Shown piece by piece: positions 1 through 34,945 of a stretch of 34,945 bases of DNA. Origin of the DNA: a virus. A program made the position numbers and the translations under genes. The stretch spans positions 1-34,945 of IMG/VR virus record IMGVR_UViG_3300005533_000230, one strand, 5' to 3'. Numbering within the stretch: position 1 is the stretch's first letter; every line of letters starts with the position of its first letter. The notes under the pieces are model-generated. The model saw only the letters and a program-made list of their open reading frames with translations. It was not told the origin of the DNA and ran no database searches.

Positions 1-1152
1 ATGTACGCGAACCCAGGGCGTCTAGGGCTGCTGGGTGCGCCGACTTACCCGATGCTTCGGGATCCGACGCAAACGACGCTACTTCAAGTTATGGATGAGC
101 ACGGGTTGCCGTTCGAACTCAACAAGTCCGAAAACACTCTGGTGGCCAAAGACATTAATTCGCGGGTTATATTTCGCCCGGCGGACGAAGTGGAACGGCT
201 ACGTGGAACGAACCTGGCGTGGTTCGGACTTGACGAACTGACTTACACGCACGAGGCTGCGTGGCTGCGATTAGAGGGCCGGTTGCGAGATCCGCTCGCC
301 ACTGAACTGTGCGGCTTCGCTGTGTGGACGCCGAAGGGATATGACTGGGTATACCGGAAGTTCGTAATGAATGGGGGTTCACAGGATTACGGACTTGTTT
401 TCGCCAAGCCGCACGAGAATCATTACCTGTTGGAGAAGGTCCCGGACTTCTACGACCGGCTGAAGGGAAGCTATGACGAGACTTTTTACCAGCAGGAAGT
501 ACTTGGGCTGTATATAAACTCCCGAGGCAACCTCGTGTACCGCTCTTTCACGAGGGAGCAGAACGTCAAGGATCTGCAACCTGTCGCCCGTGTGCCGCTT
601 TTGTGGACTCTGGATTTCAATGTCGATCCAATGAGTTCCCTGGTGGTGCAAATTACGAACGGCGAGGTGCACGTCCTGGATGAGATCGTTTTGCGACATG
701 CAACAACGCAGCAGGCGTGCGAAGAGTTTTTGCGGCGATTTCCACAATACGACGGAACAGTCGTGGTGTACGGGGACGCCTCGGGACATCGTGAACAGAC
801 GACCGGGGCATCGGATTACGAAATTGTCAAAGATTACCTGGCGCGAGAGACGCGGCTAAATGTGCGGTATAGGCTGGCGAAATCCAATCCCGCGGTCCGC
901 GACCGGGTTGTGCTAACGAACTCGAAGCTTTGCTCCGCTTCAGGCGAAGTCGGATTATTCGTCGATCCCAAGTGCAAGGAGTTAATCCAGGACTTCGAGG
1001 AGGTTTGTTTTAGGGAGGATAGCGGCGCGCAGATCGATAAAGACCAGGACCGTCTGCGGACTCACCTATCGGATGCGTTGGGCTATCTCCTCTGGCAGGA
1101 ATGCGCGCCTAAGAAGCCAAGCGGCGAGCGGGGGAAACCATTATTGTGCTGA
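1..1152 (+). CDS. Phage terminase large subunit (5'-truncated by window edge)
   Basis: This is the ATP-driven DNA-packaging motor with its headful nuclease. Visible are a Walker B-like strand (NLAWFGLDEL, residues 71-80), a coupling motif (AVWTPKG, 107-113) and an RNase-H-like nuclease with acidic residues at D205/D209 (LDFNVDP), D259 (YGDAS) and D358 (HLSDALGYLLW). The Walker A motif expected roughly 50 residues before Walker B is absent, so the ATG at base 1 is probably internal and the gene starts upstream of the window. The stop overlaps the GTG start of the portal gene, showing translational coupling. It is a different lineage from the second large terminase at 31722-33185: motif spacing and C-terminus differ and there is no zinc ribbon. 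The family call is firm; the true start is unknown. Confidence 0.9.
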   Translation: MYANPGRLGLLGAPTYPMLRDPTQTTLLQVMDEHGLPFELNKSENTLVAKDINSRVIFRPADEVERLRGTNLAWFGLDELTYTHEAAWLRLEGRLRDPLATELCGFAVWTPKGYDWVYRKFVMNGGSQDYGLVFAKPHENHYLLEKVPDFYDRLKGSYDETFYQQEVLGLYINSRGNLVYRSFTREQNVKDLQPVARVPLLWTLDFNVDPMSSLVVQITNGEVHVLDEIVLRHATTQQACEEFLRRFPQYDGTVVVYGDASGHREQTTGASDYEIVKDYLARETRLNVRYRLAKSNPAVRDRVVLTNSKLCSASGEVGLFVDPKCKELIQDFEEVCFREDSGAQIDKDQDRLRTHLSDALGYLLWQECAPKKPSGERGKPLLC

Positions 1153-2534
1153 CAGTCAATATCAACCGGGAGCATCCCGAATATATCGCTCGCAGGGCGA
1201 TGTGGAAACAATACAAGGACCTCTACGCAGGCGGCGAACGCCTGCGCGAGAACGCGTCCGAATATCTCGTGAGGCGCCACAAAGAGCCTGCCGAGGTCTA
1301 TGGAGAAAGGCTGAGCCGCGTATTTTACGAGAACTATGCCGGCTCGATCATCGATTGGTACGCGGCTACCTTGTTGCGGCGTGAACCGGTACTCCAGTTC
1401 GCCGCGACGGAGCATGCAGCGAAGGCTTTTTACAATCTTTTCGCCGAAGACTGCGATTTGAAGGGAACCAGCTTCAGCGAATTCTTCCGGCAGCGGCTGG
1501 TGCAAGCTCTGGTATGCGGGACGGCCAACATCGTGGTGGATTTCCCGCGATTAGGCGGAGCTGCTCTGACACGAGCGGAGGAGGATGCTTCAGGGCGATC
1601 GCGCGCCTACCTGGTCGATTACTGGCCGGACGAGGTTATCAACTGGAACTACGACGAGACAGGCGGACTGGAATGGGCCGTGATTCGCACGTCGTGTTTG
1701 CAGCAATCCAAGGTGACCGATGCACGCTGGGAGCGGGAGACGCGGTGGATCTATTATGACCGCGAAACCTTTCAGATTTACAGAAAAGGCGGCGAAGGAC
1801 AGCCGATTGAGTTGATCGATCAAGGATCGCACGGGTTGGCTGCACTGCGAAGGGTACCGATCTTTCAGTTACGGGTGAGTGAAGGCTTGTGGCTCATGAA
1901 CAAAGCGGCGTTACTGCAATTAGAGCACTTTAACAAATCCAACGCCCTGTCATGGGCGCTGACCATGAGCCTGTTCGCCACTCCGGTGATCTATTCCGAT
2001 CGCGAATGGAACCAGATAGTCGGTGAGTCGTATTACATTCAGCTCGGACCGGACGATCGCTTCGGCTGGACAGAGCCGGAGGGCAAAGTCTACCAGATCG
2101 CGGCCGATAACCTCGTGCGGCTGAAAGACGAGATTTATCGCGTCTGCTACCTGATGAACCAGTCGGGCAGCCCCTCTTCCGGGGATTTGCGGCAATCCGC
2201 CTTGAGCAAGCAGCGCGATTTCAGCATCACTCACGAGGTCCTGCGGGCGTATGGGGATGCGGTGAAGGACACGATGAAGCAGGTGCTCCGCGCGGTGGCT
2301 GCCGCCCGGCAGGATGACATCGCCATTGATGTATCGGGGTTGGATGAGTTCGATATCGGCGATTTCAGCAACGAGCTAGATGACGCCAAGAAGCTACTTG
2401 ATCTGGGCATCGGCTCGGAGACTTTGAAAAGGCAAGTTTTCAAAAAGCTCGCTTTTCAATACCTATGCGATGCGCGCCAGGAAGTGAAGAACCAGGTCGC
2501 AGAAGAGATAGACGCACAGCAGTATACGGAATAG
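1146..2534 (+). CDS. Phage portal protein (DUF4055-like)
   Basis: The portal forms the dodecameric ring at the capsid vertex through which DNA passes. The 462-residue protein begins with the NREHPEYIARRAMWKQYKDL pattern and continues with a YENYAGSIIDWYAATLLRREP segment, which I associate with DUF4055-type portals; the length is usual for the family. It lies directly after the large terminase and before a scaffold and coat gene, which fixes the role. The start is a GTG overlapping the terminase stop by 7 bases, with a purine-rich GGGGGAA just upstream. Its C-terminal acidic helical tail (about 400-462) resembles the clip/barrel region. I see no frameshift or missing segment. Confidence 0.85.
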   Translation: MLTVNINREHPEYIARRAMWKQYKDLYAGGERLRENASEYLVRRHKEPAEVYGERLSRVFYENYAGSIIDWYAATLLRREPVLQFAATEHAAKAFYNLFAEDCDLKGTSFSEFFRQRLVQALVCGTANIVVDFPRLGGAALTRAEEDASGRSRAYLVDYWPDEVINWNYDETGGLEWAVIRTSCLQQSKVTDARWERETRWIYYDRETFQIYRKGGEGQPIELIDQGSHGLAALRRVPIFQLRVSEGLWLMNKAALLQLEHFNKSNALSWALTMSLFATPVIYSDREWNQIVGESYYIQLGPDDRFGWTEPEGKVYQIAADNLVRLKDEIYRVCYLMNQSGSPSSGDLRQSALSKQRDFSITHEVLRAYGDAVKDTMKQVLRAVAAARQDDIAIDVSGLDEFDIGDFSNELDDAKKLLDLGIGSETLKRQVFKKLAFQYLCDARQEVKNQVAEEIDAQQYTE

Positions 2535-2541
2535 GAGGTCT

Positions 2542-3090
2542 ATGGAAGGAATCGACGTTCAAGCGATTGTAAGAAATGCAATCCAGGAGTTTGTCAATCA
2601 GCAGCAGGCCAAAAGCGAACCGGCCTATAAAGCGGAATTGCAGGAGGAAAAGAAGCGCAGAGAGCACCTGGAGCGCCGGCTGAACGAGCTGGTGGAAGAA
2701 AACAAACGCAGCCGGAAGATTGCGGAAGAAGCGGAGCGCGGTTCGGCCGTACGGGCAGAGCTGCAGCGGCTGGGTGTGGCGAAGATCGACCTGGCATTCA
2801 AAGCCGTGCAAGACGGAATCGTGCGCACGGAGGATGGCCGCCTGGTAGCGCGGGGTGAAAGCGGCGAGGTTCCCGTCAGGGATTACCTGGCGGCCTTTGT
2901 CGCGGAAAACCCGGAGTTTTTGCCGGCGCGTATTAGCGGCGGAACTGGAATGACAGCGAGTTTTAAAGCGCCAACCGGCCGGGAGACAGTGGACATCGAG
3001 AAGATTCGGCCCGGGATGACGGCCGAAGAGAAGCAGCGGGTGCGAGAAGAAATCGCGCGCGTGGCGTCGCAGACCCTTCGGGGTTTGTGA
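2542..3090 (+). CDS. Capsid scaffolding protein
   Basis: Scaffolding proteins co-assemble with coat protein to set procapsid size and then leave. This 182-residue protein is strongly charged and helical, with a predicted coiled coil at about residues 25-75 (AELQEEKKRREHLERRLNEL and the following EENKRSRK stretch), a short middle domain with a DGRLVARGE turn, and a basic helical C-terminus (TAEEKQRVREEIARVASQ), the part that usually contacts coat. No protease motif is visible, so this is scaffold only. An AGGAGG ribosome site sits just before the ATG, 7 bases after the portal stop. Its position between portal and coat is standard. The call rests on position and coiled coil, not on a recognised signature. 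Confidence 0.75.
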   Translation: MEGIDVQAIVRNAIQEFVNQQQAKSEPAYKAELQEEKKRREHLERRLNELVEENKRSRKIAEEAERGSAVRAELQRLGVAKIDLAFKAVQDGIVRTEDGRLVARGESGEVPVRDYLAAFVAENPEFLPARISGGTGMTASFKAPTGRETVDIEKIRPGMTAEEKQRVREEIARVASQTLRGL

Positions 3091-3144
3091 AACCGTCCGG
3101 CCTTACCTAGGAGGGAGCGCCGGCAAAGCAACTTAGGAGAATGA

Positions 3145-4056
3145 ATGGCATCGATTACGTCAACTAACGTCGCAAACGCGATTGTGAAACTGGTGGCGGC
3201 AGACGCACTGCCGGCCTTAGTAGGGAACCTTGTCATGGGCAACCTGGTCAATCGCGATTACGAGCCGATACTGGCACAGGCCGGTGACACGGTCAACGTT
3301 CCTATCCCACCTACTATGGTGGCGAACAATATCCTGGAAGGAGGAACCGTACAACCGCAGAATCCCAGCCTGGGCAATGCGCAAATCGTCCTCAATTCGC
3401 ATGTGGAATCCACGTTCCAGATTCCGGACGTGACCAAAGTCCTCGCCGTGCCGGACCTGCTGAAGGTCTACATGGAACCCGCGATGGCAGCAATCGCGGA
3501 AAGAATCGAGACTGATTTGTTGAGCCTGTACGCACAATTCACTGCGAACACTCCCATCGGCTCGCCCGGTGTAGCGCTAACGGAAGCCACGGTTGACGCG
3601 GCGGAAACGGCTCTCTTTCTTGCTAAGGTTCCGCAAAGCTCCCAACGCTATTTTGTGGTAGATGCGAATGCTTACTCGGCGTGGCGGCAGATTCCTCTTT
3701 TTGAGGAGTTTCAAACCGCCGGCGAGGTCGGCTTGCAAACCCTGATTGAAGGTACGATCGGAAAATTCAAGGATTTCTTCGTATTCCGGTCTCAGTTTGT
3801 ACCGAAGACCGGCAGTGCCCCGGTCAATACTCATAATCTGGCGTTCACGAAGGACGCCATCGGGCTGGTCATCCGGCGGTTGCCGCAGCCCCTTCCGGGG
3901 ACCGGCGCCATCGCAGAATACGCCGAACTGGGCAACTTTGGTATGCGGGTGGTGATGAGCTATCAGCCGCAAACCTTGACTCAGCAGTTCACTGTGGACG
4001 TTCTCTACGGGTGCGGCGTGCTGCGGAATGCCGCCGGCGTGCAGGTGAACACCTAG
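3145..4056 (+). CDS. Major capsid protein (P22 coat/gp5-like, HK97 fold)
   Basis: Main shell protein of the head. The 303 residues begin MASITSTNVANAIVKLVAAD and contain DTVNVPIPPT, an N-arm/E-loop-like region, LLKVYMEPAMAAIAERIETD (spine helix, about 108-127) and a hydrophobic P-domain/beta-rich C-terminus with GMRVVMSYQPQ. This pattern is that of the P22 coat protein family rather than a protease-processed HK97 capsid, which agrees with a separate scaffold gene and no prohead protease. The ribosome site is TTAGGAG just before the ATG. Two hairpins follow the stop (4078-4102 and 4146-4173), suggesting that coat mRNA is stabilised or partly terminated here to give high coat yield. Confidence 0.85.
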   Translation: MASITSTNVANAIVKLVAADALPALVGNLVMGNLVNRDYEPILAQAGDTVNVPIPPTMVANNILEGGTVQPQNPSLGNAQIVLNSHVESTFQIPDVTKVLAVPDLLKVYMEPAMAAIAERIETDLLSLYAQFTANTPIGSPGVALTEATVDAAETALFLAKVPQSSQRYFVVDANAYSAWRQIPLFEEFQTAGEVGLQTLIEGTIGKFKDFFVFRSQFVPKTGSAPVNTHNLAFTKDAIGLVIRRLPQPLPGTGAIAEYAELGNFGMRVVMSYQPQTLTQQFTVDVLYGCGVLRNAAGVQVNT

Positions 4057-4077
4057 TCGACAACCGCTTCCTACGGT

Positions 4078-4102
4078 CTCCGCTCAGCAAAGCTGTGCGG
4101 AG
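4078..4102 (+). other. Hairpin in the coat gene 3' region
   Basis: A 6-bp outer stem (CTCCGC/GCGGAG), one T:T mismatch, a 4-bp inner stem (CAGC/GCTG) and an AAA loop lie 22 bases after the coat stop. There is no T-run, so it is not a classical terminator. It could protect the 3' end of the coat mRNA. Confidence 0.5.
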
Positions 4103-4145
4103 CCGAGGATCTTAAGGCGGGCGATTGTTGACTGACTAATTAGCA

Positions 4146-4177
4146 GGGGCGGACATCACCGATGATCTGCCCCTTTT
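4146..4177 (+). terminator. Probable partial rho-independent terminator after coat gene
   Basis: The 8-base arms GGGGCGGA and TCTGCCCC pair with one G:U pair. An additional CATC/GATG inner stem follows (with one bulged A), and then four T residues (4174-4177). The next gene's ribosome site begins within 10 bases, so this probably attenuates rather than blocks transcription from head into tail genes. Confidence 0.5.
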
Positions 4178-4200
4178 GAGTTTCAGGAGAAAAAACAGAA

Positions 4201-4524
4201 ATGGACGTAAAGGGATATTTCCAAAAAATCCGGGAAATCGAATCGGCGATTATGGACATATTCGCCATCATTGTGAGTCTGGAGACTCCGGACGGAGGAA
4301 AGGCGGGCACGATTACGGAAGTGACGCCTTCGGTGGCGGCCAAGATGATCGTCGAAGGCGCCGCACGGCTGGCAAAGCCCGAAGAGGCAAAGGCTTTCCG
4401 CCAGCGAGCTGACGCTAAGCGGGCCGCCGACCAGGCAGCCGCAGCCAGCAAGGTCGCGCTATCAGTCGTTCCAACCGAAGACCTGGACAAGCTGAAAGCG
4501 GCCTCCAAGCCCACTAAGAACTAG
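4201..4524 (+). CDS. Small helical protein of the head-tail module, unknown function
   Basis: I do not recognise this 107-residue protein. Its N-terminus is helical (MDVKGYFQKIREIESAIMDI), followed by a short SLETPDGGKAG turn and a long alanine/lysine-rich helical C-terminus (KAFRQRADAKRAADQAAAAS). There is no signal peptide or membrane segment. A clear AGGAGA ribosome site lies upstream of the ATG, and the gene follows the hairpin pair after the coat gene. By position it could be a decoration, head-completion or small connector-region protein. Nothing in the sequence decides between these. Confidence 0.7.
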   Translation: MDVKGYFQKIREIESAIMDIFAIIVSLETPDGGKAGTITEVTPSVAAKMIVEGAARLAKPEEAKAFRQRADAKRAADQAAAASKVALSVVPTEDLDKLKAASKPTKN

Positions 4525-4534
4525 GCTGGCGGAC

Positions 4535-5299
4535 ATGGCACTGTTCACCGATGGTTCGATCTCGAGCATCGAAGATCTTACGGCGCTAGACTCGCAACTT
4601 CTCACGGTAGCGAGTCTGGAAGGCATCGATGTGACCCAGAAACTCGCGCTGGCTCAGAACGAACTGGCATTGGAGCTAAACACCATGCTGGAGCGGTTCC
4701 GGTTTCTGGACTGGCCCTCCTGGCTTGTTTCCGAACCGCAATTGGACAATATCGTGGTGACGCCGGGCTTGCAGCTTTGGCACAGCTATCGATCTCTGGA
4801 ACTGTTCTACAGCGATGCTTATGGGAACGAGTTGAATGACCGGTATGGCGCCAAGCGGGATCAGTTTCGTCAGATGGCCGGGTGGGCGAAAACGAAGATC
4901 GAGCAAGGCGGCCTCGGTGTGGTAATCAATCCGATTCCGCAGGCCGCCACACCGACAGTAACACCACTCCCAGGCGCCCTGCCGGATGGCACGTACTACG
5001 TCACCATGGCTTGGGTAAATGGCAGTGGCCAAGAAGGCGCGAGCGCCGAGCCGGCCGTTATGACGCTCGCGTCCAGCTCTTTTATAGTACAGCCGGGGCC
5101 TCCGCCCCAAGCAGTAGTTGGCTGGAATGTGTACGCCGGAAACTCGCCGGATGGGATGGTGCTTCAAAACGGAGTTCCTCTGGCCGCGAGTCAGATCTGG
5201 CGGCAACTAACGGCGCTTGCGACCGCGGGACGCGCGCCTGGGCCAGGACAGCAACCGGCCTACTTGAAACCTATGCCGCGAATATTACAGAGGGGTTGA
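4535..5299 (+). CDS. Head-tail connector/adaptor-like protein with C-terminal FN3-like domain
   Basis: A 254-residue protein placed where phages keep head-completion adaptors. The first 130 residues are helical with a FLDWPSWLVSEPQL and GLQLWHSYRSLELFYSDAYG core typical of connector proteins that bind the portal. Residues about 145-235 look like an Ig/FN3-type beta domain (DGTYYVTMAWVNGSGQEG, then VVGWNVYAGNSPDGMVLQNG). A similar beta pattern is embedded in the tail hub gene of this module (YYAVSGEDSAGNES and KFHVYRGTTPAQ). The stop overlaps the next ATG by one base. The adaptor role is inferred from order; the FN3 fusion on a connector is unusual. Confidence 0.6.
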   Translation: MALFTDGSISSIEDLTALDSQLLTVASLEGIDVTQKLALAQNELALELNTMLERFRFLDWPSWLVSEPQLDNIVVTPGLQLWHSYRSLELFYSDAYGNELNDRYGAKRDQFRQMAGWAKTKIEQGGLGVVINPIPQAATPTVTPLPGALPDGTYYVTMAWVNGSGQEGASAEPAVMTLASSSFIVQPGPPPQAVVGWNVYAGNSPDGMVLQNGVPLAASQIWRQLTALATAGRAPGPGQQPAYLKPMPRILQRG

Positions 5300-5796
5300 T
5301 GGCTACATTGGGGACGGCCGCTAGTTCCGCGGTCATGCAGAAGCTGACAGCGCCGGCAGGGATGAACGCCAGCCTGGCGGCGCTCTCGGCGCCAGACAGC
5401 GTCCACGCCAAGCCGGTGGACCCGGCCCAAGTCAGGGCTCAGAACGTGGCGCCGGACTTGGCGGAGCGCAGCGGCCAAATTAGATATCCGGTGCTAAACG
5501 TGTATTGCGAAAAGATCACGAACTCGCTGACCGAGAAGTTCCGGACTTTTTCCGGTACCGTCCAAATGGTGATTGAAGTCCGGAATTCGCAAGACCGGCT
5601 GGACTCGTTGCAGAGTTCACTGGATCTGTACGTCGATTCAGTCACAGCCGTGTTGGACGCCGGACGCGGCGACTGGGGCAACGGAATGTTTTATACCGGC
5701 GGCTATCAGGTGTCGATGGGAGCCGTCAAGCAAGGCGGGAAAAACTACATGCAAACAGCGAAGATTACCTTCGAAATTGGAGTAAGCAGGAACTAA
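5299..5796 (+). CDS. Neck/tail-completion-like protein
   Basis: The start is the ATG that overlaps the previous stop (TGATG), preceded by an AGAGGGG ribosome site; the longer open frame upstream is not coding. The 165-residue product has a flexible alanine-rich N-terminus (about 1-50). A compact alpha/beta domain follows (YPVLNVYCEKITNSLTEKFR, then GTVQMVIEVRNSQDRLDSLQ) with a C-terminal GYQVSMGAVKQGGKNYMQTA strand pair. Position between connector and tail tube fits a tail-terminator or neck protein that caps the tube. I see no definitive motif, so the role is inferred from gene order. Confidence 0.6.
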   Translation: MATLGTAASSAVMQKLTAPAGMNASLAALSAPDSVHAKPVDPAQVRAQNVAPDLAERSGQIRYPVLNVYCEKITNSLTEKFRTFSGTVQMVIEVRNSQDRLDSLQSSLDLYVDSVTAVLDAGRGDWGNGMFYTGGYQVSMGAVKQGGKNYMQTAKITFEIGVSRN

Positions 5797-5797
5797 G

Positions 5798-6970
5798 ATG
5801 GCATCTTATATATCCTCGAATGCGAATCGTTTCTACGCGGCGCTGGAGAGTTCCTACGGGACCGTGGGCGAGATCCAGGCGGCTAACCGGATCCCCGCGT
5901 TGAAGCTGACAATTCAACAGAAACTAGACGCGACGCAGCGAAAAGATAAGACTGGAAGCAGAACATTTCCGGGTATACCGGCCGGCGGAAGGCGCCGAAC
6001 GAATTTTGAGCTGCAGACGTATCTGACGAGTTGGCATAAGGACACGGCCAGTCCCGGATATGGGCCTCTCTTCCAGGCGGCGCTGGGAGCGGCTCCGTTA
6101 GCATATAGCGGCGCACCGGTGAGCACCAGCAGCGCTAATGGCAGGCTCGCCTTCCCGATAGCGCACGGATTGAGCGTAGGCCAGGCAGTCTCATTCGGCG
6201 GAGAAGTAAGGTTCGTTTCGGCAATTGTCGATCCCAGCACGGTGCAGCTCAATGCGCCCTTCACGGTTCTCCCCGGGTCGGGAGCGTCGCTCGACGCGAC
6301 CGTGACCTACACGCCGGCAACCGGGCTCCCGAGTGTCAGTCTCTTCGACTATTGGAGCCCCGCGACTGCCGTCCAGAGGCTGTTATGCGGAGCAGCCGTC
6401 GACCAGATGGATATTCTGGTTAACGGCGACTATCACGAGTTTCACTTCAGCGGGCTGGCGCAGGACGTAGTAGACAGCAGCAGTTTCTCGGGCGGCGCAG
6501 CCCAGCTTCAGACCTTTCCGGCGGAACCGGCCCTGGCAGCCTTCGATTATTCGATTGTGCCCGGTAACATGGGCCAAGCTTGGCTGGGGACGTCACCCAC
6601 ACAATTCTTCACCATCACCAGTGCGCAACTAACAGTGAAAAACGCCCTGGATTCGCGAAGCAACGAGTTCGGGTCGAACCTGCCCAAGGCCATTTCTCCT
6701 GGGCAGCGGTCGGTGACCGCCACATTCAGCCTGTACGGACTCGACGACGACGCGACTAAAAGCCTCTACCAGGCGGCCCGGCAACAATCGCCCATCTCGG
6801 TGATGTTTCAACTCGGCCAAGTGCCGGGACAGCTTATGGCGGTGAACCTTAAGAGCGTGCTCCCGGAAGTGCCGGAGTTTGACGACTCCACTAACCGGCA
6901 GCAATGGAAGTTCCGCGCATCCAGGGCGCAAGGCACGGTAGACGACGAGATCACCGTGGCATTCGCATGA
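5798..6970 (+). CDS. Major tail tube protein
   Basis: A 390-residue beta-rich protein beginning MASYISSNANRFYAALESSY, a start typical of tail tube proteins, with a tube-fold C-terminus (SAQLTVKNALDSRSNEFGSN, RSVTATFSLYGLDDDATKSL and a final VDDEITVAFA strand). An inserted domain (about residues 100-170, FPIAHGLSVGQAVSFGGEVR to VQLNAPFTVLPG) looks like a surface beta domain. It lies directly before the frameshifting tail assembly chaperone, as the tube gene does in lambda-like siphophages. The ribosome site is CAGGA before the ATG. The stop overlaps the next start (ATGA). Confidence 0.75.
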   Translation: MASYISSNANRFYAALESSYGTVGEIQAANRIPALKLTIQQKLDATQRKDKTGSRTFPGIPAGGRRRTNFELQTYLTSWHKDTASPGYGPLFQAALGAAPLAYSGAPVSTSSANGRLAFPIAHGLSVGQAVSFGGEVRFVSAIVDPSTVQLNAPFTVLPGSGASLDATVTYTPATGLPSVSLFDYWSPATAVQRLLCGAAVDQMDILVNGDYHEFHFSGLAQDVVDSSSFSGGAAQLQTFPAEPALAAFDYSIVPGNMGQAWLGTSPTQFFTITSAQLTVKNALDSRSNEFGSNLPKAISPGQRSVTATFSLYGLDDDATKSLYQAARQQSPISVMFQLGQVPGQLMAVNLKSVLPEVPEFDDSTNRQQWKFRASRAQGTVDDEITVAFA

Positions 6971-7332
6971 CGTACGAAAGCGTAGTCACTGTCGAGTCGG
7001 CGGCCTTGCCCGGAGTGAGCTTCCGGGTCGCGAAAATGTCCTACGCGCGGCGCGTTGAACTGATGCGGCGGATCCGGGAGATCGCGCGGAGCAAGGAATT
7101 CCTGGAAGGCAGCGAACAACCAGCGGACCGCATGGACGCGGCCCTGATCGAGGCGGAGATTAACCGTTTGTACCTCACATGGGGCTTGCAAAGCATTACG
7201 GGGCTCATCGTGGATGGCATGGAAGCTACACCGGAACTGCTCGCCGAGATAGGTCCGGAAGAACTCTTTCGGGAGGCGCTTGCCGCCGTTCGGAGAGAGA
7301 CAGGGCTGTCGGCAAGCGAACGAAAAAACTAA
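6967..7332 (+). CDS. Tail assembly chaperone, short form (gpG-like)
   Basis: The start is the ATG overlapping the tail tube stop by 4 bases (ATGA). The 121-residue acidic-helical product (ARRVELMRRIREIARSKEFL, then EAEINRLYLTWGLQSITGL) ends at a TAA directly after the sequence A AAA AAC read in frame. In siphophages the gene before the tape measure makes a short chaperone (gpG) and, by -1 frameshifting, a longer one (gpGT); both shepherd the tape measure during tail assembly. This gene has the position, size and slip site of gpG. See the frameshift extension at 7329-7658. Confidence 0.75.
   Translation: MTYESVVTVESAALPGVSFRVAKMSYARRVELMRRIREIARSKEFLEGSEQPADRMDAALIEAEINRLYLTWGLQSITGLIVDGMEATPELLAEIGPEELFREALAAVRRETGLSASERKN
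7323..7329 (+). promoter_or_regulatory. Programmed -1 frameshift heptamer A AAA AAC
   Basis: Bases 7323-7329 read A AAA AAC in the frame of the short chaperone, directly before its TAA stop. This matches the X XXY YYZ rule for -1 slippage and is one of the best known slippery heptamers. The -1 frame is open from before this point to 7658. A perfect 9-bp inverted repeat (7361-7369 with 7396-7404) lies downstream, though 31 bases away, which is further than usual for a stimulatory structure. Confidence 0.8.
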
Positions 7333-7658
7333 TTGTCGCCTTTCATTTTCAATTTGCTAACCAGGCCGGTTGGAAGTGCGACACCTGCCGGAAAGCCGGC
7401 CTGGAACGGAGGCGGCGGTGCGGCTGGCTTGGATTCGAGGAACAAACTGTCGCTCCCGTCGTTTGGGGACGCAAGGAGGTCGTCCTCACCACCTGTCCTA
7501 GGTCTTACGTCACGGGTGAAAGCATGACTTTCGTGGAGGAGTTTTGGGTGCGGCGCCGGTTTGGCCGTATGGATCCGGCGGAGTTGACGGCGCGGCAGGC
7601 GGACGCATTCCTGATTTTGCAAGATGCGGTTACCGCGGAGCAGAAAGATGGCCAGTAA
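7329..7658 (+). CDS. Frameshift extension of the tail assembly chaperone (gpT-like)
   Basis: After a -1 slip at 7323-7329 translation continues from the CTA codon at 7329 and adds about 109 residues, giving a fusion of roughly 230 residues. The extension starts LIVAFHFQFANQAGWKCDTC and has four cysteines that could bind zinc (CDTC, RRCGW, TTCPRSY), then a helical FVEEFWVRRRFGRMDPAELT end. No plausible start codon with a ribosome site exists near the beginning of this frame, which argues that it is reached by frameshift. The end overlaps the tape measure start by 11 bases. As in lambda gpGT, the T part would contact the tape measure; a cysteine-rich T part is not something I can match to lambda. 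Confidence 0.7.
   Translation, partial: LIVAFHFQFANQAGWKCDTCRKAGLERRRRCGWLGFEEQTVAPVVWGRKEVVLTTCPRSYVTGESMTFVEEFWVRRRFGRMDPAELTARQADAFLILQDAVTAEQKDGQ
7361..7404 (+). other. Inverted repeat downstream of the frameshift site
   Basis: Perfect 9-bp arms CCAGGCCGG and CCGGCCTGG flank a 26-base loop inside the frameshift extension. It could be an RNA stem that stimulates slippage or modulates translation. The spacing from the heptamer is long, so a direct stimulatory role is uncertain. Confidence 0.4.
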
Positions 7659-8364
7659 AGCACAAAAGACGATTTTTGACGAGTTTCAGGCGGCTTCCGG
7701 AGCGCCAAGCGGCGATACGGCTAACATCGTCGAATCTGAATATGGAATTGCGTCGTCGCTTCAGGAGGCGCTGACGGAATTAGCCGGACTGAAGCAGGAA
7801 AATACTAGCCCCGCGTCCGTCAGTCCCGGAGATATTTTAACCGGAGTCATGCAGGGGGCGCCTCCTTCATCAATCTCGGCGGGAACCTCTCCGCGTTCCG
7901 GCTCCGGAGTCGCTGACACCTTTCTTTCAGTGGCATCCAAGGTGTTTGAAAGCGGGCTTGGCATCGTGCCATTGGTGAGCGGGTTGATGGGACTTTTCGG
8001 CGGCGGTCAGAGTACACCGCCGCCCCTGGTTCGATATGCCATGCCCGAGCACCTGTACTTCACGGGCGCGGACACGGGTGGCGCCATGAGCGAAGCTGAT
8101 TACGATCAATTCGGAGCGGCGCGCTTATACGATGGATCGCAAGGCGCTGCAGGCAGTGGCAGAAGCGCCGTGCAGCCAGCCGGCACGCCGGCCCCGGCTA
8201 CGTCGGGCGGCTTGCAAAATACCGCCCCGCCTCAGATTAATGTGACTGTGCAGGCTATGGACTCTCAATCTTTTCTCGACCATAGCACCGAAATCGCGCA
8301 AGCGGTCCGCCAGGCAATGTTGAGTCTTAGCTCCATTAACGACGTGGTGAACGATCTCTCATGA
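7648..8364 (+). CDS. Short tape-measure-like protein
   Basis: The start chosen is the ATG at 7648 (MASKAQKTIFDEFQAASGAP), not the upstream ATG at 7624, because only the former follows an AGCAGAAAG purine run. The 238-residue product has a hydrophobic helical centre (VFESGLGIVPLVSGLMGLFG), a proline/serine-rich linker and a C-terminus NVTVQAMDSQSFLDHSTEIA that I associate with the end of tape measure proteins. It follows the frameshifting chaperone exactly where the tape measure belongs. At about 0.15 nm per residue it would specify a tail near 35 nm, much shorter than ordinary siphophages and similar to gene transfer agents. The stop overlaps the next start (ATGA). Confidence 0.65.
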   Translation: MASKAQKTIFDEFQAASGAPSGDTANIVESEYGIASSLQEALTELAGLKQENTSPASVSPGDILTGVMQGAPPSSISAGTSPRSGSGVADTFLSVASKVFESGLGIVPLVSGLMGLFGGGQSTPPPLVRYAMPEHLYFTGADTGGAMSEADYDQFGAARLYDGSQGAAGSGRSAVQPAGTPAPATSGGLQNTAPPQINVTVQAMDSQSFLDHSTEIAQAVRQAMLSLSSINDVVNDLS

Positions 8365-8720
8365 GCACATTTCCACAACTCAAAACCGGCGCTGTGGCGC
8401 AGTACCCGGCGAGCCGTGGCCTTCGTTTTCAGAATCAGGTCCTTCGGTTCCTGGATGGCGCCGAACAGCGGTATCGCGATTCGGCTGGGCCCCTGCATGC
8501 TTGGGAAATCCAACTCGCCGCGCTGGACGAATCGGAAATCGCAGCGCTCGAGCAATTTGTGCTCGACACGCAAGGGGCTTTTGGGAGCTTTACTTTCACA
8601 GATCCTTGGGACGGCAAGACATATACCAACTGCAGCCTTGCCACGGATGAGATCAGCTTGACATCTGTAAAGGAAACGGATGGAAAGACTTCGCTCAAGA
8701 TAATTGAGACCCGGGGATAG
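8361..8720 (+). CDS. Distal tail protein-like, paralogue A
   Basis: A 119-residue beta protein starting MSTFPQLKTGAVAQYPASRG. It is clearly related to the N-terminal half of the next gene: [FY]PQL-x-TG-x(3)-Q[FY]PA at the start, a helix with L[DS]-x-[ES]E at about 53-60, and a F-x-S-x-[NT]FTF-x-DP motif. It reads as a small distal-tail or baseplate-ring protein that connects tube and hub, a position held by Dit-like proteins. The start overlaps the tape measure stop (ATGA). No enzyme motif is visible. The family assignment is by position and by internal homology only. Confidence 0.65.
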   Translation: MSTFPQLKTGAVAQYPASRGLRFQNQVLRFLDGAEQRYRDSAGPLHAWEIQLAALDESEIAALEQFVLDTQGAFGSFTFTDPWDGKTYTNCSLATDEISLTSVKETDGKTSLKIIETRG

Positions 8721-8722
8721 CC

Positions 8723-9502
8723 ATGCTCGTATATCCACAACTGTCGACCGGAACATTGACGCAGTTTCCGGCGCGCAAACTTCGCCGGATGCGAACCCTT
8801 ATTAATACTCTCTCGGATTTGACAACGGTCAAACTGGCAGACCTGCATGGAGCCACCACAGAGTGGCGGCTGGAATATGCAGGATTGTCCAACGAGGAAG
8901 CGTCCGCGCTGCAGGCATTCTTCTCGTCAACCGAGGGAAGTTTGAACACCTTTACGTTTCTCGACCCGATGGCGAACCTCCTAAGCTGGACGGACCGGCT
9001 GGATAACCAGGTCTGGACCACGGGCTCCTTTCTGACTCTAACGGGGGGAGTGGCGGACCCGATTGGAGGCGCTAATGGATGGCACATTAGTAATGCTGGC
9101 GCCGGTCCGCAGAGTATTACACAAACGCTTTCGGTTCCTGGAGATTATGTCTACTGCGTTAGTGTTTACGTGCGAGCCTCGCAAGGGGCCACCGTAACTG
9201 TGTTGCTGGCCTCGAAACGCGGCGATCGCGTGGCAACCGGCAGGTGGCAGAGAATCTCCTTTTCGGCTCTGGGAGATTCTGGGGCCGAGTCGGTTGCCTT
9301 CGGCCTGGAAGTTCCGGCTGGAGCATCTTTAGATATCTTCGGACTGCAGGCCGAAGCGCAGCCGGCCGCATCGGCCTACAAATCCGCGAAAACCGGCGGG
9401 GTTTTTGAAAACGCATATTTTCGCGACGACCAGTTATCTTTCACGGCAACCGGCGTCAATCGCCACGCGGTCACGGTGAACATCGCTCATGCAAACGGTT
9501 GA
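8723..9502 (+). CDS. Distal tail protein-like, paralogue B with extra beta domain
   Basis: Residues 1-95 repeat the fold of the preceding gene (MLVYPQLSTGTLTQFPARKL, LSNEEASALQAFFSS, NTFTFLDPMANL). Residues about 100-245 add a jelly-roll-like beta domain (GDYVYCVSVYVRASQGATVT, WQRISFSALGDSGAESVAFG, LDIFGLQAEAQPAASAYK) that resembles carbohydrate-binding modules in tail proteins. Two bases separate it from the previous gene, with GGGGAT as ribosome site. The stop lies 14 bases inside the hub gene. Probably part of the tail tip ring, with the extra domain exposed for host contact. A tandem duplication followed by domain gain is the simplest reading. Confidence 0.65.
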   Translation: MLVYPQLSTGTLTQFPARKLRRMRTLINTLSDLTTVKLADLHGATTEWRLEYAGLSNEEASALQAFFSSTEGSLNTFTFLDPMANLLSWTDRLDNQVWTTGSFLTLTGGVADPIGGANGWHISNAGAGPQSITQTLSVPGDYVYCVSVYVRASQGATVTVLLASKRGDRVATGRWQRISFSALGDSGAESVAFGLEVPAGASLDIFGLQAEAQPAASAYKSAKTGGVFENAYFRDDQLSFTATGVNRHAVTVNIAHANG

Positions 9503-12500
9503 GGATCTCAAGGAGCAGGCGGTAACCGATACGCCCCTGCTCGTATTCGATTGCGTACTGCCTGGCGGCCAGCAGGAACACTGGAGCACGCACACTATTA
9601 CAGTTGGCGCCGTTACGTACGACGCCCGCGTGCTGCAGCACAGCGCATTTGACATCCAGACGGCATCCGATCAGGGCGTCGATGGGAGCCCGCGGATCTC
9701 CATTCTGCTGGCCAACGCTGACTCGCATTTCTCCGAGATCGAACGAGCCGTCGGATTTAAGGGCGCGCAACTGACCACTGGGTTTCTGTTCTACGATTTG
9801 CGGAACAATGCACCCCTAACAGACGTGTCAGTAGTGTTTCAGGGTATCTGTAACCCCCCGGAACATATCAAGGAATCCACGCTGCGGCTAACGGCAGCCA
9901 ATCGCATGAACTTACAGCGGCTGTCATTACCGCCAGTGCACATACAACGCCGCTGCCCCTGGGAGTTTCCCGCCACGCTGGACCAGAGAACCGAGGCCAT
10001 CGACGGCGGCCCGAATTTTATATATTCGCGATTTTATCGCTGCGGATACTCTCCGGATATTCCGGGGGGCGTTGGGCAATTGAACGGCGGCACTCCTTTC
10101 ACATCGTGCGGGTACACGCGGCAGGATTGCCAGGCTCGTGGAATGTGGAACCGCTTCGGTGGGGTCGAGTTCGTTCCGCCCGCCATTGCGGTACGGCCTT
10201 ACGGGAAGGATTGGCAGACTTCGGCTGTCTCTGTGAATCAGGCGCGTTACAACGATCTTGTTCCATTGGTATATGGAACCGCCTGGTACAACCCGCCGGT
10301 GGTCTTCGCCCGTAATGACGGCAACCTCACTCGCATGGAAGTCCTCTTGGGAATGGGCGAAATGCAGGGTATCCTGCAGGTCCTGGTGAACGATGTGCAA
10401 ATCCCCTTAGGGGTCACTGGCACAAACATGACCGGCACCGGTTGGTACAACATCGCCACCCTTGGTACCCGAGATGGTGTGTGCGATCCGAACTTTACTG
10501 ATGGCGCGGGGAACCCCGCCGGCGATCCCTACGGAAGCATGGCATACCTGGTCGTCGTGGTTCCTACGCGCTTGAGCAGCGGATCGTCGATCCCTACCGT
10601 TAAAGTGCTGGTGCAAGGCTTAAAGATTCCGGTTTATGCGGCGGACGGCACTTACGGCGGCTTACAGTTTTCCAGTAACCCGGCATGGATTTTGCTCGAT
10701 ATTCTGAAGCGCTGCGGCTGGTCGGACGCCCAAATCGATATTCCGAGTTTCGCAGCGGCGGCTGGCTATTGTGACGAACAGATCAACGCCATTGATCTGA
10801 ACGGCAACGCGATTACGCTGCCGCGTTTTCAGTGCAACCTGGTGCTACAGAATAAGCGCAGCGGCGGGGACGTGGTGCGCGGAATCCGCAATGCGGCGCG
10901 GCTCTATCTGACGTATGGGCCCGGCGGCATACTTCAGTTGAAAGTGGAGAATACGGCCGCCCTCGAACAACCAACCAAGCCCCCGGCATCCAATAGTACT
11001 GAACCGTTGAATGGCGGCTGGCCGAGCTACGAATTCGGAGATGGATCGACCGCATTTTCGGGAATTTTGCGCCGGCCCACGGGTGAGGCAAGCATAACTC
11101 TCTCGTCCCGGAATATCGCGGATACCCCTAATAGTTTCACAGTCGAATTCCAGGATGCGTTGAACGGCTACCAGCAGGATAGCTATGCGATGATGGCGCC
11201 GGATGATATCGCATTAGCCGGCCAGGAGGTTTTCACTAAATTACTTACTCTGGGAATCCCGAACTACGACCAAGCCGCGCGCATCCTTAAATTCAACTTG
11301 GATAAGTCGGTCCACGGCAACATTTATATTCAGTTCGACACGAGCGTTCGGGCCGTGGGTATTCGGCCTGGCGACTTAATTACGGTGACGTATCTCAAAG
11401 AAGGATTGACTCGCCAGCCCTTCCGGGTCACGAAAATATCGCCGGCGACTAATTATCGCACTGCTACCATAACTGCCCAAATTCACGAAGATACCTGGTA
11501 TGCCGATACCAACGGCCAAAGCACCGCAGGGCCGGGAAATGCTTACCCCGGCAGCATGGGTGTCAATGTTCCGAAGCCGCTCTTGGGCTCTGTGCTCGAT
11601 ACCAATGGTGATATTCAGTTCGGCATTATCGAGAGCGAGGTCATGAATAGCGACGGTACGGCGGCCACCAATGTCTCGGTCAGTTTCACCCTGCCGGCCA
11701 TTGCTTCGGCCGCTGGACCCGGTATGCCCCTCATTAGCCTGGTAGCCGCGGTTTCCAGCGGAGGCTCCCTAAAAGGGGGGCAAACCCTATATTACGCCGT
11801 GTCGGGAGAAGACAGTGCCGGAAACGAGAGCGTCCTGTCATTTATCGTCGCGGCCGTCACGATAAATGACGGCAGCGCCGTCACTGTTTCCGGTTTAAGT
11901 TTCGCGCGGGGAACCGCCAAGTTTCATGTTTATCGGGGCACCACTCCGGCCCAAATGTTCCGGATTGCCTCGGATCAGGCCCTTGCGGATACGTTCACCG
12001 ATAACGGGCTGGATAAGCAACTCATCGCACCTACCGATCCCAATTTCGATCACGCCAACTTCTATTGGCGGATGGAGCAACAGCCAGAATCGGCAGCGAC
12101 CATTCACTCGCCGGCGACCGTCGGCAATGGCACGCTACAAATGCCCACTAACGCCTACCAGGGACTGACCGCCCGGATTACACGGGGGACGGGAATGGGC
12201 CAGGAGCGTGCCATTTCTGGTAATGACACCACCACGCTTACGATCCGGCCGCCTTGGGATGTGGAACCGGATGCGACCAGTTACTTCGTAGTGGCGGATG
12301 CGGGTTGGCAGTTCGGCGCCCAGACCAAGAGCAGCCCTGTGCAGTTCGCGATTCCGAACCTCTCTGGAGAAACCGTCGAAATTACGGGGCGCGCAGCCAA
12401 CGTAAACGACTTGGAATCTGAACCGCTCCTCGCCACCGTGAGTCGTTGGAAAATCGGCGGTTCAGGAACCGCAGACACCGATGTTCCGCCCGCGCCATTT

Positions 12501-13385
12501 TTCGGGTTCGGTTCGCCGCGCGGCGGGACGCTGGAACTGAGCGGGGTGTCTTTTCCGGATCTGACCAATACAGCACATATCTCATCGGCCACCATTACGG
12601 TTCACTACTGTGATGAGTTACAGGAAGCTCGCCCGAATTTGTTAGCAGCTAACATCGAATCCGAAGATCACGTCCTAGGTTTGAGTTCCGTGGGCGCGGC
12701 GCAACCGGGAAGCCTGCTTCAGATCGATTCGGAAATTCTGCAAGTGACCGCCTCGCAGAATGGCGGCCTGCAATATACCGTTACGCGCGGCATGCACGGC
12801 AGCCCAGCCGCATCCCATCCGGCAGGTACGCGAGTCTACACCCTTCTGAGCAAAAGTACGATTGCGCCGTTCCCGCCCGATTTTTTTGGCAGTCCTTATA
12901 GTGGTGGTTGGACCTATCCATTTCCTCTACCAAGCGTGCGTGTCGCCAGCGCCGAGCTGTTCGTCACCAACAATAAAGGCCCGAGCCCATCTACAATCGT
13001 ATGCCTCACTGGTACGCGGGATAACGGCCTGCGCAGCCTGACCGGTAGCCAAGTCGAACTGACGGTGGATGGCGTGCTGGGAATCGAAAGCAACGCTGTG
13101 CCTGCCGCGACGCTGCCGCAGACGTGCAGTATCCGGGATATTTTCGCAACCGTAGAGCAGGCCCCCGCAGGCGCGGACCTCGCTTGCGTGATCAATGTCG
13201 ATGGCGCCCCGATTGCAACTCTTACGATTCCTGCCGGCCATTTCGGGTCCCAGTCGATGGACATGACTACAAATCCCAGCGTTGAGGGTTTAGTAATCCA
13301 GGCGGGTCAGTCCATTACCCTCGATGTCACAGCCGTCGGAACAGTGTATCCCGGTAAGCGGCTTACCGCCATCGTGAGACTGTAA
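9489..13385 (+). CDS. Tail hub/tip protein (1298 aa)
   Basis: Large tail-tip protein. The first 150 residues form a beta-rich hub start (VFDCVLPGGQQEHWSTHTIT, PRISILLANADSHFSEIERA). Residues 155-225 hold a four-cysteine site (C155, C185, C207, C214) ending in FGG-x-F-x-P, resembling the metal/Fe-S motif at the C-terminus of lambda gpL-type and BR0599-type tail proteins. The middle (about 230-680) carries baseplate-hub-like domains (FEVQDALNGYQQDSYAM-type region, RPGDLITVTYLKEGLTRQP). FN3/Ig-like repeats follow (YYAVSGEDSAGNESVLSF, ATITVHYCDE). Thus it appears to fuse the roles of gpL-like attachment and hub proteins. The start overlaps the previous stop by 14 bases and the next gene begins immediately after the stop. 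The role is firm as tail tip; domain limits are approximate. Confidence 0.75.
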   Translation: MQTVEDLKEQAVTDTPLLVFDCVLPGGQQEHWSTHTITVGAVTYDARVLQHSAFDIQTASDQGVDGSPRISILLANADSHFSEIERAVGFKGAQLTTGFLFYDLRNNAPLTDVSVVFQGICNPPEHIKESTLRLTAANRMNLQRLSLPPVHIQRRCPWEFPATLDQRTEAIDGGPNFIYSRFYRCGYSPDIPGGVGQLNGGTPFTSCGYTRQDCQARGMWNRFGGVEFVPPAIAVRPYGKDWQTSAVSVNQARYNDLVPLVYGTAWYNPPVVFARNDGNLTRMEVLLGMGEMQGILQVLVNDVQIPLGVTGTNMTGTGWYNIATLGTRDGVCDPNFTDGAGNPAGDPYGSMAYLVVVVPTRLSSGSSIPTVKVLVQGLKIPVYAADGTYGGLQFSSNPAWILLDILKRCGWSDAQIDIPSFAAAAGYCDEQINAIDLNGNAITLPRFQCNLVLQNKRSGGDVVRGIRNAARLYLTYGPGGILQLKVENTAALEQPTKPPASNSTEPLNGGWPSYEFGDGSTAFSGILRRPTGEASITLSSRNIADTPNSFTVEFQDALNGYQQDSYAMMAPDDIALAGQEVFTKLLTLGIPNYDQAARILKFNLDKSVHGNIYIQFDTSVRAVGIRPGDLITVTYLKEGLTRQPFRVTKISPATNYRTATITAQIHEDTWYADTNGQSTAGPGNAYPGSMGVNVPKPLLGSVLDTNGDIQFGIIESEVMNSDGTAATNVSVSFTLPAIASAAGPGMPLISLVAAVSSGGSLKGGQTLYYAVSGEDSAGNESVLSFIVAAVTINDGSAVTVSGLSFARGTAKFHVYRGTTPAQMFRIASDQALADTFTDNGLDKQLIAPTDPNFDHANFYWRMEQQPESAATIHSPATVGNGTLQMPTNAYQGLTARITRGTGMGQERAISGNDTTTLTIRPPWDVEPDATSYFVVADAGWQFGAQTKSSPVQFAIPNLSGETVEITGRAANVNDLESEPLLATVSRWKIGGSGTADTDVPPAPFFGFGSPRGGTLELSGVSFPDLTNTAHISSATITVHYCDELQEARPNLLAANIESEDHVLGLSSVGAAQPGSLLQIDSEILQVTASQNGGLQYTVTRGMHGSPAASHPAGTRVYTLLSKSTIAPFPPDFFGSPYSGGWTYPFPLPSVRVASAELFVTNNKGPSPSTIVCLTGTRDNGLRSLTGSQVELTVDGVLGIESNAVPAATLPQTCSIRDIFATVEQAPAGADLACVINVDGAPIATLTIPAGHFGSQSMDMTTNPSVEGLVIQAGQSITLDVTAVGTVYPGKRLTAIVRL

Positions 13386-16121
13386 ATGGAACCGATCTAC
13401 AAGTTGCAGCCGCATCGCACGATGCATTTGCAGGGTGTCAGCGCTTATGGCGCCGGTGCGGCGTTGTGGGGCGCCTCGGATGCGGGATTCACAGTTTCCG
13501 GTGTCTTTCGGGACCCCGCCGATTTTGCGGTGTTGGTCCTCTGGGATCGCGACGATTTCTACGGGCATCCTCGCTGGTCTTATTTGCCGGACGGAGCTTT
13601 TGCCGGGATCGTGCTCGACTTCGACCTGACTTTTCAGGGGGTATTCCCATTCGAATCGAAAAAACCGGCATGGACGGATTGCCCCTTCCTGAACGGTACC
13701 CTGGCAGACGGCACCAGTGTCCAGAAATCGCTGATCGAACTGGCTTCGGGGCCTACTGGCCGTACGGGCGCTACTGGCTCCTTTGTCCTCAACGCCGGGG
13801 CGATCCAACAGTACGATCGTGTGACGTTGTGGTATCAGAATCTGGCATTCGATTACATCGCGCAAGGCGGCGAATCGACCGCAGACGTCTGTGCGACGAT
13901 CGCAGGTTACGTCAACAACACAGACTGGAGCAAGAACGGTCCGGTGGCGCTTTTGGCGACTTCTGCCGGAAGCCAGATCACGATTACGGCGGAACCGGGC
14001 GCCGATGGCAACGCAGTCACTCTATATGAGCTGCATAAGAATACCAACCTGTTCTTCACTCCCACCTCCGTGCAACTGGCTGGCGGGATCTCCGACAATG
14101 TATCCTGGCATTTCCACGTAGACTTTTCCTCCCTGGGTTGGACTAACGTCCAGAAACTCTGGCTGAGTTTCGCGCCGGCGCTCTGCAATGGGTCCACCTA
14201 TTCAGCCACTGAGTGGCAGGTGGTCGTATCCAACTGGACCGTGCAGGGTGAAGCAGGTACTAGGAGGCTCCAGGTGGCGGGGCCGAATTCGGTGCGGATC
14301 GAAGAGGATGATTCCTGGGTTACATACTCGGGATATTGGGAACCGGCCCCCGAAGAAAAGGGGGTTTTCAGTCAAGGTCGAGCCCTACGGGCCGCCCAAA
14401 CTGGGGCCGCTGCAAACGTGACCACTCGCTGCAGTGAAACGCACGACATCTATTTGGGGACTCGATTCGATTTCGATTGTGGACTCGTGGATGTTCTGCT
14501 GGACGGCCATCCATCCGCTGCCGGTCCATTCGATTGTTACCAGCCGGCCCCCCAAGCCCAATCCAGGATTCGCAGGAAGATGTTCAGCGGCGTCCCCGCG
14601 GGGCAGCACACTCTCCAGATCCGCATTCGCGGCGACCACAACCCACAGAGCCAGGGCACTTACTATTACTTCGATTTCGTGGAGTGCGTCGTGGAGAGCG
14701 ATGTTCCCGATCCGCCGGAGATACACGCCGGCGTCGCCGTTGCAACCGATTTCGACACAGATCACACTTACAAAATGTCGCCGCAACGGTTGGTCTGGGC
14801 GATCCAGAAGAGCGGCCTCATCGGACGAGTCGACCATTACGCAGGCGTTTTCTGGTGGAAACAAGCTGCCGCGGTTGGTGGTAGTGTGCCATGCGTGCAG
14901 GTCGCATGTAGCACCTCAGCGGACGCCTTCGTCACGATTGATGATTGGACCATCGGTAAGTCGATATTTCCCGCGGATACGCCCCAAACCGTGGCTGCCC
15001 ATTTCGCATACTTTATCAACGAGGCAGCTTCCGGAGTATGGGCCGATACCGATGGCGATCGCACGCTGCGGATTTACTGCCGGTCCGCGGCTTTCAGCTT
15101 CAAATGCACGGCATCCGGCGGCGCCAGTGTGGCTGCCGGATCCTTGAGCGGTGGTGTAGCCCCGGAGTGGCAGATCGACCCGAGTGTTACCCCGGTTTTC
15201 AATCGCGCCTTTCGAGACTGGCACGCTGACTTCTTCGCTACCTTGAAGGCGGCCGGCATGGATGCGATGGTGGCATTCTCTCAGGAACTGGTGCAGGCTC
15301 CCGAAAATCCCCCCGCGGCCGTCTGGTACCAGCGGTTCTGGGACCAGACACCCGTTCAGACCGCGACCGGCTTTCAAAACCTGAACAGCTCTCAGTCTGC
15401 CTTCTCCGCCGTGGTGCAGAACTATGCGAAACAGGCTTATGACACGATGGCCGGGCTGATGGAGGCAGCGGGATTGACGGCGCGGCTTCAATTCGGAGAG
15501 ATCCTCTGGTGGTTCGACTCCAATGCATCCGGAATGGCATATTACGATGCCGATACCCAGAGTGCGTTCCAAGCGGCGCACGGAAGACCATTGTCCCGTT
15601 TTCTGACACCGAATGACAGCCCGGCGATAAATGGATCGGTGGATGCCGATTTTCTGCAGCAACGGCTCGCCGCATACGTACAGGCCATTCAAAGCTACCT
15701 GCTACAGCGGCACCCGAACGCCGTCTTCGAGTTACTCTGGCCGCTAGATGTCAATCTCCCCGAAACGAAGCAGTTGAATTGGCACGTGAACTTGCCGGCA
15801 TCCTGGAAGCAGCAGAATGGATCAGGATTTTCTTCATTCCTTTGCGAGGGGTTTCAGTTCGGCGGTATCGACCACAACATGGATGAGGTAGCGCGATGCG
15901 CGGCCTATCCGTTTATGGAATTAAGCTGGACGGCACAAGACTGCGGCTACCTGATGGGTCTTTACAACGCCGGGTGGCCCTGGGAGAGAGAATTCCTCAT
16001 CGCCAGCCGCCAGCTACCGTCGGTAATCAAAATGTGGGCCTATGACCACATTTGCCTGTATGGCCGCTGTGTACCGTTGCCGTCCGAAGCGCGAACGTCA
16101 ACCGTGCAATTGGGCGGCTGA
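13386..16121 (+). CDS. Large tail fibre/tip protein with glycosidase-like C-terminal domain
   Basis: A 911-residue protein directly after the hub (zero-base gap). Residues 1-300 are beta-rich (AYGAGAALWGASDAGFTVSG, QQYDRVTLWYQNLAFDYIAQ), and 300-440 contain a lectin-like jelly roll (GTRFDFDCGLVDVLLDGHPS, GQHTLQIRIRGDH). Residues about 600-890 look like a TIM-barrel glycoside-hydrolase fold (ADFFATLKAAGMDAMVAFSQ, QFGEILWWFDSN, FMELSWTAQDCGY) with candidate acidic residues in FSQE and FGE. It may recognise or cleave surface polysaccharide during attachment. I cannot assign a substrate. Its 3' end overlaps the convergent O-antigen ligase-like gene by 24 bp, and no lysis gene follows. Confidence 0.65.
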   Translation: MEPIYKLQPHRTMHLQGVSAYGAGAALWGASDAGFTVSGVFRDPADFAVLVLWDRDDFYGHPRWSYLPDGAFAGIVLDFDLTFQGVFPFESKKPAWTDCPFLNGTLADGTSVQKSLIELASGPTGRTGATGSFVLNAGAIQQYDRVTLWYQNLAFDYIAQGGESTADVCATIAGYVNNTDWSKNGPVALLATSAGSQITITAEPGADGNAVTLYELHKNTNLFFTPTSVQLAGGISDNVSWHFHVDFSSLGWTNVQKLWLSFAPALCNGSTYSATEWQVVVSNWTVQGEAGTRRLQVAGPNSVRIEEDDSWVTYSGYWEPAPEEKGVFSQGRALRAAQTGAAANVTTRCSETHDIYLGTRFDFDCGLVDVLLDGHPSAAGPFDCYQPAPQAQSRIRRKMFSGVPAGQHTLQIRIRGDHNPQSQGTYYYFDFVECVVESDVPDPPEIHAGVAVATDFDTDHTYKMSPQRLVWAIQKSGLIGRVDHYAGVFWWKQAAAVGGSVPCVQVACSTSADAFVTIDDWTIGKSIFPADTPQTVAAHFAYFINEAASGVWADTDGDRTLRIYCRSAAFSFKCTASGGASVAAGSLSGGVAPEWQIDPSVTPVFNRAFRDWHADFFATLKAAGMDAMVAFSQELVQAPENPPAAVWYQRFWDQTPVQTATGFQNLNSSQSAFSAVVQNYAKQAYDTMAGLMEAAGLTARLQFGEILWWFDSNASGMAYYDADTQSAFQAAHGRPLSRFLTPNDSPAINGSVDADFLQQRLAAYVQAIQSYLLQRHPNAVFELLWPLDVNLPETKQLNWHVNLPASWKQQNGSGFSSFLCEGFQFGGIDHNMDEVARCAAYPFMELSWTAQDCGYLMGLYNAGWPWEREFLIASRQLPSVIKMWAYDHICLYGRCVPLPSEARTSTVQLGG

Positions 16122-17351
16122 TTCCGGAATACGCTCCAATACCCCGACCTCCTTTTCCAGAGCAAGGTACCCGCAGGCCACCACCACCAAAAAAATGGTC
16201 AGGACTTCGCTGTCGCCGAGGTTCACTTCAGCCAACCCCTCCACCATGGTTGCAATGACGACGGCAATGGCGCCCTGCAGGATAAAGCGCCGATCGCGCC
16301 GGCCGGGTGGCAAGCGTTGGAGACCGTGCCAGAAATCGTAAAGAACCGTTAGCAGCAGCCACACCAGCACCAGCATGGTGAGAATGCCCCGCTCGGCGGC
16401 GTATTGCAGGTAAATGTTGTGAAGGTGCCCGTACCATCCATCGGGGAGCGTGGTGCCCGCGGGGACGTAATCCTTGAAATGATACTTGATGCCTTCCGGT
16501 CCTACGCCCAGAATCGGGTGCCGTTCAATAATGCGAATCCCCGTGGTCCAGGTGACGACGCGAAACTCATTGGAATCGACACCCTGCTTTGGCCGCAGCA
16601 GCGAAGTAAAGCGCTCGCGCACGGCTCCCGGCGAAAGCAGGAACACCAGCGCAGCCGCGACAGGAGCCAGTGCCACCAGCGAGCGTCTGTAGAACCAAAG
16701 CAGGTAGACACTCGCGACCGCGCTCGCCACCCAGATACTGCGCGTGAACCCCAGCAGCAGCGCCAGCGCCATGACGCCCGCGCACAACAACCACACCCAA
16801 CCGCGTCTGCGGCTGACCGGGCCGAAGAACAGAAACGCCGTGAGCATCAGTAAGGCAAACATTTCCTGGCCCGAGAATGTCATCCAATGGCTCATGAAGC
16901 CGGTCATACGCTCGGCGGGCGCGTAATAGTCGTAGAATTTGATCCCGAGCGCGTGAGCTTCCTTGACCTTTCCAACGAACTGCACGAACCCGCGCACGGC
17001 AATCAGCGCGCCCACTCCCGCCCAACTGAGAACCAGCCGCCGGACGATCCGCAGGTCGCGGAAAGTTGAGGTCACGACCAGCAGCATGAGGAAGACATAA
17101 AACTTCCGGATCTGCGGCAGGCCGTTCGCGAGTTCTCCTGAAAAGAGCCAGGCGATCACGGTGCCCACCACGAACAGTCCGAGCGGCAGTTTGATGGGCG
17201 GCCAGCGTAACTTCTCGCCCGAAAGCAGGAGCGCCGCCAATGCCAGCCCCAGCAGGATTTGCGCAATGGCGATCGAGAGCAGGATGGCCACCGCCGACCC
17301 GAAGGTCAGCCACTGCGCGGCGCGAAACATCCGGGATTCGGGCTGGCTCAT
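16098..17351 (-). CDS. O-antigen ligase/polymerase-like membrane protein
   Basis: A 417-residue inner-membrane protein with around ten to twelve hydrophobic segments (for example FGSAVAILLSIAIAQILLGL and LVLVWLLLTVLYDF). The large periplasmic loop at about 255-330 contains RIIERHPILGVGPEG and GHLHNIYLQYAAERG; this H-N-x-Y-L-Q-x(2)-E-x-G block is the hallmark of the Wzy/WaaL (Wzy_C) family, which joins or polymerises lipid-linked O-antigen. The start overlaps the hydrolase stop by 4 bases, so the two genes form an operon. It is host rather than phage in type. The 24-bp 3' overlap with the tail gene is noteworthy: phage-derived and host genes directly interlock here. Confidence 0.85.
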   Translation of the reverse strand: MSQPESRMFRAAQWLTFGSAVAILLSIAIAQILLGLALAALLLSGEKLRWPPIKLPLGLFVVGTVIAWLFSGELANGLPQIRKFYVFLMLLVVTSTFRDLRIVRRLVLSWAGVGALIAVRGFVQFVGKVKEAHALGIKFYDYYAPAERMTGFMSHWMTFSGQEMFALLMLTAFLFFGPVSRRRGWVWLLCAGVMALALLLGFTRSIWVASAVASVYLLWFYRRSLVALAPVAAALVFLLSPGAVRERFTSLLRPKQGVDSNEFRVVTWTTGIRIIERHPILGVGPEGIKYHFKDYVPAGTTLPDGWYGHLHNIYLQYAAERGILTMLVLVWLLLTVLYDFWHGLQRLPPGRRDRRFILQGAIAVVIATMVEGLAEVNLGDSEVLTIFLVVVACGYLALEKEVGVLERIPESAAQLHG

Positions 17352-18304
17352 TTCGACAAACCTTCAGTATGGCGCACAATCCAATCCAGAATCGTTTCGT
17401 CCAGCCAGAAGCGATGCGGCCGGCGTCCCAGGAATCCCAAATGTCCGCCGTGCTCGGTCACCAGCCGTTGCAGTGACGGATTGCTCCGCTCCAGCGCGCC
17501 GGCGCAACTCTCGAACGGTACCAGCGTGTCGTCCTTGGAGTGGATCAGCAGCGCCGGAATCCGAATGTCCTCCAAATAGCCCATGGCGGACTGAGTCCGG
17601 TAGTAATTGGCGGCGTTCCCGAAGCCGAACGACGGTGCGGTGATCCGGTCGTCGATTTCCCGCACCGATCGCAAACGCGCCAGGTTGGCTTGTTCGTACC
17701 GTCCGGTGGCGCGCAGACGCGCCCGCATGTGCCGCACGAAACGGTGATGGTACAGCCAGTTGTCTGGCTGCTCCATACGCCGCGAACAGGCATCCAGATC
17801 GAGAGGCGTCGAGACCGCGCATACTCCGCGAATCCATTGCGCCGCCGATTCACCCAATTCTCCGGCAAGCTTCAACACCACATTGCCGCCCAGCGAGAAG
17901 CCCACCAGGAACACTGGTCCGCGGCTGTCTCGCTGGAGTCCGCGCAAAACCTCGGCCAAGTCGCTGGTCAACCCGGCATGATAGAGGGTGTGAGACAAAC
18001 GCTCAGTGCCGCCGCACGTGCGCATATGGAAGCGGTGCGCCGCGAACCCCGCTCGCAGGGCTGCTCCACTCAAGCCGCGGACATAGCCGGCTGCTCCCGA
18101 TCCCTCCAGCCCGTGCACCAGAACGATGTCGCCCCGGCAAGGGCCCTCCGGGCACTGCGATTCCACCAGCACCCGAATCCCAGGCTCAGTGTCGTAGATC
18201 CGCCGCCGCAGGGGAAAACGGTCTTCTTCCCCATCTCGCTTCCACAGGTGCGCCATTACTGTCTGCAAATGCGGATTCCGGAACAGTGGCTCAAAAGGGA
18301 TCAT
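17348..18304 (-). CDS. YheT-family alpha/beta hydrolase
   Basis: Start chosen at the ATG giving MIPFEPLFRNPHLQTVMAHL, because N-P-H-L-Q-T is the conserved beginning of the YheT (UPF0017) family; the 29 residues encoded further upstream look like non-coding DNA. The 318-residue product has LVHGLEGS (oxyanion side), GFSLGGN with nucleophile S137, IHSKDDTLVP with the acid at about D258, and EHGGHLGFLG with H285 or H288. Substrates in this family are poorly known (esterase or lipase-like activity). It is the first gene of the host pair with the O-antigen ligase-like gene. Confidence 0.85.
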   Translation of the reverse strand: MIPFEPLFRNPHLQTVMAHLWKRDGEEDRFPLRRRIYDTEPGIRVLVESQCPEGPCRGDIVLVHGLEGSGAAGYVRGLSGAALRAGFAAHRFHMRTCGGTERLSHTLYHAGLTSDLAEVLRGLQRDSRGPVFLVGFSLGGNVVLKLAGELGESAAQWIRGVCAVSTPLDLDACSRRMEQPDNWLYHHRFVRHMRARLRATGRYEQANLARLRSVREIDDRITAPSFGFGNAANYYRTQSAMGYLEDIRIPALLIHSKDDTLVPFESCAGALERSNPSLQRLVTEHGGHLGFLGRRPHRFWLDETILDWIVRHTEGLSK

Positions 18305-18412
18305 CGAAGCGGCGGCAGCCTGTAGTATAAGATAATGTCTGTTATATCGTGAGGTCAGTTTTTCGGGCTTTTTTCGTTCCCGAGTGGGCAAAAGTGGACA
18401 AAACGCCGAACC
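18305..18412. other. Integrase-proximal boundary region (candidate attachment site)
   Basis: The 108 bases between the host hydrolase start and the integrase stop are AT-richer than their surroundings. They contain a TATAA/TTATA dyad at about 18327-18345 and a T-rich tract. An inverted 8-bp pair CGTGAGGT (18348-18355) and ACCTCACG (18410-18417) spans the interval and could be integrase arm sites. This is where host and element meet, so an att core is expected here, but the other end of the element is not in the window and no direct repeat could be matched. Confidence 0.4.
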
Positions 18413-19543
18413 TCACGCCCTCTTTTTCATCTTGACGACCTTCCCCGACAGCCTTGCATCCAACTCCTCGACTCCGGCCTGTTGCCGCGGCGCGATTGGC
18501 TTCCGGTAAACGCGCATCGTCAAATCGAGCGTGCTGTGGCCGAGGATATCCTGAGCGTCACGCGGATCGCCGTTGTAGAGCGTGGCGAAAGTCGTTCGGC
18601 ACATCCGGAAAGTGAGGTCTGGTATACCAGCGGCTTTGCGGGCGCGGTTTAGCATCGGTGAGACGGCCGCGCCGTTGCGCTGAAGCATTGAACCATCCGC
18701 CGCGGAAAAGAGTAGCTCACCACTCACTGTTCCGGTCCAGTCCTCCAGTTCATGGCGAAGCGACACGGGAAGCCGCGCGAATCTGGTTTTGCCGTTCTTT
18801 GTGCGCGCCGCCTGGCCCTCGAAGGCGGATTCATCGATGCACAAGCCCTCGGGCTGAACATCGGATTTTGTGAGCGCGAGCACCTCGCCGATGCGCGCGC
18901 CGGTCATCACCAGGACGCGCCACATGAGACGATCCCGCCCGGTGGTCGATTCCCAAAGCCGCCTCACTTCGCTCTCATTCAGGCTCCGCGTTTCTTTCGG
19001 CTTCGTGCAGCTCTTTGGCACTGTGACCTTGTACGCGGGGTTCTTGGGAATGTAATCGTTTTCCGTAGCGTAGGCGAACAGCGAGTCTAACAGAGCGCGC
19101 GCAAGGCGCACCGTCGCGCGAGAACGGCCGGAGTTCGCCATCGTCACAAGCACAGTTTCGACGTGGTGCCTCTTGACGTTCTGAAGCTCGACGGCGCCAA
19201 GCGCCGGCTGGATGTGGGTTTTCCAGGAGGATTCGTACGCCCGCCGCGAGTTTGGCTCAAGTTTCCCCTGATGGATCGGGTAGTAGATCTCCTTCCAAAA
19301 TGTCTCGACAGTTAACGAGCCATCTGCCTTCAGCCCGCCTCGTTCCTGGTCTCGTAGAAGCGCATCGAACTGCGCTTGCGCTTCGGTTTTCGTAAACTGC
19401 GCCCGGCTCCAGGTTTTGGACTTGTGCCGGGAACGCTGCTGACCGTCCGCGCCGACGTAGTACTGTCTCCACTCGGCTTTCCACAATTTCTCGCGCGTAC
19501 CGGTCGCATACACTTCCGGCCGCTGGTGTTTCTGTCTGGGCAT
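18413..19543 (-). CDS. int: Tyrosine recombinase/integrase
   Basis: Start chosen at MPRQKHQRPEVYATG because a strong GGGAGGAG ribosome site precedes it; an in-frame ATG 51 bases upstream lacks one. The 376-residue protein has an AP2-like N-terminal arm-binding region, a core-binding SAM-like domain (about 78-170) and a catalytic domain with R217 (TGARIGEVLAL), K249/K252, R316, H336 (LGHSTLD) and nucleophile Y346. The usual box II His (HxxR) is Arg here (R313-M-C-R316), an uncommon but known substitution. It is the last gene of the replication/tape-measure/excisionase operon and faces the presumed attachment site. Confidence 0.9.
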   Translation of the reverse strand: MPRQKHQRPEVYATGTREKLWKAEWRQYYVGADGQQRSRHKSKTWSRAQFTKTEAQAQFDALLRDQERGGLKADGSLTVETFWKEIYYPIHQGKLEPNSRRAYESSWKTHIQPALGAVELQNVKRHHVETVLVTMANSGRSRATVRLARALLDSLFAYATENDYIPKNPAYKVTVPKSCTKPKETRSLNESEVRRLWESTTGRDRLMWRVLVMTGARIGEVLALTKSDVQPEGLCIDESAFEGQAARTKNGKTRFARLPVSLRHELEDWTGTVSGELLFSAADGSMLQRNGAAVSPMLNRARKAAGIPDLTFRMCRTTFATLYNGDPRDAQDILGHSTLDLTMRVYRKPIAPRQQAGVEELDARLSGKVVKMKKRA

Positions 19544-19594
19544 GCTCCTCCCTTTGGCTTTCAGTAGCCGGGGGAGGCTGTCGGATTGTATCAT

Positions 19595-19807
19595 TCAGGC
19601 GCGCTCCAGTGACTTGATAAAATCGAGAATCGCCTCCAGTCGGAAACGTACGCACTTCCCGAGCTTCACGGACGGAATAGCCGGCCGTCGCATGCCGTTC
19701 GAGTGCTGGCGTACCCATGCTTCCGACATGCCGAGCATCGCCGCCACTTCGCCGACATCGAGCAAGCGGCCAACGGTTGGCAACACTGCAGTAATGGTCT
19801 GACTCAT
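19595..19807 (-). CDS. xis: Excisionase-type HTH protein
   Basis: A 70-residue MerR/HTH_17-type DNA-binding protein: LLDVGEVAAMLGMSEAWVRQ (recognition helix at about 17-36), then PAIPSVKLGKCVRFRLEAIL, the wing with the K-L-G-x(2)-V-R-F pattern. Such proteins bend DNA at att sites to direct excision. Start chosen at the ATG at 19807, which follows AGGTGA; a GTG at 19816 directly abuts the tape measure stop and has no ribosome site. Its placement 51 bases before the integrase supports the excisionase role, though a regulator function is also possible. Confidence 0.8.
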   Translation of the reverse strand: MSQTITAVLPTVGRLLDVGEVAAMLGMSEAWVRQHSNGMRRPAIPSVKLGKCVRFRLEAILDFIKSLERA

Positions 19808-19816
19808 CGTGTTCAC

Positions 19817-22108
19817 CTAGGCAGGCAGCCGTAGACGGCCGTCGCGGAATGCCCTCTTTAGCGCATCCGAATTTCGCATTACGGAATCCGGGCTCTCTCC
19901 AGGCGCGGCATGGTAATTGATTTGTGTTCCTATTCCGCCATTTCCTCCGCCACTGAGCGCCTGCTCAAACCTTGACGTTTGATCCTTGGTCAGCACCCTC
20001 TCGCCCTCGTGAACAAGCTTGATGCCTGTCCTCGGCACAACGCCGCCCTGCTCGAACGTGGCGAGCGACATCGCGCCGGCGAACGTCGCAGCGGCGACCA
20101 CTGGCGCGAGGACCACATTGACCGGAAACGGCACGGCTTCATACACAGACTTGAAAGCATGGACAGCCGAAGACTTCGCCTGTATCAGCGCCTGCTTTTC
20201 GGCCGAGGTGCGCATGATCGCGTCACTCAGCAGGCGCTGCGTTTGCATGCGTATCAGGTTGAGAATGAAATCATCAGCCATCTTTCGAAATGACGCGCTC
20301 AGCGCCGCGCCGAAGCTCTTTTGGTGTTCGAGCATTTGACTGAAGGCGGAAGTGAAGGCTGTAGAGACATCGCCGACCTGCTTGCGCATCGTGGTTACCC
20401 ACGAGAACTTTTGCGCCTGCTGATTCAATTGCTCCAGCGCGTGAGCGTGCGCGTCCGCAAGCTGCTGGAGCTGCGCTTGTGCCTGTATGGCCTCTGGCGA
20501 TCCGGCGCCGTTCTTTGCAACCGCGTCGTTATAGCGGGCAGAAGCCACCGCCGTCTCGGCAGCATACGCAGCCTGCTCGATCTGCCGAAGTAGCGCGATC
20601 TCCTGCTGTCCACTAATAAGCCCGAGGGATAGCGCTTCGTGGATTCTGGCCTCCTGCAGGCTGCGCATGCGCTGCTCGTGAGAGATCTGCGCAGACTCAA
20701 CCTCGCGGCGCGCTTCTTCCTGCCTGCGGCGACCTTCTTCTTGCAGTCGTCCGAGGGAGTCACTGCCATCTTTTACTGCTTTTTGGTAATCAACAAACTC
20801 AGTGGTTGCCGCACCCCACTCATCCGTGATGGTCATCACCGTGCCGCGATTGAACTCTTCCGTGAGCTTTGCTGCTTCGTCGGCGAACTGGCGGAGCCGC
20901 TTTTCGGCATCCGCGGCCAGCTCGTCGGCCGTTTTGCCGTAGTCGAGGCGGGCTTTCTCCTGCCCTGCATTCAGCTTTGCTAACTCCGTGTCGGTCCGTT
21001 CACCTGGCTTGGCGTATCGCAGCATGATTGCCTTGCGCCGTTCCAGCGCCTCAATCTCCACGTTCATCTTCTGCTCAGCCGCCGCTTGGAGGTCTGCCAG
21101 TTCGCGAGCTGAGGAGATTTGCTGGAGGCTGAAAAGCGTGTCGATCGCATGCTTGCGGGCATCGATCTCCTGGAGCTGCGAGTCTTTGACGATTTCGAGC
21201 TGCTCCAGAGCGCGCGCCTTGGCATCATCACGAAGCGCTACACGGTCTTTGATGTCTCCCACCTGCCGAGCGCCGCTCGCATGCACCACGGCTATACGTG
21301 CCTCGTCGTACTCCTTCTTCGCCTGATCGAGGAGCATCTGAATTTTTTCGCGGTCACTGTGCTGCGAAACCAACGCACCGGCAGCCGCGAAAACGTCGCG
21401 TTGTTGCGTCGGATCATAGGCCGACTTCAGTTGTTTCAGATCGGCACTCAGCGCCAGCATGCGTTGCTGGGCCTCGTGTTGCCGTTTCAGCGCATCCAGG
21501 AGATCCTGATTCCGGCTCTCGGCTTCGCCTGCTATCTTTGCGGCGCCCTCTCGGCCCTCCGTGAGCTTGGCACGGTTAACCGCAGTCGCCGCCTCTTCAG
21601 TCGCTTTCTGTAGCTCATGGACAAATTGAATGCTCTCTCTGAAATCCTTCTTGGCCTCCTCGTTCCAACCATGGAGCTTGTCGATTCCGTCCTGCAGCTT
21701 CTTTGGAAGTTCGGCGAGCACCTCGACCAGACCGTAAACCATGATCGGTGTAAACGCGGCGGTCATCACGGCCTGCACTGGTCCCATGCTCGACAACCAG
21801 GTGGCGATTCCGCGCGGCAGCCTAATGCCAATTTCGCTTCCCAGCTCGCGCATCGCGTGCTGGGACTCTCGCGCTTCGCCTGCGTGGCGCCGATGAGCTT
21901 CGCTACCTTTGCGCAGCGCCTCTTCCATCGTGCCGAGCTGCCCCTTGAGGCCCTCGACTTCCGTGCGCATGGCCGACATCGCCGCTTCGAAGTCGGCCTG
22001 CATCTTCGCGGTGTTCTGCTCGACCACCTGGGCGGCCTTGGGGAATCCAGACTGGAATCCGTCAAGGTATACCGCAGTGCTGATACTCAGTGTGTTGTTG
22101 TCTGGCAT
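19817..22108 (-). CDS. Long tape-measure-like protein
   Basis: Start set at MPDNNTLSISTAVYLDGFQS, where family resemblance begins; the open frame extends 45 codons further but lies in the upstream gene. The roughly 763-residue protein is mostly coiled coil (about 60-125, 210-480, 490-600). A hydrophobic segment lies at about 125-160 (IATWLSSMGPVQAVMTAAFT). The C-terminus is typical of tape measures: SFGAALSASFRKMADDFILN, FEQGGVVPRTGIKLVHEGER and VLTKDQTSRFEQAL. If functional as a tail ruler it predicts a tail near 115 nm. It sits in an operon with replication genes upstream and excisionase/integrase downstream, an odd place for a late tail gene, and no tail tube or chaperone is nearby. Confidence 0.75.
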   Translation of the reverse strand: MPDNNTLSISTAVYLDGFQSGFPKAAQVVEQNTAKMQADFEAAMSAMRTEVEGLKGQLGTMEEALRKGSEAHRRHAGEARESQHAMRELGSEIGIRLPRGIATWLSSMGPVQAVMTAAFTPIMVYGLVEVLAELPKKLQDGIDKLHGWNEEAKKDFRESIQFVHELQKATEEAATAVNRAKLTEGREGAAKIAGEAESRNQDLLDALKRQHEAQQRMLALSADLKQLKSAYDPTQQRDVFAAAGALVSQHSDREKIQMLLDQAKKEYDEARIAVVHASGARQVGDIKDRVALRDDAKARALEQLEIVKDSQLQEIDARKHAIDTLFSLQQISSARELADLQAAAEQKMNVEIEALERRKAIMLRYAKPGERTDTELAKLNAGQEKARLDYGKTADELAADAEKRLRQFADEAAKLTEEFNRGTVMTITDEWGAATTEFVDYQKAVKDGSDSLGRLQEEGRRRQEEARREVESAQISHEQRMRSLQEARIHEALSLGLISGQQEIALLRQIEQAAYAAETAVASARYNDAVAKNGAGSPEAIQAQAQLQQLADAHAHALEQLNQQAQKFSWVTTMRKQVGDVSTAFTSAFSQMLEHQKSFGAALSASFRKMADDFILNLIRMQTQRLLSDAIMRTSAEKQALIQAKSSAVHAFKSVYEAVPFPVNVVLAPVVAAATFAGAMSLATFEQGGVVPRTGIKLVHEGERVLTKDQTSRFEQALSGGGNGGIGTQINYHAAPGESPDSVMRNSDALKRAFRDGRLRLPA

Positions 22109-22127
22109 CTTCTTAGATCCTGTTTCT

Positions 22128-22520
22128 TTAGGCGTTTGCCCCGCGAGCCGCCGCCCGCGCGGAGTCAGTGATTGAACGCAACGCTTGACCGCGCGCGCAC
22201 TGGCAGCGGTCTGCGCCATTTTCCGTGATAACCCAGTACCCACTGTTGCAGGCGTTACAGCCAGGTGGTAGCGATGTATCTCCGGGTCGGCGAACCGCCT
22301 TCGATAGCTTCACCAGGTCTGCCACCTTGGGAGCTGCGGTCTCGGTGGTCAGCCATGCGTTAATCATGGCCTTGGCGTGCTCGTGGTTCGCCGATACGAC
22401 GTGTAGCCTTTCGATCAGTAGTCTCCGCACCTCGGCGTCGGCAGGGAAGTAGTCGAGGCCGCTGCAGAGCCGTATCAGCCGTTTGCAGAAATCGCAATCG
22501 CTATTACCGGGTTCCATTTG
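22128..22520 (-). CDS. Small zinc-finger protein of the replication operon
   Basis: Start chosen at MEPGNSDCDFCKRLIRLCSG because GGAGG lies 7 bases upstream. The 130-residue protein has an N-terminal CDFC pair followed by a helical region (ADAEVRRLLIERLHVVSANH) and a C-terminal zinc ribbon (GCNACNSGYWVITENGADRC then QC). It overlaps the replication initiator stop by 17 bases, so the two are translationally coupled. Position after an O-like initiator is where phages keep helicase loaders or accessory replication proteins; no AAA motif is visible, so a direct loader is not supported. Confidence 0.65.
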   Translation of the reverse strand, partial: QMEPGNSDCDFCKRLIRLCSGLDYFPADAEVRRLLIERLHVVSANHEHAKAMINAWLTTETAAPKVADLVKLSKAVRRPGDTSLPPGCNACNSGYWVITENGADRCQCARGQALRSITDSARAAARGANA

Positions 22521-23436
22521 CCACCTCCGATGAGCACTCTGCCAGCACGGAAGGGTCCGGACCGCCATAATCCCAGGATTTATCGATCTCAGCCTGTTTG
22601 TGGTCTTGCGCGGTCATTGCCCGCGGCCAGTCGCCCTCCCAGCGGTCCTTGCTCTGCTCGAACAGCCACTTGTCGGCGTTCGCAATGGCGCCGCGCGCCA
22701 CTTCACCAGAGGCAAGATACCGTTGCAAACAACCGAATACGGCCTCTTCGTTCTCCACCGTGACAACACTCACCCAGGCCATGCCCGCCGCGTCCTTCCG
22801 CTGCTTTCGTGGATAGCGCCCCCAGAACTCCTCGAATCGCTGGCTGGGCTGCCCCTCCAGATCGGCAGCTCTCGGCGGTTTTGACGACACACACACTGGA
22901 GCATTTGTGTGTGTGTGTTTGATATTCGCTAATTGATAATCGACAGTGACAGTGACAGGGATGTTTTCGCGATCGCCATTCGATCGCTCTGGAATCGCTT
23001 CGTGATCGCTACTTGATCGCTCAGCGATGGGTTCGTGATCGCTTAGCGATGGCGTTTTGCTCGGTTCGGCATCGGGTACTCGATCTCTCCCCCAGCGCTT
23101 TTCGTTTCCGCGCTTGCCAGATTCGGAGCGCTCAACCTGGTATTTGTTCTTTGCGTCCCTCAGTTCCTCAACCTTGCGATTTGTCAGCCGGCCGTCTGCC
23201 GTGCGCACGAAGCACGGCGCCAGCGCCGGCCATATCGTCCGCTCAAACTTCCGCGGCGCCATGTTCTTCGCGATAGCGGCCAGCTTGGCCATATCGTCCG
23301 GTATCGATCCCTCCTGCCAGCAAAGCCAGAGTAGCCGTTGATAGGCGGCCTCTTGCTCAAGGCTCATGACCATCACGTTTTCGTCGGCGTAGTGGTCCCG
23401 CCCATACCAGGGCATGTGTGGTGCTTTCTCTTTCAT
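22504..23436 (-). CDS. DUF1376-type phage replication initiator (O-like)
   Basis: Start at MKEKAPHMPWYGRDHYADEN, with AGGAGG 7 bases upstream. Residues about 8-105 match the DUF1376 pattern (MSLEQEAAYQRLLWLCWQEG, GSIPDDMAKLAAIAKNMAPR, ADGRLTNRKVEELRDAKNKY), a winged-helix-like domain of phage replication proteins. A linker of three 11-residue repeats (consensus S-x(2)-D-H-E-x-I-x-E-R, 126-159) follows, and then a C-terminal domain (RFEEFWGRYPRKQRKDAAGM, 200-270) like that used by O-type proteins to recruit helicase. The DNA of the linker is a phased 11-bp repeat array, the presumed origin. The C-terminus overlaps the zinc-finger gene. Confidence 0.8.
   Translation of the reverse strand: MKEKAPHMPWYGRDHYADENVMVMSLEQEAAYQRLLWLCWQEGSIPDDMAKLAAIAKNMAPRKFERTIWPALAPCFVRTADGRLTNRKVEELRDAKNKYQVERSESGKRGNEKRWGRDRVPDAEPSKTPSLSDHEPIAERSSSDHEAIPERSNGDRENIPVTVTVDYQLANIKHTHTNAPVCVSSKPPRAADLEGQPSQRFEEFWGRYPRKQRKDAAGMAWVSVVTVENEEAVFGCLQRYLASGEVARGAIANADKWLFEQSKDRWEGDWPRAMTAQDHKQAEIDKSWDYGGPDPSVLAECSSEVANGTR
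22887..22917. repeat. (AC)5/(GT)5 hairpin beside the origin array
   Basis: Ten-base perfect arms ACACACACAC and GTGTGTGTGT separated by TGGAGCATTT lie in the replication gene, immediately beyond the AT-rich tract. The arms could extrude or fold in single-stranded DNA and mark the origin edge. Confidence 0.55.
22918..22943. other. AT-rich tract, possible DNA unwinding element
   Basis: A stretch of 26 bases about 73% A+T (TTTGATATTC and AATTGATAAT) lies between the hairpin and the repeat array inside an otherwise GC-rich gene. This is where an unwinding element would sit in a lambda-like origin. Confidence 0.5.
22960..23058. repeat. Nine-unit 11-bp iteron array (candidate replication origin)
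   Basis: Units begin at 22960, 22971, 22982, 22993, 23004, 23015, 23026, 23037 and 23048, exactly 11 bases apart. The core is GATCGC at 22971, 22982, 23004, 23015 and 23037, AATCGC at 22993, and weaker GATGxx at the others. An 11-base period is not a codon multiple, so the repetition is selected at DNA level; the encoded protein repeats only every 33 bases. Phasing near one helical turn puts all sites on one face of the DNA. As in lambda O, the array lies in the middle of the initiator gene and is followed by an AT-rich tract. Function as ori is inferred. Confidence 0.75.
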
Positions 23437-23480
23437 GGCGGTGCCTCCTTGCAGCAACCGTTTCCCCTTGGCTTCGAGCG

Positions 23481-23550
23481 TGAGTAGCCGTCACCGGGCA
23501 AGGGTTCCGGCGTGTCTCGCCGCCGGCCAGCGGCGATAGACGGCTACTCA
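23481..23550. repeat. 12-bp perfect inverted repeat in replication leader
   Basis: TGAGTAGCCGTC (23481-23492) pairs perfectly with GACGGCTACTCA (23539-23550) across 46 bases that can fold further (CGCCG/CGGCG). It forms a long closed stem in RNA from either strand. Confidence 0.6.
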
Positions 23551-23557
23551 TTGCATG

Positions 23558-23602
23558 CCGGAAAAATCCCGCGGCACTTTGGTAAGCACGATGTTTTTCC
23601 GG
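23558..23602. repeat. 9-bp perfect inverted repeat in replication leader
   Basis: CCGGAAAAA (23558-23566) pairs with TTTTTCCGG (23594-23602) around a 27-base loop. It lies next to the 12-bp repeat, giving two consecutive stem-loops ahead of the initiator gene. Confidence 0.55.
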
Positions 23603-23651
23603 TCTGGCAGGTCGAATGACGCATACCTTCGGTCGCGGATGAGATGTGCAT

Positions 23652-23682
23652 AAAAAAGGCCGAGCAGTTCGCCTGCTCGGCC
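23652..23682 (-). terminator. Rho-independent terminator after the 287-aa gene
   Basis: On the - strand a perfect 10-bp stem GGCCGAGCAG/CTGCTCGGCC with a five-base loop is followed by six T residues. It ends the transcript that comes from the gene at 23832-24695 and separates it from the replication operon. Confidence 0.9.
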
Positions 23683-23831
23683 CGGACAAAAAGCAGTTAC
23701 ACGATCCACGACACAGAACAAAAGAGGGGCACAGGTGGAAAGGTGACCCGCGCCCCTTTGGGTGCAGTGGTGCCAAGGAGAAGCGCCTCACGCGCCTGGC
23801 CCGATTGGCCGGCACCGCCACAAAGCTATTA

Positions 23832-24695
23832 TTACCAACCAAACCAAGCGAACGGTTGGAGGCCATAATTCCGGTACGGCGCTGGCCACCACCGAGGTGA
23901 TCCACGCCTGCGGTCAGCCTCGATCTTCTCCAGGATCGCGCTGGCCTCCGCTTCCGTTAGCAGGTCGTGATGCTCGCGCGCGATTTTCAGGAGCAGGTGG
24001 GGGTAATATTCTCCAACACCGCGCAGGATGTGCCGCTGAACCAGTGTGCCAGCGATTAAGCCATCGGCACCAGAATAGAAATCGGCAGGAGGGTTATGCA
24101 CGATGGCGGCCGGCAGAAAGAGGTCCGGGAGCCCCGCTCGCCTCTTTATGGTGCGACCATCGCTCAGCGTGACGGCCTCGGGGTAGCGCTTGTTCGCCGC
24201 GGCAAACTGCGCAAATAGCGCATCATGCGATTTCACGAGCACCAACAGGTCCACCACATACTTTTCGACGGCGAGCTCATAATGGGCTTTCATCAGCTCA
24301 GCCTCCAGGAACTCCCGCTCCTCAGCCAGTTCCTTCGTCAGCGCGCCGAGGCCCTCATCAGTATCCGGATTTGACTCCCGGCAAGCTTGCGCCGCCTGGA
24401 GCGCATCGCGATCGGCCTTCACGCGCTCCCGCGCCGAAGCGATTTGCTCGGGCGTGGCGTGTGGGTCCTTGTACAGACCCTCCATGGCTGCCTGTGACAG
24501 CGTCAGCTTAGCGCTTTCATCTGCGATGACCTGTTTCTGGGAAGCCAGCTGGCGGTAGCGCGCCGCGTAATCCTCGATCTCAGCACGGTTGCGTGCGAGC
24601 CTCTCCCGGAGAAGCTCCGGAATGGTGGCTGGGTCTGATTTGGAAAGATCGACGGCGGAATCGGCCGATCTCTCCCGTGGTCGAGATTTGAACAT
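23832..24695 (-). CDS. Coiled-coil protein of unknown function (287 aa)
   Basis: I do not recognise this protein. Residues about 20-165 are helical and highly charged, likely a long coiled coil (ATIPELLRERLARNRAEIED, ERVKADRDALQAAQ, ELAEEREFLEAELMKAHYEL). The C-terminal half is mixed (AVTLSDGRTIKRRAGLPDLF, LVQRHILRGVGEYYPHLLLK) and ends in an aromatic tail RWWPAPYRNYGLQPFAWFGW. There is no signal peptide and no nuclease motif. A good GGAGA ribosome site precedes the ATG. It is the third gene after the HTH protein at 25047 and its transcript ends at the strong terminator 23652-23682. A cytoplasmic early-phage or structural role cannot be distinguished. Confidence 0.7.
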   Translation of the reverse strand: MFKSRPRERSADSAVDLSKSDPATIPELLRERLARNRAEIEDYAARYRQLASQKQVIADESAKLTLSQAAMEGLYKDPHATPEQIASARERVKADRDALQAAQACRESNPDTDEGLGALTKELAEEREFLEAELMKAHYELAVEKYVVDLLVLVKSHDALFAQFAAANKRYPEAVTLSDGRTIKRRAGLPDLFLPAAIVHNPPADFYSGADGLIAGTLVQRHILRGVGEYYPHLLLKIAREHHDLLTEAEASAILEKIEADRRRGSPRWWPAPYRNYGLQPFAWFGW

Positions 24696-24717
24696 GATAT
24701 GTCTCCTTCAGAGTTAA

Positions 24718-25050
24718 TTATTGGCAAGCGTTGGCAAGAACTTCCGACACGTTGCCGGCGCCGCGCTCCCTGGCGGGCGCTGCCGGTAAGAGCTGGAGGC
24801 GGTCATAAACTTTCGTAATGCGGTCGTTGCTCACACTGCCGCCCTCGTCGCGCGAGTACGCCGCGAATGCGAGGCTCAGGTCGTCAAGCTGCTTCGCGAT
24901 GTCTTCGCGGCCCAACCCCCGGAGGTCGCGCGCCAACAGGGCAGTGCGATCAGAGAGGCGCTGGGTTGCGGTCGTGATCTCCCGGCTAATGGCCTTCGCG
25001 ATCGCGTCGGCGCGCTCGGCTGTAATGTACGCAATAGATTGACGTCTCAT
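24718..25050 (-). CDS. Small helical protein, unknown function
   Basis: A 110-residue mostly helical protein (ERADAIAKAISREITTATQR, RDLRGLGREDIAKQLDDLSL) with a mixed C-terminal tail. No known motif is recognised. Its ATG overlaps the stop of the HTH protein gene (ATGA) and GGAG lies upstream, so the pair is translationally coupled and probably works together, for example as a DNA-binding protein with a partner. The next gene follows 22 bases later with its own ribosome site. Confidence 0.65.
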   Translation of the reverse strand: MRRQSIAYITAERADAIAKAISREITTATQRLSDRTALLARDLRGLGREDIAKQLDDLSLAFAAYSRDEGGSVSNDRITKVYDRLQLLPAAPARERGAGNVSEVLANACQ

Positions 25051-25286
25051 GTGAAAGACTCCTTTGAGGGTGTCGCCGGCCTACTCTCCGGCTGGACGAT
25101 TCGGGCCTGTAACCACGCCAGGACACCGCGCGTTATAAGGTAGATTCGCCCGCGACGGTTACCGGTGCGAATCCAGGGTGGCGCTGAATTGGACTTGAGC
25201 ATTCGGCGGGCGGTGGACAAGCTAATACCGGCCACCCTCGCGAACTCGCTTAGAGTCATTAACTCTTCATGTTGCTGCTGCATCAA
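25047..25286 (-). CDS. HTH DNA-binding protein (excisionase/MerR-like)
   Basis: A 79-residue protein with LMTLSEFARVAGISLSTARR (helix-turn-helix at about 9-29) and a wing with NRRGRIYLITRGVLAWLQAR. It is the same broad class as the excisionase at 19595-19807 but not a close copy. It heads a small operon with the helical genes downstream. The ribosome site is TGGAGG. A perfect 13-base palindrome at 25346-25358, about 60 bases upstream, may be its operator, so it could be an autoregulated early regulator. Confidence 0.75.
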   Translation of the reverse strand: MMQQQHEELMTLSEFARVAGISLSTARRMLKSNSAPPWIRTGNRRGRIYLITRGVLAWLQARIVQPESRPATPSKESFT

Positions 25287-25345
25287 AACCTCCAGTTGAG
25301 TCGTTGGCAGGACTTTGGGTTGGCTTTAAAAGGGATTCGCCTAAT

Positions 25346-25358
25346 CGGCCAGTGGCCG
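25346..25358. promoter_or_regulatory. Palindrome CGGCCAGTGGCCG, candidate operator
   Basis: Two 6-base arms CGGCCA and TGGCCG flank a central G upstream of the HTH gene at 25047-25286. Size and position fit a repressor dimer site. No binding protein is proven, and GC-rich palindromes of this size occur by chance. Confidence 0.4.
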
Positions 25359-25432
25359 GTTGGTGCACGTCAATGAGGTTATTGAACGCTCTTGAGCGCT
25401 TCTGGTATATGCACGCATTCACGAGGTCTTTT

Positions 25433-25867
25433 TTATAACCCCCCATGGCAAATTTTTTTTATCTTCGCCAGAGCCCTGCGCAGGAGCTTATTGACCGCTG
25501 GCTGAGAAATCCCCATTCGGGCCGCGACCTCCATCTCTGTCATGCCGTCCTGGTACATCAGGCGAATGACATCCTGCTGTTTTTGGGGGAGGCCGCTAAC
25601 GGCATCCCAGATTTTCGGCAAAAGCTGTTGGTGGGTCGAAGGCTCAGCCCTGAACTCGGTGAATTCGAGTTCTGCGGTGCGGTTCTCGGCGACCCATTGT
25701 CTCCGGGCTTCGTTACGGCAGGCATGCTGCACAAAACGCTGTAGCTCATTCCCGGATAGCCCCCGCTGTTGGCCGACAATCAAAGCCAGATTACCTTCAC
25801 TGGCAACGTCTTCGATCGACTTTGACCGAATGCCTTTCAGGGCGAACTTTATGATGGAGGAGTTCAC
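25433..25867 (-). CDS. Sigma-70 region 4-like transcription factor
   Basis: Start chosen at the GTG at 25867, preceded by AAAGGAG; the frame is open further but overlaps the upstream gene. The 144-residue protein has a helical N-terminus (EGNLALIVGQQRGLSGNELQ, FVQHACRNEARRQWV, vaguely region 2-like) and a clear sigma region 4 helix-turn-helix at 92-137 (LPQKQQDVIRLMYQDGMTEM, AARMGISQPAVNKLLRRALA). It may direct RNA polymerase to phage late or middle promoters. Its gene starts 28 bases after the upstream unknown gene. Confidence 0.7.
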   Translation of the reverse strand: MNSSIIKFALKGIRSKSIEDVASEGNLALIVGQQRGLSGNELQRFVQHACRNEARRQWVAENRTAELEFTEFRAEPSTHQQLLPKIWDAVSGLPQKQQDVIRLMYQDGMTEMEVAARMGISQPAVNKLLRRALAKIKKICHGGL

Positions 25868-25895
25868 GAGCTCCTTTCGTGTTGTGGCGCGTACC

Positions 25896-26459
25896 TCAGC
25901 GCGAGCAGCGGATTGAGAATTGGCTTGGCGTTCCCTCAGACCATGGCTGCGACTCGTCGCGCTTAACGAACAGGATCGCTGGCGGATGCCGCGGGGCCGT
26001 GGCGGCCTTCGCAGGAATCTCAGCAATATTCACTGTCAGGCCCTCTCGCGTGGCACAAATCGTTTGGTGGCAACGTAATGGAGCGATATCGATAGGCGCT
26101 CGGTTGGCGGACGCTGACCAGTGTGACCGTACCCGGGGGCCGCGGATCATTTTGAAACTCCATGGCCTAGCACCCGTATTATTGCCGCATCCCAGCGCGA
26201 TATCCGGCGCCACAATCGGCGTGCTGGCCATCGCAGAGCGACTGGCGAGCCCGCCGGCTGCCGCGCGATCGTATCCTGCCATGGAAATCCGCGCGGCTCG
26301 CGCAGCGGTTTTGTGGGCGAAATCCGATTCTACGAATCGGATCAAGACTCCCGGTTTGACCCATTCCGCCTGGCCCTTCCTGACGTACCGTTCGGCGCGC
26401 TTCAGCGAAGTGCGCCCATGCCCGCTCACCGCGTTCGCGATTTTAATTTCGTTTGACAT
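25896..26459 (-). CDS. Protein of unknown function with basic N-terminal domain
   Basis: Start chosen at MSNEIKIANAVSGHGRTSLK, which follows AAGGAAAGG. The 187-residue product has a compact N-terminus (RAERYVRKGQAEWVKPGVLI, R-x(2)-Y-V-x-[KR]-G-x-A) that looks like a small conserved phage domain, and a low-complexity remainder rich in alanine, arginine and proline with no clear fold. The C-terminal half is weakly supported as protein, although the frame stays open and the sigma-like gene begins right after the stop. Function unknown. Confidence 0.5.
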   Translation of the reverse strand: MSNEIKIANAVSGHGRTSLKRAERYVRKGQAEWVKPGVLIRFVESDFAHKTAARAARISMAGYDRAAAGGLASRSAMASTPIVAPDIALGCGNNTGARPWSFKMIRGPRVRSHWSASANRAPIDIAPLRCHQTICATREGLTVNIAEIPAKAATAPRHPPAILFVKRDESQPWSEGTPSQFSIRCSR

Positions 26460-26572
26460 ACACCTTTCCTTACATGACCCTTGGCAGGAAGTCCCTATCG
26501 GGACGATATCGGAGTTAGTGATCTTTCGCGACCACTCCCGACAATCCAAAATACGCTATAGGCACGGCTCAT

Positions 26573-26589
26573 AAAAAAGGCTAGGGCCT
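26573..26589 (-). terminator. Weak hairpin with T-tract overlapping a stop codon
   Basis: On the - strand AGGC and GCCT pair around a four-base loop and five to six T residues follow. The stem is only 4 bp and overlaps the stop codon of the 239-aa gene, so this is at best a weak terminator. Confidence 0.3.
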
Positions 26590-27308
26590 CACTGTGTATG
26601 GATTTTTTTCAGGCCCAGCGTAGCCAGGAGTCTTTTTGCAGCAGTGGTGATCTGGCCCGCACCGCACCTGTTTGGATTGTGCCGGCGGGATTTGTGAATC
26701 TCACGATACCGCATCCCTTCGCAGTAATGAAGGGCAGCCCAGCGCAGCCGCATGGCATTGTCAGCGCGTGTCTGTTTGGATTCGCCGGGTGACATGTCAC
26801 GGCGGGATTGCGGCACTAGGACCACAAATCCGTTCTTCTGTGCTTCTCTAATCCGTGCATTGCAATCCTTAGCACATCGGCTTGCATGCTTTCGAAAAAG
26901 GATCGTTGCACGCTGAATATACGTTTCCGCGGTGTCTCGTCTTACATCGAACGGCGGTAGTTTAAAATATCCCGGCTCGATGGTCAGCGAATGGCCGGAG
27001 AGGGATGGTATGTCGCCCCATCGCGGCCAGCGGCTCTCTGGAATCTCCAACTCTCGACACGCTTGGAGAAACTGAAACCGCAGGGTGCTAACCCTGGAAT
27101 CCGATTCAAAAATCGATAGATTTCGAATGTGGCCAGTGGCGAGATCGTTACTGGAGCTGTCGCTCGGCTCCGGGCTGCGCGCGAGTGAAATGGCCGGAAT
27201 CTTGCCGGCCATGACATTTTGAACAAACTCCATCGCCTCTTTAGTGATCTGTGGCTGTATCGGATTCGTTCTGGGTTGATCGCCCAGCGGCTTAGCTTTT
27301 TTGGCCAT
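26589..27308 (-). CDS. Unknown protein downstream of a repeat-operator array
   Basis: A 239-residue protein that I do not recognise. The N-terminus is polar and probably flexible (1-60); the middle has RFQFLQACRELEIPESRWPR; residues about 125-160 form a basic helix pair with two cysteines (LFRKHASRCAKDCNARIREA). The C-terminus (MRLRWAALHYCEGMRYREIH, then TAAKRLLATLGLKKIHTQ) has a helix-turn-helix feel with spaced basic residues. Upstream lie four clear TGTTYCA[CT] repeats and a weak fifth spaced 11-12 bases. That architecture, and a sigma-like factor downstream, suggest a transcriptional regulator, perhaps the lysis-lysogeny or late switch; this is inference. Confidence 0.6.
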   Translation of the reverse strand: MAKKAKPLGDQPRTNPIQPQITKEAMEFVQNVMAGKIPAISLARSPEPSDSSSNDLATGHIRNLSIFESDSRVSTLRFQFLQACRELEIPESRWPRWGDIPSLSGHSLTIEPGYFKLPPFDVRRDTAETYIQRATILFRKHASRCAKDCNARIREAQKNGFVVLVPQSRRDMSPGESKQTRADNAMRLRWAALHYCEGMRYREIHKSRRHNPNRCGAGQITTAAKRLLATLGLKKIHTQ

Positions 27309-27342
27309 CGTGCACCCAGTTTATTGTTCAAGAGCCACAGTG

Positions 27343-27397
27343 TGTTTCACGGCTGTTTCACGGATGTTCCACCTGGTGTTCCATGTAATCCTCACGG
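27343..27397. repeat. Phased TGTTYCAC operator array (about 11-bp period)
   Basis: TGTTTCAC at 27343-27350, TGTTTCAC at 27354-27361, TGTTCCAC at 27365-27372, TGTTCCAT at 27377-27384 and a weak copy sharing TCACGG at 27388-27397. Spacing is 11, 11, 12 and 11 bases, so sites fall on one DNA face. The array lies 35 to 90 bases upstream of the start of the 239-aa gene and likely binds a phage regulator. Confidence 0.65.
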
Positions 27398-27447
27398 ACC
27401 CCTGACGTTCCTTGTGCCTACTGCCAGGTGTGGTTTTATGTGTCATG

Positions 27448-27481
27448 CGCAATAGCGTACCGTTCAAGCCTGCCTATTGCG
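27448..27481. repeat. 8-bp inverted repeat upstream of the small basic gene
   Basis: CGCAATAG (27448-27455) and CTATTGCG (27474-27481) are perfect complements 18 bases apart in the intergenic segment between divergent genes. It may be a regulatory dyad; a T-run at 27491-27497 follows. Confidence 0.35.
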
Positions 27482-27538
27482 ATCCTTTTGGGCCGATTTT
27501 TTTCGAACTCCGACAAATGCTGAAGCCAAGCGTCGCTG

Positions 27539-27766
27539 ATGGCACGACGACGGCGCGAAGGAATGCGGCGAAATGTCGAGGGGCAGCCCGTGCCCGGATC
27601 GCAGCCGATCAGCGAGCGAAAGAGATGGGCGGAGTCGAAGCAGCAATCTGCTAGCAGCGTGCCGCGCGTGCGAAAAAAACGCAGACTGAGCGCTGCCGGT
27701 CGCCGCGCGATTATCGAAGCGACGAAACGCCGCTGGGCAGCAATCCGAGCTGCGCAGGGCAAGTAG
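27539..27766 (+). CDS. Small basic protein with LS-x(3)-R-x(2)-I-x(8)-RWA motif
   Basis: A 75-residue, very basic protein. Its C-terminus (RKKRRLSAAGRRAIIEATKR then RWAAIRAAQGK) matches a motif common in small histone-like or AT-hook-like proteins of Acidobacteria and phages and resembles the end of the protein at 29732-29947. No ribosome site precedes ATG 27539; GAAGGA abuts an internal ATG at 27563 instead. The gene is transcribed divergently from the 239-aa gene. A nucleic-acid binding role is plausible; function unknown. Confidence 0.5.
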   Translation: MARRRREGMRRNVEGQPVPGSQPISERKRWAESKQQSASSVPRVRKKRRLSAAGRRAIIEATKRRWAAIRAAQGK

Positions 27767-27904
27767 CCGCGCGCTCAGATGCTGCTAAACTGAATGACCC
27801 TTTGGGCGCGGTCGGGCGCTTGCTGTCGTACTAGAACCGGGAGACACGCCCTTCGGCCGCCGGCACTCCCCCGCGCCGGCCTGAAACATCGTATACTGTC
27901 GCCC

Positions 27905-28411
27905 ATGCGTCCAATTGAGCGGCCACTCTCAATTCTGCTTTGCTTCTTCTTTGCCAGCGCGCTCTCCGGTGCCGATAAGCAGACCAGCTATGCTGTTACG
28001 TACTCCGGTGGATCACTGCCAAACGTCAAGACCGGTGAGGTTTTCAGGATGTTCCTCGATCAAGACCAGATCCGCCTTGAACGCCATGGCGGCGGGAACA
28101 AAAACGAACCGCTCACCGTGCCGACCAAAATTGTTACGGAAGTCAATTTCGGCAATGAGGCCCATCGCCGCGTTGGGACCGCAATGGCATTGGCCGTGCC
28201 CACCCTGGGCCTTGGTACCCTGGTCGCCTTGAGCCACTCGAAGAAACACTATATCGGAATCGTGTGGGACGGCGGCGAAGGAAAGAAGGGCGGCATCGTC
28301 CTTCAGGCGGACAAGAATGAATACCGAGGCATCATTGCGGCCCTGGAGGGCCTCACCGGAAAGAAGGCGGTCAACACCGATACAACGCAATCCACCGTGG
28401 TTGTGGAATAA
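27905..28411 (+). CDS. Secreted protein of unknown function
   Basis: Start at MRPIERPLSILLCFFFASAL, a clear signal peptide with likely cleavage after about residue 21-22; no lipobox cysteine. The mature part has SYAVTYSGGSLPNVKTGEVF, KIVTEVNFGNEAHRRVGTAM, a short hydrophobic hairpin (ALAVPTLGLGTLVALS), KKHYIGIVWDGGEGKKGGIV and ADKNEYRGIIAALEGLTGKK. I remember similar proteins as common secreted or periplasmic proteins of Acidobacteriota, so this may be host-type cargo carried by the element. It has no enzyme motif. Convergent with the TIR gene. Confidence 0.7.
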   Translation: MRPIERPLSILLCFFFASALSGADKQTSYAVTYSGGSLPNVKTGEVFRMFLDQDQIRLERHGGGNKNEPLTVPTKIVTEVNFGNEAHRRVGTAMALAVPTLGLGTLVALSHSKKHYIGIVWDGGEGKKGGIVLQADKNEYRGIIAALEGLTGKKAVNTDTTQSTVVVE

Positions 28412-28499
28412 GCAGGACAGCGGAGTATCGTGAGGGCGTAAACCGACCGACGACACTCACGACATCTCCTCGGCCGCCCTGGCGGCTGTCAGCTTCTAA

Positions 28500-29759
28500 C
28501 TACAGTAACCGCGCCTCCGACAGAAAACGCTCGACTTCGCTCGCTATGATCGCATAGGGGCTCGGGCCTATCGTGGCGCGACCGCTCACCGTGACTAAGC
28601 TGGTTTCAGTCAACGGCTTGATTATCACTTCGTCGGGGTCTCGAAAATTAAGCTGAGCAAGGGCCTGAGAGATGGAGGAAATTGGCGCCCCGGGACTTCG
28701 ATAGACCAGTTGAAGTGCGACCCTTTGCCCCAGCGAAAGCCTCTGCAACTCTACGCCAGCCTGGTTAAGCATTAGAAAATCGCTTTGCGATGGGGGCGGT
28801 GCTTTGCGCGGCTCCTCGCCCTTCAGTTTGCCTGTTGCCTTTGCGAGAGCAGTTAATGAGTCCACATATTTCTTGTACCGCCAAGCGTCAGGCTTTGGTA
28901 GCGTCAGGCGCTCGGCAAGCTCTCCGATAAACTTCGCGATTGAGCCTGGATCGGAAGCGTTGATGGCATGAACGTTTCGGATTGGCTCGGGGAGTATGCT
29001 CGTATCTGCGCCTCCAGCCAACATTGAAAACAGGATTTTGCCCTGACCCCATCTCGCGCCCAACTCGAAAAGCACCCAATGCGACTCGACACTCGATGTC
29101 GTAATGAGCCCAATTAGGACTTTGGCCGCAAGCACTTCTGCGCGAAGCGTTTCCGGAGCGTCAACGCCAAAGGGCAGCGAGTACGCAAGGACACTTGTGC
29201 AACGTATATTGGAGGGCTCTATAGAAAGGGCGTTCCTCAAGAGGTCGGCGAGTGCCTCGGCGATGGGCTTATCTTGGCTGCTATGGCTAATGAAGCAAAG
29301 AATCCTTTCATGAGCGTTGCTGCCGGCGGGGGTCTGTTCATCAACGAAGACAGTAGTCGTCGCTGCTCCCAATGCTGAATTTTGCGGATTTAGTTCTCGC
29401 CTGATAAAGCCTAGCCACTCCTGGAGCTGCCGCATTTGCTCATCCCATGATCCAGCAAAAAGCTTTTCCGTCGCCACGTCCCGACCTGGACGCCTGACAG
29501 TCTGTCGTTGCCTGGATTCTCTTGAATCAGCGTAATCAGCTGTGCTGACGAAGTCGAACGCGAACATACTGTCGGTCTTGTGGTGGACCACCACGGGAAT
29601 TGACCAGTAATGCATATAACTGCTGTCGATCTTCCCGAAACCAAAATCAGAAATCTCGAATCCGGCCGCCCCTATGGCGGCTTCAATGGAGCGTTTCTGG
29701 CTCGCTAGCAGGTCTTCGAAGTGTTTGTCCACTATCGCTCGCCCGGCTCCTTTTTCCAC
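28500..29759 (-). CDS. TIR-domain protein, candidate antiphage/abortive effector
   Basis: A 419-residue protein. Residues 1-130 form an unrecognised alpha/beta domain (SSYMHYWSIPVVVHHKTDSM, DEQMRQLQEWLGFIRRELNP). Residues 153-290 are a TIR domain with FISHSSQDK (156-164), VLIGLITTSSVESHWVLFEL and the candidate catalytic E232 of NAD-cleaving TIRs. Residues 335-419 look like a winged-helix or small regulatory domain (LSLGQRVALQLVYRSPGAPI, IKPLTETSLVTVSGRA). TIR NADases act in antiphage defence and superinfection exclusion. The gene overlaps the upstream small basic gene by 28 bases (or by 1 base if GTG 29732 is used). NADase activity is inferred from the motif. Confidence 0.75.
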   Translation of the reverse strand: MEKGAGRAIVDKHFEDLLASQKRSIEAAIGAAGFEISDFGFGKIDSSYMHYWSIPVVVHHKTDSMFAFDFVSTADYADSRESRQRQTVRRPGRDVATEKLFAGSWDEQMRQLQEWLGFIRRELNPQNSALGAATTTVFVDEQTPAGSNAHERILCFISHSSQDKPIAEALADLLRNALSIEPSNIRCTSVLAYSLPFGVDAPETLRAEVLAAKVLIGLITTSSVESHWVLFELGARWGQGKILFSMLAGGADTSILPEPIRNVHAINASDPGSIAKFIGELAERLTLPKPDAWRYKKYVDSLTALAKATGKLKGEEPRKAPPPSQSDFLMLNQAGVELQRLSLGQRVALQLVYRSPGAPISSISQALAQLNFRDPDEVIIKPLTETSLVTVSGRATIGPSPYAIIASEVERFLSEARLL

Positions 29760-29947
29760 CTGGCCATCGCAGCTTTACGTGCGATCTCTTTACGTTGCGC
29801 CGTCGTGAGCTTTTTCGCGCGCGCAACACCCCCGGCTTTGCCGCCTTTGCGCCCAATTTCCGAAAGCGCATCTGGCGACAGATGTTCAGCCCGAGCCTTT
29901 CCGCCCAATCTGCCTAGCTTGACTGCTGCTGGATTTTTCCTGGCCAT
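29732..29947 (-). CDS. Small basic partner protein of the TIR gene
   Basis: A 71-residue lysine/alanine/glycine-rich protein with internal repeats: LGRLGGKARAEHLSPDALSE, IGRKGGKAGGVARAKKLTTA and QRKEIARKAAMARWKKEP. This repeated GGKA-R-A-x(2)-L-[ST] pattern is a known small-protein family in bacteria and phages, function unknown, probably nucleic-acid binding. Its stop overlaps the TIR gene start region, implying co-translation, so it could be a regulator or partner of the TIR protein. No clear ribosome site precedes the ATG; the gene starts 40 bases from a palindromic operator on the other strand. Confidence 0.7.
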   Translation of the reverse strand: MARKNPAAVKLGRLGGKARAEHLSPDALSEIGRKGGKAGGVARAKKLTTAQRKEIARKAAMARWKKEPGER

Positions 29948-29986
29948 CTGATTCCAAGCTTAACATAGCGCTTGCTCAAACATTGC

Positions 29987-30015
29987 TTGACTTAGCGCTA
30001 AGTCACGAATATAAT
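29987..30015 (+). promoter_or_regulatory. Strong sigma-70-like promoter overlapped by a perfect 18-bp palindrome
   Basis: The -35 box TTGACT (29987-29992), a 17-base spacer and the -10 box TATAAT (30010-30015) give an almost ideal promoter. The palindrome TGACTTAGCGCTAAGTCA (29988-30005) covers most of the -35 and part of the spacer. The start point expected 7 bases after the -10 box falls on the ATG at 30022. A repressor at the palindrome would block both this promoter and possibly the divergent TIR operon; AGCGCT recurs at 29967-29972. Confidence 0.8.
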
Positions 30016-30021
30016 TGTCGT

Positions 30022-30339
30022 ATGAACTGCTTCAGCGAATACGAAGATTTCGATAACTGCGCGGCGCGCGCGGATCTGCATGCTGCGGATCACGGCCCGG
30101 TGGAAGAACCCGAGCCGAAAGAGGACCCCCTCACCGGTGACCTGGCTCTACTGTACGCGGATGAGCAGGCGGCCTGCCTCGTGGCTGCCTACGAGCACGG
30201 CAGGTCGGAGGCGGAAATGCTCGCGTTGCTTCGGGCGCACGTTGCGGAATGCGCCCACTGCGGCAGCACGGCTAGGACGGTTCAGTCCGATCGGTTGGCT
30301 CTCAAGACCCCGGGCTCTGTTTGCTGCGAGGCCGCGTAA
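30022..30339 (+). CDS. Small protein, likely leaderless transcript
   Basis: The start is ATG 30022 (MNCFSEYEDFDNCAARADLH); the region before it is promoter with no ribosome site, so the mRNA is probably leaderless. The 105-residue acidic protein has a helical middle (DLALLYADEQAACLVAAYEH, GRSEAEMLALLRAHV) and an H-V-x(2)-C-x(2)-C motif (HVAECAHCG) that resembles anti-sigma zinc fingers. It begins a + strand set of small genes that overlap or abut one another. Function unknown. Confidence 0.65.
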   Translation: MNCFSEYEDFDNCAARADLHAADHGPVEEPEPKEDPLTGDLALLYADEQAACLVAAYEHGRSEAEMLALLRAHVAECAHCGSTARTVQSDRLALKTPGSVCCEAA

Positions 30340-30593
30340 TGATGGCGAGCAAGCCCTACACTCCCCCAGCGCGCATCTGGCGCGCTCTGGAACTGGCCGA
30401 TTTGCTGGACGCGGCCGGGATTGCCAGCACCTCAGCCGAGACTATGGACAGCGGCGAGTGGAGCGTGCTCGCGGAAGCCGCGGGCGCGCGGCGGGCAAGC
30501 CTCGAAACGCGCGCCCTAACGATTTCGCTTTTGCGGCGCCGAGAAGCGGTGCGGCGCCAACTTCAACTCGTCACCATGGGCAGCCGCCCGTAG
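30339..30593 (+). CDS. Small helical protein, unknown function
   Basis: Start at the ATG overlapping the preceding TAA (TAATG), a coupled start; a second ATG follows at 30342. The 84-residue product is helical and basic toward the end (IWRALELADLLDAAGIASTS, LLRRREAVRRQLQLVTMGSR). No motif is recognised. Being coupled to the leaderless gene it is expected to share its strong promoter. Confidence 0.6.
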   Translation: MMASKPYTPPARIWRALELADLLDAAGIASTSAETMDSGEWSVLAEAAGARRASLETRALTISLLRRREAVRRQLQLVTMGSRP

Positions 30594-30602
30594 GAGGATC
30601 AC

Positions 30603-30968
30603 ATGGGTGCCGAGCACATCGTCATTACCTGGCCGCCGCGCCGCCGGATAACAGAGCTGGACTTGCGCTTCGAGCGCGTTTTCGAGGAAAAGCACGGCGC
30701 TGAAATGCGCGATTACTACGCCCCGGAATCGTCGCCGGACGCGCTCAGTTGCCGCATTCTGGAAGCCCGTGCGCCCATAAGGGGTGTTTGGTCCGACCAG
30801 CACCAAACTGTAGTCGATCACCGCGCGATAAATTGGACTAAAGCCAGAGCGCGGCGGAAAGGATTCGCGCGCGAGCGCGGCAGGTTCGCGCGACGCGCCG
30901 ACAATTCTTTTTTACAGGAGAAAAACCATGAAACGAAAAACGACTATCAAAAAACAGCCCACATATAG
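30603..30968 (+). CDS. Small basic protein, unknown function
   Basis: A strong AGGAGG lies 7 bases before the ATG. The 121-residue protein starts MGAEHIVITWPPRRRITELD, followed by a helix with charged residues (FERVFEEKHGAEMRDYYA) and an arginine-rich tail (TKARARRKGFARERGRFARR). The last 41 bases overlap the next gene, which has its own good ribosome site, so the C-terminus of this protein is less certain. Function unknown. Confidence 0.6.
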   Translation: MGAEHIVITWPPRRRITELDLRFERVFEEKHGAEMRDYYAPESSPDALSCRILEARAPIRGVWSDQHQTVVDHRAINWTKARARRKGFARERGRFARRADNSFLQEKNHETKNDYQKTAHI

Positions 30969-31158
30969 CCTACCGGAGCGCATGCGCCGACAGGTAACGC
31001 ACGAACTTCGCGACAAGTTTGACGAGTTTCTTGAGGACGGCGTGCCAGAAGATCACCGGCTAATGGTGGAAATCCTTCGGACGCTCTCTTCGAACAGGCG
31101 CCCATCAGGCCGTGGTAGCATGTCGCTGACGGAAGCATTCGAGATGCAACTCGCGTGA
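30928..31158 (+). CDS. Small protein, unknown function
   Basis: An AGGAG ribosome site lies 7 bases before the ATG. The 76-residue protein is basic at the start (MKRKTTIKKQPTYSLPERMR) then acidic and helical (HELRDKFDEFLEDGVPEDHR, LMVEILRTLSS). The stop overlaps the next start (GTGA). Nothing identifies a function. Confidence 0.6.
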   Translation: MKRKTTIKKQPTYSLPERMRRQVTHELRDKFDEFLEDGVPEDHRLMVEILRTLSSNRRPSGRGSMSLTEAFEMQLA

Positions 31159-31379
31159 CAACCAAGCCCAGCAAACGGCACCTTGGCCGCGAGGAGATCC
31201 TTGCTGCCATCGGCTGGAAGCCGCTGACAGTACCCGGAGTGCCTGCCAAGGTGCTCCGGGAATGGAACCGCCAGCAGGCCGACTACCTGGTAGCTTGGGC
31301 GCGCGGGTTGGCTAAACACCTGGAGCGCGCGGATGGTAAGCGGGACCGGAAACCCCGCCCTGTTACCCCCCTCATTTGA
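31155..31379 (+). CDS. Small basic protein, unknown function
   Basis: Start at a GTG that overlaps the preceding stop (GTGA), which explains why no strong ribosome site is needed. The 74-residue protein contains RHLGREEILAAIGWKPLTVP and helices with paired basic residues (AKVLREWNRQQADYLVAWAR, GLAKHLERADGKRDRK). No motif is recognised. The C-terminal part overlaps the beginning of another open frame at 31333. Confidence 0.55.
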   Translation: MTTKPSKRHLGREEILAAIGWKPLTVPGVPAKVLREWNRQQADYLVAWARGLAKHLERADGKRDRKPRPVTPLI

Positions 31380-31569
31380 GTGTGGCGACACCCCACAAAA
31401 GACCAGAGATCCCGAAACGTTACTTAGGTACCATTCAAACAGGATGTTTTCTGTCCCAAATAGCGACATTCGCGACATGTCCCAGGCCAAACAGCGTCAT
31501 AGAGACCTGCTCAGAAGTTTCACCGATCGCGTCCTGCGCGATCGGCAGTTAAGCTCAATCGAGGAATGA
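31333..31569 (+). CDS. Doubtful small ORF before a 44-aa gene
   Basis: The frame is open for 78 codons, but the N-terminal half overlaps the preceding gene and has little protein character; the plausible part is the last 30-40 residues (MSQAKQRHRDLLRSFTDRVL). No ribosome site precedes any start. Its stop lies one base before the next TTG start, which is the main reason to keep it. A perfect 9-bp inverted repeat (CCGATCGCG/CGCGATCGG, 31523-31545) lies inside. Confidence 0.3.
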   Translation: MVSGTGNPALLPPSFECGDTPQKTRDPETLLRYHSNRMFSVPNSDIRDMSQAKQRHRDLLRSFTDRVLRDRQLSSIEE

Positions 31570-31570
31570 C

Positions 31571-31705
31571 TTGGACCCCGGAACCCTACAGCGGGCCATT
31601 AAAGCGCTCCGTTTCCGCAGAGAACGGGTAATCAGGGTGATGGTAAGGATCGAGCGGCACTTGGCGAGCCAGCCGAAGCGCCGGGGTGCGCGCAATCGGA
31701 GATGA
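31571..31705 (+). CDS. Very small basic protein (44 aa, TTG start)
   Basis: A TTG start at 31571 is preceded by GAGGA with 5-base spacing. The 44-residue product, read from the sequence, is LDPGTLQRAIKALRFRRERV followed by IRVMVRIERHLASQPKRR and a basic end. Helical and strongly basic, probably DNA or RNA binding. It ends 17 bases before the convergent large terminase stop. Support is a good ribosome site and protein-like composition. Confidence 0.5.
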   Translation: MDPGTLQRAIKALRFRRERVIRVMVRIERHLASQPKRRGARNRR

Positions 31706-31721
31706 ATACAACTTTTAGACG

Positions 31722-33185
31722 TTAAAGGCCCACTCCTAACCCACGCCTCCCTAACGCCCAGACATTCCGCCCCGGCCTGTAGACCTCCACCGTATTCGCC
31801 ACGCCCCAATGGTGGCCGCACTGCCCGCAGCGTGATCCGCCGGAACAAGCGATCTGTATGCACGTGGCATGGCAAGCTGGGCAGGCGCCAGAGTCCACCG
31901 ATGTGGGTTTCGCCGGCTTTCCCAGCGCAGCACGTTGCTCGTCTGAGCCGTCCACGCTGGCGCGTTGCATGAATTCCAGGAGTCCGTACCGCGGCGCCGC
32001 ACGGATCACGGACCAGGCGAGCGCCAGCGACATCACGCAATCGTCGTGAGAGCCGCTGGGCGCCGCATACCGCAGCATGCCGCCGGGCAGTGGTTCGCAG
32101 GCGAACGCCTGAAGCTCGCCAAGTAAGATCGGATCGTTCAGAACGGCGATTCCGCCGCGCTCGAAGGCCAGCGCGAGCGCCTCAATGATCTCCGCCTTCG
32201 ATGCGTTGGTGGTCACGAACGGCTTGACCGGCAGGCCATCGCGCTGGAGCTGCTCGATAATCGGCTGGCCAATGCTGTTCTGTTCGGCGATGATCTTGGA
32301 CGGCCTCCAGCGCTCGTACAACGCTTGCAGCCGGCCGCGTTGCACTACGTAATCTACGCGGTTGGAGCGATCCATGTCCACCATGGCGTTAGCGGTCACA
32401 TCCAGCACCGTAAACACCGTGTAGTCGTTAGTCCGTCCCCAGTCCGCGCCGATCACGTATGTATGGCCATCCTCCGGCCCGGGCTTGCGCTCCGCAGTGG
32501 CGCACTCCATCACGCGGCGGAATACCGCGCCTTCCCAGTTGACAAATTGCGCGAGAAACTCCTGAGAGAATGCCGCTTCGGTCATATCCTGCCGCGCGGC
32601 CTCGATCTCCTCCAGCGCGATATGCGGATTGCTGGAGGTGGGCATCTGCCAGCTTGCCCAGTCCTCGCGCTCTGGATCTTGGCCGCGGTCGTAGAACGCC
32701 TTGAAGTCGTTCATTCCGCGTGGCGTGGAGAGAAACCAGGCATCGCCGCGATAGTCAGCCAGTGTCGGCCGGATCGCATTCTCCCAGATCCCCCGAAGAC
32801 CCCGCACCAGTGCGGCCTCATCGATGATCGCGACCTTGAACGCCCGGCCGCGAACTGTATCCGAAACGTCGGCATCCAGGCTGAAGCCCGTAATGGAGCC
32901 TCCACCCTTCAGCTCCAGGCGCATCTCAGCGTTGTTACGCGCCACAATAACGGGCGCCAGAACGTCTTGCAGCGCTCGCCATGCTTCCATCTGTAGCTTG
33001 TAGGATGGCGAGAACCACGCTGACGGCAGGCCCTCCAGCGAGGGCTTTACGATGCGATCAATAGCGAGGCGCGTCTTTCCCCAGCGCCGGCCACAGCACA
33101 GCACATTGAACCGTTTCGCGTCCGCGATCACCTGCCGCTGTGCCACGTGCGGCGATGGCAGCTCGATACTGAGGTGCTTTTTCAT
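31722..33185 (-). CDS. Terminase large subunit of the second element, with C-terminal zinc ribbon
   Basis: A complete 487-residue packaging ATPase/nuclease. Walker A is GRRWGKT (32-38), Walker B VAIIDEA (118-124, D122/E123), coupling motif FLSTPRG (151-157). The nuclease acids are D248 (IGADWGR), D254, E301 (IIAEQNS) and D381/D382 (SHDDCVMSLALAW). After the nuclease domain comes an added zinc ribbon (CPACHATC at 435-442, CGQCGHHWG at 453-461), not usual for phage terminases. Its ATG overlaps the stop of the RRM gene (ATGA), coupling the two. The sequence differs from the terminase at 1-1152, so two packaging systems coexist in the region. Confidence 0.9.
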   Translation of the reverse strand: MKKHLSIELPSPHVAQRQVIADAKRFNVLCCGRRWGKTRLAIDRIVKPSLEGLPSAWFSPSYKLQMEAWRALQDVLAPVIVARNNAEMRLELKGGGSITGFSLDADVSDTVRGRAFKVAIIDEAALVRGLRGIWENAIRPTLADYRGDAWFLSTPRGMNDFKAFYDRGQDPEREDWASWQMPTSSNPHIALEEIEAARQDMTEAAFSQEFLAQFVNWEGAVFRRVMECATAERKPGPEDGHTYVIGADWGRTNDYTVFTVLDVTANAMVDMDRSNRVDYVVQRGRLQALYERWRPSKIIAEQNSIGQPIIEQLQRDGLPVKPFVTTNASKAEIIEALALAFERGGIAVLNDPILLGELQAFACEPLPGGMLRYAAPSGSHDDCVMSLALAWSVIRAAPRYGLLEFMQRASVDGSDEQRAALGKPAKPTSVDSGACPACHATCIQIACSGGSRCGQCGHHWGVANTVEVYRPGRNVWALGRRGLGVGL

Positions 33186-33718
33186 GCGGGCCTCCCGGCC
33201 TTGGGCCTCGCGTGCGAAACCCTCAGAGTGCGCCCGCCAAACGATTGACCATCAAGTGCTCCGATAGCCCGCTCCGCTGCTTCGTGGCTCTCCACGGTCA
33301 CGAAGGCGATGCCGCTGGGCAGGCCATCTCGATTGACAATCATCCGAACGTCGCGAACGATCACCACGCGCGAAAACAGGTCGCGAAGGTCATCGGCAGT
33401 CGTTTCGTAGGGCAGGGCTGAAACGTACAGGTCGCGGTATTGGGTCTTCGGCCTAGCGCCTGGACTTCTGCGCTGTTGGTTGCCCGCCAAACTGACAGTG
33501 AGCCGTCTGCCTCCCAAATCAGCGCCATTCAAGGCCGCGATAGCGCTCGCCGCCTCATCCGCGTTCCCCATATCGACGAAGCCGAAGCCGCGGGTGTAGC
33601 CCGTCTGATGATCGCGCCCTACGTACGCGCGATGAACCGTGCCGTAGTCCGAAAACCAGGCGCAAAGATCGGCCTCTCCAACTGAATCGAGCAGGCCGCC
33701 AACGAACACGTTTGGCAT
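33182..33718 (-). CDS. Tandem RRM RNA-binding protein coupled to terminase
   Basis: Start chosen at MPNVFVGGLLDSVGEADLCA, with GGAGG upstream. The 178-residue protein has two RNA recognition motifs. RRM1 (3-77) carries RNP2 VFVGGL and RNP1 RGFGFVDM; RRM2 (97-170) carries RNP2 LYVSAL and RNP1 SGIAFVTV. The phenylalanines of RNP1 that stack on RNA are intact in RRM1 and reduced in RRM2. Bacterial RRM proteins usually carry one domain. Being ATGA-coupled to the large terminase it is produced with it; it may control late mRNA or bind a packaging RNA. The role is inferred, the domains are clear. Confidence 0.85.
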   Translation of the reverse strand: MPNVFVGGLLDSVGEADLCAWFSDYGTVHRAYVGRDHQTGYTRGFGFVDMGNADEAASAIAALNGADLGGRRLTVSLAGNQQRRSPGARPKTQYRDLYVSALPYETTADDLRDLFSRVVIVRDVRMIVNRDGLPSGIAFVTVESHEAAERAIGALDGQSFGGRTLRVSHARPKAGRPA

Positions 33719-33810
33719 GTGATGAAATCCTCCAGTTGTCCAAGGGAATCGCGCCGCGAAGCCCCAGGATCGATTTGTCTTTAGTGGGTGGGACCGAAAG
33801 CCCAGGGCGC

Positions 33811-34419
33811 CTACGCTGCCGTTAGTACCCGGTGTATGGTCATGGCCGACACGCCCAACTCTGCCGCGATCTTGCGCACGCTCCAACCATCCGCACTCAG
33901 CCGGCGGGCTCGATCCCGATCAATCACCTTGCGCGGACGTCCCAGGTGGTCAACATGGCCATGGCGCCGCAGCCGGGCGATGGCTGCCGCGGCCCGCTCT
34001 GACCGCCTCACGCGCTCTTGCTTGGCGATTGTGGCGAGGATCGAGAGCACCGCATCCCGGAAAATGCCGCACGAGTCTAGGTACTCCTCGGTGTAGCTTC
34101 GCCAGTTCACGCCTGCGGCCGTCAACCGCTCCAGGTGGTTCAGTGTGGCCGACACACCCTCACGCGAAAGCCTATCCAGGCTCCAGAACAGCACCAGGTC
34201 AAACTTCCGGGCGCGCGCATCGCCAAACATCTGCTGAAAGTGTGGTCTCTTCGAATGACCGCCGGTTTCATGATCCACGTATTCACCGACAACCTCCCAG
34301 CCCTGCTTTGCGCAGTATTCGCGCAATGCGATCAACTGATTTTCCGTGTCTTGCCGGCCGTCCTTCGTCGAAACGCGGGCGTACAGCGCTACTTTCTCGA
34401 TTGTGGCAGCACGTTTCAT
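33811..34419 (-). CDS. Serine recombinase (resolvase/invertase)
   Basis: A full-length 202-residue small serine recombinase. The N-terminal catalytic domain has ALYARVSTKD with nucleophile S17, and LFWSLDRLSREG with R83 and R86. The long helix E at about 120-145 leads to a helix-turn-helix end (GWSVRKIAAELGVSAMTIHR). Such enzymes resolve cointegrates or invert DNA, and phages use them for integration or plasmid resolution. It sits between the TerS-like and RRM-terminase genes as an insertion in a packaging cassette. An 8-bp dyad at 34435-34454 just upstream could be its own binding site. AAGG is a modest ribosome site. Confidence 0.85.
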   Translation of the reverse strand: MKRAATIEKVALYARVSTKDGRQDTENQLIALREYCAKQGWEVVGEYVDHETGGHSKRPHFQQMFGDARARKFDLVLFWSLDRLSREGVSATLNHLERLTAAGVNWRSYTEEYLDSCGIFRDAVLSILATIAKQERVRRSERAAAAIARLRRHGHVDHLGRPRKVIDRDRARRLSADGWSVRKIAAELGVSAMTIHRVLTAA

Positions 34420-34434
34420 GCTGCCTTAAGTGTA

Positions 34435-34454
34435 TCATAAAGTGGTCTTTATGA
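34435..34454. promoter_or_regulatory. Dyad TCATAAAG-TGGT-CTTTATGA upstream of the resolvase
   Basis: Perfect 8-base arms around four bases, in the 61-base gap upstream of the resolvase, in AT-rich DNA that also holds a TTGAAA-like -35 (- strand). A res-type or operator site bound by the recombinase is plausible. Confidence 0.45.
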
Positions 34455-34480
34455 GACAACAATTTACAGCATAAAAGTGC

Positions 34481-34945
34481 CTATGTTTTCAACGCGGATT
34501 CGGTCGCCGCTGCAATGCTTTTTGGTACACCAGGAGAGAGCACCAGCTGCTTATCCACGTATACAACCTCGATCCGCTGCACGCCCGCGCCCCGGTCCTC
34601 AAGCTGGCCGCTGAGCTTGCCAAGCAGTTCGAGCAGGCCGCGCACTTCTTTGATTGCCTTGAGCGCGGTTTCGAGGTGGCCGGCCTTTTCTGCCTGCTCC
34701 AGAATGTTTGTGGCGCGAGCGTGCAGCCTCCGCGCCTCCCCCAGCAAACTTTCCCCCAGCTCCGTTTCCCTTACCTCTTTCGCATGTGCAATCGTCACAG
34801 GCAGATGGCGGTCTTTATGGCGAGCGAGCGCGCCCATGGAAATGCCGAATTGCTCCACGATGCTCCGCCAAGAGGTGGAGCGAACCAGTGCTGTATCGAT
34901 TTCGCTTCGTTTCGGGTGACTGCAAATTGTGCAGGTGCGTGGCAT
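34481..34945 (-). CDS. Terminase small subunit-like protein
   Basis: A 154-residue protein with an N-terminal CTICSHPKRSEIDTALVRST zinc-finger-like start (C5, C8, H10), a helix-turn-helix (WRSIVEQFGISMGALARHKD, 26-45) and a long amphipathic coiled coil (ARRLHARATNILEQAEKAG, ALKAIKEVRGLLELLGKLSG). I recall this CxxC-HP-x-R-x(2)-I-x(3)-L family near phage large terminases, with DNA-binding plus oligomerisation parts as in small terminases. The ATG is at the very edge of the window, so the ribosome site is not visible. Three genes separate it from its large subunit because of the resolvase and RRM insertion. Confidence 0.65.
   Translation of the reverse strand: MPRTCTICSHPKRSEIDTALVRSTSWRSIVEQFGISMGALARHKDRHLPVTIAHAKEVRETELGESLLGEARRLHARATNILEQAEKAGHLETALKAIKEVRGLLELLGKLSGQLEDRGAGVQRIEVVYVDKQLVLSPGVPKSIAAATESALKT

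Follow-up and report, generated by a model that had tools for sequence, protein, structure and literature searches.

A phased 11-bp iteron array in the linker of a DUF1376 gene as a candidate phage replication origin

The DUF1376 gene and its surroundings

The window (the whole 34,945-nucleotide stretch of viral DNA that we analysed) carries an initiator-like gene with a repeat array in its linker-coding part (Table 1). In a Pfam profile search the encoded protein matched DUF1376 (PF07120) at 37.5 bits, above the curated cut-off of 30.1, and its PHROG matches were annotated as 'primosomal protein' and 'replication initiation protein'. AlphaFold2 modelled the DUF1376 domain confidently as a helical fold that includes a small beta hairpin; it predicted a disordered linker that overlaps the iteron array and the adjoining tract, and a helical C-terminal part with weak confidence. 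The top structural neighbours of the domain in Foldseek were winged-helix folds, namely the RuvB C-terminal domain and the plasmid initiator entries 4pta and 5kbj. Since no Foldseek match was significant (best E 0.016), this likeness is a mere lead; a search against the sequences of solved structures gave no credible match for the protein.

In many related phage records the gene that follows encodes a DnaC-like loader, a DnaB helicase or a DnaA-like protein, and 'replication protein P' also occurs among the neighbouring genes. The 146-residue downstream gene of the window occupies the slot that a helicase loader or helicase gene takes in other phages. It had no match in family searches (Pfam, PHROG), is not recognisably a helicase loader and shows no similarity to the 'replication protein P' of L166, one of the loci compared.

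Table 1. Coordinates of the features at the locus
Feature	Position	Strand	Remarks
DUF1376 initiator-like gene	22504-23436	-	310 aa, ATG at 23436; Pfam and PHROG matches
DUF1376 domain, residues 8-91	23164-23415	-	Pfam; AlphaFold2 pLDDT 90
Disordered protein linker, about residues 136-197	22846-23029	-	pLDDT below 50 (predicted)
Nine phased 11-bp units, AGCGATCxxxx on the gene strand	22960-23058	-	six good cores, three degenerate
GTCACT tandem repeat, 2.8 copies	22942-22958	-	lag-6 z 2.2
AT-rich tract, candidate unwinding element	22918-22943		73% A+T; base composition
(AC)6 run, gene strand	22906-22917	-	AC runs common in related loci
(GT)5 run, gene strand, second hairpin arm	22887-22896	-	unique to the window among 133 genes
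Downstream gene, 146 aa	22128-22568	-	directly 3' of the DUF1376 gene; no family match

The window as a whole appears composite (1-16121, 16098-18391 and 18413-34945). Plus-strand head and tail genes come first and are followed by host-like genes for an O-antigen ligase and an alpha/beta hydrolase, and then by an integrase gene and, on the minus strand, a second phage gene set that includes a terminase of its own. The integrase/excisionase genes are separated from the replication gene by a tape-measure-like gene (19817-22243), which is unusually placed for a tail gene, and a TIR-domain protein (PF13676) encoded at 28500-29759 is possibly a defence factor. Upstream of the DUF1376 gene there is a strong terminator-like hairpin on the minus strand (23657-23683), with an 11-bp stem and a T run. 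An Rfam search of the window returned no match, and its GC skew was uninformative.

Repeats, tract and hairpin in the linker-coding DNA

The initial annotation had described nine units recurring every 11 bp from position 22960, and we recovered its cores exactly where it had placed them (GATCGC at 22971, 22982, 23004, 23015 and 23037, AATCGC at 22993). The register holds throughout, with eight units starting GAT and one starting AAT; ATCGC is kept in only six. Two of the three degenerate units (at 22960, 23026 and 23048) contain an inverted half-site, with ATCGCT beside AGCGAT on the gene strand. Identity at a lag of 11 over 80 bp is 0.625 in the array; it averages 0.255 (sd 0.048) over the window and nowhere else in it exceeds 0.45. 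The array also has a 33-bp super-period (identity 0.69) that corresponds to an 11-residue repeat in the protein, which suggests that three units at a time were duplicated later with the reading frame kept.

For a null model we shuffled synonymous codons over the whole gene 2000 times, with both the protein and its codon usage preserved. None of the 2000 shuffles reached the observed lag-11 value (z 4.4, p 0.0005); lags 22 and 44 gave z scores of 4.9 and 5.1, and for the lags that are not multiples of 3 the family-wise p was 0.001. The 11-bp period is thus not caused by coding, as had been argued from the period alone, and the repeat array is real and no by-product of the protein sequence. Lambda gene O served as a positive control: at its annotated iterons the same method found lags 20, 23, 24 and 44, without any signal at lag 11.

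Reading down the gene, the iterons are followed by the GTCACT repeats, the AT-rich tract and the (AC)6 run. The A+T content of 0.73 annotated for the tract is correct, and 50 of the 34,920 26-bp windows reach this value. The (AC)5/(GT)5 inverted repeat is likewise exact and folds better than shuffled sequences (z -2.5). We nevertheless rejected the hairpin as a conserved part of an origin, because a (GT)n arm after the AC run is found only in the window, in one of the 133 DUF1376 genes surveyed below. AC runs of at least three units occur in 24 of the 25 related viral loci that form the window's nearest group (L122-L146), and runs of (AC)4 or longer in 10 of the 133 linkers.

Conservation among DUF1376 and Lin1244_N genes

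We first compared 25 viral loci related to the window gene and then added 240 loci through three protein-based scans; the non-redundant set comprised 133 DUF1376 genes collected by protein similarity. Since these sets were seeded from subgroups of DUF1376, the percentages describe the sampled groups and not the whole family. In the 25 viral relatives 11 bp was the best or near-best lag directly after the domain, and an 11-bp signal with different cores was present in genes of cultured phages (Pseudomonas, Bordetella, Moraxella, Sinorhizobium, Rhizobium and Vibrio). Across the 133 genes, lag 11 exceeded z 2 in 82 linkers (62%), in 15% of domain segments and in essentially no C-terminal segments. 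Homologues without 11-bp periodicity in the linker would have spoken against the initial annotation; with 82 linkers positive, it was not refuted. Lags 22 and 7 were positive in 37% and 38% of linkers, respectively, and at least one of the lags 7, 11, 14, 22 and 23 in the linkers of 116 genes, while no lag exceeded 5% positives in the C-terminal control segments. About a third of the genes have no strong lag-11 signal, some showing lag 7, 22 or 23 instead. The array starts a median of 9.5 nt past the end of the domain.

Blind 7-mer enrichment identified GTTCAAC as a common core, present in 45 linkers, 3 domain segments and 5 C-terminal segments; adjacent TTCAAC sites were 11 bp apart in 30 cases and 22 bp apart in 7. 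The window iteron, AGCGATC, differs from this core, and other DUF1376 genes have unrelated cores at the same place and with the same spacing. DUF1376 genes seem normally to carry an embedded array. The annotation of such an array as not commonly described stands insofar as we found no paper that describes one, and fails insofar as it implied rarity.

A second element follows the iterons. A 7-bp tract (CCAATAA, AACCATA) was found after them in 38% of the DUF1376 genes, and it lay 3' of the iterons in 32 of 32 genes having both. CCAATAA occurred in 42 linkers, no domain segment and 2 C-terminal segments, and its reverse complement in none, indicating a single strand orientation. The heptamer tract contains little G (0.12), and its A+T content is 0.62, against about 0.48 around it. 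Other DUF1376 groups have 6-bp tracts; the window has GTCACT rather than CCAATAA, and its GTCACT repeat is likely the counterpart of the short-repeat tract of its relatives.

Selection on the DNA itself was assessed in 14 relatives from L122-L143. Synonymous codon difference was 0.109 in the array and 0.394 in the flanks (p 1.4e-7), that is, about 3.6-fold fewer synonymous changes in the array. It was about 0.41 in the domain and stayed low after the array, through the tract and the AC run. Protein identity in the array region was not systematically above that of other regions. No other finding argues as strongly for an overlapping DNA element as this synonymous constraint.

We also searched from the DNA side, scanning viral DNA blindly for a GTTCAACG pair at 11-bp spacing (pattern GTTCAACGNNCGTTCAAC), which gave at least 120 places. 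Among the 120 places listed, 89 lay inside DUF1376 open reading frames, 81 of these on the sense strand, and inspection placed about 17 more in reading frames of another initiator-like type; all three of the latter that were tested matched Lin1244_N (PF14297). In a protein-based sample of 22 Lin1244_N genes, seeded from iteron-bearing members, lag 11 exceeded z 2 in 20, and a 5-bp AAAGT/AAAGG tract followed; the Lin1244_N linkers of L207, L283 and L529-L608, for example, carry CGTTCAACGAC 11-bp iterons and then this tract. From the scan and this sample together, DUF1376 and Lin1244_N share a core and a layout. A scan with the core spacing of the window (AGCGATCN4AGCGATC) was far less specific, with 5 of 119 places in DUF1376 reading frames.

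Two candidate relatives were set aside. The locus L002, initially the sole weak relative of the window protein, proved to be Lin1244_N-like with 22-bp iterons, and a Tissierellia locus, a single weak match in a genome-contig search, had no DUF1376 match. At 6069-6190 the Lin1244_N-like gene of L002 has its 22-bp iterons (CTATCGCAAATGCGAC) together with an AAAGT tract, and a RSEAGKRGNEKRWG segment is common to this gene and the window protein.

In 20 of the 133 genes, many of them of the Pseudomonas type, 11-bp repeats also occur in the domain-coding part. Many of these repeats match the linker core on the opposite strand (GTTGAAC), and all 13 adjacent pairs of GTTGAA sites in this cluster had 11-bp spacing. 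In L387, L396, L369 and L152, at about nt 155-200 of the gene, the inverted cluster (GTTGAACG) encodes a conserved segment of the W-T-D-V-E type. Near-perfect 11-bp arrays are present at L007:3877-4060 and in L104 (AGCGATGATTG, AGCGATCATTG) without an open reading frame of at least 60 codons over them.

Interpretation and comparison with known systems

Selection at the DNA level, a conserved place, 11-bp spacing, a fixed order relative to the tract and the tie to two replication-type families are all observed. We infer that a theta-type phage origin, with 22887-23058 as its core, lies within the linker-coding part of the gene for its initiator, and we assign this reading a probability of roughly 0.83. 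The linker survey, the synonymous constraint, the blind search and the lambda control all support the lambda-O-like origin that had been proposed for this gene. Binding by DUF1376, melting of the tract, recruitment of the helicase and origin activity are inferred, from the layout and by analogy with lambda and SPP1 (PMC7466680, PMC6316719); there are no binding or replication data.

In the proposed mechanism, neighbouring 11-bp iterons would each be occupied by a DUF1376 domain, all on a single face of the helix. The one-turn spacing, by placing all initiator copies on the same face, would yield a compact filament toward the tract. The bound initiator would then sit beside the short-repeat tract. 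This tract, poor in G and rich in A+T, would be the site of melting and perhaps also of single-strand binding, and the C-terminal part would recruit a helicase loader or helicase. In phages with a second cluster, the linker array and the inverted domain array would face each other. Chromosomal origins combine duplex binding with single-strand binding, a logic that the strand-specific tract resembles, and these phages may thus offer a minimal system for origin melting.

The synonymous constraint fits gene control and initiation alike, and nothing separates binding for the one from binding for the other. Intragenic repeats could serve as an operator or roadblock, so that the array might bind the initiator, or another phage regulator, in autoregulation of the gene or operon and not in origin firing. 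We regard this as unlikely: the array lies deep within the gene, the iterons always have on their 3' side a strand-specific short-repeat tract that is poor in G or rich in A+T, and both the layout, which is that of lambda O, and the replication-module context argue against it. The predicted disorder of the linker, the 33-bp duplication visible in the window and the 6- and 12-bp tracts, which could be coding repeats, would fit low-complexity DNA made by slippage and kept because a disordered linker tolerates repeats. Slippage in coding DNA should, however, favour periods divisible by 3, whereas 11, 7, 22 and 23 dominate; with the array's synonymous sites strongly constrained and the GTTCAAC core recurring in distant phages and in a second family, slippage is very improbable.

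The window cores resemble GCGATCGC, and the motif could in principle be a repeat scattered over the genome, as HIP1 is, or else an uptake or chi-like sequence. Across the whole window AGCGATC is about as frequent as chance predicts (8 found, 7.55 expected), so only its local clustering is unusual, and the unrelated cores at the same position in other DUF1376 genes do not fit such a repeat either. We consider this class of explanation scarcely tenable and rejected the HIP1-type version on the chance-level count.

Returning to a replication origin, we think it probable, with less assurance than for the window itself, that the locus belongs to a widespread bipartite class in which one-turn iterons and a strand-specific tract lie in the linker of the initiator gene. 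DUF1376 and Lin1244_N would share GTTCAAC within this class, and some phages would have a second, inverted GTTGAAC cluster at 11-bp spacing in the domain-coding sequence. Since most of the 133 genes share the placement of the repeats, it is now possible to test whether DUF1376 proteins, whose function is unknown, are initiators that bind origins. If the inference is correct, it would give a function to a large protein family, locate the start of replication in many temperate and environmental phages and make origins in viral contigs recognisable by a simple DNA signature. It would also be a case of two codes in one sequence, an in-frame protein linker and DNA sites every 11 bases.

Origins within initiator genes are already known. 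As far as the literature that we searched shows, the one-turn iterons, the strand-specific short-repeat tract, the assignment to DUF1376 and Lin1244_N and the breadth are new; we found neither a paper joining DUF1376 with an origin nor a description of such arrays, subscription journals being outside our coverage. We count gp38 and oriL of phage SPP1 among the nearest known systems. The phage-inducible chromosomal islands have origins with iterons and an AT-rich region beside the rep gene; there the AT-rich region has iteron sets on both sides, and these sets are located 3' of rep and outside the gene (PMC6092414). The Rac prophage of E. coli K-12 has a known active origin, oriJ (PMC3945230), whose position relative to ydaU is undetermined. 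The ydaU gene encodes a DUF1376 protein (92 bits), is followed by the DnaC/IstB-like gene ydaV, and its product aligns in the C-terminal part with O proteins of Gifsy phages. Its repeats are GTTCAA(A)C-like with mixed 33- and 23-bp spacing, unlike those of the window, and their statistics are weak and only suggestive (family-wise p 0.07).

A close parallel is lambda gene O with ori-lambda, in lambdoid and Stx phages, where iterons in the linker of the initiator gene are likewise followed by an AT-rich tract, and where the helicase-loading gene adjoins O (PMC7466680). The window shares with the lambda type the intragenic direct repeats selected at the DNA level and the AT-rich tract on the 3' side of the gene. 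It departs from the O family in its protein, which matches only DUF1376 and no O family in Pfam, and in its repeats: lambda iterons are 18 bp long and start 20-24 bp apart, about two helical turns, whereas those of the window are spaced by 11 bp, or one turn, and its type of tract consists of 5- to 7-bp tandem repeats, unlike that of lambda. The best reading of the locus is a distinct bipartite version of the lambda-like origin, its activity inferred, that combines one-turn iterons with a short-repeat unwinding tract.
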